Below are positions 1 to 64,000 of a stretch of 64,000 bases of DNA, one piece after another. Numbering within the stretch: position 1 is the stretch's first letter; each line of letters opens with the position of its first letter. The notes under the pieces are model-generated. The model ran no database searches, was not told the origin of the DNA, and saw nothing but the letters and a program-made list of their open reading frames with translations. Origin of the DNA: Mycetohabitans rhizoxinica HKI 454 (GTDB lineage Bacteria; Pseudomonadota; Gammaproteobacteria; Burkholderiales; Burkholderiaceae); contig NC_014718.1 of assembly GCF_000198775.1 (NCBI RefSeq), forward strand, positions 593,881-657,880, given 5' to 3'. Both the position numbers and the translations under genes were made by a program.

Positions 1-885
1 CATGTGATAACGCGACATCCGCAATGCATCGACGGTCACGAACGGCTCGCGGCCCGTCCACTGCGCGAGGCCTTGCGCCGCTAACGCAATCGGATACAAC
101 GGCCAGCGCGGCAACTCGATCGACGGCGGCTTGCGCCCGACCATCCGCGCGATCGCCGCCAGCATCTCGCGCAGCAGCACATCGTCGCCGCCGAGGATAT
201 AGCGCTCGCCGATCCGTCCATGGTCCATTGCAAGCAGATGGCCCTGTGCGACATCGTCCACATGCACGAGATTCAAGCCGGTATCGACGAAGGCCGGAAT
301 TTTGCCGGTCGCCGCCTCGACAATGATGCGTCCGGTCGGCGTAGGCTTGATGTCACGCGGTCCGATCGGCGTCGACGGGTTCACGATTACCGCCGGCAGC
401 CCTTGCTGCGCGACCATCTGCTCGACGATACGCTCGGCGGCCACCTTGCTGCGCTTGTAGACGCCGATCGTGCTCGCCTCGTCGGCCGGCGCGGTCTCGT
501 CGAGCGGACCGGTGGCGCCGCTCACGCGCAGTGTCGCGACGCTGCTCGTGTAGACGACACGTTCAACACGCCGACGCAGCGCTGCCTGCATCACGCAACG
601 GGTTCCGTCGGCGTTAGCACGCATGATTTCATGACTGTCGCGCGCCCACAACCGGTAGTCGGCCGCCACGTGGAATAACACATCGACCTGATCGAGCGCG
701 CGCTCGACCGATGCGACATCGCGCATGTCGCCTTCGGCCAGCTCGATATCCAGGTCGCGCAAGTTGCCACGCGGGCTGCTCGCCCGCACCAGCGCGCGAA
801 CACGATAGCCGCGCGCGAGCGCGGCCCGGGCCAGCGCCGAGCCAACGAAACCGGACGCGCCGGTCACCAGCACGCGGACTGACAT
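1..885 (-). CDS. hpnA: HpnA, hopanoid-associated sugar epimerase (partial)
   Basis: This is an NAD(P)-binding extended-SDR protein of the dihydroflavonol reductase/epimerase type, the family called HpnA in hopanoid clusters. The reading frame runs off the left edge, so only the first 295 codons are present. The N-terminus shows the Rossmann motif VTGASGFVGSAL, and an SDR-type YKRSK active-site motif follows a TSSVATL strand. The ATG at 885 overlaps the hpnH stop by one base (TAATG), which suggests translational coupling. The assignment rests on the SDR motifs plus the direct link to hpnH. Its exact reaction is not established from sequence; it is thought to act on the hopanoid side chain sugar. 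Confidence 0.85.
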   Translation of the reverse strand, partial: MSVRVLVTGASGFVGSALARAALARGYRVRALVRASSPRGNLRDLDIELAEGDMRDVASVERALDQVDVLFHVAADYRLWARDSHEIMRANADGTRCVMQAALRRRVERVVYTSSVATLRVSGATGPLDETAPADEASTIGVYKRSKVAAERIVEQMVAQQGLPAVIVNPSTPIGPRDIKPTPTGRIIVEAATGKIPAFVDTGLNLVHVDDVAQGHLLAMDHGRIGERYILGGDDVLLREMLAAIARMVGRKPPSIELPRWPLYPIALAAQGLAQWTGREPFVTVDALRMSRYHM

Positions 886-2006
886 TACGTCTTGGACTGA
901 CGCAATTCGGCCAGCTTGATCTCGACGTGCCGCGAGAACACGTACTCGGCCGGACGCTGGCGATCGAACGAGACGTCCGGGGCGAATGGACCCTCAGTTT
1001 TCACGCCGCGCAGCGACACGCCCAGCGCACGCCACGGATGGGAGATCGTATCGTTCACCGCGGTCGCCTCGTAGCCACTGTGAACCATGCAATCCGCGCA
1101 CTTCTCATAGTTGCCCGTGCCGTACCGGTCCCAGTCGGTCGTCTCCATCAACTCGCGATAGGTTTTCGTGTAGCCTTCGCCGAGCAGGTAGCACGGTCGC
1201 TGCCAGCCGAACACGGTGCGGGTCGGATTGCCCCACGGCGTGCAATGGTACGTGCGGTTGCCAGCGAGGAAATCGAGGAACAGGCTGGACTGGCTGAACG
1301 ACCACGCCTTGCCGCCCTTGCCACGCCGCAGGATGTCGCGGAACAAGTTCTTGGTCTTTTCGCGATTCAAGAAATGCTGCTGGTTAGGCGCGCGCTCATA
1401 GGCATAGCCGGGCGACACGGTGATTCCGTCGATGCCGAGCCGCTTGACCTCATCGAAGAACGTCGCGACCTGCTCCGGCTGCGCGTCGTTGAACAACGTG
1501 CAATTGATGTTGACACGGAAGCCGCGCGACTTGGCCAGCTTGATCGCCGACACGCAACGGTCGTACACGCCCTCTTGGCAAACCGACTTGTCATGCATCT
1601 CGCGGTCGCCGTCCAGGTGGATCGACCAGACGAAGAATGGGCTCGGCTGGTAATCCTTGATCTTCTTTTCGAGCAGCAACGCGTTCGTGCACAAGTAGAC
1701 GAACTTACGGCGCGCAATGATGCCCTTGACGATCTCAGGCATGTCCTTGTGCAGCAATGGCTCTCCGCCGGCGATTGAGACCACCGGCGCCCCGCATTCA
1801 TCGACCGCCTCGAGCGCCTCGGCTACCGATACACGCTGGTTCAAGATGGGATCCGGGTAGTCAATCTTGCCGCATCCCGAACACGCCAGGTTGCAGCGGA
1901 ACAGCGGCTCGAGCATCAGCACGAGCGGATAACGCTTGTTGCGCTTCAGTCGCTGCTTGACCAGGTAAGCGCCGACGTACGCCGATTGCAGAAATGGGAT
2001 GGCCAA
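885..2006 (-). CDS. hpnH: HpnH, adenosyl-hopene transferase (radical SAM)
   Basis: This 373-aa radical SAM enzyme adds the 5'-deoxyadenosyl group to diploptene, the first step of C35 bacteriohopanepolyol synthesis. The 4Fe-4S motif is visible as C38-x3-C42-x2-C45 (RCNLACSGCGK). A glycine-rich SAM-binding strand (SIAGGEPLLH) and a C-terminal SPASM-like cysteine region (YEKCADCMVHSGYE) are also present. The length matches the family. It is followed by hpnA and preceded by ispH with a 16-bp gap, forming a hopanoid/isoprenoid operon. Confidence 0.95.
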   Translation of the reverse strand: MAIPFLQSAYVGAYLVKQRLKRNKRYPLVLMLEPLFRCNLACSGCGKIDYPDPILNQRVSVAEALEAVDECGAPVVSIAGGEPLLHKDMPEIVKGIIARRKFVYLCTNALLLEKKIKDYQPSPFFVWSIHLDGDREMHDKSVCQEGVYDRCVSAIKLAKSRGFRVNINCTLFNDAQPEQVATFFDEVKRLGIDGITVSPGYAYERAPNQQHFLNREKTKNLFRDILRRGKGGKAWSFSQSSLFLDFLAGNRTYHCTPWGNPTRTVFGWQRPCYLLGEGYTKTYRELMETTDWDRYGTGNYEKCADCMVHSGYEATAVNDTISHPWRALGVSLRGVKTEGPFAPDVSFDRQRPAEYVFSRHVEIKLAELRQSKT

Positions 2007-2022
2007 CTTTGACTCCTTTGCT

Positions 2023-2946
2023 TCACGCGGTCAGTTCAGCCGGCAGCCTGAACTGGATGTTTTCTTCAATGCCGTCCATGACCGATACGTCCACCGGGCC
2101 GAGCCGACGCAGCGCGTCGATCACATCGTTGACCATCGATTCCGGCGCCGACGCGCCCGCGGTCAGCCCGATGGTGTTCGCCCCACGGACCCACTGTGGA
2201 TTGAGTTCACTGCCGTCGGCGAGCAAATAGCTTGGCACGCCCGATTCGGCGCCGATCTCACGGAGCCGATTCGAGTTCGAGCTGTTGGTTGCGCCCACCA
2301 CCAGCAGCACATCCGCGCGCTTGCACAGTTCGCGCACCGCGGTCTGCCGGTTTTGCGTCGCGTAGCAGATGTCCTTCGTATCCGGACCGACAATATCGGT
2401 GAAACGCCGCTTCAACGCCGCAATGATGCCGCGCGTCTCGTCGACCGACAGCGTCGTCTGAGTCACGTAGGAGACTGGCGTATCCACCGGAATGTCGAGC
2501 CGCTCGACGTCTGCCTCGGTCTGCACCAGCGACACCGGCCCGTCGATCTGCCCCATCGTGCCAAGAATCTCCGGGTGGCCGGCGTGGCCAATCAGGATCA
2601 CCTGACGGCCGCTCTTCAAATAGTTCTTGCCCTGCAGATGGACCTTGGTCACCAGCGGACAGGTCGCATTGAGCACGCGCAGGCCCCGCTCGTGAGCCTC
2701 GTCCTCGACCGCTTTCGCAACGCCATGTGCACTGAAAATCGTCACCGCCCCCGGTGGCGCCTCGGACAGCTCATCGATGAAACGCGCGCCCTTGGCCTTC
2801 AGCGATTCCACCACATGCCGATTGTGGACAATTTCATGGCGCACATAAACAGGGGCGCCATATTTCTGCAACGCGCGTTCGACGATTTCGATCGCGCGAA
2901 CCACGCCGGCGCAAAACCCGCGGGGTTGAGCAAGAATAACTTGCAT
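2023..2946 (-). CDS. ispH: IspH, 4-hydroxy-3-methylbut-2-enyl diphosphate reductase
   Basis: This is the last enzyme of the MEP isoprenoid pathway. It reduces HMBPP to IPP and DMAPP with a 4Fe-4S cluster, and so supplies precursors for squalene and hopanoids. The N-terminus [15 protein letters not shown] carries the first cluster cysteine; further conserved cysteines lie in [11 protein letters not shown] and [10 protein letters not shown]. An in-frame ATG exists 12 bases upstream (2958). The start at 2946 is preferred because GGAG lies just upstream and because the family begins at this MQ. This copy sits inside the hopanoid gene block. Confidence 0.94.
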
Positions 2947-3065
2947 AGAGTTCTCCATAGGCGGTGGGCGATTTTAACGCTCATGGCCGATTCATGCAGG
3001 TGCAGCGGCGCCGCCTGTTGCAGGAAACGCAACCATTCGCCGCAAACAGCTTGAATCAAAAGAAG

Positions 3066-3698
3066 CTACTGACCGAAGCGCGCATTGTGCGCACTAAGGT
3101 ACTGGATCAGCCCGTCGATGCCGCCTTGCGCAATCTGGCTCGCGAACTGCTGCTGATAAATCTGGATCAACCACGCACCCATCATGTCGATGTCGTAAAT
3201 CCTCCAGCCGTCCCGCCCCTTACCGAGCCGGTAGCCCACATCCATGTCATCGCCGCTGCCTTGCACGCGGGTCTTGACCACCGCATCCGTCCCCTTGGCA
3301 CTGAGCGCCGCTGGCTCGAAGCGAAACCGCACATTCTGATCGCGGATCTGCGTCAACTGCAGCGCGTACGTATGCACGAGCAGCTTCTGGAACTGCTCGA
3401 CCAGTTGCTTGCGCTGCGCCGGCGTCGCCTGCTTCCAGGCCGCCGCGCCAACGGCAATACGCGTCGTCCTAGCAAAGTCGGTGTACGGTAGGAACTCACG
3501 TTCGACAATCTTGGATGTCGCGTTGACATCGCCACTGCGCGCGGCGACATCGGCACGCGTGGCCTTGACCACGTTTTCCACCGCGCTGCGTACCGCATCG
3601 CTCGGGCTCGCGGCACCGCCTTTCGACGTCTGGGCGAGCGCCGTACCCGCCGTACCGAATACACACAGCGCCACCAGGAAAGTCAACCATTTGTTCAT
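3066..3698 (-). CDS. hpnM: HpnM/MlaC-like periplasmic lipid-binding protein
   Basis: This 210-aa secreted protein belongs to the MlaC/Ttg2D family, whose hopanoid-linked members are called HpnM. The signal peptide is clear: MNKWLTFLVALCVFGTAG, with cleavage after TALA. The mature part shows the family region EFLPYTDFARTTRIAVG and the C-terminal pattern WRIYDIDMMGAWLIQIY. Its position opposite the HpnN transporter suggests it shuttles hopanoids or phospholipids through the periplasm. A role as a general MlaC cannot be excluded, but no mlaFEDB genes lie next to it. Confidence 0.85.
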   Translation of the reverse strand: MNKWLTFLVALCVFGTAGTALAQTSKGGAASPSDAVRSAVENVVKATRADVAARSGDVNATSKIVEREFLPYTDFARTTRIAVGAAAWKQATPAQRKQLVEQFQKLLVHTYALQLTQIRDQNVRFRFEPAALSAKGTDAVVKTRVQGSGDDMDVGYRLGKGRDGWRIYDIDMMGAWLIQIYQQQFASQIAQGGIDGLIQYLSAHNARFGQ

Positions 3699-3779
3699 CG
3701 CAATTTTCCCACGAAATTCATCTCGACTACCTCGACTCCACCTTTTGCCGCAATAACCGGCGTTCCGCGGCCGTAGCTT

Positions 3780-3843
3780 AACGCAACTCGGCTTGCCGCA
3801 CCCTGTATACTCGGCGCCGAACCCCGAATTTCAGGCCATCCCC
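3780..3843 (+). promoter_or_regulatory. Probable hpnN promoter and leader
   Basis: A good -10 hexamer (TATACT, 3806-3811) lies upstream of hpnN in the divergent hpnM-hpnN gap. Transcription would start near 3818. This favours the ATG at 3844 over the in-frame upstream ATG at 3793, which would be cut by such a promoter. No convincing -35 box is visible at 17-bp spacing, so the call is tentative. Confidence 0.3.
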
Positions 3844-6498
3844 ATGCTGACTTCGCTCCTCGTGCGCACCGTGCGTTTTTCGGCGCGACATGCGTACTTC
3901 GTCATCGCGGTGTCGATCTTGCTGTGCGCCGCCAGTATCGTGTACATCGCGAAACATTTTGCAATCGATACCGACGTCGCCGGGTTGATCGACCAAAACA
4001 CGCCGTGGGCGCAGCGCGGCAAGGCAATCGACGACGCGTTCCCGCAGCGGGCCGACGTCACGCTGGCGCTCGTCCAGGCACCGGCGGCCGAGTTCGCGCA
4101 ACGCGCGGCGGCCGAGCTGGCCGTGCGGCTCAAATCGGAAACCGCTTACTTCTCGTGCGTGACACGCCCGGACGGCGGCGCGTTCTTCGAGCGTCATGGA
4201 CTGCTGTTCATGTCGCAGAACGAATTGACCGAGTTGACTGGCAAACTGGTCGATGCGCGACCTCTGCTGAATCGGCTCGCACACGACCCGTCGCTACGTG
4301 GCCTATCCAGCCTACTGTCGGTCACGCTGCTCACGCCGCTGCAGACCGGCCAGGTCACGCTGCCCGGCATGGCCAAGCTGCTGGGCCGCAGCGCCGACAC
4401 GATCGACGCGGTGCTCGCCGGACAGCCGGCCGGCCTGTCGTGGAGCGGACTGGTCGCGCCAGAGCTGCCCTCGCGCGCGTTTGTGCAAGTGCAGCCGCTG
4501 CTCGACTACCGGTCGCTGGAGGCAGGGGCCGCAGCAGCGGCACGGATCAAGCAGGTGGCGGCCGAGTTACAGCTGGCGCAGCGTTATGGCGCGAGCGTGC
4601 AATTGACCGGCCCACGGCCGCTAGCCGACGAAGAGTTCGGATCGGTCCGCGAAGGCGCGGTGCCCAATGCCATCGGGACATTGCTCACAGTACTGGTCAT
4701 TCTGTGGTTCGCGGTCCGCTCGCGCCGGATGGTGTTCGCCGTATTCGTGACGCTACTGGTCGGGCTCACGATCACCGCCGCGCTCGGATTAATGATGGTC
4801 GGCGCATTGAACATGATCTCGGTCGCGTTCGCCGTGCTGTTCGTCGGGATCGGCGTGGACTTCGGCATTCAGTTCGCCGTACGCTATCGCGAGCAGTTCC
4901 ACCTGGGCGGCCACCTGGAGCGCGCGCTGGAGGGCACCGCGCGCTCGATCGCGATGCCGCTGTCGCTCGCGGCCGCGGCCACCGCCGCGAGTTTTTTCTC
5001 GTTCCTGCCGACCGCATACCGCGGCATATCAGAGCTTGGGCAAATTGCCGGGGTGGGTATTCTGTTCGTCGCGTTGCCGTCCTGCGTGACCCTGCTGCCG
5101 GCGCTGATCTCGGTGCTGCGGCCAACCGGACGCGGCGCGGCGCCCGGATTCAAGTCGTTCGCCCCACTGGACGAATTCACCGAGCGCCATCGCAAACCAC
5201 TACTGCTTGTCACGCTTGCGCTGATCGCGGCAGGTTTGCCACTGCTTACGCAACTGCGCTTTGACTTCAATCCGTTACATTTGAAAGATCCGAACAGCGA
5301 ATCGATGCGCACGCTCGCCTCGCTGGCCAGCGCGTCCGACACCGGCGTCAACGATGTCCAATTGCTGGCCGCATCGCTAGGCGATGCGCAGCAGGCCGCC
5401 AACAAGCTGCGCGCGCTGCCGGAAGTGGGCCGTGTGGTGACGGCCGCCAGTTTTGTGCCCGACGACCAGCCGCAGAAGCTGACCACGATCGCGCAGGCGG
5501 CACGACAATTGTTGCCCGTGCTGGAGCAAACGCCATCGGACCCCGCACCCGACGGGGCACGCGTGTCAGCGCTGCGCAACGCGGCTGCGATGCTGGAGAG
5601 TGCGGCACTCGATCATCCGGGGCCCGGTGCAAAAGAGGCCGAACATCTGGCGGCGTCGCTGCGTAAGCTGGCGGCAGCGGATGCAGCCACGCGCGATCGT
5701 GCCGAACGCGCGATCGCCAAGCCACTGCAATGGTCGCTCGCGTCGCTGGCGAACCTGCTCAAACCCACTTCGATCACGCTGCAGACGTTGCCGGCCGAGT
5801 TGCGTTCGCAGTGGGTCACTTCTGACGGGCGTGCCCTCGTGCAGATCTCGCCCAAGCTGGCCACCAGCATGAACCCCGACGATGATACGAAGCTACGCGC
5901 ATTCAGTGCCGCCGTGCTGGCCGCCGAGCCGCAGGCCATCGGCGGACCGATTTCGATCCTGCACTCGGCCGACACGATCGTGCACGCGTTCGTGCAGGCT
6001 GGCGTGCTGGCGCTGGTGTCAATCACGGTGCTCCTGTGGATCGCGCTGCGAAGCCTTGGCGACGTGCTGCGCACGCTGGTGCCCCTACTAGTCTCAGCGG
6101 TCGTGACGCTCGAGCTGTCGGTCGTGCTGAATCTGCCGTTGAACTTCGCGAACATTATCGCGCTACCACTGCTGCTGGGCGTGGGCGTCGCGTTCAAGAT
6201 CTACTACGTGATGGCATGGCGCGCTGGGGCGACGAAACTGCTACAGTCCGGATTGACCCAGGCGGTGATTTTGTCGGCTGGGACCACGGCGACCGCGTTC
6301 GGCAGCCTGTGGTTATCGCATCATCCGGGCACTTCGAGCATGGGCGAATTGCTCGCGCTGTCGCTCGTGTGCACGCTGATCGGCGCGGTGTTCTTCCAGC
6401 CGGTGCTAATGGGCAAGCCTCGCGAGCAAGCCGCGCGCACGGCTGCGTCGCAGCGTACCCACGACAAGCCACGCGCCGACGACGCAAAATCACGCTAG
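3844..6498 (+). CDS. hpnN: HpnN, hopanoid-associated RND transporter
   Basis: This is an 884-aa RND/MMPL-type inner-membrane protein, the hopanoid transporter family HpnN, which moves hopanoids toward the outer membrane. The topology is typical: one N-terminal membrane segment (after RFSARHAY), a large periplasmic loop, a five-helix block near residues 270-430 with the hallmark [21 protein letters not shown], a second loop and a second helix block ([17 protein letters not shown] onward). The start is set at [10 protein letters not shown]; an upstream ATG at 3793 adds 17 unlikely residues. It is divergent from hpnM, its probable periplasmic partner. Confidence 0.92.
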
Positions 6499-6517
6499 CG
6501 CGTGGTCGCGTTGACTG

Positions 6518-6970
6518 TCATGCGGCGGGTGCCGCGTGGCCGATGATGTCGCACCGACCCCATTGCGCCGATGCACGCGTGACCGGTTCTGATGGAGAAG
6601 GCACGGCATCGGCATACGCCAAGATGTCCGCTCTATCATCGTCGCTGAGGCTGCGCGATGCCTGTTCGCGCTCGTACGGCAATGGCGGCAGCGGCCCCAG
6701 GACAAACGGCGGCAGCCCAGCGCTGCCTTGCTGGGCTGTCGCCGCCGCGCTGTGGGTGGCTAATCCGGAATCCCGTGCCGCGCCAGCGGCCGACACCAGT
6801 TCGGGTAAAGGAAATGTGCTGAGCCCCTCAAGCGGTGCGGGAAGCAGCGTGGCCGTGCTGGCATGGGGTACGGCAGACGGCAGCCGGTCTGATTCGCGCT
6901 CCGGCCGCAGGATCGGGGAATCGTCAGGATAAATCCCAGCAGGCTGGCTGGCTTGTGCGGGAGAGGGCAC
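6518..6970 (-). CDS. Hypothetical Ser/Pro-rich protein, 150 aa
   Basis: I do not recognise this family. The gene starts with GTG at 6970, six bases after a perfect AAGGAG, which is the main support for its being real. The protein is rich in Pro, Ser and Ala, has no membrane helix or signal peptide, and contains one cysteine (WGRCDIIGH) near its end. It converges on hpnN with a 19-bp gap and lies downstream of another unrecognised protein on the same strand. The disordered, polar N-terminus would suit a secreted effector or a regulatory protein, but this is only inference. Confidence 0.6.
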   Translation of the reverse strand: MPSPAQASQPAGIYPDDSPILRPERESDRLPSAVPHASTATLLPAPLEGLSTFPLPELVSAAGAARDSGLATHSAAATAQQGSAGLPPFVLGPLPPLPYEREQASRSLSDDDRADILAYADAVPSPSEPVTRASAQWGRCDIIGHAAPAA

Positions 6971-7020
6971 GGGTCACTCCTTAAATAACAAGGCGGCCAG
7001 CATACCGCACATATATCGTA

Positions 7021-7037
7021 GTGCAGAGAATCTGCAC
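7021..7037. promoter_or_regulatory. Perfect inverted repeat upstream of the 150-aa gene
   Basis: GTGCAGA and TCTGCAC are separated by GAA, a perfect 7-bp inverted repeat 50 bp upstream of the GTG start at 6970. It could be an operator or a small hairpin. There is no T-tract on either side that would make it a terminator. Confidence 0.35.
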
Positions 7038-7127
7038 GATGCAGCTTATCGCAGATACGAATACACGGTGGAACGCAACGCTCCAGCTAGCCTCATGTCG
7101 GTGGCCGGCGCCTCCATGCAATGCCAT

Positions 7128-7176
7128 GCCATCCTTTATGCTAAGCCATCCTTTATGTCACGCTATCCTTTGCTAA
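7128..7176. repeat. 17-bp tandem repeat, three units
   Basis: Two near-identical 17-bp units beginning GCCATCCTTTATG (7128-7144 and 7145-7161) are followed by a shorter, diverged third copy (GCTATCCTTTGCTAA, from 7162). The third copy overlaps the stop codon of the 360-aa gene at 7173-7175, so the array forms its 3' end. Confidence 0.6.
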
Positions 7177-8255
7177 ACCGCACGCGGATAGCTTCCCACG
7201 CGGTAGCCGAGCAGTGACGCCAGCCGATTGGCTGCGGCAATGTACTGGTCTTCCGAAATCGTGCCGTTCGCCTGTAGCGCCTCCAACGCAGACATCGCTT
7301 GCTGCGCGTCATCCGCCCCCGCCTCGTCGCCCTGTCGCGGCACTGGCGCGATCACCCCGCCAGCCTCTTTGGCCCGCTGGCGCAGCGGCTGGGTCATCCC
7401 GTCCGGCAGCAACACCAATTCCGCCAGATTCATCGGCAGCCGACCATCGACGGCGGCAGCCCCCAACATGGCCTTCAGCGTGCTGTCGGACACCGGGCCG
7501 GCCAATGCCGGCTCGCCGAATACGGGTGCGTACCGGCACACGGCCTGTCGTAGTGCGCGGGTGGAGCGCGGGCACATGTACTGCCGGATGGCTTCGCGTA
7601 GCGTGCTGCGATACGTCGCCCCGTCATTCAAATCGGCCGGCGGCGCGATCGCGTGCGCTGCCCGCTGGGCAGCGCGCAACATTGCACGCAGCCGGCGACG
7701 CTCGACATGCTGCGTCAGCGAACGCACCAGTGCACGCAAGTCATCATGGGTCAGCTTGTCCGACGGGCGTGGCTCACCGCCATCGGCGCGCACGCCGGAC
7801 GTGCGAGGCTCGTCGTCATGGCTCGATGCATTCAGCTCGAGCCCAAGTTCACTGAGCGGCATGCCGTGTGCGGCCAGATATCGGGCGGACGGCAACAGCA
7901 GCAACGCATCGCGCCGCTGCGCGCCGATCGATGACAGCGGCGACGCCGGCTCGGCTTGCCAAACCGGAAGCGGATCCCAGGCGCTGGCCGGCTCCATGGC
8001 GGCTTGCGTCCATGGCGCATGATAGAGCGGATGCCAATCAGTATCAAAATGCGCGTCCAGCTGTCGCGCCAGGGAGTCGCGCCGCGTTGCTGGGATATCA
8101 ACGCCGTCAGCTGCGCTCGAGCGGCGGCGTTGCAGTCCATCGAGTATGAGGTGCGTGTGCTGTGCCGAAGCGGTGACCGGCGAGCGTTGCAGCGAAGCGT
8201 TTCGTTCATCCGATGGCGACGCGATGCGGACCGAACGTATGGGTGGTATCGACAT
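7173..8255 (-). CDS. Hypothetical protein, 360 aa
   Basis: I do not recognise this family. The start is placed at 8255 because GGAGG lies six bases upstream of that ATG; the longer in-frame start at 8273 would overlap this ribosome-binding site. The N-terminal 60 residues are Ser/Arg/Thr-rich and probably disordered. The middle (about residues 150-270) is Arg- and Ala-rich and likely helical (LRALVRSLTQHVERRRLRAM). The C-terminus contains a short ISEDQYIAAANRLASLLGY segment. There is no signal peptide or membrane helix. Together with the 150-aa gene downstream it forms a two-gene island between hpnN and dxs. A type III effector is possible but unsupported. Confidence 0.6.
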   Translation of the reverse strand: MSIPPIRSVRIASPSDERNASLQRSPVTASAQHTHLILDGLQRRRSSAADGVDIPATRRDSLARQLDAHFDTDWHPLYHAPWTQAAMEPASAWDPLPVWQAEPASPLSSIGAQRRDALLLLPSARYLAAHGMPLSELGLELNASSHDDEPRTSGVRADGGEPRPSDKLTHDDLRALVRSLTQHVERRRLRAMLRAAQRAAHAIAPPADLNDGATYRSTLREAIRQYMCPRSTRALRQAVCRYAPVFGEPALAGPVSDSTLKAMLGAAAVDGRLPMNLAELVLLPDGMTQPLRQRAKEAGGVIAPVPRQGDEAGADDAQQAMSALEALQANGTISEDQYIAAANRLASLLGYRVGSYPRAV

Positions 8256-8401
8256 CGATTCCTCCGTCGACATGTAAAACGCCGGGAGGATAGCGCCGCG
8301 TCATCGTTGCCGCGACGCAGAAGCGATGTCGCGGCCAACGCCCGCGAATGTCAACGTCTTATCCGGTTGACCGGCAACGGGCCAATAGCACAAGAATGGG
8401 G

Positions 8402-10306
8402 CTACGCACTTCGCTTGCCCTGTGTCACGCGAACCGGTGGGCGGGACAGACGATCAGTGATGCCGCGGCGAATCGACGCGGCAATGCCGGTCGCGTCGAG
8501 CCCCACTGAGGCAAGCTGCTGCGCAGCATCGCCATGGTCAATGAACGTATCGGGCAAACCAAGCTGCATCAGTGGCACGAGCTTGCCGTGACACGCCAAC
8601 GCTTCCGCGACAGCCGAGCCAGCGCCACCCATCAACGTCCCCTCCTCGACGGTCACGAGCAACTCGTGCGTGTCGGCGAGCTGCCGCACGAGCGCCTCGT
8701 CCAGCGGCTTCACGAAGCGCATGTTCGCCACCGTCGCGTCAAACTCCTGCGCCGCCGTCAGGCTCGGCGCCAGCATCGAGCCGAACGCCAGAATCGCCAC
8801 CCGGTGGCCAGCCGGCGCCTGCGACTGCCGCCGGATCTCCCCCTTGCCCACCGGCATCGCGCTCAGCCGCTTGTGCGTGGCCACCCCAGGACCCGTGCCT
8901 CGCGGATAGCGCACCGCGCTCGGCCCCTCGATCTGCAATCCCGTGTGCAGCATCTGCCGGCACTCGTTCTCGTCGGCCGGCGCCATCACCACCATGTTCG
9001 GGATGCAGCGCAGGTACGCCATGTCGTAGGCACCCGCATGCGTGGCCCCGTCCGCGCCCACCAACCCCGCGCGAGCCAGCGCGAACACCACCGGCAGGTT
9101 CTGCAGTGCCACGTCGTGGATCAACTGGTCGTAGCCTCGTTGCAGGAACGTCGAGTAGATCGCCACCACCGGCTTCAACCCTTCGGCCGCCAGCCCGCCG
9201 GCGAAGGTCACCGCGTGCTGCTCGGCAATGCCCACGTCGAAATAGCGTTGCGGGAAGCGCTGCTCGAACTCGACCAGCCCCGAGCCCTCGCGCATCGCCG
9301 GCGTGATGCCCACCACCCGCGGGTCCAATTCCGCCGCATCGCACAGCCATTCGCCGAAGACCTGCGTGTACGTCTTCTTCGACGACGCAGCCGGCTTGAT
9401 GCCTTCAGCCGGATTGAACTTGCCCGGGCCATGGTACAGCACCGGATCGGCCTCAGCCAGCTTATAGCCCTGGCCCTTCTTCGTCACCACGTGCAGGAAC
9501 TGCGGACCACGCAAGCCACGGATGTTCTGCAGCGTTGGGATCAGCGCATCGAGGTCATGCCCATCAATCGGGCCGATGTAGTTGAAGCCAAATTCCTCAA
9601 ACAGCGTCGCCGGCGTGACCATGCCCTTCGCATGCTCCTCAAGCTTGTGTGCGAACGCCAGCATCGGCAGCGGCAGAATCTTGCGCACCCCCTCCTTCGC
9701 ATTCGCATAGAAGCGTCCGGACATCAGCTTGACCAAATACTGGTTCAGTGCGCCAACCGGCGGCGAAATCGACATGTCGTTGTCGTTCAGGACCACCAGC
9801 AACGGGATGTCCTCGCACACGCCGGCGTTGTTCAGCGCCTCGAACGCTTCACCGGCGGTCATCGCCCCATCGCCGATCACCGCGATCGCACGATGATGCT
9901 CGCCCTTGAGCTGGCTTGCCACCGCCATGCCCAGCGCCGCCGAGATCGACGTGCTCGAATGGGCGGTACCGAACGCATCGAACTGCGACTCCGAGCGGCG
10001 AGGGAAACCCGATATGCCGTTCCACTGGCGCAACGTGCTCATCTGGTCCCGCCGTCCGGTCAGGATCTTGTGCGGATAGGTCTGGTGGCCGACGTCCCAG
10101 ACAATCCGGTCCTTCGGCGTGTCGAACACGTAGTGCAACGCGATCGTCAACTCGACGGTGCCAAGATTAGACGACAAGTGGCCACCGGTACGCGACACGC
10201 TGTCGAGCACGAAGGCCCTAAGCTCGTTGGCCAGCGCCTTCAAATCTGTGCACGACAGCGAACGCAACTGGGCAGGATGGTCGATCGTGGGAAGTAGTAG
10301 AGTCAT
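8402..10306 (-). CDS. dxs: Dxs, 1-deoxy-D-xylulose-5-phosphate synthase
   Basis: This thiamine-diphosphate enzyme condenses pyruvate with glyceraldehyde 3-phosphate, the first step of the MEP pathway. It shows the family patterns [29 protein letters not shown], the ThDP/Mg motif [18 protein letters not shown], and [15 protein letters not shown] with the catalytic Glu-Gln-His. The start is set at [14 protein letters not shown] (10306); the frame is open for another 21 codons but these are not family-like. It lies 114 bp downstream of the phosphonate operon on the same strand and may be co-transcribed. It feeds the same isoprenoid/hopanoid supply as ispH. Confidence 0.95.
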
Positions 10307-10420
10307 TGGGTTAGCCGTACTGACGCCAGGCTGTGCCGGCCTGCTGTGTCGATTTTTCTGTGCTGCCACACCGGAGCCGGACTGTGTCGTCGCGCCTGGG
10401 CCGGAGCGATGCGCGCCGCC

Positions 10421-11500
10421 TCACGCCAGCCACTGCCCGAACGCGCGCAGCAGCCGGTCCATGTCATGCGCCGTCAGATTGCCCATCGTCGAGATGCGGA
10501 ACAACTCGGCCGACAAGCCGCCCTGCCCCGCATAAATGACGAATCCATGCAGCTTCAATGCATCGTGCAACTGGGCGTAGTCGATCTTCGGTGGCAAGCG
10601 GTACGCGCGCAGCACGACAGACGATTCCTGCGGCGACAGTACGCCATCCACGCCTAGTCGCGCCAAGCCGTCGCGCACTTGTTCGGCCAGCTTGCGATAA
10701 CGCGCATGACGCTCGCGCCAGCCGCCCTCGTCCTCCAGCTCGCGCAGTGCCTCGACCAGCGCGTAATACGCGTGCACCGACGGCGTGAACGGTGTATTGC
10801 GCTCGTCCTGCAAGCGCGCCAGCCGCCCGAGGTCCAGGTAAAACGCCCGGCTTGCCGCGTCGGCTAGCGCCGCGCGACGCACCACGACGAATGATGCCCC
10901 GGGCACCCCATGCAAGCATTTGTTCGCTGTCGCCGCGACCGCGACGAGCGCAGGGTCGGCAAAGTCGATGGCCTCCGCGCCGAAGCTGCTGACGCCATCC
11001 AGCAGTACGCCGACGCCGCGTGCGCGGCATGCGGCAAGCACGCCACCGAGTTCGTTCAAGCGGCCCGTGGTCGTCTCATGGTGCACCAGCGCAACGTGGG
11101 TGAACGGCCGTTGCGCACGCGCTGCGTCATCCAGCCGCGCCGCCAACGCCTGGACGTCGGGCGCGTCGATCCATCGATGCGCAGCTACCTCGTGGTCAAT
11201 CCGATAGTGACGTGCAATGTGCGTGATACGCTCGCCATATACACCGTTCTCGACCACCAGCAAGCGGCCATGCTCGGGTACCAACGCGGCAACCATGCTC
11301 TCCACCGCGCCCGTGCCCGACGCAGTCATCAGGACTGCTTGCCATTCGGCTGAGTCAAGCGCATAGACGCCCACCAACCGTTCGCGCGCCTCTTGCTGCA
11401 AATCGTAGAATTCGGGCTCGCGATGGCACAGGTCGGGCTGCAGCAAGCTCTGTCGTACGCGCTCCGTCAGCGTGACCGGCCCCGGGTTCAGTAATAGCAT
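10421..11500 (-). CDS. phnW: 2-aminoethylphosphonate--pyruvate transaminase
   Basis: This is a fold-type I PLP aminotransferase of the PhnW family (359 aa). It starts with [15 protein letters not shown], and the PLP lysine sits in the ATANKCLHGVPGASFVVV segment. In a catabolic setting PhnW degrades AEP. Here it follows PEP mutase and phosphonopyruvate decarboxylase, so it most likely runs in the biosynthetic direction, turning phosphonoacetaldehyde into AEP. Its ATG overlaps the upstream stop by one base (TGATG). A 38-residue upstream extension of the frame overlaps the previous gene and is rejected. Confidence 0.9.
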   Translation of the reverse strand: MLLLNPGPVTLTERVRQSLLQPDLCHREPEFYDLQQEARERLVGVYALDSAEWQAVLMTASGTGAVESMVAALVPEHGRLLVVENGVYGERITHIARHYRIDHEVAAHRWIDAPDVQALAARLDDAARAQRPFTHVALVHHETTTGRLNELGGVLAACRARGVGVLLDGVSSFGAEAIDFADPALVAVAATANKCLHGVPGASFVVVRRAALADAASRAFYLDLGRLARLQDERNTPFTPSVHAYYALVEALRELEDEGGWRERHARYRKLAEQVRDGLARLGVDGVLSPQESSVVLRAYRLPPKIDYAQLHDALKLHGFVIYAGQGGLSAELFRISTMGNLTAHDMDRLLRAFGQWLA

Positions 11501-12669
11501 CAGCGGCCTCCCGCATACTGTGCGATGTGGTTCATCAAACGCTTCTTCACTTGCTCTGGCGTCACGCACGGTCGTGGCAGGTTCTCTGACGAGCCGGGCC
11601 GTATTTTGATACACGCGAAACGTGGACCGTCGCCAAGCGGCTCGGCGTTGAAAACCCGCCGCAGCACACCGAGATCGTCCCCGTCAATCACGAGCCCGTA
11701 CCCGCACGCCGCGGCCACGCCCGCGAACGACATGCCAGGTGATACGCTCGCCTGGCCACCGGTCGAATCGTGCACGCCGTTGTCTAGCACGATATGCACG
11801 AGGTTGGATGCCCCATAAGCGCCCAGCGTCGCAAACGCGCCCATGCGCATCAACGCGGCCCCATCGCCATCGAGCGCCACCACGCGCAGGTCAGGCCGCG
11901 CCAGCGCGAGTCCGAGCGCGATCGTCATCACGCAACCCATCGAGCCAACCATGTACAACTGGTTTGGCCGGTCGTGCAGCGCATACAGTTCGCGACCACA
12001 GAAACCGGTGGACGCCAATACCACGCTGCCCTGCACCGGTGTTGCGTCGATCACCGCACGCAGTACGTCGCTGCGCGACGGCAATCCTTCACGCGTCACG
12101 CCGCGTAGCATCGATTCGATCGGCACCGCCGCGCGCCGTGCGCGGGCCGTGGCGCCGCGCAGCGGATAGGGTGCGACGCTCCCCTTCTGCATGACCAGCG
12201 CATAGGGCCGACCGGTGGCGTCCATATGCGCGATCGCTCGGTCCAGCGCCGCACGGATACTGCCTGCGTCGGTCGGAAAAGTCTCCCATGGAATCTCCAT
12301 CGTCTGGAGCATGACCGGGGTGATCGGCCCCATCAACGCGTGCTGCGGCTCATCAGCCACGCCTGGCTGGCCACGCCAGGTGATGACCAACAACTGCGGC
12401 AGCCGGAACGTCCAAGTCAGCGAAGTCAGCGGACTGACGGCGTTGCCGAGCCCGGAGTTCTGCATCATCGTGACACCGCGCCGGCCAGCCAGCGTCGCGC
12501 CTGCAATCAGCGCCACCGCATCACCCTCGTTTGCTGCACTCAGGTAATGCAGCGACGGCGCCTGCAACACGTAGTTGATGAAAGGCGTCAAGAACGAGCA
12601 CGGCACACCCGCGTACCAGTCAAATCCGCGTTCGCGCGCCGCGTCGACGAACTGCGCCGCGTCAATCAT
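11500..12669 (-). CDS. ppd: Phosphonopyruvate decarboxylase
   Basis: This ThDP-dependent decarboxylase (389 aa) converts phosphonopyruvate into phosphonoacetaldehyde, the step that pulls the unfavourable PEP mutase reaction forward. The N-terminus [30 protein letters not shown] is in the family pattern. The C-terminal half has the ThDP motif starting [16 protein letters not shown] and ending in [12 protein letters not shown]. The start at 12669 overlaps the end of the upstream PEP mutase gene by 8 bp, showing tight coupling. Confidence 0.92.
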
Positions 12670-14356
12670 TGCCGCCTCCGGCGCTCGCCTCCGCGATCGG
12701 GACCTGCGTATGGGCGAAATCCGCCGCCCGGCGAAAATCGTCCAGGTCATTAACGCCACGCCAGTGTCCATGCACATATTGCACTTCGATCTGCTCACCG
12801 GCATCAACCAGCGCATTGAGCAGCGCCGGCATGTCCAGTGAATCGAAGTCGCCGCGCTCGCGCAGCGTCGCAAAAATACGCTGAAGTTTCTCGCGTCCTT
12901 CACCATGCACGCCCAGCAGGCCAATCCAGCGCCCGTGCGGCGCCGTGCCATCCGGCGCGGTTGCCTCGCTGCTCACGCGCCGCAGCACGACCTTCTGCCC
13001 GAACAGGCCCCGGTCGTCGCCACTGGAGCAGTACGCGAAATCGCGCACGCTCTGGTTGGTCGGCTGCGTCTGCGACGAATCGACGATCACGCAAAAGTGT
13101 GCATCGCTTTCGACCAGGTCGTGCAGGATATAGCTGCGAAACAATAGATCACCATACGAGATGACGGTATCGTGCTCGAACGCCTGCGTCGCACACGCGA
13201 GCGACGCCAGCTCGCCGGTCGTCTCGTGCCGCTCGTTGACCACCAGGCGAATGCCCGCCGTGTCGATCGCATCGGCACGGTAGCCGCCCACGACCGTGAT
13301 ATCGTTCACGCCCTGCTTCTTGAAGCCATCGACGAGCCAGCGTAGCAACGGCTTACCCGCGATGGGCAACATCACCTTGGGCCGCTGCGCGGTGACCGCC
13401 TCCAGTCCACGCCCCCGGCTCGCGGCCAGCACGAGCGCCGTGCGCGGTGCGCGTGCGGTCAGATAGACGCGCTCGGCGGCCGAATATTCGTCCGCGCCTT
13501 GCAAGCGGAAAATCTCATTGACCGACGCGACCCGGTCCTCGACGCCGACCAGCGTCTCGCTGTCGTGAATTTCCTTGGCGACGGCCTGCATCGCCGATGT
13601 AGCCGCGCGTATCAAGTGATTCGCCCAAATCACGACGCTGATACCCGCATTGCGGAAGACCTGCGTCGGCGTACTGTAGTACTTCGTCGGCACGATCACC
13701 AACGGAGCACGATGGGCCCATTCACGCGCAAATGCCACGATTTCGTCGGCTCGCGCCAGCTTGCTGTGGATCAGAATCGCATCGGCCCCGGCCGCATGAT
13801 ACGCCTCGGCGCGGCGCAGCGCCTCGTCCATGCCCCAACCGGCAATCAACGCCTCGACCCGCGCGACAATCGAAAAGTCCGGGTCGCCCTGCGAATCCTT
13901 GCCGGCCTTGATCTTGCCGCAGAACTCGTCAACGTCCGCTAGCGGCTGCCGTTCGCCGCCGATGAAGCTGTTGGTCTTCGGGAATTGCTTGTCCTCGATG
14001 CACACGCCGGCCACGCCGCGCTGCTCCAGCTTTTTGACCAGCCGCCGCACGTTGTTGAAATTGCCGTAGCCGGTATCGCCGTCAAGCAGAATCGGTAGGT
14101 CGCTCGCATCGACCATGAATTCCAGCGTGTCGACCACCTGTGTCCAGCTCGCCTCATTATTGTCGCGCACGCCGTATTGCGCCGAGATCGCTAGGCCCGA
14201 CGCCCAAATGGCGTCAAAGCCCGCTTCGCGCACGATCCGCGCGGACAGCCCGTTGTGCGCCTCCATCATGAATTCCAGCTTATCGGAGGTCAGCATGCGG
14301 CGCAGCCGCGCCGCACGGCTTGGCGCGCGTGCGACAAAGGTATCGGGGGCGTTCAT
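12662..14356 (-). CDS. PEP mutase fused to a nucleotidyltransferase domain
   Basis: The N-terminal domain (about residues 15-300) is phosphoenolpyruvate mutase, which forms the C-P bond. It shows [19 protein letters not shown], the Mg-binding [10 protein letters not shown] and the diagnostic [11 protein letters not shown] loop. The C-terminal domain (about 300-540) is an NTP-transferase fold beginning [16 protein letters not shown], followed by [21 protein letters not shown] and ISYGDLLF. Such fusions occur in phosphonate pathways that activate a phosphonate as a nucleotide conjugate. The glycine-rich loop is unusual (AASRGRG where AAGxGxR is usual). The start at [10 protein letters not shown] (14356) is preferred over the open upstream frame, which overlaps the preceding gene. 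Confidence 0.92.
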
Positions 14357-14376
14357 GAATTCAACCAGCTCCTGTC

Positions 14377-15153
14377 TCAACGTGATGCGTTCGTGCTCGC
14401 CACGACCACCGGCTGCAGCAAGGGCAGTACCTGCGTTCGCGCGCGCTCGACATCCGCGGCAAAATCGATTTCGATCCATGGCGCACCGGTCACGTCGGCC
14501 GCTTCGAAGACATGGCTGCGCTCGAGCAGCAGGTCCCGCAGCGCTTCCTCGTGTGGCAAGTTCGCGCGGCCGCTGCCGACATAGTCGGCAGCGATCTGCG
14601 CCAGACGTTGCGCGGCCCCCTCAGTCAGGCGGAAGAACCCCACCGACTCGCCCATCGTGTCGTATCGCAGGTCGGCCGCGACCTGCTTGCGCAACTCGAT
14701 GGGCACCCCGTCGCGCAAGCACAGCTTGACTGGTTCGTCGCCCGGCTCGACATCACGATCAATCAGCAACCGGTTCACATGCTTGCCGGCCACCAGCGGC
14801 GCCATGATACGCTCGTCATACAGCACGTCGGCATCCATCAGCAACACATCCCCACCCGCGCACAGCGCGTCGGATACCACGTGCACCGTCAGCACGCTGC
14901 CCAACTCGTAATCCGGGTTAAGCACGATGCGCGGCGGCGGCGCCCAACCCAGGCGCAGCAACTCGGCCTCGATCGTCTCGTGGTGAAAGCCTAGGGCCAA
15001 TACGATTTCGCCCACACCGACCGCCCTGAGCAACTGCAAATGGCGCTCGAGCAGTGTCATGCCGTCGAACTGTAGCAGGCATTTGGGCAACTGCTTGTTC
15101 TCGGGCTGGACCAAGCGCAGGCCGCGGCCCGCAGCGAGAATAATGGCGCGCAT
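14377..15153 (-). CDS. Nucleotidyltransferase (CTP:phosphocholine/AEP type)
   Basis: This 258-aa single-domain NTP transferase begins [14 protein letters not shown], with [18 protein letters not shown] completing the nucleotide-binding signature and [11 protein letters not shown] giving the metal-binding Asp. It resembles the LicC-like or PntC-like cytidylyltransferases that make CDP- or CMP-activated headgroups. Next to PEP mutase and a CDP-alcohol phosphotransferase, the most natural substrate is AEP or a hydroxylated AEP. A second, fused nucleotidyltransferase domain follows in the next gene, so which domain activates what is open. Confidence 0.8.
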
Positions 15154-15239
15154 TGATACTCCCGTGTGATTCTTCTACGGCTGTTGATTTGCAGATCCGG
15201 GCGAGGCGCCCAAATCGACGCGTTGCGCTACCCGACACA

Positions 15240-16241
15240 CTAGTCGGCTGCCGGCATGCGCACAGCACGGCGGCGTTGCCAGCGATGCTCGGAAAAATGC
15301 AGGTACACCAGCCCCGGCACGCCAAGCAGGATCTCGCGGGCGCGCTTGGCTAGCGACAGCGCGAGGGCCGTGTCCGGCGGCAAGCCGACCAGCGGCGCAA
15401 GCAGCAAGTACCCGCCCTCCTGCACCCCAAGCGAGCCCGGGATCATGAACGCTGCGCCGCGGATGGCCTGCCCGATGCTCTCGAGCAACAGTGCGTCGCC
15501 CCAGCCGACCGGATGTCCAATCAGCTTTAGGATCAGCCAGACTTCCCCGGTGCCAACGATCCAGCCGGACAGGCTCAATGCGAAGCTTACCGCCACCGCA
15601 CGCGGCTGCCGATACAGCGCGGCCACGTGCGCATCCACCGCATCGGCGCGATCGAAAAGCGCTGACCAGTCGCGTCGCGCCGACAGCTTGGACATCACGC
15701 GCGATAGCCGCCCGAACAAGCGCCGCCGTTGCGCCATGTAAAAACCGTACAGCAGCAGCGCAAAGCCCGTGCTCGCAGCCAGCAACGGCGTGCGCAGATT
15801 GTCAAGTGCACCATGCGCCGCATCAGCCGCGAACACGGCCAGGCCCAGCAACGCAAACACAACTTGCGCGATCGTTTGCCACGTCGTGCTGACGGTAATC
15901 ACCGCCGCCGATTCCGGTAGCGACAATCGACGCTGCGCCAGATGCCGCACCATCAGCAACGGCCCGCCGATCTGGCCGGCCGGCAGTAAGCTGTTGACCG
16001 ATTCGCCGGCCCAGCGCGTCAGCACTGCGTCACCGATCGTCACGCCGCCGCGGTCACCCGCCAGCACACGGATCGCCGCCGCATCGAGCACCACTGGCAA
16101 ACCATGGAACGCGGCTACGAGCAGCAAGCCGAAGCCGGCAGCCGACAACGCGGCCATCAACGGTGCGATACCCTGCCATGCCAGTAGCGCGACGAACAGC
16201 GACGCGCCGATCGTCAACGAAATCCACGCTGCACGTGTCAT
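15240..16241 (-). CDS. HpnL-like / UPF0104 multi-helix membrane protein
   Basis: This 333-aa integral membrane protein has about seven to eight hydrophobic helices and the signature SVNSLLPAGQIGGPLLMVRHL, plus MIPGSLGVQEGGYLLL near the C-terminus. These are typical of the lysylphosphatidylglycerol-synthase membrane-domain family that includes the hopanoid-associated HpnL. It lacks the soluble aminoacyl-transferase domain of MprF. The start at 16241 is eight bases after the oxygenase stop; the longer open frame overlaps that gene. A flippase or lipid-handling role in the phosphonolipid or hopanoid path is inferred from context. Confidence 0.78.
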   Translation of the reverse strand: MTRAAWISLTIGASLFVALLAWQGIAPLMAALSAAGFGLLLVAAFHGLPVVLDAAAIRVLAGDRGGVTIGDAVLTRWAGESVNSLLPAGQIGGPLLMVRHLAQRRLSLPESAAVITVSTTWQTIAQVVFALLGLAVFAADAAHGALDNLRTPLLAASTGFALLLYGFYMAQRRRLFGRLSRVMSKLSARRDWSALFDRADAVDAHVAALYRQPRAVAVSFALSLSGWIVGTGEVWLILKLIGHPVGWGDALLLESIGQAIRGAAFMIPGSLGVQEGGYLLLAPLVGLPPDTALALSLAKRAREILLGVPGLVYLHFSEHRWQRRRAVRMPAAD

Positions 16242-16249
16242 GTGCGTGT

Positions 16250-17032
16250 TCACTTGCCGGCCCACTGCCGGAATACTTGCCGGAAACCGAAGTAGGCGAT
16301 CGCGTCCTTCATGTTCGATACGAACCGCTGGAGCCGCCCCATGCTCGGATCGGTCACGTACTCGAATGTCAACGATACGCGCCTCTCGTTCACGCCCAGC
16401 GGCGTGATCCGATGCTGCAGCTTGTCTCCATCGAAAAAGACCAGCCCGCCGGGCGGCAACTGCACTGCCGCCTCGACGACGGGCAGGCCCGGCTCGCGAG
16501 TGTGCAGCCGGTATTCCAGCTTGCACGACGATTCGTCAACCACGCCCAGCAGCAGCGTGTACCGCTGGCCATGGTAGTACGACGTATCGTAGTGCCAGCC
16601 GATATGATCGCCGGGCTTGGTATAGAAGTAGAGTGCGTATGCATGAGGATCCGTGTCGGGACAGGCCATTAGGCGGTCTCCGCACAGTGCCTCCAGCCAG
16701 CGAATCAACGCCGGCGAACGATACAATTGGGCGATCACCGGTGCAAGCCGGTCGATCGTATGCCTGCTGACACTGCCGCCTTGCTTGTGCCCAGGCAGGT
16801 AGTTGCGATTCACTTCGCCGTCGACCCGGCGCACCGCGTCCACCAGCCGGGTGGTCATGTCCGGCGCCAAGAATGTGTCGAGGAACAAGAACGCGCCCTG
16901 CTCGCCGAACGTCTCGCGCAGCCGCTCGGTATCGAGCGTCGCGATACGCTCGTGCATCGACGCGTCCACTATCGTGCTGCACTGATGTCCGACGCCCGCG
17001 CCGTCGCGGGCCAGCCCGGCCGTGGCATTCAT
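16250..17032 (-). CDS. Fe(II)/2-oxoglutarate-dependent oxygenase
   Basis: This 260-aa protein has the double-stranded beta-helix oxygenase pattern: the metal-binding HxD in IGWHYDTSYYHG, a later His in DKLQHRITPLG and the 2-oxoglutarate-binding Arg shortly after (NERRVSLTFEY). The start at 17032 overlaps the stop of the phosphotransferase gene as ATGA. In a phosphonate operon an oxygenase of this class could hydroxylate AEP (as PhnY does in catabolism) or modify the lipid product. The substrate cannot be read from sequence. Confidence 0.85.
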   Translation of the reverse strand: MNATAGLARDGAGVGHQCSTIVDASMHERIATLDTERLRETFGEQGAFLFLDTFLAPDMTTRLVDAVRRVDGEVNRNYLPGHKQGGSVSRHTIDRLAPVIAQLYRSPALIRWLEALCGDRLMACPDTDPHAYALYFYTKPGDHIGWHYDTSYYHGQRYTLLLGVVDESSCKLEYRLHTREPGLPVVEAAVQLPPGGLVFFDGDKLQHRITPLGVNERRVSLTFEYVTDPSMGRLQRFVSNMKDAIAYFGFRQVFRQWAGK

Positions 17033-17724
17033 GGCGCCGAGCCGCAATGGCTCGCCGCGGCAGTCTGCGTGCCCCGTCGCATCGTGCGGCGGTAGTCAAG
17101 CGCGACCCACGCCGCGAACAGCGGCGCGCCGATTGCCGCCACCAACAGGAACGGCGTCACGCCATCCAGCAACGTGACCAACGGCAGCAGGTAAAGTACG
17201 TCCTCGGTTTCGAAGCCGGCCAAAAACGCCTGGCGCGTGCCAGCCTTGCCCGCACGCTGCTCGATGCGCATGCGCAAGAAGAAAATCAATGCCACGGCGA
17301 GGCCGGCCACCCAACCGAGCCACACGGGCACCGCCGGCAGCGACGCGTGTGCATCGGCGGGGACACCCAACCCCATGCCGACGAACAACCCGATTGTGAC
17401 CAGCGCGTCTGCCGCCAGGTCGTAGAAGTGGCCCAGCCGACTCGATTTACCGCTGATGCGGGCCAACTCGCCGTCCGTATGGTCGACGAAATTGGACAAC
17501 ACGATCAGCAACGCGCCGACGTTGGCCCAGCCGTATCCGCCGGCGGCCAGCGCCGCCGCGCCGGCCAAGCCGATCAACAGGCGCAGCGTCGTCAGGTGGT
17601 TCGGCGTGACCGAGGTGTCTTTCAGGGGCATCACGAGCCGGCGAGCGAGCCGTGCATCCCATTGCCGAGGCGGCGCTGGCATGTCGGATGACGTCCCGAA
17701 TGCCATGTTCTGTCTTTTTTCCAT
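17029..17724 (-). CDS. CDP-alcohol phosphatidyltransferase
   Basis: This membrane enzyme carries the complete family motif D-G-x2-A-R-x8-G-x3-D-x3-D, seen as DGELARISG followed by GHFYDLAAD. Several hydrophobic helices follow. Enzymes of this family transfer a phospho- or phosphono-alcohol from a CMP-activated donor to an acceptor such as diacylglycerol. As first gene of the phosphonate operon it is the likely step that joins the activated phosphonate to a lipid. The start is uncertain: 17724 (MEKRQNMAFG) is chosen, 17706 is possible, and the frame stays open to 17778. Confidence 0.85.
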   Translation of the reverse strand: MEKRQNMAFGTSSDMPAPPRQWDARLARRLVMPLKDTSVTPNHLTTLRLLIGLAGAAALAAGGYGWANVGALLIVLSNFVDHTDGELARISGKSSRLGHFYDLAADALVTIGLFVGMGLGVPADAHASLPAVPVWLGWVAGLAVALIFFLRMRIEQRAGKAGTRQAFLAGFETEDVLYLLPLVTLLDGVTPFLLVAAIGAPLFAAWVALDYRRTMRRGTQTAAASHCGSAP

Positions 17725-17837
17725 CCCGGAAATATATCCCTTCTGTGCGCCCATTGCAGTCCAGGGCCACGTACGCAACGCGGCGATGCCGAGGGGAACC
17801 CCAGATTGACTAGGTTTCGGCTGGGTTCACCACAGGT

Positions 17838-17860
17838 TTATCCACAGAAACTGTTGATAA
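17838..17860 (+). other. Consensus DnaA box plus a near-consensus copy
   Basis: TTATCCACA at 17838-17846 matches the DnaA consensus exactly. A second site in opposite orientation (TGTTGATAA, complement TTATCAACA) lies at 17852-17860. They fall upstream of the phosphonate operon's first gene, in a 210-bp gap. No dnaA, dnaN or AT-rich unwinding region is nearby, so this is not proposed as an origin; DnaA-linked regulation or DnaA titration is possible. Confidence 0.35.
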
Positions 17861-17937
17861 CTTTTACCCCTATTCGGCCAACATTGTTATGCTTCGCCCC
17901 ACGACTTGACATCCGGCCAAACTCGATGTAGCCGTCA

Positions 17938-19711
17938 TCACAGATGGCCCGACGCGCTGGTGGCATCGACGCCCACCCCGGTCGCGGCGCTCGTCATCCG
18001 CGACAGCACGTGCGCGGTCATGCCGCGCGCCAACTCGCTATCCCCAATAAACACGGTGCCGACTCGCTCTGATTCGAGCAACGCGGCCTCGTCGTCGTTA
18101 TCGGTGCACAACACCGCTTCGATAGACGGGTTCAGCGTGCGGGCTGTATCGACGATCTTGCGAACATCGAAGGTGTCCGGCAACGTCACCACCAGCATTC
18201 CGGCGCGTGCGACGTGCGCCTGCACCAGCACCATCGGATCGGACGCGTCGCCGCACACAGCGGGCACCTGCTCGGCGCGCAGCTTCTCGACGATATCGCG
18301 ATGCTGTTCGGCCACCACATAGGGGATCCGATGCATGGCCAGCGTCTGCGCGACACGGCGGCCGACCCGGCCATAGCCGACGATCACGACTTGGCCGGTC
18401 AGGTGCGCCTGCGGCACCGTCATCGGCAGCGCGGCGAGCGGATCTTCGCGGCATTCCATCCGTCGCGCCAGGCTGGAACGATTACGGATCCATGCCTGCG
18501 CCGGCTCGATCGCGGCGAACACGAGCGAATTCAACGCAATGGAGATCAGCGAGCCGGCCAAGATCAAGTCCTGCCCCTCTTTCGGCAACAAGCCGAGCGA
18601 CATCCCTAGTCCGGCCAGGATGAACGAGAACTCGCCGATTTGCGCAAGGCTCGCGCCGACGGTCAACGCGCTATTCAGCGGATAGCGGAAGGCGAGCACC
18701 AGCGCCACCGCCGCCACTGTCTTGCCGACCATGATGATCGCGACCACGCCGAGCACGTGTAACGGCGCGTTGATCAGCACATGAGGATCGAACAGCATGC
18801 CGACCGATACGAAGAACAGTACCGAGAACGCATCGCGCAACGGCAACGTTTGGTCCGCCGCGCGATGGCTGAACTCGGACTCGCGCATCATCATGCCAGC
18901 GAAGAATGCGCCCAGCGCGAACGACACATCGAACAGACGTGCCGAGCCGTACGCCACGCCCACTGCGGCGACAATCACGCACAATGTGAAATAGCTCGCG
19001 CGAACCGGTGCGGGCCACCAGGAACAACAGGCGCGGGAACACCCGGCGGCCAACCACCAGCATCAGTGCGATGAAGGCGGCGACCTTCGCGAACGTTACG
19101 CCAACCATTGCCCACAGGCTGGGCTGCGGCGCGGCGGCGCGCGCCTGCGTCAATTCCGCACCATGGTTGCCGTCCAACGAGCCGCCAAGCAGGCCAGCCA
19201 ACGGTGGAAGCAACACCAGCACGAGCACCATGACCAGGTCCTCGACGACCAGCCAACCGACCGCAATACGGCCGTTGGCCGAATCAAGCTGGCCGCGCGC
19301 CTCCAGCGCACGCAGCAACACAACGGTGCTGGCCACCGATAGCGCCAGCCCGAAGACGAGTGACACGCCAATCGGCCAGCCCCACCACATCGCCGTGGCC
19401 ATGCCGAGCGCCGTCGCCACCGCGATCTGGACGATTGCGCCGGGCACGGCGATGCGCTTGACGGCCAGCAGGTCGTCGAGCGAGAAATGCAGGCCGACGC
19501 CGAACATCAGCAGCATCACACCGATCTCGGAAAGCTGGCCAGCAAGCGCCACGTCGCCGACAAAACCCGGCGTCGCAGGTCCGCACAGCACGCCGGCCAA
19601 CAGGTAACCGACGAGCGGCGGCATCCTAAACCACGACGCGGCGTAGCCGAGGATCATCGCGAGCCCGAGCCCGGTTGCGATCAGGGTGATGAGGCTGATG
19701 TCGTGAGGCAT
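17938..19711 (-). pseudogene. Kef/YbaL-type monovalent cation:H+ antiporter, frameshifted
   Basis: Two overlapping frames together encode one CPA2 antiporter. The first part (from 19711, MPHDISLITLIATG, AAGGAG five bases upstream) covers about nine membrane helices. Its frame breaks after VARTGSRELF. The second frame continues with LCVIVAAVGVAYGSARLFDVSFALGAFFAGM and ends in a TrkA-N NAD-binding domain (GQVVIVGYGRVGRRVAQTL). One extra base in the AAA run at 18989-18991 explains the break; removing it restores an approximately 590-aa protein. Either a real inactivating mutation or a sequencing error. The intact protein would exchange K+ or Na+ for protons. Confidence 0.85.
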
Positions 19712-19901
19712 GCGACTCCTTCAAAAATCCGGGGATAAGCTTACAAAAGCCTTAATGATACGGGAGCTTAACGTCTCTATGGCGATCGACGTGCTAGAAA
19801 TGGCTGGAATTACGCACAAAAATGACGCGCGATGGGCTGGCCGAGCACCGTGCCCGGCGCGTCGAGTAAAATTGCCGTCCCATCTCAATCAGGGCAGCAG
19901 T

Positions 19902-20498
19902 ATGGAGCTTCACGAACAGATCGACGCGGTGCAACGGCTGATTGACCGCCTCGCCAGCGCCGTGCCGGCGGCTCCGGCGGCTCCGGCGGCTTCAGCGGCT
20001 CCGGCGGCTTCAGCGACTTCAGCGACTTCAGCGACTTCAGCGACTTCAGCGACTTCAGCGACTTCAGCGACTTCGGCGACTTCGGCGACTTCGGCGGCTT
20101 CGGCGGCTTCGGCGGCTTCGGCGACTTCAGCAACTCCGGCTGACTCGACAAAAGAAACAGCCAATGATCCCACACCGCCTCAGTTGCACTTCAATCGTCC
20201 ATCGCAAAACGAAATCGTCGTGACACTCGGCGAGCACTCCGTTACGCTCGGACCCGCCGATATTTCAGCGATCATTGAGGAGCTAGCGATCGCGCGTGCC
20301 TCAATGACGCCTGAGCCGCCCGCTGCACTGCCGCCGGGCTGGCGCTTCGCGGCAACACAGGATCCGGCGATCGCCACGCAATCACGCAACAATGGCTCGA
20401 AACTTGTCGTGTTCCGCCATACCGGCTATGGTTGGGTGCCGTTTACCTTTACGCCGAACATGGTGATGAACCTGCTAGCCGCGCTATCCGCGAAGTAG
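19902..20498 (+). CDS. Conserved-looking hypothetical protein with A/T/S repeat linker
   Basis: I do not recognise a named family. The 198-aa protein begins MELHEQIDAVQRLIDRLASA, a short amphipathic helix. A 57-residue low-complexity linker of three-residue units (Ala with Thr/Ala and Ser/Pro) follows. The ordered C-terminal domain (LHFNRPSQNEIVVTLGEHSV onward) includes a WRFAATQD segment and ends TPNMVMNLLAALSAK. The frame is open upstream to 19710, but the family-like start is the ATG at 19902 after AGGG. The repeat linker predicts length variation between strains. Confidence 0.7.
   Translation: MELHEQIDAVQRLIDRLASAVPAAPAAPAASAAPAASATSATSATSATSATSATSATSATSATSAASAASAASATSATPADSTKETANDPTPPQLHFNRPSQNEIVVTLGEHSVTLGPADISAIIEELAIARASMTPEPPAALPPGWRFAATQDPAIATQSRNNGSKLVVFRHTGYGWVPFTFTPNMVMNLLAALSAK
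19968..20138 (+). repeat. 9-bp in-frame tandem repeat (19 units)
   Basis: Nineteen 9-bp units of the form GCGRCTTCR or GCGGCTCCG encode the Ala-rich linker of the surrounding gene. The core is nine units with ACT (20013-20093), the first six ending TCA and the last three TCG. This is a coding minisatellite: copy-number change alters linker length without a frameshift. Confidence 0.9.
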
Positions 20499-20714
20499 CG
20501 CATCGCCACAGCGATATGCCACCCTGCTACTTGTCGATGCACGCGCCCACGCGCCATACGGGTCAATGTCGATGGGCCAATGCCGATCCGGCGAGATGCC
20601 GCTTCATCTCGCGCAAATCGAGGGCCGTGAACTCAACGCTTCAACGCAGGATCAGCGCCGACACTCGCGCTATAGCCTTCCCGCATTCAAGCCAAAGGGA
20701 TCTTGTCAATGCAT

Positions 20715-20760
20715 TCTGGATATCCAGATTCCCCATCGACACTTTCCAGAAATCCGGAAA
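20715..20760 (+). promoter_or_regulatory. Two palindromes, candidate DctD activator sites
   Basis: TCTGGATATCCAGA (20715-20728) is a perfect 14-bp palindrome. TTTCCAGAAATCCGGAAA (20743-20760) is an imperfect 18-bp one. Their centres are 30 bp apart, about three helical turns, and they lie 65-110 bp upstream of the sigma-54 promoter of dctA. This is the layout expected for tandem upstream activating sites of an NtrC-class regulator such as DctD. Confidence 0.55.
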
Positions 20761-20824
20761 ATACGGCATTTCATTTCATCCTCATAACCCTTAACAGTCA
20801 AAGACTTATACCAATCGGACGAGG

Positions 20825-20841
20825 TTGGCATCAGCCTTGCA
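20825..20841 (+). promoter_or_regulatory. Sigma-54 promoter of dctA
   Basis: TTGGCATCAGCCTTGCA has the invariant GG (20827-20828) and GC (20839-20840) exactly ten bases apart, as in the -24/-12 consensus TGGCAC-N5-TTGCA. It points toward dctA, with a leader of about 170 bases. The presence of the sigma-54 activator DctD downstream supports function. Confidence 0.7.
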
Positions 20842-21019
20842 CATAAGTGCCCACGGCCACCAAGCCAAGACACAACTACAGCCAGGAGACATCGCATGTC
20901 CGTTCGTCGTTCCCGCTCACGCTGAACCCGCGCAGCGCACGCAACGCGTTATCCGCGCACGCCTGTGACAAACCTGTCCGGGCCTGCGATTCTTATCACA
21001 AACGATAAGGGTATCTATC

Positions 21020-22301
21020 GTGAAAAAACCCCTCTACAAGGTCCTTTACGTCCAGGTGCTATTTGCCATCGCATTGGGCATCCTGCTAGGCCATTACTAC
21101 CCACAATTAGCGATACAAATGAAACCGCTGGGTGACGCGTTCATCAAGCTGATCAAGCTGGTGATCGGACCGATCATTTTCTGCACCGTGGTGTCCGGCA
21201 TCGCCGGCATGCAGGACATGAAGAAGGTGGGCCGCGTCGGCGGCAAGGCGTTGCTGTACTTCGAGGTCGTCTCGACGTTCGCCCTGCTGATCGGCCTGGC
21301 CGCTACGCATATCCTAAAGCCCGGCGTGGGCTTGAACGTCGATCCGGCCACGCTCGACAGCAAGGCGGCGTCGATATATGTGCAAAAAGCGCATGGCCAG
21401 ACGACAGTCGACTTCCTGATACACCTGATCCCCGACACATTCTTTAGCGCCTTCGCGCAAGGCGACATCCTTCAAATCCTGCTAATCGCGATCCTGTTCG
21501 GTAGTGTGCTGGCCCACCTGGGCGAGCGCGGCGCCAAAGTGTCCGCATTCATCAGCAGCATCTCGCAGGTGTTCTTTGGCATGGTGCACCTGATTACGAA
21601 GGTTGCACCGCTCGGCGCGTTCGGCGCAATGGCGTTCACGATCGGCAAGTATGGGGTCGGCTCGCTGCTGCCGCTGCTCAAGCTAATAGGCACGTTTTAC
21701 CTGACGTCATTGCTGTTCGTGCTGGTTGTGCTCGGCACGATTGCGCGTGCCGTCGGCTTCAGCATCGTGCGTTTTCTCGGCTACATTAAGGAGGAGTTGC
21801 TGATCGTGCTCGGCACCAGTTCGTCCGAGGCGGCGCTGCCGCACCTAATGGAAAAGCTCGAGAAGCTCGGATGCTCGCGCTCGGTCGTCGGCCTGGTCGT
21901 GCCGACCGGTTACTCGTTCAATCTCGACGGCACGAACATTTATATGACGATGGCCGTTCTGTTCATTGCACAGGCGACCCCATACTGACCTGACATGGGG
22001 CCAGCAGCTGACACTGCTGGCCGTCGCGATGCTCACATCCAAAGGCGCGAGCGGCGTCACCGGCGCCGGGTTCATCACGCTCGCCGCGACGCTGGCAGTC
22101 GTGCCGACGATTCCGCTCGCCGGCATGGTGCTGATCCTTGGCATCGACCGCTTCATGAGCGAGTGTCGTGCGCTGACCAACATCATCGGCAATGGCGTGG
22201 CAACGGTCGTCGTGTCCGCGTGGGAGCATGAGCTCGATCGCGACAAGCTCAAGCGCGTGATGCGCCAGCCGGCAAGCATCGAAGCGGAAGCGACCGCATA
22301 G
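21020..22301 (+). pseudogene. dctA: DctA, C4-dicarboxylate:cation symporter, frameshifted
   Basis: This is the aerobic C4-dicarboxylate importer of the DAACS family. The first 322 codons (GTG start at 21020, AAGGG upstream) run from [20 protein letters not shown] to VLFIAQAT and then stop at 21988. The next frame continues without loss as [29 protein letters not shown] to [13 protein letters not shown] and stops at 22301. One extra C in the CCCC run near 21978 explains the break; without it the product would be about 426 aa, full length. Either a real null mutation or a homopolymer error. It lies just upstream of its regulators dctB and dctD. Confidence 0.88.
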
Positions 22302-22362
22302 GCGAGCGCACGGCGTTGTGCCACAATGATGCACCCATCCGCTGCTCTCCTGACATCTCGCC

Positions 22363-24252
22363 GTGCTACGCCGTACCGCCGTATTGCTGGTGCTCGCCGC
22401 GGTTATCATCGCAAGCTGCGTCGCGGCCTGGTCGAGCGCGCGCACCCATGCGATCGACCGCTTGCGCGAGGCGTCGGCCGCGCGCGCGGCACGCACGAGC
22501 GCCACACTGCAAGCCGCGCTGGACCGCTACGAGCCCCTACCGTACCTGCTCTCCACGCATCCTCTGGTGCAGGATGCGCTGCGGCAGCCAAACGGTGAAG
22601 CGGTCGCCCGCGCGAATCGCTACCTGGAGGAAATCGCACAGCGCTCGAAGGCGTCACAAGCCTACCTGATCACCGGCGACGGCCTGTGCGTAGCAGCCAG
22701 CAACTGGCGCGAACCCGACAGCTTCGTCGGGATGCGCTATGTTTTCCGGCCATACTTCGTCGCCGCGGTCGCGGGACGCGAGGACCACTTTTTCGGGATC
22801 GGCACGCGCTCGCATCAGGCCGGCTACTATATTTCCCAGCCGGTCTCATACAATGGGACTCAAATCGGCGTCGTGGTGATCAAGATCGACCTGAGCTGGT
22901 TCCCGCCGCAAGACCGGTCCGAGCCGCTGTTCGTCACCGATGCCAACGGTATCGTCATCCTGTCATCGATCCCATCGTGGCGGTACCATACGACGCGCCC
23001 GTTGTCGAACCAGGCGTCGGCATGGATTCGCGACACCGAGCAGTACAGTGACGAGCCGTTGAAGCCGTTGCCGCTGACCAAGGTGCGCACGCGCGCGGCA
23101 GGGGCGGAGCTAGTACGGTTCGGCTCGGGCCCACCGGCACCGCTGTATCTACAAACCGAACAGCCGCTGAGCGAGCTTGGCTGGCAGTTGACGGTACTGT
23201 CGCCGCTGGACGATGTCGATGCACGGGCGCGCGCGATGACGGTGGCGACCGGTTTGGCGCTGCTGATTGCCGCGCTGTTGGGCTTTTACTGGCGGCTACG
23301 ACGGGCCAAGCTGCGCGAAATGGAGTACGGTCGCCGGATGCTGCAGAGCGCCTATGCAGAGTTGAACCAGCGCGTCGCGGAGCGCACCGCGGACCTGTCG
23401 GCAGCCAACGAGCAACTCACGCGCGAAGTCAGCGAGCGCACGCGCGCGGAAGCGGAACTGCGCGCTGCACAAGACGAACTCGTGCAAGCCAGTAAACTGG
23501 CTGCACTCGGGCAAATGGCCGCTGGCATCACCCATGAGCTGAACCAGCCGCTCGCCGCGCTGCGCACGTTTTCGGATAACACACGGGTGCTGATCGAGCG
23601 TAACGCGCTGGATGCGGCACGCGAGAACCTGCAGGCCATCGCGACACTGATTGACAGGATGGGGCGCATCACGAACCAGTTGAAACTATTCGTCAGCAAG
23701 CGGCGCCCGCGCGATGCACACGCCATCGTCGCGCAGGCGCTGCGCAACGCATTGGTGATGTTGCGCGACAAGCTTGCCGGCATCGACGTGCGAGTCGTGA
23801 GTGTGCACGCCGGTGGCAAGCGCGCGCCATTCGATTTGAATGCACTTAATACGTCGCCCGCTGTGCGATGTGATGACCTGCGCGTCGAGCAGGCACTGAT
23901 CAACCTGATCGGCAACGCAGCCGATGCGCTCGCCAGCCACCCGACGGCGCGCATTATCATCGAAGTCGACACGCGCCCCGACGTCGTAGCGATCGCCGTC
24001 ATCGACAACGGTCCCGGCATCGCCGCCGACCTGCTGCCCCGGCTGTTCGAGCCATTTTTCACCACCAAGGAAATGGGGCAAGGGCTGGGGCTCGGGCTGG
24101 CGATTGCCGCGTCGATCGTGCGCGACGCGGGCGGCACGCTGAGCGTGGCCACCGCGCGCGACAAGGATCGCGATGCGACGGCGCGCGGCGCATGCTTCGT
24201 GATGACGCTGCCACGCGCGTATGCGCGCTCGAGCCAGGACGCGCCGGCATGA
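22363..24252 (+). CDS. dctB: DctB, C4-dicarboxylate sensor histidine kinase
   Basis: This 629-aa membrane kinase starts with GTG at 22363. An N-terminal helix (LLVLAAVIIASCVAAW) and a second one at about residues 285-305 bracket a periplasmic double-PAS sensor domain. A coiled-coil linker (LNQRVAERTADLSAANEQL) leads to the H box GITHELNQPLAAL, then the N box LINLIGNAADAL and the G boxes DNGPGIAADLLPRLFEPFFTTK and GLGLGLAIA. It senses external succinate, fumarate or malate and phosphorylates DctD, encoded 46 bp downstream. Confidence 0.92.
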   Translation: MLRRTAVLLVLAAVIIASCVAAWSSARTHAIDRLREASAARAARTSATLQAALDRYEPLPYLLSTHPLVQDALRQPNGEAVARANRYLEEIAQRSKASQAYLITGDGLCVAASNWREPDSFVGMRYVFRPYFVAAVAGREDHFFGIGTRSHQAGYYISQPVSYNGTQIGVVVIKIDLSWFPPQDRSEPLFVTDANGIVILSSIPSWRYHTTRPLSNQASAWIRDTEQYSDEPLKPLPLTKVRTRAAGAELVRFGSGPPAPLYLQTEQPLSELGWQLTVLSPLDDVDARARAMTVATGLALLIAALLGFYWRLRRAKLREMEYGRRMLQSAYAELNQRVAERTADLSAANEQLTREVSERTRAEAELRAAQDELVQASKLAALGQMAAGITHELNQPLAALRTFSDNTRVLIERNALDAARENLQAIATLIDRMGRITNQLKLFVSKRRPRDAHAIVAQALRNALVMLRDKLAGIDVRVVSVHAGGKRAPFDLNALNTSPAVRCDDLRVEQALINLIGNAADALASHPTARIIIEVDTRPDVVAIAVIDNGPGIAADLLPRLFEPFFTTKEMGQGLGLGLAIAASIVRDAGGTLSVATARDKDRDATARGACFVMTLPRAYARSSQDAPA

Positions 24253-24298
24253 CCACGCATCACCCACGCCATTGACCACCGCATGAACAACCACGACC

Positions 24299-25651
24299 AT
24301 GACCGACGGCTTGCAGGTATTGTTCATTGAAGACGACGAGCTGGTACGGCACGCCAACGTGCAGAGCCTAATGCTCGGCGGCTTCGACGTGACCGGCTAT
24401 CCGAGCGTAGAAGCCGCGCTAGACGCGATGCACGCTGCCGGCGCCAGCGTGCCCGGCGCGATCGTCACGGATGTCCGGCTGCCCGGGGCGAGCGGCCTGG
24501 AACTGCTGTCGCTGATGCGCGAGCGGGCGCCGGATGTGCCCGTGATCGTCGTCACGGGTCATGGCGATATCTCAATGGCGGTGCAGGCGATGCGCGAAGG
24601 CGCGTACGACTTTATTGAAAAACCCTTTTCGTCGGAGCGCCTCGCCGATGCCGTGCGCCGCGCGCTCGAACGGCGCGCGTTGCAACTAGAGAACCGTGCA
24701 CTGCGCCGAGAGCTGGCGGCCCAGCGTCCCGACACCGTGCACATCATCGGCACGAGCGCGGCGATCGACCAGGTCCGCACGATGATCGCCAACGTCGCGC
24801 CGACCGATGCCGCCGTGCTGATCAACGGCGAAACCGGCACCGGCAAGGAATTGATCGCACGGGCATTGCATGAACAATCCGCGCGCCGCAACCGACCGTT
24901 CGTCGCGATCAACTGCGCAGCACTACCCGAGTCGATGTTCGAGTCGGAGATGTTCGGCTACGAGCAAGGCGCCTTCACGGGTGCGACGCGACGCCGCGTC
25001 GGCAAGCTCGAATATGCATCGGGCGGCACGCTGTTTCTCGACGAAGTCGAAAGCATGCCGCTCGCGCTGCAGGCAAAGCTGTTGCGCGTGCTGCAAGATG
25101 GTGTACTGGAACGGCTGGGCTCGAACACGCCAGTGCACAGTGACGTACGGATCATTGCAGCGGCCAAGGGAAACATGAACGAGCATGTGGCGGCCGGCAC
25201 GTTCCGACGCGACCTGCTGTACCGCCTGAATGTCGTGACAATCACCCTGCCACCGCTCAGCGAGCGTCGCGAAGACATCATGCCGCTGTTCGAGCATTTT
25301 GTGCTCGATGCAGCGCTGCGCTACCAGCGCCCGGCGCGCGTGCTCACCGACGCGCAGCGGCACGCGCTGATGCAGCAGGACTGGCCGGGCAACGCGCGCG
25401 AGTTGCGCAACGCCGCCGATCGCTTCGTGCTCGGCATCGGCTTGGACGATGTGCGGCACGCCATCCGTGCGGACAACGACGCGCAGCCCCTGAAAGAGCG
25501 CGTCGAGCAGTTCGAGCGCGCGCTGATCGCACAGGCACTGGAGGCGTACGGTGGTGCCGTATCGACTGCGGCCGAGCGCCTGCAAGTCGGTAAGGCGACA
25601 CTGTACGAGAAGATCAAACGCTACGGGCTCACCACGCGCGGCGAGGCGTAA
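24299..25651 (+). CDS. dctD: DctD, sigma-54-dependent response regulator
   Basis: This 450-aa NtrC-class activator has three parts. The receiver domain carries the acidic pair in FIEDDELV, the phospho-acceptor Asp in TDVRLPG and the conserved Lys in FIEKPF. The AAA+ domain shows Walker A GETGTGKE, the sigma-54 contact loop GAFTGATRR and Walker [14 protein letters not shown]-terminal Fis-type helix-turn-helix ([22 protein letters not shown]) completes it. It should drive dctA from the sigma-54 promoter at 20825-20841. Confidence 0.95.
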
Positions 25652-25813
25652 GCACAACCTGCGTCCAGCGACGCTCGGACGGCGGTGACTGCATTTTCCC
25701 TGCCAACGCTGGACTTTTGCGCAAAGATTTAATAGAATGTTATCGTCTGCAATACAAGATCGTGGTAATTACTGCGTAATTCAGGCTTTTTCGCGCAATT
25801 TCAATACGGTTGC

Positions 25814-26037
25814 ATGAAAGGTGGGTCCACATCGGCGGACCCTTTCATCTGCCCGGCCGTGCCGGGCGCTTTAGTGGACTCGGCGGCGCGTTGCGCCCGG
25901 TCCTTCCGCCAGTCGTCCACGGACGACATTCTGCCCGTCCAGCGGCCATCGTCGCACATGCGACCGCGCAGCGGGCAACCGTGCAGCATGTGACGGCATT
26001 GTGCCGTCCGCCTCCAGCGTGCCGGGCCTCGTGCCCG
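25814..26037 (+). ncRNA. Hairpin-rich leader ahead of the osmoprotectant operon
   Basis: The 455-bp gap between dctD and the transporter operon holds a run of inverted repeats. (1) ATGAAAG plus GGTCC pair with GGACC plus CTTTCAT, 25814-25848. (2) GCCCGGC/GCCGGGC, 25851-25867. (3) GGCGC/GCGCC, 25885-25897. (4) GTCGTCC/GGACGAC, 25912-25927. (5) GTCGCA/TGCGAC, 25951-25964, inside an outer TGCCCG/CGGGCA stem (25932-25977). (6) GACGGCA/TGCCGTC, 25992-26008. (7) CGGGC/GCCCG, 26023-26037. I match it to no known riboswitch. It may be a structured 5' leader or a small RNA; the strand is assumed from the downstream operon. Confidence 0.45.
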
Positions 26038-26106
26038 CGCGTGGTCCGCCATTGTCTTTGCTTTAGGGCGCGTGCTGTATCGGCAACCCACGAGGAGAAC
26101 TCAACG

Positions 26107-26823
26107 ATGACGAGTCGTCGCGCGAAGCTATTGTCGAGCTTCATCGTGCTGACACTGATCGTGACAGCGCTGGTCCGCGCAATCGGGCTGGATGTGCTGT
26201 GCAAGTATCACGCTGATTTACTGTACTACACCGGCGCGCACCTGCTGCTGGTCGGCGCGTCGATCGCGCTCGCGCTGCTCACCGGCATCCCCGCGGGCAT
26301 CTTGCTGAGCCGCGCGTCGAACCCACGGCATGCGGAGCGGCTAATGCAGGTACTGAACGTGGGCAACACCGTGCCGTCATTGGCGGTGCTCGCGCTGGCC
26401 CTCGCGGTGCTGGGCATCGGCGCCGCGCCGGCGATCGTCGCACTGTGGCTCGCGTCGTTGTTGCCGATTGCCCGCAACGCATACGAAGGCATGCGCGCGG
26501 TGCCGCCCGCGTGGCGCGAGGCGGCGCGTGGCCTGGGCATGACATCGCTGCAATCAATGTTCAAGGTCGAACTTCCCAACGCGATGCCGATCATCATCGG
26601 CGGGGTGCGCACCGCGCTCGCCATCAATGTTGGCACCGCGCCGCTGGCTTTCCTGATTGGCGCCGATAGCCTCGGCACATTGATTTTCCCGGGAATCTAT
26701 CTAAATGATCCGGCCATGCTGCTGTTGGGCGCCGCATCAACTGCTGCGCTGGCGCTCGCGCTGGACGCACTCGTTGCCGGCATCGCTCGCGCCGCGCTAG
26801 CGCGGCGCGGACTGGCACTGTAA
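26107..26823 (+). CDS. Osmoprotectant ABC transporter permease 1 (OpuC/Yeh type)
   Basis: This 238-aa permease of the ProW/OpuCB family has about six membrane helices and the permease EAA-type loop WREAARGLGMTSLQSMFKVELPNAMPIIIGG. The start at 26107 follows AGGAG; the frame is open to 25810, but that part overlaps the hairpin-rich leader and is not family-like. It is first in a four-gene operon with a binding protein, a second permease and an ATPase, the layout of quaternary-amine (glycine betaine, choline) importers. Confidence 0.9.
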   Translation: MTSRRAKLLSSFIVLTLIVTALVRAIGLDVLCKYHADLLYYTGAHLLLVGASIALALLTGIPAGILLSRASNPRHAERLMQVLNVGNTVPSLAVLALALAVLGIGAAPAIVALWLASLLPIARNAYEGMRAVPPAWREAARGLGMTSLQSMFKVELPNAMPIIIGGVRTALAINVGTAPLAFLIGADSLGTLIFPGIYLNDPAMLLLGAASTAALALALDALVAGIARAALARRGLAL

Positions 26824-26842
26824 CGCAAGCACAGGAGAACTT

Positions 26843-27745
26843 ATGACCCGTTTGCTTAAATGCGTCATTGCTTGGCTGCTCGCCAGCACCGCGCTGGCGG
26901 GCGTGATACCGGCACACGCAGCGACGCTGGTCGTCGGCGGCAAGAATTTCACCGAGCAATTGCTGCTCGCGGAAATCACGTCACAATACCTGCGCTCACG
27001 CGGCTACACGGTCGAGAGCCGCAGCGGCCTGGGCAGCGTGCTGATGCGCAGCGCGCTCGAGAATCGGCAATTGGACATCGTATGGGACTACACCGGTACG
27101 GCACTGATCGTCTACAACCGAATTCATGAGAAGCTCGATCCGCAGACCGCGTACCGCCGCGTACGCGATCTGGACAAACCGCGTGGCCTGGTGTGGCTCA
27201 AACCGTCGGCGCTAAACAACACATACGCGCTGGCGATGCCTAGCGAGCGCGCCAAACGCGACGGCATCCATACGATCTCGCAACTGGCCGCGAAGATCCA
27301 ACAAGACGACCCGCGCAAGCGGCACTGGTTTGCGATGGACGCGGAGTTTGCGAACCGGCCCGACGGGTTGCGGCCATTGCAGGCGCTGTACGACTTACGA
27401 CTGCGTCGCTCAGATATCAAGCAAATGGACTCCGGGCTAGTCTACACGGCGTTGCACAACAACCAAGCCATGTTTGGACTCGTCTACACGACCGATGGAC
27501 GCATCAAAGGCTTTGGTATCACGGTGCTCGACGACGATCTCGGCTTTTTCCCAGCGTACAACGCAACGCCGGTGGTGCGCCGCGACGTGCTAGACCAGCA
27601 CCCAGAACTCGCGAAGCAACTCGATGCACTGTCCGCGCAGATCAACAGCGAAGTGATGTCTGAGATGAACAAGCGCGTGGACATCGACGAGGAATCGATC
27701 AGCGCAGTCGCCGCCGATTTCCTACGCACGCACGCGTTGCCTTAA
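26843..27745 (+). CDS. Osmoprotectant ABC transporter substrate-binding protein
   Basis: This 300-aa periplasmic protein of the OpuCC/OsmF (YehZ) family begins with a signal peptide (LLKCVIAWLLASTALAGV, cleavage near AHA). The mature protein opens with TLVVGGKNFTEQLLLAEI, the hallmark of the family, and includes LDIVWDYTGTALIVYN, part of the quaternary-amine pocket region. AGGAG precedes the ATG. It delivers substrate, probably glycine betaine or choline-like, to the two permeases encoded on either side. Confidence 0.92.
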   Translation: MTRLLKCVIAWLLASTALAGVIPAHAATLVVGGKNFTEQLLLAEITSQYLRSRGYTVESRSGLGSVLMRSALENRQLDIVWDYTGTALIVYNRIHEKLDPQTAYRRVRDLDKPRGLVWLKPSALNNTYALAMPSERAKRDGIHTISQLAAKIQQDDPRKRHWFAMDAEFANRPDGLRPLQALYDLRLRRSDIKQMDSGLVYTALHNNQAMFGLVYTTDGRIKGFGITVLDDDLGFFPAYNATPVVRRDVLDQHPELAKQLDALSAQINSEVMSEMNKRVDIDEESISAVAADFLRTHALP

Positions 27746-27758
27746 GCCAGGAGAACCG

Positions 27759-28412
27759 ATGGACCTGATGAACTATTTCTCGAACAACTGGCAGGAACTG
27801 GCGTCGCTCACCTTGCAGCATCTCGCGCTGGTTGGTACCGCCGTGGGCTGTGCGATTCTCGTCGGCGTGCCGCTCGGCATCCTGATCAACCGATGCGCCT
27901 GGTTGGCCGGTCCGTTGCTCGGCTGCGCGACGATCGTGCTCACGCTGCCGTCGATTGCGCTGTTCGGCCTGATGATTCCGCTGCTGTCGCGCTGGGGTGC
28001 CGGCATCGGCCCCGCTCCCGCAATCGTGGCGGTATTCTTGTACTCGCTGCTGCCAATTATGCGCAACACCTACCTGGCGCTGCGCAATGTCGATCCTAGC
28101 ATCCGCGAAGCGGGTACCGGCATCGGCATGACGCGGTGGCAACGGCTCAGGCTCGTCGAGCTACCGCTCGCCGTGCCGGTAATCATCGGCGGCGTACGCA
28201 CGGCCGTCGTCATGAACATCGGCGTGATGACCATTGCCGCAGTCATCGGTGCCGGAGGCCTCGGCGAGTTGGTACTGCGCGCGATCAGCCAAAGCAACAT
28301 GACGCGGCTGGTGATCGGGGCGGTGCTCGTGAGCGTGCTGGCCATCGTCGCAGACCTGCTGCTGCACGCACTGCAGCGTGCATTGACACCGAAGGGAGTA
28401 GCGAAGACATGA
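27759..28412 (+). CDS. Osmoprotectant ABC transporter permease 2
   Basis: This 217-aa ProW-family permease has about six helices and the EAA-type loop IREAGTGIGMTRWQRLRLVELPLAVPVIIGG. It forms the membrane channel together with the first permease. Its TGA stop overlaps the ATG of the ATPase gene as ATGA, and a ribosome-binding AGGAG lies before its own start. Confidence 0.9.
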   Translation: MDLMNYFSNNWQELASLTLQHLALVGTAVGCAILVGVPLGILINRCAWLAGPLLGCATIVLTLPSIALFGLMIPLLSRWGAGIGPAPAIVAVFLYSLLPIMRNTYLALRNVDPSIREAGTGIGMTRWQRLRLVELPLAVPVIIGGVRTAVVMNIGVMTIAAVIGAGGLGELVLRAISQSNMTRLVIGAVLVSVLAIVADLLLHALQRALTPKGVAKT

Positions 28413-29557
28413 TCGAACTTGACCACTTGACGAAGACCTTCACGCGCAAGGACGGCAGTGCGGTACGGGCGGTCGACGCCGTCAGCCTGACCGTTGCCGA
28501 GGGCGAAATCTGCATTTTTCTCGGCCCTTCGGGATGCGGCAAGACCACGACATTGAAAATGATCAATCGGCTGATCCAGCCGACCGGCGGCCGGGTGCTG
28601 CTCAACGGCGAGGACACCGCGAACGTCAACGAAGTGGAACTGCGTCGCCATATCGGCTACGTGATCCAGCAGGTCGGCTTGTTCCCGAACATGACGATCG
28701 AGGAGAACATCACGGTCGTGCCACGGCTGCTGGGCTGGGACAAGTCGCGCTATCGCGAGCGCGCGACCGAACTGATGTCGATGGTCGCGCTGGACCCGAA
28801 GCTGTACCTAAAGCGCTATCCGCGCGAGCTTTCTGGCGGTCAGCAACAACGCATCGGCGTGATCCGCGCGCTCGCGGCTGATCCGCCTGTGATGTTGATG
28901 GACGAGCCGTTCGGCGCGGTTGACCCGATCAACCGTGAGTCGATCCAGAACGAATTTTTCCAAATGCAACGTGCGCTGAAGAAAACGGTGATCATGGTCA
29001 GCCACGATATCGACGAGGCGATCAAGCTAGGCGACAAGGTCGCCGTGTTCCGGCGCGGCCAGTTGGTGCAGTTCGATCATCCCGACACGTTGCTTGCCCA
29101 TCCCAAGGACGAATTCGTCAGCGCGTTCGTGGGCCACGACAGCACACTCAAGCGCCTGCTGCTGGTCAAGGCGAGCGACGCGGCAACCCACGCCCAAACC
29201 GTGCACGTCGATACCCCGCTTGCCCAAGCGCTCAGCGTCATGGATGATACCGACAATCGCTATGTGACGGTCACCGACGACGCGCGGCGCGCACTAGGCT
29301 ACGTATCGCGTCGTGCCGCGCGTGAAGGCGCATCCACCCCGGCACGTTGCGGCGACAAAATGCGTGAATTTGCGACCACCGTGAATGCGGAGGATAACCT
29401 GCGCGTGGTGTTGTCAAAGATGTTCGAGGTTAACTCGCCGTGGTTGCCGGTCGTCGATCCGGAAGGCGGCTATCTCGGCGAAATCACGCAGGACTCGATT
29501 GCCGAATATTTGAGTTCGGGCCGCTCGCGCGGCGTGCCGACCGCTGCTGGCATGTAA
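28409..29557 (+). CDS. Osmoprotectant ABC transporter ATPase with CBS domains
   Basis: This 382-aa ATPase of the OpuCA/ProV family shows Walker A GPSGCGKTTTLKMI, the Q-loop region IQQVGLFPNMTIEEN, the signature LSGGQQQRIGV and Walker B VMLMDEPFGAVDP. The C-terminal 120 residues contain two CBS domains, which in this family sense ionic strength or bind cyclic-di-AMP. The start at 28409 overlaps the permease stop (ATGA). The frame is open far upstream, but that part lies in the permease gene. Confidence 0.93.
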   Translation: MIELDHLTKTFTRKDGSAVRAVDAVSLTVAEGEICIFLGPSGCGKTTTLKMINRLIQPTGGRVLLNGEDTANVNEVELRRHIGYVIQQVGLFPNMTIEENITVVPRLLGWDKSRYRERATELMSMVALDPKLYLKRYPRELSGGQQQRIGVIRALAADPPVMLMDEPFGAVDPINRESIQNEFFQMQRALKKTVIMVSHDIDEAIKLGDKVAVFRRGQLVQFDHPDTLLAHPKDEFVSAFVGHDSTLKRLLLVKASDAATHAQTVHVDTPLAQALSVMDDTDNRYVTVTDDARRALGYVSRRAAREGASTPARCGDKMREFATTVNAEDNLRVVLSKMFEVNSPWLPVVDPEGGYLGEITQDSIAEYLSSGRSRGVPTAAGM

Positions 29558-30034
29558 TCCTCGCCGGCTTGGCCGGCCGGCAAAGCACACTGCTTCAAGA
29601 TAGCGAAACGTTGTTCGACTGGCCGGCAACGCTATTCGACTGGCCAATCTGTCGGTCAGTCGCTGCGCCGGCCACTCATAATTGTCCTGCGGCACTTCAC
29701 TGGCTCAACCCCGTCAACGTCGCGTGTCATCAGTATCGAAGACCGTTGCATAGGGTGCTCACACACGGCTACACACCGCTCGTATCGGCGATCGAAAAGC
29801 CGGGGCTACGCACGCTGCGCAGACAGCCGGAAAGTCCATCCCGATCGGAAAGGCGCGCACGCGCACGACACGCGGACCAAGCTCCAATTCGGGATCTTGA
29901 AGTCACGGCGGCGCCAGCTCGCATCACGCGTCCTATCGGGAATGGAAGGTGCTTAGCACTGAGCATGCGGATTTGACGTAGTCGTGAAATGTGCTTAGAT
30001 GTAAGGTGACCTGTCCAACCACAAGGAGTGCGTT
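29558..30034. other. Intergenic stretch after the osmoprotectant operon
   Basis: No convincing gene was found in these 477 bases. A GC-rich self-complementary patch (GCCGGC repeated around TTG, 29563-29577) directly after the ATPase stop could help termination, though it lacks a T-tract. A direct repeat TTCGACTGGCC occurs twice, near 29614 and 29636. The right end holds the AAGGAG ribosome-binding site of the next small gene. Confidence 0.5.
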
Positions 30035-30253
30035 ATGTCAGGAGCGAACCGGCCAGCAGGCCCAGCTACCCCAAAATCTCGACAATTGGCAGAACAGATT
30101 ACCCGCGACGAGATGGAGCGCAATCTCCCGGATGCATTATGGGGTCAAGACCGCGACAGTGAAAACGGCCACGGCGGGCCGGACGGCCCACTGCCCCACA
30201 CACGCTCCGTCGGCAAGCCTCGCAGTTCGGCGAGGACACCCGACGGCAGTTGA
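30035..30253 (+). CDS. Small hypothetical hydrophilic protein, 72 aa
   Basis: I do not recognise it. The main support is a perfect AAGGAG six bases before the ATG. The protein is hydrophilic, Pro/Arg/Gly-rich in its second half, and has a short helical segment (RQLAEQITRDEMERNLPDALWG). It has no signal peptide or membrane helix. The 190 bases after it, up to the NUDIX gene, appear empty. Confidence 0.55.
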   Translation: MSGANRPAGPATPKSRQLAEQITRDEMERNLPDALWGQDRDSENGHGGPDGPLPHTRSVGKPRSSARTPDGS

Positions 30254-30443
30254 ATGCAAGGCAGCGCATGGGCCAACCGCCCGTGCGTCGCCCACCGTAC
30301 CCCTGCGGGCCCCCGGAAAATGCGGCCCGACTCACTCTTGGTCAGCCCGCGTCCGCGGGACCACGTGGCCCGGGCGAGGACGGACGCCGGCCGGGATCCA
30401 CGGCAAGAAGCGCGAACCTTCCCTGATCAACGAATAACGCAGA

Positions 30444-30905
30444 TCACGCTGCTGCACCGCTCAGTTGGCGGTGCAGCGCCGGCAGCGAAAGTTTGGTTTC
30501 GAACAGTCTCGTGAGGCTGGCGCTAGTGTAGCGGCTCACTTCGGTCGGCTGCACCCACCGGAACGCGTCCATTTCGGGAATCATTTTTCCGTTCCGGTAG
30601 CTCGGAAACAGGCACGTGCATACGCATTCGCGGATATCGACGTCGCACGTCGAGACGCGGGTCGCGAACAAGTGCAATTCCTTGTCAGATCGATAAGAAA
30701 ACGCCCCCAGCTCGACCAGCGCTGCTGCGTCGAGCGTCAAGCCGGTCTCTTCGCGAGTCTCGCGCAGCGCTGCGTCGATCGGTGCCTCGCCCGGATTGGG
30801 CTGACCCTTCGGGATGTCCCAGTGTCGCGTCTCGGTTGCGTGACACAGCAACACGCTACCGAGTTCGTTGAGTATCACGACGCCACACGAGGTCTGTTTT
30901 GGCAT
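30444..30905 (-). CDS. NUDIX hydrolase
   Basis: This 153-aa protein has a complete NUDIX box, G-x5-E-x7-R-E-x2-E-E-x-G, seen as GQPNPGE followed by RETREETGL. The family hydrolyses a nucleoside diphosphate linked to another group, often as house-cleaning; the TRHWDIPKGQPN region resembles the MutT/Ap4A group. The start at MPKQTSCGVV (30905) is preferred to an in-frame start 39 bases upstream. The substrate is unknown. Confidence 0.88.
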   Translation of the reverse strand: MPKQTSCGVVILNELGSVLLCHATETRHWDIPKGQPNPGEAPIDAALRETREETGLTLDAAALVELGAFSYRSDKELHLFATRVSTCDVDIRECVCTCLFPSYRNGKMIPEMDAFRWVQPTEVSRYTSASLTRLFETKLSLPALHRQLSGAAA

Positions 30906-30958
30906 AACGATCCAGTTTCGCGTTCTGGTACGGCTTCGATGCATCGATCCGTACCGCG

Positions 30959-33214
30959 CTAAAGCAACGCGATCACGCGCGCGTCACCGCGGTCCACCGC
31001 CGGCACCACCTGCTCCCCCACGCGGCGGAACGTCAACGATATAGTCCGGCTGCCCACGCGTAGATCGCCGACTTCCAGCCAATCAATGCCTTCCGGCAAC
31101 CGCGGGCGCTCGATACGGATTTCCTCCCGCTGCGCGTCCACGGTCACGCCCAGGCAAGCCTCGAGCATCATGAACGGCGAACCTGCCGCCCAGGCCTGAG
31201 GCAGGCACGCGACCGGATAGGCGGTCGGCGGTTCGCCGCGCCGCCGCGTGAAGCCACAGAACAGCTCCGGCAACCGCATGTCGAAGTGGACCGCTGCCTC
31301 GAACAGGGCCTGCAGCAACCGCACCGCCGCGTCCTTTTCGCCGTAGCGCGCCATGCCGCGCGCACACAGCGCGGTATCGTGCGGCCACACCGAACCGTTA
31401 TGGTACGACATCGGATTGAATCGGGGCTGGCCGCTGGCCAGCGTGCGCAGGCCCCAGCCGGTGTAGAACAACGCGGATTCGAGCGTATGCGCGACCTGCT
31501 CGCCACGCGCCTTGTCCGGGAGCCCGAACGCCAGCAGATGCCCGGCGTTCGAGGCCAGCACGCGGCACAGCTGACCATGCCCGTCCAATGCAATCCCATA
31601 AAAACCTTCCTGGGGCATCCAGAACATCGCCTCGACCCGTTCGCGCAGCGCCTGGGCACGCGTCGTGTAGCGGGCGGCGAGCGTGGCGCTGCCGCGGTGC
31701 TGCGCCAGCCGCGCCATTGTCTCGAACGCCGCACACGCGTACGCCTGTACCTCGACCAGTGCGATCGGTCCGTCCGGTATGCGCCCGTCCGAGTGGAACA
31801 CCGAATCGTGGCTGTCCTTCCAGCCCTGGTTGGCCAGGCCGCTGTCCGCCGCGCGCTGATAGTCGAGCAATCCAAACGGGTTGCGATCGCATACCCGTGC
31901 GATCCATTGCGCAGCCAACTCCAGCGCCAGCCACAATTCGTCGATCAATGCCCCATCGCCGGTCCTCTCAAGGTAGGCTCCGGCCAACACGATGAACAGC
32001 GGCGTCGTATCCACGCCGCCGTAATACAGCGCAAACGGCACTTCTCCGGTCGCCGCCATCTCGCTCTTGCGCATCTCATGCATGATTTTGCCCACCGCGG
32101 CATCACGAAACGCCGAATCCTCGCGCGCCTGCTGGGCCGCGAGAAAGCGAAGCACGCCACGAGCCAGCGCCGGCTGCACCCACAGCGTCTGCAAGGACGT
32201 CATCACCGCGTCCCGCCCGAATGGCGTTGAGAACCACGGAATGCCCGCATATGGATAGGGTCCGGTGTCCCGATCCGTGGTCAACAATCCCAGATCGGCA
32301 AACGAGCGTTCCATCCAAGCATTGAACAATGGATTGCTCGAGCGCAGCCTTGCACTGGCGCGACGCCTATCGCGCATCATTCGGTGCGACTCGGCCAGCG
32401 CGGCGCGTACCGCCGCCCGCCCCGCGCCGCTCAAGCCGGCTGGCGGCTTCGACACCGGACCGGGCACCGGCGCGGCGGTCTCGTTGATTGGCCGGGTAAC
32501 AACCGTGACCTGCAGGTAAACCGACAGGCACGCCTCGGACGGCAACGTCAACGTATAGTCGGCGCGCCCCGGCATCAGCTTGTCCGGAGCAGGAGAAAAA
32601 GCGATGCGCACAATCCGCTCGACATTGTCCAAACCCTGGTAGCTAAACACGACCTCGCCCTTGTCGACATAGGGCGTCGCCAGCGTGCCGCGCCGGCCGC
32701 GCGGCGAGCCGCGCACTTCGAACATGTCTAAAAAATCGCTGGCAAATGAAAGCGACAGCGGTACGACCGCCGGCTCGGTGCCGTAATGGGTCAGCGTGAT
32801 CGCCTCGTTCAATACATTACCGCACAGCACCCTCAAACGCTCGACATGGATCACGCCCTGCGGCGTATGCCCGCCACCCAATGGCGGCAGCGACCGGTTG
32901 GTCAAGTGGGCGGTGAACGCCGTGTTGTCGCTGCTCACGCTGCTCGACAGCAGCGATGGCGCCCGGCCGCCAAACGTGAGTTGCAGTTGCGACAGCACCC
33001 GCGTGTCGTTGACGAACAGGCCGTCGTCATGGCCTAGAATATCGCCATTCGGATCGTTGACGACGAACGTGTCGCCCGACTTCAGCACGTACCGCCGGCC
33101 GGAGGTGACATTCGCGTGCTCCGGCGCAATGAACACGCCGTCGTCGCCGCCGGTCTCGGCGCCCTGCTCCGGCAGCTTCGCGAGCCCGCCGGCGGTCGGT
33201 TCTGGCTCCTGCAT
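30959..33214 (-). CDS. Glycogen-debranching-type amylo-alpha-1,6-glucosidase
   Basis: This 751-aa protein has an N-terminal bacterial debranching-enzyme domain (about residues 30-230, with GDTFVVNDPNGDILGHDDGLFVNDTRVLS) followed by an (alpha/alpha)6 glucosidase-type barrel. The barrel shows GIPWFSTPFGRDAVMTSLQ, LLDYQRAADSGLANQGWKDSHDS and SYHNGSVWPHDTAL. It probably removes alpha-1,6 branches from glycogen or acts on a related alpha-glucan. The start at 33214 follows GGGAG; an upstream TTG (33232) contains that site and is rejected. No glg genes lie next to it. Confidence 0.85.
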   Translation of the reverse strand: MQEPEPTAGGLAKLPEQGAETGGDDGVFIAPEHANVTSGRRYVLKSGDTFVVNDPNGDILGHDDGLFVNDTRVLSQLQLTFGGRAPSLLSSSVSSDNTAFTAHLTNRSLPPLGGGHTPQGVIHVERLRVLCGNVLNEAITLTHYGTEPAVVPLSLSFASDFLDMFEVRGSPRGRRGTLATPYVDKGEVVFSYQGLDNVERIVRIAFSPAPDKLMPGRADYTLTLPSEACLSVYLQVTVVTRPINETAAPVPGPVSKPPAGLSGAGRAAVRAALAESHRMMRDRRRASARLRSSNPLFNAWMERSFADLGLLTTDRDTGPYPYAGIPWFSTPFGRDAVMTSLQTLWVQPALARGVLRFLAAQQAREDSAFRDAAVGKIMHEMRKSEMAATGEVPFALYYGGVDTTPLFIVLAGAYLERTGDGALIDELWLALELAAQWIARVCDRNPFGLLDYQRAADSGLANQGWKDSHDSVFHSDGRIPDGPIALVEVQAYACAAFETMARLAQHRGSATLAARYTTRAQALRERVEAMFWMPQEGFYGIALDGHGQLCRVLASNAGHLLAFGLPDKARGEQVAHTLESALFYTGWGLRTLASGQPRFNPMSYHNGSVWPHDTALCARGMARYGEKDAAVRLLQALFEAAVHFDMRLPELFCGFTRRRGEPPTAYPVACLPQAWAAGSPFMMLEACLGVTVDAQREEIRIERPRLPEGIDWLEVGDLRVGSRTISLTFRRVGEQVVPAVDRGDARVIALL

Positions 33215-33380
33215 GAGTTGGCTCCCTTTCAAACACCTGCGTTGTCACAGCACCGCTCGCGCGCTGTCGATTGTATGACCATGGCACAACGCGATCGTGC
33301 ATTCGCACAAGGATGTTCGTCCCATCACCCAGCTCTCATATAACATGCAAACCTGATACGTTGCATACTCGACCTTTCCG

Positions 33381-33575
33381 ATGTCGGCCAGACCTCACCC
33401 ATTGACCGAACATGATATCGAGCAATGGATCGCCGCCATTTCATCCGGCCAATATCCGGTGGGCACAAAGCTGCCCGCCGGCAGGGTGCTTGCGCAAATC
33501 CACGGCGTCAGCCAGGCGGTGATCTGCGATGTCGCAGGAGGACTGCAGGCAGAAGGATTCGTCGATACGCGCTAG
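33381..33575 (+). pseudogene. Truncated GntR/FadR-family regulator
   Basis: The 64 residues form the N-terminal winged helix-turn-helix of a GntR-family repressor (YPVGTKLPAGRVLAQIHGVSQAVICDVAGGLQAEGFVDTR). The frame then ends at a TAG exactly where the family continues with a Gly-Ala-Gly-Thr wing (GAGGT follows the stop in frame). No effector-binding domain is readable in the next 250 bases, apart from weak scraps in other frames. This is a decayed gene, downstream of nothing obvious and divergent from the debranching enzyme. Confidence 0.65.
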
Positions 33576-33857
33576 GGTGCCGGCGGCACAATGCGCTCGC
33601 GCACATCCGCCCGCGGGTATCGCTCTAATTGCACGGGCATCGCCATGCCAGAACGCATGGGCTTCGCAATGTGGCCGAACAGTGTTGCTGGCAGCCGCGG
33701 CACGGAACATCAAGAAGATTGCGCTACTGCTGGCGCGTCCGCTGGCGCTTTTACACGTCTTCTGGCGCTCACGCACCGTTGCAGCGGTTAATCGCTAATC
33801 TCGCGATCCTGCTTGGCCCGAGCACACAAAACCGTGCCAACATCGCGCCCGTCTAAA

Positions 33858-33895
33858 GACGAAACCCCACGCTGCGAAAAACGTGGGGTTTCGTC
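33858..33895 (-). terminator. Terminator of the porin gene
   Basis: A perfect 14-bp inverted repeat (GACGAAACCCCACG / CGTGGGGTTTCGTC, arms 33858-33871 and 33882-33895) with a 10-base loop lies 93 bp beyond the porin stop. On the minus strand it is followed by TTTAG. The arms also contain T-rich ends, so it may work in both directions. Confidence 0.8.
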
Positions 33896-33988
33896 AGCAG
33901 TCCGAGCGCAGGTCAAGCCTGCGCTTTTGTTGCCCGCTGCGTCGAACCGGCCATGCTGGTCCCCCCGCAGGGGCAGGTTGCGTGCCGC

Positions 33989-35155
33989 TTAGAACCTGTG
34001 GCGCAGGCCCAGCGCAACGTACTCTTGCGCGCCGCCGTTCGCACCGGCAAAACCGTACGAGCTAATCGAAGCCTGAGCTTGCGAGCCCGCACCGTCCTGC
34101 TGACCGGTGGCCTTTTGCCATGCGCTCACCAGGTACACGTCGGTGCGCTTGGACAGGCTGTAGTCGGCGCCCAGGCTGACCTGGTTGTACTTGGCCGACG
34201 CGTTGCCCGAACCCTTCGTGTAGCTGTAGCCAATGCCCGTGAGCAGCGCCGGCGTGGCCTGGTAAGTCGCGAACGCGTTGCCAGTGTTGTACTTCTGCGT
34301 CTGGCCGAACGACGAAGCGGAGTCCGCCGTGTACTGCGCATTGCTGTACGACGCGCCGACGTTGACCGGGCCGATTGTGTACTGGCCGGCGACACGGGCG
34401 ATCTTGAGCGACGCAGCCGACGTGTAGGCACCATTGACCGGGCCGTTGAAGATCGAGTCGGTCGTTGTGTTGGTTGCCGTCGTGGTGGAATCTGAGAAGT
34501 CCCGCACGCCGTTGGTAACCTTGCCGCCGTTGTAGTACTGATAGCTCGCTGCCACGGCGATCGGGCCGTTCGTATACGCCAGCGCAGCGCCCCACGCACG
34601 GCGGTCGCCAAACGAGCCGGCCTGATTACCGAGCGCGTATAAGCCTTCGAATTGGAAGCCGGCCCAGACCGGGCTCGTGTACTTGACCGAGTTGTTGACG
34701 CGGACGCTGTTGTCGTAGTTGTCGACGTCGCCCGGCGTTGCGAACCCGGAGCCGAAGTAGTTATCGCCCGTGATGCTTTGTACCAGATCCGTATCCGGCA
34801 CATATTGGCGACCCAGCGTTACCGAGCCGTATACATCATTCTGCAACCCTACATAAGCCTGACGGCTGAATTCGCGGCCACTTTGGCCAAGACGGCCATT
34901 GTTTGGGTTAAAGCCGTTTTCCAACTGGAAGATCGCCTTCAAGCCGCCGCCCAAATCTTCCGCACCCTTTAAGCCCCAGCGCGACCCCTGTAGGTTGCCG
35001 GAAACTGTGGACCATTGGTTCTTGCCGCCTTGGTTATGTAAGAAGGTAATGCTTTCATCGATAACGCCATACAACGTCACCGAGCTTTGGGCGTGGGCTG
35101 CTGAGGTAGCGGCGAGCACGCCGAGTGAGATGGCCGAGAGTACCAGTCGTTTCAT
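33989..35155 (-). CDS. Outer-membrane porin (Burkholderia OpcP/OmpC type)
   Basis: This 388-aa trimeric general-diffusion porin has a classic signal peptide (MKRLVLSAISLGVLAATSAAHA), then QSSVTLYGVIDESITF, the usual first strand of neisserial/Burkholderia porins. The chain ends with ALGLRHRF, whose terminal Phe is the BAM recognition signal. GGAGA lies eight bases before the ATG. It lies on the same strand as kdpC but is separated by 470 bp. Confidence 0.95.
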   Translation of the reverse strand: MKRLVLSAISLGVLAATSAAHAQSSVTLYGVIDESITFLHNQGGKNQWSTVSGNLQGSRWGLKGAEDLGGGLKAIFQLENGFNPNNGRLGQSGREFSRQAYVGLQNDVYGSVTLGRQYVPDTDLVQSITGDNYFGSGFATPGDVDNYDNSVRVNNSVKYTSPVWAGFQFEGLYALGNQAGSFGDRRAWGAALAYTNGPIAVAASYQYYNGGKVTNGVRDFSDSTTTATNTTTDSIFNGPVNGAYTSAASLKIARVAGQYTIGPVNVGASYSNAQYTADSASSFGQTQKYNTGNAFATYQATPALLTGIGYSYTKGSGNASAKYNQVSLGADYSLSKRTDVYLVSAWQKATGQQDGAGSQAQASISSYGFAGANGGAQEYVALGLRHRF

Positions 35156-35405
35156 TTAATCTTCTCCGAACGATCGTTCATTTAATTTTCCGTGCGGCCG
35201 AAGCATACCTCGACACCTGTAGAAGAAAGAAATAAAAGCGTGTCCAACGTTGCTAAATTTAGACGGTATGAATTCACAATCGCCATTTTCGGCAGACGGT
35301 GTGATAGCCCGGGCTGCACATGCAAATTCCCGCAGGAAATGGGCCGTTGCGGCTCACCCGCGCGCCGCGCACAACACCACCCGATTCAGCGAGCACGGGC
35401 GGTGC

Positions 35406-35564
35406 TACGGTTTGTCGTGCTCCACCCTGGCGCACCAATGGAGCACAGGATTTATCGTGTCCCCCCGGAGCACCAATGGAGCACAGGATTTGTCGTGTTT
35501 CGCTTCCAAGGCCTCTATGAAGCACAGGGTTTGTCGCGTTCCGCCCCGGAGCACCCATGGGGCC
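35406..35564. repeat. Four imperfect ~40-bp tandem repeats
   Basis: Four head-to-tail units of 38-41 bp occupy 35406-35445, 35446-35483, 35484-35524 and 35525-35564. Each has a CAGGATTTGTCGTG-like start and a CACCAATGGAGCA-like end, the third being the most diverged. They lie between the porin and kdpC in a 470-bp region where I see no credible gene; open frames there are a by-product of the repeats. Confidence 0.7.
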
Positions 35565-35625
35565 CAGGGCCAGCGGCGCCACGCACCTATATATAGGGCG
35601 GGTCCATTATCATTGCGCCGTTTCC

Positions 35626-36213
35626 TCAATGCGCCGGCTTGATCTGATCCAGCGCCAGATTCAGCTTGAGCACGTTCACCCGCGGCTCGCCCAGCAAGCC
35701 AAACTGCCGACCGGTCGTATGGCGGGCAATCAACTCGTCGACCCGCGCTTGTGAAAGGCCTCGTGCCCGCGCCACGCGGGGGGCCTGGTAAGCTGCCGCC
35801 GCGGGGCTGATGTCCGGATCCAAGCCACTGCCTGATGAAGTCACCAAGTCCACCGGCACCGGCGCCGTGTTGGTTGGATCGGCTTCATGTAAGGCGGCAA
35901 GCCGTGCCTTCACCTCGTGCGCCAGCGCCGGATTGGTCGGGCCTAGGTTCGATCCGCTCGAGCTTTGCGCGTTGTACGGATTCGGTGTCGTCGCCGACAG
36001 TCGGCCCCAGAAGTAGTCGTTTCTATCGAACTGCTGTCCGATCAGCGCCGAACCGATCAACTTGCCGTCCTTTTCGATCAGGCTGCCGTTGGCCTGGATT
36101 GGAAAAATAGCCTGTGCGATCGCCGTGACCGCGGCAGGATAGACGATGCCCGTGATCACCGTCAGCGCGACGAACAGCACCAGTACGGGACGCAGTAAAG
36201 TGTTCATGATCAT
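35626..36213 (-). CDS. kdpC: KdpC, K+-transporting ATPase subunit C
   Basis: This 195-aa single-span subunit stabilises the KdpFABC high-affinity potassium pump. It has an N-terminal helix ([24 protein letters not shown]) and the periplasmic domain pattern [32 protein letters not shown] and [14 protein letters not shown]. It ends the operon; no kdpD or kdpE follows. The start may be two codons later, at a second ATG. Confidence 0.95.
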
Positions 36214-36307
36214 GATTCACAATGGAGCAGCGCGCCGCCCCGAAAAAGGCCGGACGGAGGCAAACGAAGAGACGCCGACCCGCCCGGCAAGGGTTGCACG
36301 GAACGGA

Positions 36308-38446
36308 TCAGGCCCAGCCCAGGGCCGTGATCGCCATATCGATCAACTTGATGAACGGGAACGGCAGCACAATGCCACCCAACCCATAGATCAACAGATT
36401 GCGCCGCAGCAGCGAAGCGGCACCCAGCGGCCGGTACTTAACCCCCTTTAGCGCGAGCGGAATTAGAAACACGATGATCAGCGCGTTGAACACCACCGCC
36501 GACAAAATGGCGGAGGAAGGCGAAGTGAGCCGCATCACGTCGAGCACGTGCAACTGCGGATAGGTGGTCGCGAAGGCCGCCGGAATGATCGCGAAGTACT
36601 TCGCTACATCGTTGGCGATCGAGAACGTGGTCAGCGAGCCGCGCGTCATCAACATTTGCTTGCCGATCTCCACGATCTCGATCAGCTTGGTCGGATTCGA
36701 GTCGAGATCGACCATGTTGCCCGCTTCCTTTGCCGCCTGCGTGCCGGTGTTCATCGCGACCGCGACGTCGGCCTGCGCCAGCGCCGGGGCGTCGTTCGTG
36801 CCATCGCCGGTCATCGCCACCAGCCGCCCGTCGGCTTGGTACGCGCGGATGGTCGCAAGCTTGGTTTCTGGCGTGGCCTCGGCCAAAAAATCATCGACGC
36901 CGGCCTCGGCGGCAATCGCTGCCGCGGTGAGGCGATTATCGCCAGTCACCATCACCGTCTTGATCCCCATCTTGCGCAACTCGGCAAAGCGCTCCTTGAT
37001 CCCACCTTTGACGATGTCCTTTAGCTCGATCACGCCGAGCACGCGGGCTTGGCCACCAGCGCCTAGCTGCCGCTGCGCGACGACCAGCGGCGTACTGCCG
37101 CGGCGTGCTACGTCATCGACCGCCGCGCGCACTTCCTGAGGAAAGCGCCCTGCATGCGCCTGGACATACTGCTGGATCGCGTCAGCCGCACCCTTACGGA
37201 TCTCGCGCTCCGGCAGATCAACGCCGCTCATCCTCGTCTGCGCAGTGAAACCGAGGAACTGCGCATGCAGGCTGGCCATATCCCGCTCGCGAATGTTGAA
37301 ACGCTGTTTGGCAAGGACCACGATGCTGCGGCCTTCCGGCGTCTCGTCGGCCAGCGACGCCAACTGTGCGGCATCGGCCAGCTCCTGCTCGGACACGCCC
37401 GGTGCCGGCATGAACGCCGACGCCTGCCGGTTGCCAAGCGTAATCGTGCCGGTCTTGTCCAGCAACAGCACGTCGACGTCGCCGGCAGCCTCAACGGCGC
37501 GGCCGGACGTGGCGATCACGTTCGCCTGCATCATCCGGCTCATGCCGGCCACCCCGATCGCCGACAGCAATCCACCGATCGTGGTCGGTATCAGGCACAC
37601 CAGCAACGCGACCAGAACCGTGATCGTCACGACGTGACCGGATTTCATCGCGGAGATCGAGAACATCGAGAATGGCAACAGCGTCGCGGTCGCGAACAGC
37701 AGCACGAGCGTCAACGCCACTAGCAGGATGGTCAACGCGATTTCATTGGGCGTCTTTTGTCGCTTCGCGCCCTCGACCATCGCGATCATCCGGTCCAGGA
37801 AGGCCTCGCCGGGATTCACGCTGACCCGCACCACGATCCAGTCCGACAGCACCCGTGTGCCGCCGGTGACGGACGAGAAGTCTGCGCCAGACTCGCGGAT
37901 GACGGGTGCCGATTCACCGGTAATCGCCGACTCGTCGACCGACGCGACGCCTTCAATGACTTCGCCGTCCGCCGGAATCGTGTCACCCGCCTCGACCAAC
38001 ACCACGTCGCCGCGGCGCAAATCCGTGGACGTTATGATACGGATCGGCGCTTTCGGGTGAGGCTCGTTCAGCTTCTTGGCCATCACATTGTGCTTGGCGC
38101 TGCGCAGCGACGCGGCCTGGGCCTTCGAGCGGCCCTCCGCCAACGCCTCGGCGAAGTTGGCAAACAGCACCGTGAACCACAACCACAACGCAATGGCCAA
38201 AATGAAGCCGGCCGGCGCCTCGGCCTGCCCGGCAAGCGCCGCGATCCACAGCACTGTGGTCAGGATGCTGCCCACGTAGACACAGAACATTACCGGATTG
38301 CGCAGTTGAGTCCGCGGCGCGAGCTTCTTGAACGCATCGACGATGGCCGGCTTGAGTAGCACCGGATCGAACATCGAATGGACCGCGGTACGGGCCTGCC
38401 CGAGGTTGTCCGCGCGATGGGCAGGCGATGGATTGACGTTAGTCAT
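36308..38446 (-). CDS. kdpB: KdpB, K+-transporting P-type ATPase
   Basis: This 712-aa catalytic subunit couples ATP hydrolysis to potassium uptake through KdpA. It contains the P-type phosphorylation motif DKTGTIT, the actuator motif GESAPV, the P-domain MVTGDN and the hinge [21 protein letters not shown] precedes the ATG. Membrane helices are in the expected positions around the cytoplasmic domains. It follows kdpA with a 13-bp gap. Confidence 0.97.
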
Positions 38447-38459
38447 GCTTTCCTCGAAA

Positions 38460-40268
38460 TCAATGGCCGGCGATCATCATTAACTGCTCGACGATCGGTC
38501 CCAACGCCAATGAAGGCACATAGGTCAGCGCGCCGACCAGCACGAGCGTGCCGAGCAGCAACACGACGAACAACGGACCGTGCGTGGGCAACGTGCCCGG
38601 CGTCGTGGCAATGCGCTTCTTGCTTGCGAGCGAGCCCGCGACCGCCAGCACCGGCACGATCGTGCCGAAGCGGCCAAACCACATCGCAATCGCCAACAAC
38701 ACGTTGTAGAACGGCGTATTGACCGACAGCCCGCCGAACGCGCTGCCATTGTTGTTGGCTGCCGAGCTGAACGCATACAGCACTTCGGAGAAGCCGTGCG
38801 GCCCGGGATTGGCGATACCGGCCACGCCCAACGGCGAAAGCACCCCGATCGACGTGCCCACCAGCACCAGGAACGGCGTGAGCAGCACCACAAGCGCCAC
38901 CATCTTGATTTCAAACGATTCAATCTTCTTACCGACGTACTCCGGCGTGCGCCCGATCATCAATCCCGCGACGAACACGGCGAGCAACGCGAACACGAGC
39001 ATGCCGTAGAGCCCGGAGCCGACGCCACCGAAGATCACTTCGCCCAGTTGCATCAGCAGCAGCGGCACAAAGCCACCCAGCGGCGTGAGCGAATCGTGCG
39101 TGTTATCCACCGCGCCGCACGATGCTGCCGTGGTCGCCACCGTGAAGATGCCGGACTGCGCGATGCCCAAGCGCACTTCCTTACCTTCGGCGTTGCCGCC
39201 CGCTTGTAGCGCCGACGCCTGCTGGTCCACGTGCAGCGACGCAAACAGCGGATTGCCGGATTGTTCCGCGGAAATTTCCGCAAAGCATGCCACCGCAAAT
39301 GCGATCGTCATCGCCGCGAGCACCGCATAGCCCTGCCGGCGGTCGCCCACCATGCGCCCGAAGACGACGCACAATCCGGCCGGGATAATTAAAATCGACA
39401 GGATTTGCACGAAGTTGGACAGCGGCGTTGGGTTCTCGAACGGGTGGGCCGAGTTTGCGTTGAAGAAGCCACCGCCGTTGGTGCCCAGCATCTTGATCGC
39501 TTCCTGCGATGCGACCGGCCCCATGGCCAAGGTCTGCTTGTCCACCTTCGCATCCTGCATCACCACATTGCCGTGCGCGTCCTTGACCGGATTGCCTTGC
39601 GCGTCGGTCCTGGGCACCGGATAAGTCGTTACCTGCAGCGTCGATACCTGCTGGTACGGCTTCAGGTTCTGCAGCACGCCTTGGCTCACCAGCACCAACG
39701 ACACGACGATCGCCAGTGGCGCGAGAATGTAAAGCGTAACGCGCGTCAAATCGACCCAGAAATTGCCGATGGTGCGCGCGGTATGGCGTGCAAACCCACG
39801 GATCAGCGCGACCACCACCGCGATGCCGGTGGCCGCGGACAAGAAGTTCTGCACGGCCAGGCCCGCCAACTGGGTCAGGTAGCTGACCGACGACTCCGGT
39901 GAGTAGTTTTGCCAATTGGTATTGGTCACGAAACTGACCGCCGTGTTGAACGCGGCATCGGGCGGCATCGCGCCGAGTCCCTGCGGATTGGCCGGCAGCC
40001 ATTGCTGCAGTCGCAGCAGGCCATACACCACGACGGCCCCCAGCGCGTTGAACAGCAGCACCGCGAGCGCATAGTGCTTCCACGACATCTCGGCCTGCGG
40101 ATCAACGCCCGCGACTCGATACAGCCCGTGTTCCAGCGGGCGGCCCAGCTTGCGCACGAGCACCGACGAGCCATCCAACACCCCGCACATATAGCGGCCA
40201 AGTGGCAGCGCTAGCGCGATCAGCACGATGATGAACAGCACCGCCTGCAACAACGAATGGGCGTTCAT
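38460..40268 (-). CDS. kdpA: KdpA, K+-binding channel-like subunit
   Basis: This 602-aa subunit has about ten membrane helices and the filter-like repeats typical of KdpA ([49 protein letters not shown]). The ATG at 40268 overlaps the kdpF stop as ATGA, which fixes the start; the open upstream frame lies over kdpF. Confidence 0.96.
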
Positions 40269-40360
40269 TCCAAATCCTCCGCGCGCAGCAGTGCATACAC
40301 GAGGTACACCAGCACCAGCAGCGTCGCGATGCCGGCCAGCCATGTCATCCACGCCATCAT
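40265..40360 (-). CDS. kdpF: KdpF, small membrane subunit
   Basis: This 31-residue single-helix peptide ([31 protein letters not shown], read in two parts: a hydrophobic core and the charged end RAEDLE) matches KdpF, which lines the KdpA-KdpB interface. It overlaps kdpA at one end and the 34-aa gene at the other, each by four bases, so the whole kdp operon is translationally coupled. Confidence 0.88.
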   Translation of the reverse strand: MMAWMTWLAGIATLLVLVYLVYALLRAEDLE

Positions 40361-40461
40361 GAGCGGCCTCCAGGTGTGCGGCGCAGCTTGTCGCAGCCGG
40401 TCGCCAGCGCCATGCACAGCCCCAGGAACAGGACGATGCCGGCGAGGTAGATGAGGTCCAT
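40357..40461 (-). CDS. 34-aa membrane peptide at the head of the kdp operon
   Basis: A GGAG ribosome-binding site and an ATG at 40461 open a 34-codon frame with one hydrophobic helix (MDLIYLAGIVLFLGLCMALA) followed by TGCDKLRRTPGGRS. Its stop overlaps the kdpF start by four bases (ATGA). It is therefore the first gene of the operon. I know no named function; a second small accessory subunit of the pump or a leader peptide are the obvious options. Confidence 0.7.
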   Translation of the reverse strand: MDLIYLAGIVLFLGLCMALATGCDKLRRTPGGRS

Positions 40462-40663
40462 TGTTATGTTCTCCATTAATGCGCCAAGGCATCTAATAGG
40501 CTATCCGCAGTGCCATAAATCGCACGGCAAGAATGACCCGCGCGGCGTAAAAAGCGCGTAAACGCCGTCCTCCCCCTCGCCCCGGGCGACGACGCACAGG
40601 GTCTCATTGGCCGCTGCGCGCGAGGGGGCCGCACTCATCCGAATTCAAGTCAAGGCCAAGTAA

Positions 40664-41042
40664 GTGGACATTCCGATCACAGCGAATAGGCGCCTCGCCC
40701 GGCTGGCACTCGGTGTGCTGGGCATGGCCAAGCTGGCCACGCTGTATGCGTGCCCCCGCAAAGCTTGTTTCGGGTTCGACGGGTGTTTCAACGGGACCGG
40801 TATGCAAGCCGTCCCTCGTCCGGCCGGCGGCGACCGGCCAACCGCTCGCTGGCGCAATGATCACCGTCGAATGCACCCAGGATTCGGGCTCCACCGTGCC
40901 GGACAACCACGGAGACTACAGCGCAGCGCTCAATGCGATCCCGCCCTGTGTTCTCACGTTGACCTCCGACAGCATGACGTTGCATTCACTTGCCTTTGCC
41001 GGCGGCACTTTCCTTTCAACATCAATTCGTATATTGAATTGA
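40664..41042 (+). pseudogene. Fragment of a lipoprotein with a regulatory-like beta domain
   Basis: Two frames seem to share one decayed gene. The first (from 40664, MDIPITANRRLARLALGVLG) looks like a lipoprotein export signal ending in TLYAC. The second, from about 40765, reads SGSTGVSTGPV, then PLAGAMITVECTQDSGSTVPDNHGDYSAALN and IPPCVLTLT, the pattern of carboxypeptidase-regulatory-like surface domains common in Burkholderia. It stops early, at 41042. Both the assignment and the decay are tentative. Confidence 0.35.
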
Positions 41043-41140
41043 TTTGCTACTAACGAGGTTTACAAATCGAATACGGTACTATCACCCATTCGTCATCAAC
41101 TGACCGGGCCGATTTGCCCCGAGCCTGTTTCATCGTTGCC

Positions 41141-41488
41141 ATGCCATTGCGCCGCTTTGTCCCAATTTTAATTAGCAGTTTGTTATTGTGCGGCTGCATC
41201 GCGCAGACGCCTCCGCCCCCGTCCGTCCATCCGAACGCGCTCTTGGAAGGTATCCAGCGGTATGAGCAAGTCAATGCTAGGATCGCCAACGAACGCCTAC
41301 TGATCGATGTGCGTGTGACGCGCGGCGACTATACGGCTGCGGCGGGCGCCGACTTGAAGCGCCGGCTCGACGACGTGCAACGGGACGCTGCCCGCATCGC
41401 CAGCCAGCACGACGGCGGCCTGGACGCCGACACGCAGCGCGCACTGAACGAGCGGCTCACTGCGATTTCCGGGGCGATAGCGCGCTAA
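41141..41488 (+). CDS. Small putative lipoprotein
   Basis: This 115-aa protein starts MPLRRFVPILISSLLLCGC, a lipoprotein signal with Cys at the predicted acylation site. The mature part is hydrophilic and helical (LLEGIQRYEQVNARIANERL, then ALNERLTAISGAI). An in-frame upstream ATG exists at 41114, but it gives a poor signal peptide. No family was recognised. Confidence 0.6.
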   Translation: MPLRRFVPILISSLLLCGCIAQTPPPPSVHPNALLEGIQRYEQVNARIANERLLIDVRVTRGDYTAAAGADLKRRLDDVQRDAARIASQHDGGLDADTQRALNERLTAISGAIAR

Positions 41489-41600
41489 GCCGCCGTGGCG
41501 CAGCCGCCGCCCCCTCCCGACAACCCGCCCACCCCAGCAAGGCAAGGCGATGGGAGCAGCCACTACCGATGACAGCAGCCGCTAAGATGACAACTGTTGA

Positions 41601-41622
41601 GCCGGCGCCCAGGGGCGCCGGC
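41601..41622. terminator. Strong GC hairpin, possible terminator
   Basis: GCCGGCGCC / GGCGCCGGC form a perfect 9-bp stem with a four-base loop, flanked by complementary GCTAAG (41581-41586) and CTTAGC (41625-41630). It follows the lipoprotein gene by about 110 bp. It lacks a T-tract, so intrinsic termination is uncertain. Confidence 0.4.
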
Positions 41623-41693
41623 CGCTTAGCCAATCCCTCCAGGCACGCGGTTTGCGAGACTGTTGGTTGTTGTTTTATGGAGCCACGACCAAT

Positions 41694-41885
41694 ATGTCAA
41701 ACAAGGAACACATTTCGCGTGACAAGAAAGAGGAAGCAATCGATAAGTCGGTCGAGGACACCTTTCCTGCCAGCGATCCGCCCGCGACAGGCGGCGTGAC
41801 GAAAATCGTGCCCGACGAGCAACCGTCGCACGGCAGCCAGGACGATAAGGAGAATCCGCCTGCGCAGCCTTCGGGCAAAAACTAA
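41694..41885 (+). CDS. Small hydrophilic protein, 63 aa
   Basis: This acidic and lysine-rich peptide (MSNKEHISRDKKEEAIDKS, then VEDTFPASDPPATGG) is of a type often seen in Burkholderia. The function is unknown to me. The ATG at 41694 follows GGAG by ten bases; the frame is open 42 bases further upstream without a better start. It is probably intrinsically disordered. Confidence 0.65.
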   Translation: MSNKEHISRDKKEEAIDKSVEDTFPASDPPATGGVTKIVPDEQPSHGSQDDKENPPAQPSGKN

Positions 41886-41999
41886 CCGCTTTCCTGGACC
41901 ACTACGCCGCAATGTCGGCGTGGTGGCCGCACCGGTCGTCACGCCGACGTGAAACACTTACACGCCATTCACGCGGGGCAAGCGCCACCGTCTTGTGTA

Positions 42000-42431
42000 T
42001 CAGTGATGTCGCGTCTGCGACACGCCCTCCAGCGTATTGGCCACCTCGTCATGCGACGCGCCGACACTACGCGTGGCGACATCTCCGAGCGACAGCACGC
42101 CCACCAGTTCCTTCTGACGATTGATCACCGGCATGCGACGCAGTTGCGCGTCGGCCATGCGCTTTTGCACAGCATCCAAATCGTCATCTTCCATACACCA
42201 TTCGACCTGCGGCGTACAGACCTCACTCACCGGACTGTCAAGTTCCTTACCGGCCGCCAGCGCGCGCACCGCAAGATCGCGGTCCGTAACCATGCCGGTC
42301 AGCTTGCGGCTTTCGCATACCGGCAGCACGCCGATATCGTACTGGTCCATCAACTCGGCGGCATGTCGAATCGTATCGGACGGGCTGATATGGACGACGT
42401 CCCGAGACATGATTTCCTGAACGCGATGCAT
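42000..42431 (-). CDS. Two-CBS-domain protein
   Basis: This 143-aa soluble protein consists of two CBS domains: MSRDVVHISPSDTIRHAAELM with IGVLPVCESRKLTGMVTDRDLAVR, then LDAVQKRMADAQLRRMPVINRQKELVGVLSLGD. Such proteins bind adenine nucleotides and act in stress or regulatory roles. GGAGG lies six bases before the ATG at 42431, which sets the start against the longer frame to 42494. Confidence 0.9.
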   Translation of the reverse strand: MHRVQEIMSRDVVHISPSDTIRHAAELMDQYDIGVLPVCESRKLTGMVTDRDLAVRALAAGKELDSPVSEVCTPQVEWCMEDDDLDAVQKRMADAQLRRMPVINRQKELVGVLSLGDVATRSVGASHDEVANTLEGVSQTRHH

Positions 42432-42647
42432 GGACAACCTCCGTGAATATGAGTGAACGATTGCCTTTAGCGTCGAGCAACGGACGTGCCGCATGCTCGC
42501 ATACGCGGCCCCACTATCACGTCGCCGTTACGCGACTGCTTTTTACAATCCACAGGCAAAAATGCATGGCGTGTACACGGCATCTGGAGCACGGCGACCC
42601 GGGACCGCAGGCACGCATCGTGCAAGAGGGTTGCCAGGAGTTTCGTT

Positions 42648-43310
42648 ATGACCGAGCGCATGATGACCACGCGCAAACCGACGACGCAGGAACACGGAAA
42701 GATCGAAATCGAACCGCACCAGCAGCCGCAAGGCCTGGACGATTGCCGGCGCTGTGCGCTGTGGCACGACGCGTCGCAGCCGGTGCCGGGCGAGGGACCC
42801 GCTCATGCACCAATCATGATGGTCGGCGAACAACCCGGCGACCAGGAAGATCGACAAGGCCGGCCATTTGTCGGTCCGGCTGGCGTACTACTGGACGACG
42901 CGTTGCGCGAGGCCGGCGTTGCCCGCGACGATGTCTATGTGACGAATGCCGTCAAGCACTTTAAATGGGAACCGCGCGGTAAGCGGCGCATGCACAAAAC
43001 GCCCGCACAGCGCGAAATTGAAGCGTGCCACTACTGGCTCGACCGTGAATTCGATACGGTCGCCCCCGCGGTGGTCGTCGCTCTTGGCGCGACAGCGCTC
43101 AAAGCCGTGCTGCAAGATCGGACCGTGACACTGCAGCGTTCGTTGGGCCAAACGATTGAGTACGGCGGGCACTTTGTCATCCCAACTTACCACCCATCGT
43201 TTGCCCTACGGGCGCCCGATGAGCCGACGCGACAGCGCGCCTATGCGCAAATCGTCGACGCGCTGCGGCGGGCAGGGAAGCTGGCACAGCAGCTCGAGCA
43301 GCAGGGCTAG
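42648..43310 (+). CDS. UdgX-type uracil-DNA glycosylase
   Basis: This 220-aa protein belongs to the UDG superfamily, closest by motif to UdgX, which binds uracil in DNA covalently. Motif A is GEQPGDQEDRQGRPFVGPAG (residues 60-79), cluster cysteines include C33 and C36, and motif B is in IPTYHPSFALR. The diagnostic loop reads GKRRMHKTP (111-119), giving KRRMH where KRRIH is typical, with H116 the predicted covalent residue. AGGAG precedes the ATG at 42648. The frame is open to 42486 but without family sequence. Confidence 0.85.
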   Translation: MTERMMTTRKPTTQEHGKIEIEPHQQPQGLDDCRRCALWHDASQPVPGEGPAHAPIMMVGEQPGDQEDRQGRPFVGPAGVLLDDALREAGVARDDVYVTNAVKHFKWEPRGKRRMHKTPAQREIEACHYWLDREFDTVAPAVVVALGATALKAVLQDRTVTLQRSLGQTIEYGGHFVIPTYHPSFALRAPDEPTRQRAYAQIVDALRRAGKLAQQLEQQG

Positions 43311-43415
43311 CCGCCACGCCACTGAGCCCGGGATGGCCCCCGTATCACCGCCGGAGGATCAGCGATCGGCTTTTTAGCCATTAGCTGGATTGCCCCCATA
43401 CATCCGGACACGATC

Positions 43416-43830
43416 TTACACTAAGGTTGATAAAGTGGTCCTGCGTCGTAACTGTATCGCTCGAGCCAATTGCTCGACTTGCGCACGATCCTGCTTGTTG
43501 GCCAGCGTCACATGCAGTGCTAGCAATTGCCCCAGCATGTTGACTGGCAGATGTATCTTGAAACCCTTGCGGCGCTTCGCGCTATCGTAGCCGGCGCGCG
43601 CACCGGACTGCGGCGTGGACTGTAAGATGCGGCTATCCAGGATTATGGCGCTAGGCTGCGCCTTGCGCCCATCGCATATGCGCAGCATTTCCCATAAGTC
43701 GTGCACGATCGCCTCGAAACCCCCCCGCGCGCATCCAGCGCTGCGTCTGTTGGCAGACCGCTTCCCAGGGGGCAAATCGTTCGCAGCCTACGCCACGGCG
43801 CGCCACTCCTGACCAGCCAGCGCAGCATAT
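43416..43830 (-). mobile_element. IS5-family transposase remnant
   Basis: Minus-strand frames read fragments of one DDE transposase: [15 protein letters not shown], then [15 protein letters not shown] in a second frame, then [32 protein letters not shown] and [19 protein letters not shown] in a third. At least two frameshifts split it, and the C-terminus with the last catalytic Glu is missing. No terminal inverted repeats were identified. It is an inactive scar. Confidence 0.75.
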
Positions 43831-44553
43831 TGAAAACTTCACAAAGCTTTTAACAACGTTGTTTGCTGCACTACGCACGAGGATAAACTCCTTTTCATGT
43901 GCATGGCTTACCAACGAGGTAAAGTCGCTGTAGAGCCAAATCGCGTACCATCCAAACATTTTTCTTTCGCAAAACTGCCAAAATCAACATAGAAAAGCAT
44001 TTGAGCAGCACGCCACCGATACAGGAAGGTAGCAGTGGTCGAAAAAGAGGTAATAATTATGTTGTCCATATCTATGCAATTAATTCTTTGGAAAATCTCG
44101 TTCACCTGTGCTCCACGTTCTCCCGCTCTTGACTTAAGCGCGAAGTGCAGAAAAAATCATGTTGGACTAAACTAGCATAGTGCTCTATTTTTATAAGCGG
44201 ACATCCGGACACACAGCGCTTTTCTTGATCTACGTCACGTCAATTTTTTAAAATTACAGCCATGATGTCGAATATTGGATAAGCCGTGGGAAGACTCGCT
44301 GCTTCTGCACTGCATAACAGAAGTGCATGTGCACCAACCCTGGCCAGCTGCAACGACCGGCTGAATATTTCGGATAGCCGCTGGTCAGAATAACGTACTG
44401 CTCGAGATGGAAGGCTTATCTAGCTGCACCAAACAGTGCACAGCGTCGTGTGTGTCCTAACAAAGTTCTGGGAGCTGCCAGGAAGACCATCGGCAGAGTA
44501 GCTAAGCGATCTTGAAATGGTGTACAAGTGCATTTATTATTTAACTCTATTGT
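43831..44553. other. Gene-poor AT-richer stretch
   Basis: I see no gene in these 720 bases. Composition is clearly more AT-rich than in the flanks, consistent with transferred or decayed DNA next to the IS scar. A partial FNR-like site (TTGATCTACGTCAC, 44225-44238) differs from consensus at two conserved positions and is not claimed. Confidence 0.5.
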
Positions 44554-44568
44554 GTGAGTGAAACGAAC

Positions 44569-45006
44569 ATGGGAACGAGATACGAGCAGGACGTGGTTGC
44601 GTGGGCAAACGAGCAGGCCGCCCTGCTACGCTCCGGCAAGTTGTCGGCCATCGATGTCGAGCATATTGCCGAGGAGATCGAGGACGTGGGTAAGAGCGAG
44701 CAACGCGAGTTGGCGAGCCGGATGTCGGTACTGCTGGCTCATCTGCTAAAGTGGCAATTTCAGCCTTCGCGCCGCAGCAAGAGTTGGCAGTTCACGATCC
44801 GCACGCAGCGTAAGGAAGTCGCCTATGTACTGAACGAGGCCCCGAGCCTTTGCGGTAAGTTCAGCGATGCCGCGTGGCTCGATATCGTCTGGTCAAAGGC
44901 CCGCAGCCTTGCAAGCAACGAAACTGGGCTAGATCTCGATGTGTTTCCGGCAGGGCTGCTGTGGTCGGTCGATGACGTGCTATCGCAAGAGTTTTATCCT
45001 GAATAA
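44569..45006 (+). CDS. DUF29 family protein
   Basis: This 145-aa protein matches the DUF29 family common in cyanobacteria and proteobacteria: MGTRYEQDVVAWANEQAALLR, then AIDVEHIAEEIEDVGKSEQREL and a LLAHLLKWQFQP segment. The function is unknown. The family-like start is the ATG at 44569; a GTG five codons upstream is possible. There is no clear ribosome-binding site. It is the only intact gene in the IS-scarred region. Confidence 0.8.
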   Translation: MGTRYEQDVVAWANEQAALLRSGKLSAIDVEHIAEEIEDVGKSEQRELASRMSVLLAHLLKWQFQPSRRSKSWQFTIRTQRKEVAYVLNEAPSLCGKFSDAAWLDIVWSKARSLASNETGLDLDVFPAGLLWSVDDVLSQEFYPE

Positions 45007-45059
45007 CGGAAAAATCGCCTGGAGTTGCCCCCCCCTTAGTCCCGGACACTGCCTCAAAC

Positions 45060-45400
45060 TCAAATTAATGAATCGATCCTGCGTCGGAACTTGCATGGCA
45101 AGCAATATTTCAACGCGCTATGAGGATACTTTTCGTTGTAGTGCTCGACTGCAATGGCGAGATGACGCGCAGCCTGGCCACGTCGGTTTGAGCATGAAAG
45201 CCACGTAGGCGCGCTTCATCGTCTTCACCCCGCGCGCCTGGCGCAATACGCCCCAGACTTGCCGATAGCCGTAGCTCGATAGCTCGGCGATGATCAGCCG
45301 AATCTCTCCGACCAGGCCAGCATCGCCCGTTGCCCAACTCGTGCGCCTGTCTCGCCAATCGGTCGGCCGTGCCAGCGTTGCCGCCACGTTCGAGCACGCT
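45060..45400 (-). mobile_element. IS3-family (IS2 group) transposase OrfB remnant
   Basis: Pieces of an IS3-type integrase are readable in shifting minus-strand frames: RLIIAELSSYGYRQVWGVLRQA in one, and AIAVEHYNEKYPHSALKYC with a C-terminal FRRR in another, ending at the TGA at 45060. The catalytic core is not intact. It goes with the OrfA remnant at 45645-45790. Confidence 0.65.
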
Positions 45401-45644
45401 ACACCGGAACCTCGCAGAGCTGCTTCACTGCTCGTCCAGCGGCAACGAGACAAGCACGCCATCTATTTTTTGCTCAACCGTACTGCACGACTTCGCACAG
45501 GATTTTCACTCCCATCGTTTTGTGCCCAGCAGCCGTTGAAATGACTTAATCAGTTTCAGCGCCTCCAGTTCTAATGCCGACACGGATGTCCTCAGCCGCG
45601 CTGGCTGCCGTCCTAATGCTACTTACATCAATGAAATCGCTGAT

Positions 45645-45790
45645 TCAGATTCACGCCGCGTTGACGCGCCGCCATTGAGACGGTCTTGCCCACATCAAAA
45701 CTCTCCCGCACCACTGCCAGCTTCTTTTACGCTGACCGCCGCCGGCGCCCCGCCCCACCCCGCCAGCACTTCCATCACTTCTCGCTTGTT
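45645..45790 (-). mobile_element. IS3-family (IS2 group) OrfA remnant
   Basis: A minus-strand frame reads LAVVRESFDVGKTVSMAARQ followed by RGVNLNQ, the helix-turn-helix of an IS2-type OrfA, preceded by a second-frame piece (REVMEVLAG). The frame is broken and truncated. The gap of about 240 bp to the OrfB remnant shows no gene. Confidence 0.55.
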
Positions 45791-45815
45791 ACTAATCAGA
45801 AACACAGTCGTATGC

Positions 45816-46061
45816 TTACCGATATTTTAAATGGCAAACTGTGTCCGGAGATTCATGAGGTTGTTCAATAACCCTCATTTCCCAAGATTCAATCACAAAG
45901 ACACGGAACAACGCAACGCAGATTTTTAGGCGTTCCCGAGCCAATGGTAGAAACTGTTCAAACAACTTACCGATCGACACGCCACTGGCACCGGAACACA
46001 ATAATTGCTCTACCATGGAAGCGTCAACGTGCCGCGTGACGTTGGAAGGTAAATTGCTCAT
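45816..46061 (-). pseudogene. Possible IS4-type transposase N-terminal fragment
   Basis: This 81-codon frame starts MSNLPSNVTRHVDASMVEQL and contains RLKICVALFRVFVIESWEM. This loosely resembles the N-terminal domain of IS4-family transposases, where a WLVIxxALFRxxSI pattern is usual. It ends soon after. No ribosome-binding site is evident. An unrelated small gene is an alternative. Confidence 0.3.
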
Positions 46062-46223
46062 ACCGCATTTATAAAAGCTTTTCCTTTAAATTTATCTCAA
46101 ACCACAAAATCAAAATTTCAAATCACAAGGGTAGCATCATGCATTGAATTCTCCATCAGATAATTTTATTTACCAACACGCTTACCCCCATTGTTTATAC
46201 ACAAATTTTATACAACATGGCTA

Positions 46224-47798
46224 TCAGTCGCCCCCCAAAGACTGAGCCATTTCATTTCGAATAAACATAGCAATATTTTCTAGATACGGCGTAAGCGATT
46301 CATCTTTTTCAAAAAACGGCAAAAAAGACCGTACTGAATTATAAAGCATAGCAGTATGAGTTCCTAATTTATCAGCACCACGAATATCAGCTGCTTGACA
46401 CGCACACAGAAGTTCGAAGCTTATAACATAAACAGTATTATTAAATATCTCCTGTGCACGCCGAGCGGCCACAAGACCAAGTGATACAATATCTTGGAAG
46501 TCAGCTGTTGAGGGCAATGAGTGAATGGAAACTGGCACACATAAAGACCGGTTTTCCGAGGCAAGTGAAGCACTCATGAACTGGCCTCCCATCAATCCAA
46601 GCCGAATTCCTTGTTCGTTCGCACAAAGAAATGGTGGCAATCCATTGCTATTATTTTTATCCATAAATCTATCGATACGCCGATCCGACAAGTTACTCAG
46701 CGTAACCAATGCGATAGATAAATGGTCCATCGCCATCGAAATATACTGCCCATGAAAATGCCCATTATGGTACACATCACCATGCTTCGGAATAACCAAA
46801 GGATTATCATTGCTAGAATTTAACTCATTTTCCACTACGCACTTAACATAATCAACAGCATCCCTAATCGGTCCAATTATTTGCGGAGTACAACGCAAAG
46901 AATATGCATCTTCGATTTGATCGGCAACACTATCTATCACATTATCGAAAAGTTGCGAACGAAGATTTTTTGATACATCATCCTCACTACTTATCATATT
47001 ACTGTCTGCAAGCGCATTATAGATATTTGCTGCGGACGCTTGCTGACCTCGATGCGGTTTTTCTTCATGCACCAACGGCGAAAACACCTTACGTTTTCCC
47101 TTCAACGTTTCTAAAGCTAAAGCCGTTATTGATTCATACGACTTAATTAATTTCTCCACATCACTTACCATTAGACACGCCAACCCAGTCATGGCTGAAG
47201 TTCCATTTATCAACGCCAAACCTTCTTTATAACTAAGTCTGAGTGGTTCAATATTAGTCTTGCGTAGCGCATCCGATGCGCTCATGATTTCCCCTCGATA
47301 CCTAACCTTCCATTTTCCAGTTAGTGCCAATGCAATAGCAGCAAGTGGACCCAAGTCTCCACTGGTACCAAGAGACCCCTTCTGAGGTATGCAAGGGCAG
47401 ATCCCTTTATTAAAAATTTCTACAAATTTTTGAATGTTCTCTAGCGAAATTGCAGATACCCCTCGCGCAAGCGAGTTGATACGCGTCAACATCGTCGCTC
47501 GAACCACAGAATCATCAAAGTATGGACCAACGTTTGTTGCGACTGCTGCAATGAGGTTTTCTTGCGTTTGCGTGGCATACTTTTCTGGGATAAGGTATTT
47601 AACAAACCCACCCATACTTGTATTTACACCATAAATTACCTTTCCTTGCAAAAGAAGATCGTCAAGCAACTTTCGTGACGCAACAATAGACTCGCATGCC
47701 TTTTGCCCAAGGCGAACATGAATATCAAAATCATATGCTACCCTGGCAATATCACTCGCCCTTATACGCTCACCTGTAATTTCTAGCATGTTATTCAT
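46224..47798 (-). CDS. AdmH-like aromatic amino acid aminomutase (MIO enzyme)
   Basis: This 524-aa protein of the ammonia-lyase/aminomutase superfamily forms its MIO cofactor from Thr145-Ser146-Gly147 (GSLGTSGDLGPLAAIAL). That TSG triad, rather than ASG, and the context VIYGVNTSMGGFV and NSSNDNPL resemble the Pantoea phenylalanine aminomutase AdmH of andrimid synthesis. It probably makes beta-phenylalanine, though tyrosine or a lyase reaction is possible. The start at 47798 follows AAAGGGG; a TTG 15 bases upstream is less likely. The gene is far more AT-rich than its surroundings and lies 225 bp downstream of the NRPS on the same strand, suggesting acquired precursor supply. Confidence 0.88.
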   Translation of the reverse strand: MNNMLEITGERIRASDIARVAYDFDIHVRLGQKACESIVASRKLLDDLLLQGKVIYGVNTSMGGFVKYLIPEKYATQTQENLIAAVATNVGPYFDDSVVRATMLTRINSLARGVSAISLENIQKFVEIFNKGICPCIPQKGSLGTSGDLGPLAAIALALTGKWKVRYRGEIMSASDALRKTNIEPLRLSYKEGLALINGTSAMTGLACLMVSDVEKLIKSYESITALALETLKGKRKVFSPLVHEEKPHRGQQASAANIYNALADSNMISSEDDVSKNLRSQLFDNVIDSVADQIEDAYSLRCTPQIIGPIRDAVDYVKCVVENELNSSNDNPLVIPKHGDVYHNGHFHGQYISMAMDHLSIALVTLSNLSDRRIDRFMDKNNSNGLPPFLCANEQGIRLGLMGGQFMSASLASENRSLCVPVSIHSLPSTADFQDIVSLGLVAARRAQEIFNNTVYVISFELLCACQAADIRGADKLGTHTAMLYNSVRSFLPFFEKDESLTPYLENIAMFIRNEMAQSLGGD

Positions 47799-48023
47799 AA
47801 AAACCCCTTTCAAAAGTATAGGTTACTAAGCATTTTCAATACACCAAACATTCATGCTCAGATACAACCACACTGCAGATCGCACCCAATTAATCGAAAC
47901 AGCATAAATTAATTCAAAATTTATGTGCCATGCTTTTTCATGCTAGCCTCATCATCGGGACTAGTTAGACAGCCCCGATACACTCCCTGGATAGTTTTAA
48001 ACGACCTAATATTCCGTAAAGAC

Positions 48024-51000
48024 CTACTGCACTGCATCAGTCTCTCCTTGGATATGTTTATCCACCGGCTCATTCAACTTACGAGCTAAAATTTCGCCAA
48101 TTACAGTCGCTGGTTCCTGCCTGAGCATTTCTCCGTGACTACAGTGCACATCATAAACTTCTATATTTCCAAGCACGTAGGGCTTCCACACATCAGGAGA
48201 AATTAGTACATCATCTTCAACCTCTGTTCGGGTAGCTCGAAAGAATACCGCATTACCAGCGTACACCGCCGGACAAAAATCTTTTAAAATTCGTGGATTA
48301 TTTTTTGCAATTTCATAAGCATTTTCCAAGAATTCTTTACTCATGGATTTAATAAACTCATCACCGTAGTGATCGGCAAGGGCAGCATTCACCATTTCCT
48401 GGTCAATTTCGCCTTCTTTGTTTACAAAATACGATCCTGGCCGACTATCTAGTAAAGCTAACAACGCCACCTTTTCACCTTGCTGCTCAAGTTGGACGGC
48501 CATGCTATGCGCGACTATGCCTCCCAAGCTCCACCCTAACAGGTAGTAAGGTCCTTCTGGCTGGATTTGGCGAATTTGCTCTAAGTAGTCTGACACCATG
48601 TCATTAATGGTAGACGGAAGTGGCCTTGCGCCGTCAAACCCACGGGCTTGCACTCCATAGAGGGGCTGGTCACTGTCTAAAAAACTTGACAGGCTAATGT
48701 AGCTCCAGCTCAAACCGAATCCAGGATGCATGCAGAAAAGAGGAGGACGACTGCCTTTAGGCTTGAGAGGAAGCAAAACAGAAAACGAACTTTCTTGAAC
48801 ACCATTGAGCTGGGCCAAACGTTGTGCTAAACCGGCGACAGTGGGTGCTTCAAATACCGTGCGAATGGTAAGGTCAACCTTTAACACCTTGCGAATACGA
48901 TCGATCAAACGCATGGCCAACAAAGAATGACCACCTAAGTCAAAAAAACTGTCGTCAATGCCTACGCGAGGCAAGTTCAGCACTTCTGTGAAAAGTTCCG
49001 CCAATGTCTGTTCATGTGGCGTACGAGGAATGCGATATTGGGTTGGTGCCAAATCTGGTTCAGGCAGCGCGCGTCGATCAAGCTTGCCATTCGGCGTGAG
49101 TGGCAAAACATCCAAGCGCACAAATGCAACCGGCACCATATAGTCGGGCAAGCTAGCGGCCACATGCGCACGCAACGTATCCACCAACTTTTCATCGGCG
49201 TCGGCTACCACATATGCAACAAGCTGCTTATCAATGCCCTCACCTCGCACGAGCACCACCGCATCACGTACCTGCGGGTGTTGCACAAGAGACGCCTTGA
49301 TTTCGCCCGGCTCAATGCGAAAGCCCCGAATTTTGACCTGCTCATCATTGCGGCCTAGGTATTCCAGATTGCCATCGGGTCGGTAACGAGCCAAATCGCC
49401 CGTTTTGTACATGCGTGCATCGGGTGCGTCCGAGAACGGATTAGGTACGAAGCGCTCAGCCGTCAACTCGGGACGGTTCAAATAGCCACGGGCGACACCG
49501 ACTCCGCTGAGATATAACTCCCCAACCGTACCGAGTGGCACCGGCTGGCCGTGCACATCAAGCAAGTAGACCTGCGTGTTCGCGATGGGCCGCCCAATTG
49601 GGATAGTGTCTTCTGCGCATGCTGCTGGACACGTCCAAAACGTTGTACCAATGGGATTTTCAGCTGGCCCATACAGGTTGTGCACTTGCACGTCGGGCAG
49701 CAGCGTTTGACACAACCGGGCGGTTACGCCGGACAGTGCCTCACCACCGCAAATTAAATGTTTCACGGATGTGCAGCGCTGAACGCCTTCCGTATCCAAG
49801 AAAATACTCAGCATGGAAGGCACAAAGTGAACCGTCGTGATGCGCTGCCGGGCAATGAGATCGATCAAAGCGACAGGCTCTTTATGAGCATCGGGGGCGG
49901 CTACGACAAGGGTCGCGCCATTGAGCAACGTCCAAAAGAACTCCCAAATTGATACATCGAAGTTAAAGGGTGCTTTTTGGAGAACGCGGTCAGCGGGCGT
50001 CAGACTATAACCTCGTTGCCGGTCAATCAGCACCTGATCTTCATTTGAGATGCCCTTGGACTTTGTCACCTCGAATAAGCGTGTGATTTGAACGTGTTCG
50101 ATCATCACGCCCTTCGGTGTGCCGGTGGAGCCAGACGTGTAAATGACATACGCCAGATGGCGAGGCGTCAGTTCGGCTACCCGTGGGTTGGGTGCAGCTT
50201 GATCGAGCGGTACATCCAGCTCAAGTACGCTTCGGCACGCAAGCGCCGCTTCCCCCAACGTGGCTCTACCCGTTGCATCAGCTAGTAGGATCGTTGGTGC
50301 TGCATCATTCAGAATATGCGCGAGGCGCTCGCACGGATACGCGGGATCAAGTGGCACACAAGCGCCGCCCGCTTTCATGATCGCCAATAGCCCCACGACC
50401 ATCGCCGGTGAGCGCTCGACGCAAATCGCCACTCGGGCATCCGGCTTGGCGCCCAATTCAATAAGCCGATGCGCGAGGCAGTTGGCTCGTGCGTTCAATT
50501 GCGCATAGCTTAGTGTCTGCGCTTCGTACACCAGCGCAGTAGCATCGGGGCTACGCTCCACCTGTGCCTCGAACAGCTGATGAACGCACTGGTAGGCTGG
50601 GTAGGGAGCCGTCGTCGCATTCCATGTCTGAAGCAGCAGCTGACGCTCATCCGCTCCCAGCATCTGAAGCGTCGCCACCGGTTGCTGTGAGCAAGCCGCC
50701 ATCGCCTGCAACATCGTCGTCAGATATCCAACGTGCCGCTCAATCGTCGCGGGGTCAAACAACGCACTCGCATAGCACAATGCCCCGATAATTTCGTCGC
50801 CTGCTTCATACAGGTGCATTTCTAGGTCAAACCGGACCATGTCGTAATCGAGGTTGGCAGACGTGACATCCAGTCCGGGTAAGCGCCACTGCCCTATTTC
50901 ATTGCTCTGCCACGCGAACAACACTTGAAACAGCGGCGTGTGATTGAGCCGGCGCGGCGGCTGCACGATCTCAACGACCTGCTCGAACGGCAGATCTTGA

Positions 51001-52239
51001 TGTGCCTGCGCATCCAACGTCGTACGTCGCACGCGCTTAAGCAGTTCGCTTGTATTGGGCTCGCCGGACAAATCCACGCGCAACGCCAGCGTATTGACAA
51101 AAAAGCCAATCAACGGCTCGATCTCACGGTGCCCCCGGTTCGCACTGGGCGTGCCAATGACTAGATCATCTTGGCCCGACAAGCGCGCGAGCACCGCACT
51201 CCACGCCGCGAGCACTGTCATAAATAGCGTCGTGCCGTGTTCAGCGCTTAGCTGCTTCAGCACACGCGTGGTTTGTGCATCAATCTGCACCGGCACGTGT
51301 GCACCGGCAAACGATTGCTGCGCCGGACGCGGTCGGTCGGTTGGCAACTCCAGCAGCACGGGGGCGTCGGCCAGTGTCGCGCGCCAGTAGTCACTCTGAT
51401 CTTCCAGTCGCTCGCCCGACAGCCACTGGCGTTGCCAGGCCGCGTAATCCGGATACTGAATCGCCAGCGCGGGTAGGGGCTCGGCTGGCGCCCCGACGCG
51501 CGTTGCATACAGCGCGCTGAGCTCGCGCACCAGCACGCCAATCGACCAACCGTCCGACACGATATGGTGCTTTGTGAGCAGCAGTACGTGTTCGTCGTCG
51601 GTTAATTGGATACCACACGAGCGGATCAACGGCCCGTGCACCAGATCGAACGGTGCACGCGCTTCGCTGTGACTTAGACGTGCCAGCTGCACGTCAGCAT
51701 CGGGTACCCCACGCAGATCGTGCCAGTGCAATGGCACGCCCGTGTCGGCCGGCAATAGCCGCACCTGCGGCTGACCATCAACGCTCACAAACGTCGAGCG
51801 CAACGCTTCATGGCGAGCGAAGAGCGCATTCAATGCCTGTTGCCACGCAGCCCGATCGAAAGGCCCGCGCACACGCAGCGCAAACGGCATGTGATAAGTA
51901 TCGCTGACGCCGTCGAGCTGTGCGAGAAACCAAAGCCGTTGCTGCGCGAACGACAGCGGCAAGTCGCCTTCGCGCGAGACCGGCGTAATCTCAGGCAGCG
52001 CACTGGTTTGCTGGTTCAGTTGCGCACTCACCGCCGCCGCAAACGCAGCCAGCGTCGGCGACGCAAATAGGCTCGTCAGCGGCATCTCAGCACCGAGTGC
52101 CCTGACCCGGTTCATCAAGCGCACTGCCAGCAGCGAATGGCCACCGAGCGCAAAGAAACTGTCATGCCGACCGACACACTCGACACCGAGCAACTCCGTC
52201 CAGATTGTCGCAAGCGTCATCTCTAGCTCGCCTGCGCGG
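48024..52239 (-). CDS. NRPS, terminal part: T-C-A-T-TE (after frameshift)
   Basis: This frame continues the NRPS gene to its right after a single-base insertion near 52,235. The parts, in order of translation, are: T (GGHSLL near 52,140), C (HHIVSDGW near 51,560), A (TSGSTG near 50,130; about 50,610-49,060), T (DLGGHSLLA near 48,925) and a type I thioesterase (GWSLGG near 48,530, His in CSHGEM). The A-domain pocket reads D-V-W-H-I-G-L-I-G-K, close to serine codes but with Gly at the fifth- and second-last variable positions. The last T and TE are AT-richer than the rest. The thioesterase would release the peptide, possibly by cyclisation. The frame has no real start of its own. Confidence 0.88.
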
Positions 52240-55200
52240 CGCTTCATACGCTTGATGCGCAAGTGCGTCGTCATCGGGCGCGGGTAGCGCACGCCGATCG
52301 AGCTTACCATTGGGTGTGAGCGGCAGCGCATCCAGGCGCACGAATGCAGCCGGCACCATGTAATCAGGCAGCTGTGTCGCCACATAGCGGCGAACGTCAG
52401 CAAATTGATCGAAGCTGGCCGGTTGATTCGCGTAGTTAAACAATGACGATTGGCCATCGTCTGAGGGCGGCAGGTAGACAGCAGTGGGCATGGCTTGGGC
52501 CATCTCACTGGCTTTCACGAACACAATGTCCATGCAGGCATGAGCATCATGTTCTGACCACGTGCTACCCACCCAGTAGCCAAGCGACTCACCCAACGCA
52601 GAGAAATCCTCCGGTTCCAATCCAATCGCCTGCGCATTGCCGGTGATGAGCTGACGCTTAATGGCGCTGATGTCATCGCCATTTTCAAGCGCTTGCATCG
52701 CCTCTATCTCCAGCGCTAACCGTGCATTAGGCACACCCGTGATGCGCAGCTGGGCGGGACGCTCCGTCGCGAGCAATGTCTGTAGTGTATCAATCTCGAC
52801 TACCCCTTGTCCCCACCGCAGCTGCGGCGCTTGAGCGAGCGACAAGGTGTTGACGGGGCCTTTGCGCAGCACTACGTCGTAGCGATAGCGGCTCAATTCA
52901 TTATGGTAGTCACCGCGCTTGAGCTCGATATCGACCGCCGCAATGGTGTCGACCCTATTGGGCAGTGCGCTAAAAAAGGCCGGCGCTAGCATCAGCTCTT
53001 TTTCTGCAAGCAGCGCTTGCTTGATACGTCGCCCTAAGCTAGACCTATCATCAGTGGCCGAATCGGCTTGGTGCAACTGCACCGCGGTGGTAAAACAGTT
53101 CAGCAAACTAAGGTTACGCACGTCCCCGATGAAAACGCTCCCACCGGGCACAAGCAGCTCCATCGCTTGGCGGACTACATCCATTAAATAGCTGGCACTG
53201 GGGAAATATTGCACCACCGAGTTAATCACGATGGTATCGAAATAGTCTGTGGGTAAGCCTTCAGTGACATGCGCAGCCTGTGTGCGCAATTGAACGTGTG
53301 AAGCCAGTTCAGGTCGCTGCGCCAACTGAGTGCGCAATGTCTCGATGGAGGGTGCAGAAAAATCCGTGCCCCAATACACTTCACAATGAGGTGCTAGGTG
53401 CGCGAGCAGCAGTCCCGTGCCTACGCCAATCTCCAGCACCCGCCGCGGTTGCAACTCACGAATCCGTGCGACCGCATCCGCGCGCCACGCTTGCATGTCC
53501 GACAACGGAATCGGCTGACCATCGTAGCTGCTCTTCCAGATATTAAAGTTTTCACCAAATGCATAGTCCGCGTCGTCTTTATAGTACGTATCGTAGACCT
53601 TCTGCCATGCTTCGACTTGCTCCGCCTCCGTCGCAAAGTCTCGCTCGACAGGCACTTGGTCAAGCACGATATAGCCAACCAGTTGTTGGCTCCCGCCCTG
53701 ATCCTCTCGAGCAATCACCGCAGCCTGCGCGACGGCCGGGTGATGCTGAAGCACCGCCTCAATCTCACCCAACTCCACCCGAAAGCCCCGAACCTTAACC
53801 TGCTGGTCCGCCCGGCCGATAAACTCCAGCGCGCCATCCGAGCGCCAGTACGCCAGATCGCCCGTTCGGTACACCCGCGTACCGCTCGCATCGAACGGGT
53901 TAGCGATGAAACGCTCGGCGCTCAACCCCGGTCGGTTGAAGTACCCCCTGGCCACGCCCTCACCGGCTATATACAATTCCCCCACTACGCCAACCGGCAC
54001 CGGACGCAAGCATGCGTCTAGCACGTAGGCTCTAGCGTTATCCAGTGGCGTGCCTATCGGAATAGACGCTTGCGCTTGATACGGCCCCTCGAGCAGATGG
54101 CCCGTAGCAATGGTTGTCTCAGTAGGCCCATACCCATTGATCAAGCGCAGTGCGGGACAGTGCTCGAGCACGCGCTGCGCCGCCGCGGACGAGACAATAT
54201 CCCCACCCACCGTCAGCTGACGTACACTGCGCAGATAGCTCAAGTCACCTTCAGCCATGACCTGAAACAGCCCCGCGGTCAACCACAGCGCGCTTACCTG
54301 ATGCGCTCGGATGGTCTCTTGCAGCACTCGCACATCCAACTCGCCCGGCGGCACAATGACTACTTGGCCACCACAGAGCAGCGGCGTCCACAGCTCATAC
54401 ATGGAGACATCAAAGGCGTGCGACGAATGCAGCAGTACACAATCTCGCACTTCGGACAAACGCCGGTCCAGGGCCATATAGCGTACTGTGCGATGCACAA
54501 TGGCCACGCCTTTGGGTTGGCCGGTCGAACCCGACGTGTACATCAAATACGCCAGTTGCTCGGGCGAGCAAACCACAGCGGGGTTATCACTTGGCTCATC
54601 ATCGAGTGACGCATCGGCATCGACGACAATGACGTGGGTACTTAGCGCAGCGCAGCGCGCTTGCAAGGCGTGATCAGTCAGTACAATGGGCGCGCGCGTC
54701 TCACTCAATAACGTGTGCAGCCGAGTATCAGGCCATTGCTCGTTCAGTGGCATATAGACGCCGCCGGCTTTGATGACGGCCAGCGCTGCGACCACGCGCT
54801 CGGGCGAACGCTGCATCAACACTGCCACGGGCGTCTGCGCTACCACCCCCAGCCGGATCAGCCGATGAGCCAGACGGTTTGCCTGAGCATTCAGCTCCGC
54901 GTAACTAATGCTTTGTTCTTTAAAGATAATTGCAATGGCTTCAGGTGTTGTAGCTACCTGCTCTTCGAACAACTGGTACACGCACCGATGCGACGGATAA
55001 TCGCGCTGCGTCATATTCCAAGTTTCGAGCAGCAAAGTTCGTTCGTCTTCTGGCATCACCTCCAGTTGCTGAACCGGTTTGTCATGCGCATGCTCGAGTG
55101 CTTCGACGAGGCTTTCCAGTGCCCGCTGCATATACCCGCACACACGATTTGGGTCGATTGGCTGTACCACTTGGCAGCTCAAGCTTAAGGCTTGCTGAAA

Positions 55201-58200
55201 ATCGTTTATCGACAACGTGACCGGATAATTGGTCCGTTCTTCTGCGCTTAACAATTCAACGCCGTCTATCGTTGGGCTTTCAGCCAAAGGCATTGCATTA
55301 TGTCGATAATTGAACAATGCACTAAACAATGGCATGCCAGCCGGCACCCCACTGCAACGCTGCGCGAGTGCTAACGAAGCATGCTCGTGCTCGAGTAGCG
55401 CAGCTAAACGTGCGTGCGTGTCTCGCACGCTGTACTCAGCATGACTATGCAAATCCACACGCATTGGCAAAGTATTAACGAACAGTCCCATCGCGCTGTC
55501 TGCCCCGTCACCGGCCTGCATTCGTCCAAACAGCACCGTGCCAAATACCACTTGCTGCTGTCCGCTCACGCGCGCAAGCACTTGCGCCCAGGCCAAATGG
55601 CATAAACTGGCCAGGCTCACACCCAAGCGCCTAGCCTGCGCGCGCAGCCGATCATTCAACTCTTGCGGCAGCGCTCGATGCGCCTCGGTAATTTGGCTGC
55701 CATCGCAATGTACATCGGCTAATCCGAACGGTAGCGTAGGCTTATCCACGTTAGCCAACATGTCGGTAAAGAAGCATACATGCTCCTCTTCACTCATGCC
55801 CAGTCGCGCTTGTACAATCGAGTTACGGAACGGCTGAGCCGGCGGCAATGTGTCGCCCCGACCATCAATAAAAATTTGCACTTCTTTATTCATGACCTCC
55901 AGTGTCGAATGATCATTGATTAAATGATGAACCAATTCGACTAATAGCCAGCGGCCATCACTGTCTCGCGCAATGACGAAATGCATTAATGGCGCTTGTG
56001 TCAGATCGATGCGATATCGGCGGGTGTTAAAGCGCTCGGTCAATTGCTTGAGGATCGGCCCCTCGGCCGGATCTAGCGTAAGCTCCATAATCCATAACGG
56101 CGCATCACGCCAAACGACCTGTGCAGGCGTAGATATATCCTCCCAAATAAATGCTGTACGCAAAATATCGTGGCGGTTCACAACCTGCTGAACTGCATCG
56201 AGATAGCAATCCAGCTTTTTCCGATCGGCAAAGACCTTCTGAAAAAACAGCAGATAGGGATCACCGTCGGCGGCCAGCAGATGATGAAACAAAATACCGT
56301 CCTGCAGCGGTGACAGTGCATAAATGTCTTGGATGTTTGCCACCCCGCCCGGCACTTGCTCGACAATGCGGTCAATGTCGGCTTGAGTCAGGTCAATAAG
56401 TGGCAGCATCTGCGGCGTCAGCGTAGTAGTGTCAAGAGTAATTGCATTGGGCGGCACAATCACTTCACGGTGCTGGCCCAATGATTGAGCCAGCGCACTT
56501 AACGTCGGCATGTCAAATAATGCACGCACGGACAACCCTAAACCCCGACGCCTCAGACGCTCGATGAGTTGCACCGCCAGTAGCGAATGGCCCCCGAGTG
56601 CAAAAAAGCTGTCGTGCCGACCCACACGCTCCACCTCGAGCAATTCGGCCCAGATTTGAGCCAGCGTGGTCTCCAATTGGCCTCGCGGCGCTTCATAGAC
56701 ATGATGCGCGAGTGCACCAGCATCTGGCTCAGGTAACGCACGTCGATCCAGCTTGCCATTGGGCGTCAAGGGCAACGCATCCAACCGCACAAATGCAGCC
56801 GGCACCATATACTCGGGCAAACGAGCAGCCACATGCGTGCGCAGCTCGCTGACCAGCACCTCATTCGGCTCGGCCACCACATACGCGACAAGCCGCTTAT
56901 TAATGCTCTCACCCCGCACAAGCACCACCGCATCGCGCACCTGCTCATGTTGCACCAGGCACGCCTCGATCTCACCGGGCTCAATGCGAAAGCCGCGAAT
57001 CTTCACTTGCTCATCGTTGCGCCCGACAAACTCCAAGTTGCCATCGGGCAAGTAACGCGCTAAATCGCCTGTCTTATACATCCGCGCATCAGGCGTATCT
57101 GTGAACGGATCGCGCACAAAGCGCTCGGCGCTCAGCTCCGGGCGGTTCAAATAGCCATGCGCGACTCCCGCACCACCAATGTACAACTCGCCAACCGCAC
57201 CGAGCGGCACCGGCTGGCCGTGCGCATCGAGCAGATAAACTTGGGTGTTCGCAATCGGCCGCCCAATCGGGATATTGACGTTGCCCTTGGGCACCGCAGT
57301 GATCCTATAAGTCGTCGCAAATGTAGTGCTCTCGGTCGGACCATAACCGTTGATCAATTGCTGAGGCGGCCTCTCTCGCAGCACTTGCCCCACCACGCTC
57401 GCATCTAGTGCATCACCTCCGACAATCAAGGCCTTGAGTTGGGTAAAGACTGGGCCCAATTCCACGGCCATTTGATTGAACAAACCCACGGTCAACCACA
57501 AAACACTGATGCGCTGTTCGCGCAGGGTTTGCGCAAACAGCGCTGGAGTCAGCACCGTGTCATGATCCATCACGACAGCCGCCGCGCCATTTAATAACGG
57601 CGCCCAGACTTCAAAGGTGCTCGCGTCAAAAGCCGGATTGGCCGCAAATGCGATGCGATCATCCGCTCCAACGTCAACATAGCCATTGTTGATCACTAGC
57701 CGCGCGATCGCTCGATGCGGCACCAGCACACCCTTGGGCATGCCGGTGGAGCCAGACGTGTACATCACATAAGCCGTATCAACACTGCGGCCGGCCGGTT
57801 GTGGACACGTCGTTGGAAAGTGCTCGGTTTGCGCTTTATCTGATAAGTCCAGACGCAATAGCGCTGTGGGCCGCGTAGCCGCAACTTCGGTGTGCGCATT
57901 GGTGAGCAACAACTGCGCTGCACAATCGCTCATGACCCAGCTTTGCCGCTCCGTGGGAGCACGAGGATCAATCGGTACGTAAGCTGCCCCTGCCTTGAGA
58001 ATGGCCAACTGCGCCACCACCAAATCAATCGAGCGCTCAAGCAGCGTGGCCACGTAGTGCCCGGGTTCAACGCCCAGATCGACGAGCCGATGCGCGAGGC
58101 GGTTGGCCTCTGCATTGAGCTGCGCATAGCTAAGCACCTGGTCCTTATACACCAGCGCCGTCGTCTCGGGTGTGCGCGCCACCTGCTCTTCGAATAACTG

Positions 58201-61200
58201 CTGCACACACTGGTGTGACGGATACTCGCGCTGCGTCGCGTTCCACGTCTGAAGCAGCAACTGACGCTCATCCGGACCCAGCATCTGCAGTGTTGCCACC
58301 GGTTGCTGTGGGCAGGTGGCCATCGCCTGCAACATCGTCTTCAGATACCCTACGTGCCGCTCGATCGTCGTGGGGTCAAACAGCGCGCTCGCATAATGTA
58401 ACGACCCGGTAATCTGTTCACCCGCCTCATACAGATGCATTTCCAAGTCGAACCTGACCATGTCGTACTCAAGCTCGCCAGGCTTGACATCCAGCTCGGG
58501 TAAGCTCCATTGCCCTATCTCGTTGCTCTGCCACGCAAACATCACTTGAAACAGCGGCGTATGATTCAATCGACGCGGCGGTTGCACGATCTCGACCACT
58601 TGCTCAAACGGCAGATCTTGATGCGCCTGCGCGTCCAGCGTCGTACACCGCACGCGCTTAAGCAGTTCGCTCGTATTGGGCTCGCCAGATAAGTCGACAC
58701 GCAACGCCAGCGTATTGACAAAGAAGCCAATCAACGGCTCGATCGCGGCATGTCCCCGGTTGGCACTGGGCGTGCCAATGACCAAATCATCCTGGCCTGA
58801 CAAGCGCGCGAGCACCGCGCTCCAAGCGGTAAGCACCGTCATAAACAGCGTCGTGCCATGCTCAGCGCTTAAGCGCTTAAGCGCTTGCGTGGTCGATGCA
58901 TCGATCTGCACCGGCACGTGTGCACCAGCAAACGACTGTTGCGCCGGGCGCGGCCGGTCCGTCGGTAGTTCCAGCAGCACCGGCGCATCGGCCAGCGTCG
59001 CACGCCAGTAGTCGCTCTGCGTTTGAAGCCGCTCCCCGGACAGCCATTGACGCTGCCAAGCCGCGTAATCCAGATACTGGATTGCCAGCGGCGGCAATGA
59101 ATCAGCTTGGGCTCCAACGCTGGCCGCATACAGCGTGCTCAACTCGCGCACCAACACGCCAAACGACCAGCCGTCCGACACAATATGGTGCTTTGTCAGC
59201 ATCAGTACGTGTTCGTCGTCGGCCAATTGGATCACGCATGCGCGCATCAGCGGCCCGCACGCCAGATCGAACGGCGTGCGCGCTTCATCGGCGGTCAAAC
59301 GCGACAGCTGCGCGTCGGCATCGGGCACCTCACGCAGATCATGCCAGCGCAGCGGCACGCCCGTGTCAGCCGGCAACAGCTGCACCTGCGGCTGACCCTC
59401 GATATTCACAAATGTCGAGCGCAGCACTTCGTGTCGCACGAACAGGGCATCCAGCGCTTGTTGCCATGCTGCCCGATCGAAAGGCCCGCGCATACGCAGT
59501 ACAAGTGGGATATGGTAGTTAGCGCTTGCCTCATCGAGTTGCGCGAGGAACCATAGCCGCTGCTGTGCGAACGACAACGGCAAGCTGCCTTCGCGCGAGA
59601 TCGGTGTGATCTCAGGCAATGCATTGACTGATTGGTTCAGCTGCGCGCTCACCGCCGCCGCGAACGCGGCCAGCGTCGGCGACGCGAATAAGCTCGTTAG
59701 TGGCATCTCGGCACCCAGCGCCCTAACCCGGTTCATCAACCGCACCGCAAGCAGCGAATGGCCACCGAGCGCAAAGAAGCTGTCATGCCGGCTAACACGC
59801 TCGATGCCCAATAGCTCCGCCCAGATCGTCGCGAGCGTGGTCTCCAACTCGCCTTGCGGTGCTTCATACGCTTGATGCGCGAGTGCGTCGGCGTCTGGCG
59901 CCGGCAACGCGCACCGATCGAGCTTGCCATTGGGTGTCAGGGGCAACGCATCGAGGCGCACGAACGCGGCCGGCACCATGTAATCAGGCAACTGTGTCGC
60001 CACATAGCGGCGAACGTCTGCAAATGGATCGAAGCGGGTCGGTTGGTTAGCATAGCGGAACGGTGACGTTTGATCGTCGTCCGAAGGCCGAAGGTACACA
60101 TCGGTGGGCACCGCTTGGGCCATCTCACTGGCTTGTACGAATACAACATCCAAGCAGGCGTGGACATCATGCTCTGACCAAGTGGTGCCGACCCAGTAGC
60201 CAAGCGATTCACCTAATGCAGAGAAGTCCTCCGGTTCCAATCCAATCGCCTGCGCGTTGCCGGTCATGAGCTGACGCTGAATCAGACTGATATCATCGCT
60301 ATGCTCAAGCGCCTGCATCGCCTCCATCTCCAGCGCTAGCCGCGCATTAGGCACACCCGTGATGCGCAGCTGGGCGGGACGCTCCGTGGCAAGCAATGTC
60401 TGTAGTGCATCCATCTCGACGACCCCTCGTCCCCAACGCAACTGTGGCGCTTGAGCAAGCGACAACGTGTTCACGGGCCCTTTGCGCAACACCACGTCGT
60501 AGCGATATCGGCTCAATTCATTATGGTAGTCGCTGCGTTTGAGTTCGATATCGACCGCCGCAATCGTGTCAATCCTGTCTAGCAGTGCGCTGAAGAAGGC
60601 GGGTGCTAGCAGTAGCTCTTTTTCTGCAAGTAGCGCTTGCTTGATACGCCGCTCTAAGCTGGACCTGTCATCGGTGGCCGAATCGGCTTGGTGCAACTGC
60701 ACCGCTGTGGTGAAACAGTTCAGCAGGCTAAGGTTGCGCACATCACCGATGAAAACGCTCCCGCCGGGCACCAGCAGGTCCATCGCTTGGCGGAGCACAT
60801 CCGTTAAATAGCTGACGCTGGGGAAATATTGCACCACCGAGTTGATCACAACGGTATCGAAATACCCTGCGGGTAAGCCCTCGGTGACATGCGCAGCCTG
60901 CGTGCGCAGTTGAACATGGGAGGCCAGTTCCGGCTGCTGCGCCAACTGAGCGCGTAATGTCTCGATGGAAGGCGCAGAAAAATCCGTGCCCCAATACGCT
61001 TCACAATGAGGCGCCAGGTGTGCAAGCAGCAGTCCCGTGCCTACGCCAATCTCCAGCACTCGCCGCGGTTGCAACTCACGAATACGCTCAACCGCATTCG
61101 CGCGCCACGCTTGCATATCCACCAGTGGAATCGGTTGACCATCGTAGCTGCTCTTCCAAACACTAAAATCCTCGCCGAAAGGATAATCTTGCTCATTACT

Positions 61201-64000
61201 GTAATAAGCATCATAGACACTTTTCCATTCATTGACTTGATGCTTTTCTGCTGCAGGATCGGATTCAATAGATATATTTCTAAGGACAACATAACCGACT
61301 AAATTTTTATCTCCGAAACGGTCCTCTCGTGCGATAACAGCAGCTTGTGCTACAGCAGGGTGGCGTTGCAGTACAGCTTCAACTTCGCCCGGCTCAATCC
61401 GGTAACCACGTATCTTGACTTGGTGGTCAGCACGGTTAACAAAATTCAAATTACCGCTGTTCTGATAACGGGCCAAGTCTCCTGTCTTATACATGCGTGC
61501 GTCGGGAGTATCCGAGAACGGATTAGGTACAAAGCGTTCAGCAGTCAGTTCTGGACGGTTCAAATAGCCACGGGCGACACCGGCACCACCGATGTATAGC
61601 TCTCCGACCGCACCCAACGGCACCGGCTGGCCATACGTATCAAGTAGATAAATTTGCGTATTCGCAATAGGCCTACCAATAGGGGTTGTCGGCCCAACCG
61701 CATCTTGATGCTCAGCAATACAGTAAATAGAAGACCAAATGGTAGTCTCGGTAGGTCCGTACAAATTCCATGTAACTTTAGTAGCGTCGCGAAGCCTTAT
61801 TGATAAACTAGACGGTAATGCTTCCCCTCCGCATAGAGCCGTCAGACTCGGCATATGCTTTGACTGCTCCAAAAGAACCCGCCAAGTCGCTGGCGTGGCC
61901 TGCATCAAGCTAATTTCGTGTTCTTTAATAAGCTTTTGAAGTATGCTCGGGTCGGTAACTTCCCTACGGCTAGCAATGACGACTGCCGCACCGTGGCTCA
62001 TCGGTAAGTAAAGCTCTAATCCAGCAATATCAAAAGAAATACTGGTCACGGCAAGCAACCGGTCGTGACTCGACATGCCAGGAGAGGAAGACATCGAAAC
62101 CAGGAAATTGACCACATTACGATGTTCGATCATGACGCCCTTGGGTTTGCCGGTTGAGCCGGACGTGTAAATCACGTAGGCAAGATCGCGGGCGGTAAGG
62201 CCTGAAATAGACGGATTGGTATGCGCTAGGGAAGGCAGCTCATTTGGATCAATCACCGTGCACGACGCGAGCGCTACCTCTCCCAGCACGGCGCAGCCAA
62301 CCGCATCGGCCAGCACGATCATGGGTGCGGCATCGGCGAGAATATGCGCGAGGCGCTCGGATGGATACGCGGGATCGAGCGGCACATACGCGCCACCGGC
62401 TTTCAGAATCGCCAATAGTCCTACGACCATCGCCGGTGAACGTTCGACGCAAATCGCCACTCGGGCATCCGGCTTAACGCCCAGTTCAATGAGCCGATGC
62501 GCGAGGCGGTTGGCCCGGGCATTCAACTGCGCATAGCTCAGTGTCTGCTCTTCATACACCAGCGCAGTGGCATCAGGGCTGCGCTGCACTTGCGCCTCAA
62601 ACAACTGATGAATGCACTGGTGGGCTGGGTAGGGAGTCGCCGTCGCGTTCCATGTCTGAAGCAGCAACTGACGCTCATCCGCTCCCAGCATCTGAAATGT
62701 TGCTACCGGTTGCTGTGGGCAAGCCGCCATCGCCTGCAACATCGTCGTCAGATATCCCACGTGCCGTTCAACCGTCGCGGAGTCAAACAACGCGCTCGCA
62801 TAATGCAACGATCCGATGATTTCCTCGCCTGCCTCATACAGGTGCAGCTCAAGGTCGAACCTAGCGATGTCGTATTTGAGTTCTTCGGGCGTGACTTCCA
62901 ACCCGGGTAGGTGCCACTGTCCTGTCTCACTGCTCTGCCATGCGAACATTACTTGAAACAGCGGCGTGTGATTGAGCCGGCGCATCGGCTGCACGATCTC
63001 GACCACTTGCTCGAACGGCAGGTCTTGATGCGCCTGCGCGTCCAACGTCGTGCGCCGCACGCGCTCGAGCAATTGTGCCGTCGTCGGCTCGCCCTCCAAA
63101 TTCACACGCAACGCTAACGTATTGACAAAAAAGCCGATCAACGGCTCGATTGCGGCATGCCCCCGATTTGCACTGGGCGTACCAATGACCAAATCATCCT
63201 GGCCCGACAGGCGCGCGAGCACCGCGCTCCAAGCCGCAAGCACCGTCATAAACAGCGTCGTGCCATGCTCAGCGCTTAAGCGCTTAAGCGCTTGCGTGGT
63301 CGATGCATCGATCTGCACCGGCACGTGTGCACCAGCAAACGACTGTTGCGCCGGGCGCGGCCGGTCCGTCGGTAGCTCCAGCAGTACCGGCGCATCGGCC
63401 AGCGTCGCACGCCAGTAGTCGCTCTGCGTTTGAAGCCGCTCACCCGACAGCCACTGACGCTGCCAGGCCGCGTAATCTGGATACTGGATCGTCAGCGCTG
63501 GCAGCGGATCGGCTTGCGCCCCAACGTTCGCGGCGTACAGCGCGCTTAACTCGTACACCAGCACGCCAAACGACCAACCGTCCGACACAATATGGTGCTG
63601 TGTCAGCACCAGTACGTGCTCGTCGTCAGCCAATTGGATCACGCAGGCGCGCATCAACGGCCCGCGCGTCAAATCGAACGGCGCGCGCGCTTCATCGGCA
63701 CTTAAACGCGACAACTGCGCGTCGGCATCGGGCACCCCACGCAAATCATGCCCGTGCAGCGGCACGCCTGTGCCGGCTGGCAACAGCTGCACCTGCGGCT
63801 GACCGTCGACACTGACAAACGTCGAGCGCAATGCCTCGTGACGCGCGAGCAGGGCATCCAGCGCTTGTTGCCAGGCAGTCCGATCGAAAGGCCCACGCAC
63901 ACGCAGGACAAGCGGGATGTGATAGGTGCCACTAACCCCATCGAGTTGCGCGAGGAACCATAGCCGTTGCTGCGCGAACGACAGCGGCAAGCCGCCTTCG
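52162..64000 (-). CDS. NRPS, partial at right edge: C-A-MT-T, C-A-T, E/C-A-MT
   Basis: The frame is open to the window edge, so the start lies outside. Module 1: C (HHIVSDGW near 63,590), A (TSGSTG near 62,155), an N-methyltransferase inserted before the A10 motif ([10 protein letters not shown] near 61,040), T (near 59,760). Its pocket D-I-L-Q-L-G-L-I-W-K is the glycine code. Module 2: C (near 59,180), A (near 57,750) with D-A-F-W-I-G-G-T-F-K, the valine code, and T (near 56,590). Module 3: dual E/C domain (HHLLAADGD near 56,280; HHLINDHS near 55,920), A (near 54,530) with D-V-Y-W-T-G-G-I-A-K, not recognised, and MT (near 53,420). The frame ends shortly after A10 because of the insertion near 52,235. 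Confidence 0.92.

What the first reader, a model, noticed from the sequence alone, without database searches (positions are those of the whole stretch)
10421..17724. Seven-gene operon for a probable aminoethylphosphonate lipid
Seen: PEP mutase, phosphonopyruvate decarboxylase and AEP transaminase are overlapped or closely spaced with two nucleotidyltransferase modules, a CDP-alcohol phosphotransferase with its complete motif, an Fe(II)/2OG oxygenase and an HpnL-like membrane protein. Known: the first three give 2-aminoethylphosphonate; PntC-type enzymes activate it as CMP-AEP; CDP-alcohol transferases attach such donors to lipids. Inference: the operon makes a membrane phosphonolipid, possibly hydroxylated, and it sits inside a hopanoid/MEP gene block.
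Basis: partly seen in the sequence, partly recalled or inferred. Interest (0 to 1): 0.82.

Follow-up and report, generated by a model that had tools for sequence, protein, structure and literature searches.

The report
Phosphonate-lipid operon beside hopanoid genes
Seven neighbouring genes very probably let this fungus-dwelling bacterium build a membrane lipid with an unusually stable carbon-phosphorus head group; the gene set was already known as a prediction, but its repeated company with hopanoid (bacterial sterol-like) genes suggests a new lipid type to look for.

Summary
Confirmed. On the minus strand at 10421-17724 seven same-direction genes encode a CDP-alcohol phosphotransferase, Fe(II)/2OG oxygenase, HpnL-type membrane protein, nucleotidyltransferase, PEP mutase fused to a second nucleotidyltransferase domain, phosphonopyruvate decarboxylase and AEP transaminase, on the megaplasmid of a Mycetohabitans rhizoxinica-like strain. 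The transferase gene matches in 179 of 299 Burkholderiaceae genomes, and gene order is strongly conserved. A phosphonolipid is the best reading; no product was tested. The kind is known: a 2018 paper draws a Burkholderia homologue, and antiSMASH finds a terpene/phosphonate cluster in all Mycetohabitans strains of one study. Added here: the stand-alone nucleotidyltransferase keeps the catalytic residues of T. denticola PntC, while the PepM-fused domain lacks the consensus arginine in 57 of 57 copies; in many Paraburkholderia the operon splits exactly between attachment and AEP-making genes; in Pandoraea transferase and oxygenase are one protein; the oxygenase motif is hydroxylase-like; the operon's HpnL differs from the genome's hpnIJK-linked HpnL; and related transferases keep company with HpnL and squalene-hopene cyclase in another proteobacterial class too. 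Most novel open reading: a phosphono-hopanoid.

The parts
17029..17724 (-). CDP-alcohol phosphotransferase (CDPOH): proposed transfer of the phosphonate head group from CMP-AEP to a lipid alcohol
   Evidence: PF01066 51.4 bits; motif D..DG..AR.{8}G...D...D in 103 of 103 copies over 200 bits; remote PDB relatives AF2299, IPCT-DIPPS, CEPT1, CHPT1
16250..16957 (-). Fe(II)/2-oxoglutarate oxygenase (FeOx), hydroxylase-type WHYD...H...R; alternative ATG at 17032 overlaps the CDPOH stop
   Evidence: PF23169 HalD 47.2 bits; alignment A1; WHYD in 103 of 103; model matches HalB/HalD/BesD and a BesD-like hydroxylase
15240..16241 (-). HpnL-family integral membrane protein (LPG_synthase_TM), proposed lipid flippase
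   Evidence: TIGR03476 328 bits, cut-off 196; PF03706; own clade 99/99 in tree
14377..15153 (-). Stand-alone nucleotidyltransferase NTPb, candidate AEP cytidylyltransferase (PntC-like)
   Evidence: best PDB match T. denticola PntC 6pd1, E 2e-14; R13, K24, K156 align with Arg15, Lys25, Lys153
12662..14356 (-). PEP mutase (N-terminal) fused to MobA-like nucleotidyltransferase domain NTPa (C-terminal)
   Evidence: TIGR02320 404 bits, PF12804 53 bits; EDKxxxxxNS in 58 of 58 PepM matches over 300 bits; NTPa lacks the GXG(T/S)R arginine in 57 of 57
11500..12669 (-). Phosphonopyruvate decarboxylase (Ppd, aepY)
   Evidence: TIGR03297 446 bits; annotated aepY in the related record
10421..11500 (-). 2-aminoethylphosphonate transaminase (AEPT)
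   Evidence: TIGR03301 370 bits, cut-off 361
8402..10306 (-). dxs (DXP synthase), next gene downstream on the same strand; same neighbour in the named Mycetohabitans, Pararobbsia and 7 of 8 Pandoraea loci
   Evidence: TIGR00204 861 bits
3793..6498 (+). hpnN hopanoid transporter (context)
   Evidence: NF052374 1244 bits, cut-off 1100
885..3698 (-). hpnH (885-2006), ispH (2023-2958), hpnM-like gene (3066-3698, name recalled): hopanoid/MEP context
   Evidence: TIGR03470 564 bits, TIGR00216 317 bits, no match at 1e-25 for the third; annotation of related record

Best explanation
A phosphonolipid operon. PepM makes phosphonopyruvate from PEP, Ppd decarboxylates it to phosphonoacetaldehyde and AEPT makes 2-aminoethylphosphonate (AEP). 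The stand-alone nucleotidyltransferase NTPb couples AEP to CTP, giving CMP-AEP. The membrane CDP-alcohol transferase moves the AEP group onto the hydroxyl of a membrane lipid. The oxygenase hydroxylates the head group (as AEP, CMP-AEP or finished lipid), and the HpnL paralogue moves the product across the membrane. Shown by sequence: gene identities, catalytic motifs, order and conservation. Inferred: that NTPb acts on AEP, the order of steps, where the oxygenase acts, what HpnL moves, and the acceptor. My split for the acceptor: diacylglycerol about 50%, a hopanoid about 25%, the rest other lipids.
For: Three AEP enzymes above curated cut-offs. NTPb closest to T. denticola PntC, with the three mutationally tested residues conserved. 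CDPOH motif in 103 of 103 copies, remote PDB relatives including choline/ethanolamine phosphotransferases. Gene order kept in 17 of 20 loci; of 80 named loci, 29 full sets, 4 without AEPT, 45 first-four-only, 2 with three genes on short contigs. The split falls exactly between attachment genes and AEP genes; in 4 of 4 such genomes fetched at their PepM, PepM-NTPa-Ppd lies elsewhere (AEPT with it in 3). CDPOH and FeOx are one ORF with an Ala/Pro-rich linker in 8 of 8 named Pandoraea loci.
Against: No lipid, C-P signal or enzyme activity was measured. NTPb is only remotely similar to PntC (57 bits). HpnL has no established function (PMC12583986, passages), and a profile of operon-type and f39 HpnL found no PDB match at 0.01. 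Four named Caballeronia loci and L050 lack an adjacent AEPT. G241 keeps the attachment genes but has no PepM match at 1e-40.
Confidence: 0.72

Rival explanations
1. Phosphono-hopanoid: the same pathway, but the acceptor is a hydroxyl of a hopanoid such as bacteriohopanetetrol, and this CDP-alcohol transferase/HpnL pair is a hopanoid head-group module.
For: Operon about 13 kb from shc and next to dxs and hpnN here; dxs and/or hpnN downstream in 13 of the 29 named full loci. In 299 Burkholderiaceae genomes all 179 with CDPOH (1e-5) have an shc match (1e-30), none of the 84 without shc has CDPOH, 36 have shc only. In 398 Pseudomonadota genomes CDPOH (1e-12) matched 16; HpnL is in 14 of these 16 and in 17 of the other 382; shc in 15 of 16. 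In G634 (family f50, another class) hpnN, CDPOH, HpnL and an AEP transaminase stand side by side. In G422 (f39) a CDPOH lies in the hopanoid locus next to an inositol-phosphate synthase homologue; no PepM in 8 f39 genomes. The HpnL family itself sits with hpnI, hpnJ, hpnK in this genome.
Against: shc appears nearly universal in the genera that carry the operon, so 179/179 is not independent evidence; some shc matches are partial (G154). Operon and shc lie within 35 kb in only 8 of 36 CDPOH-bearing genomes of the 42 tested, though contig breaks may hide some. CDPOH matches outside Burkholderiaceae are weak (49-155 bits) and may be different enzymes. The G634 transaminase also passes the catabolic PhnW model (439, cut-off 401), so it may serve degradation. 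Searches listed no phosphonate hopanoid.
Confidence: 0.25
2. AEP is attached to a surface glycan or lipopolysaccharide rather than to a simple membrane lipid.
For: Rice et al. state that most phosphonate capacity serves cell-surface tailoring of glycans and lipids (PMC6697681, abstract and introduction).
Against: No glycosyltransferase or LicD-type gene among the seven; the transfer enzyme is a PF01066 membrane enzyme and HpnL belongs to LPG_synthase_TM.
Confidence: 0.1
3. The product is a soluble phosphonate (for example hydroxylated AEP or a derivative) acting as an antimetabolite.
For: antiSMASH classes such clusters with natural products; a survey table lists phosphonate clusters in 59/60 Burkholderia and 3/3 Mycetohabitans species with 'Antibacterial' as example function (PMC8506256, passage).
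Against: Conservation across 11 genera and a membrane transferase at the head of the operon do not fit a strain-specific antibiotic; no exporter or peptide-bond enzyme in the set.
Confidence: 0.07
4. Both nucleotidyltransferase modules are active and two activated compounds are made, or NTPa rather than NTPb activates AEP.
For: NTPa is a clear PF12804 domain, best PDB match LicC, E 5e-17; PK lysine and GD motif invariant in 9 of 9.
Against: The arginine of GXG(T/S)R is Gly or Asn in 57 of 57, Ala or Gln in the two fusions from other families; R15A in PntC left under 10% activity (PMC6697681 section 9).
Confidence: 0.15

Closest known systems
Burkholderia cluster shown beside the lichen-Nostoc phosphonolipid cluster (PMC5987646, BMC Genomics 2018, Fig. 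7 legend; after Yu et al. 2013 PNAS, not held)
   Same: The legend names the same gene classes (CDP-alcohol transferase, 2OG-Fe(II) oxidase, NTP transferase, pepM, ppd, AEPT, hpnL) and a proposed pathway; 1-hydroxy-AEP is in the abbreviation list
   Different: I saw passages and the legend, not the figure or supplement. Main text holds no 'hopanoid' or 'hopene'; splitting, fusion and the fused NTP domain not seen there
Pnt pathway / PntC of Treponema denticola (Rice et al. 2019, PMC6697681)
   Same: CTP activation of AEP; NTPb keeps Arg15, Lys25, Lys153 equivalents; PepM-NTP fusions common
   Different: Their attachment steps were unknown; here CDPOH, oxygenase and HpnL come with it, and the fused NTP domain lacks the arginine
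Kennedy-type ethanolamine/choline phosphotransferases (CEPT1, CHPT1)
   Same: PF01066-type enzymes with a CDP-activated head group; remote sequence match
   Different: Donor would carry a C-P bond; acceptor unknown
Acetobacteraceae pepM clusters near terpenoid genes (PMC8776678)
   Same: pepM, decarboxylase, transaminase near terpenoid genes; authors suggest a terpene-phosphonate (passages)
   Different: No CDPOH, HpnL or hopanoid acceptor in the passages seen
BesD/HalD radical halogenases and their hydroxylase homologue 7jsd
   Same: Fold
   Different: HxD in place of the halogenase HxG, so hydroxylation expected

Membership tests
AEP biosynthesis (PepM-Ppd-AEPT) | PepM motif EDKxxxxxNS | tested here: met
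   58 of 58 PepM matches over 300 bits; motif from PMC6697681
AEP biosynthesis (PepM-Ppd-AEPT) | All three enzymes above curated cut-offs | tested here: met
PntC AEP cytidylyltransferase | Catalytic Arg15, Lys25, Lys153 in the stand-alone NTPb | tested here: met
   R13, K24, K156 invariant in 11 of 11, aligned to 6pd1; the T/S of GXG(T/S)R is mostly Leu in NTPb
PntC AEP cytidylyltransferase | Consensus arginine in the PepM-fused domain NTPa | tested here: not met
   Gly/Asn in 57 of 57
PntC AEP cytidylyltransferase | CMP-AEP forming activity | not testable with these tools
   needs enzyme assay
CDP-alcohol phosphotransferase PF01066 | D..DG..AR.{8}G...D...D | tested here: met
   103 of 103 copies over 200 bits
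BesD/HalD radical halogenase | Fold | tested here: met
   Foldseek E 2.8e-13 to HalB; model mean pLDDT 78
BesD/HalD radical halogenase | Gly in place of the facial-triad carboxylate (HxG) | tested here: not met
   WHYD in 103 of 103; HalD aligns WHWG. Meaning of HxG is recalled
HpnL TIGR03476 | Score over curated cut-off | tested here: met
   328 vs 196 bits
HpnL TIGR03476 | Being the genome's hpnIJK-linked HpnL | tested here: not met
   A second HpnL at G000:C1:482352-483293 lies with HpnI, HpnJ, HpnK (456, 844, 407 bits, all over cut-off) and falls in another clade
Phosphono-hopanoid pathway (hypothetical) | C-P head group on a hopanoid | not testable with these tools
   needs lipid analysis

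The most novel reading that the evidence does not exclude
The operon makes a phosphono-hopanoid: a hopanoid carrying (hydroxylated) aminoethylphosphonate. More broadly, this CDP-alcohol transferase plus HpnL would be a hopanoid head-group module that is loaded with AEP in Burkholderiaceae and possibly with inositol phosphate in another proteobacterial family, which would give HpnL its first function.
Probability: 0.25. Interest if true: 0.86.

Novelty: new member of a known kind. Interest (0 to 1): 0.5.

Why it matters
A phosphonolipid predicted across many Burkholderiaceae (CDPOH in 179 of 299 genomes) would be a widespread membrane component with a C-P bond that ordinary phospholipases cannot cleave. 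In the result lists (titles and abstract beginnings only) I saw no report that such a lipid has been isolated from this family. The module split, the Pandoraea fusion and the odd fused domain turn a vague cluster into testable enzyme assignments. If the acceptor is a hopanoid, it would be a new lipid class and a first function for HpnL.

Tried and rejected
Halogenase reading of the oxygenase: rejected on the HxD motif. The idea that Paraburkholderia-type genomes replaced PepM by another head-group enzyme: rejected for 6 of the 8 g20 genomes tested, which have PepM at another place (G127, G206, G274, G085, G149, G182); G241 and G142 (weak CDPOH) have none. A replacement for AEPT in Caballeronia: none seen by eye within about 3 kb downstream (no family search). 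Structure of NTPa: mean pLDDT 61, not used. PDB search with an HpnL profile: no hit. Promoter/terminator scan: no more sites than in shuffles. Rfam and tRNA scans of the window: nothing. The shc co-occurrence count is reported but not taken as independent proof.

An earlier count said 18 of 20 loci have all seven genes; one search shows 17, plus one without AEPT.
Full report
Where it is. The window is G000:C1:593881-657880 of a 3.75-Mb genome; C1 is 822,304 bases long. Its closest named records in the plasmid collection are three Mycetohabitans rhizoxinica megaplasmids (98.6-98.9% over 9,599 bases; records of the window's own genome may be left out there). The listed source is Rhizopus microsporus; a 2025 paper calls the replicon a chromid (PMC12696581, passages seen). 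The annotation of the syntenic B47 record gives, in order, shc, an MTA/SAH nucleosidase, a glycosyltransferase, hpnA, hpnH, ispH, an ABC substrate-binding gene (hpnM by recall), an MMPL transporter (HpnN), two hypothetical genes, dxs and then the operon.

What is there. Seven genes run on the minus strand from 17724 to 10421 with overlaps or short gaps (largest 86 bases, before NTPb). PepM carries a C-terminal MobA-like nucleotidyltransferase domain (NTPa); a second, stand-alone one (NTPb) lies upstream of it. The oxygenase is a HalD/BesD relative; the membrane protein scores 328 bits against HpnL (cut-off 196).

Conservation. The CDP-alcohol transferase was found at E<=1e-5 in 179 of 299 Burkholderiaceae genomes, in 11 of 25 genera. 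Of 20 loci chosen across genera and fetched around such hits, 17 have the seven genes in identical order, L050 lacks AEPT, and L040 and L051 have only CDPOH-FeOx-HpnL-NTPb. A scan of 84,980 species genomes with the oxygenase alignment gave 324 confirmed relatives, of which only the best 80 were returned; all 80 bear Burkholderiaceae genus names except one MAG titled Burkholderiales. Of these 80: 29 full sets, 4 without AEPT (Caballeronia L111, L117, L124, L131), 45 with the first four genes only, 2 with three genes on contigs of 5.6 and 4.3 kb. In 398 sampled Pseudomonadota genomes the oxygenase reached 1e-30 in 5, all Burkholderiaceae.

Two modules. Where the operon is split, it is cut exactly between NTPb and PepM. 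PepM is found elsewhere in 6 of the 8 g20 genomes tested; of four such places fetched, three show PepM-NTPa-Ppd-AEPT (L178, L180, L181) and one, G085, PepM-NTPa with a partial Ppd match and no AEPT seen. So AEP-making and attachment are separable units, and NTPb goes with attachment. G241 keeps the attachment genes (L182) and has no PepM match at 1e-40.

Which nucleotidyltransferase activates AEP. NTPb's best PDB match is T. denticola PntC (6pd1, E 2e-14; LicC 2.5e-9). R13, K24 and K156 of NTPb align with Arg15, Lys25 and Lys153, whose alanine mutants kept under 10% activity (PMC6697681 section 9 read), and are invariant in the 11 aligned sequences. NTPa matches LicC best (E 5e-17), but the arginine of the consensus is Gly or Asn in 57 of 57 copies; NTPb keeps it in 101 of 101 (some loci of the two collections are the same genome, so these counts are not all independent). 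Rice et al. counted PepM-fused PF12804 domains in their inventory (section 6 read); the fused domain in this operon may not be an ordinary cytidylyltransferase. This is inference from one motif; the NTPa model was too poor to use.

Transferase, oxygenase, HpnL. CDPOH has the full motif in 103 of 103 copies; its remote PDB relatives include AF2299 and CEPT1/CHPT1. The oxygenase carries WHYD in 103 of 103, where HalD aligns WHWG, and its model (mean pLDDT 78) matches HalB, HalD, BesD and a BesD-like hydroxylase. In 8 of 8 named Pandoraea loci, and in L047, L048 and L052 from the unnamed set, CDPOH and FeOx form one ORF with an Ala/Pro-rich linker (L047/L136 and L052/L120 have identical linkers and lengths and look like the same genomes), which ties the oxygenase to the membrane step. 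A tree of 36 HpnL rows puts the 12 operon copies in one clade (99/99). The genome's other HpnL (G000:C1:482352-483293) lies with HpnI, HpnJ and HpnK, all above cut-off, and falls elsewhere, in a 100/100 clade with three other Burkholderiales copies. The operon clade shares a weak fork (78/89) with the f39 copies and a few others.

Hopanoid link, for. dxs and/or hpnN follow the operon in 13 of the 29 named full loci: Mycetohabitans 2 of 2, Pararobbsia 2 of 2, Pandoraea 8 of 8 and one MAG (flanks were at most 10 kb). Among 42 chosen genomes, shc and CDPOH (PepM for G006) lie on one contig within 35 kb in 8 of the 36 with CDPOH: G000, G046, G092, G153, G031, G016, G053, G006. In 299 genomes: 179 with both, 36 shc only, 84 neither, 0 CDPOH only. 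In 398 Pseudomonadota genomes CDPOH (1e-12) matched 16, including five Burkholderiaceae; HpnL (1e-20) is in 14 of those 16 and 17 of the other 382 (I take the two samples of 398 to be the same genomes, as their handles agree); shc (1e-30) is in 15 of 16 (the exception G439 is a weak partial match). The 16 fall in five families, the 15 with shc in four (f1, f39, f50, f77). In G634 (f50, same phylum but another class, unnamed), HpnN (1003 bits, cut-off 752), CDPOH and HpnL run in one direction with an AEP transaminase divergently beside them; PepM-NTPa, NTPb and Ppd lie on another contig. In G422 (f39) the hopanoid locus holds shc, an HpnG-like gene, HpnN, HpnA, HpnL, a radical SAM gene, a TPR gene, a 434-aa CDPOH, an inositol-3-phosphate synthase homologue (455 bits, below its cut-off of 638) and a cytidylyltransferase-like gene; no PepM was found at 1e-30 in 8 f39 genomes, several of them incomplete.

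Hopanoid link, against. shc is widespread in the genera that carry the operon (12 of 25 genera have shc, 11 have CDPOH), so the co-occurrence counts follow clades and I do not use the Fisher value. One CDPOH-bearing genome (G154) has only a weak shc match of 2e-82, and 3 of the 215 shc matches are below the family cut-off. 28 of the 36 CDPOH-bearing genomes show no close linkage, although contig breaks may hide some. Matches to CDPOH outside Burkholderiaceae are weak (49-155 bits), and the G634 transaminase also passes the catabolic PhnW model (439, cut-off 401), which the window's AEPT does not (247).

What is already in print. PMC5987646 (passages and Fig. [quoted passage not shown] the legend names the same gene classes; the scheme is adapted from Yu et al. 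2013 (not held). PMC12696581 reports an antiSMASH terpene/phosphonate cluster in all 28 Mycetohabitans strains (passage), very likely this locus. PMC8506256 lists phosphonate clusters in most Burkholderia sensu lato species (passage). PMC8776678 suggests a terpene-phosphonate in Acetobacteraceae (passages). PMC12583986 states that the function of hpnL is not established (passages). The lists returned (titles and abstract beginnings; long lists cut) showed no report of an isolated C-P lipid from Burkholderiaceae or of a phosphonate hopanoid; most subscription papers are not in the library, so this is not proof of absence.

Verdict. The kind is known as a prediction, the product unproven. The hopanoid acceptor is the bold reading: not excluded, indirectly supported, and settled by one lipid analysis of an shc deletion.

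Noticed in passing
L160 (G422:C103) 2316-14869: Family f39 (another class of the phylum): hopanoid locus (shc, HpnG-like, hpnN, hpnA, HpnL) continues into a radical SAM gene, a TPR gene, a CDP-alcohol transferase, an inositol-3-phosphate synthase homologue and a cytidylyltransferase-like gene; looks like an inositol-phosphate version of the same idea.
   Followed up: partly
   Followed up: partly
G028, G060 (about 1.2-Mb genomes of the same genus): Strongly reduced relatives keep a strong shc match but show no CDPOH match; G070 has neither.
   Followed up: no
window 7173-8273: 366-aa ORF between hpnN and dxs without Pfam or NCBIfam match; hypothetical in the related record.
   Followed up: no
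window 19710-20498: ORF with a long Ala-Thr-Ser repeat stretch and no Pfam match.
   Followed up: no
L185 29604-30320 (NZ_CP062173.1): PLSDB labels a gene annotated as an ABC transporter permease as aminoglycoside gene AAC(3)-VIIIa; the labels conflict and it looks like an annotation artefact.
   Followed up: no
G000:C1:482352-483293 (L141): Second HpnL of the genome, in an hpnI-hpnJ-hpnK-hpnL cluster over 100 kb from shc.
   Followed up: partly
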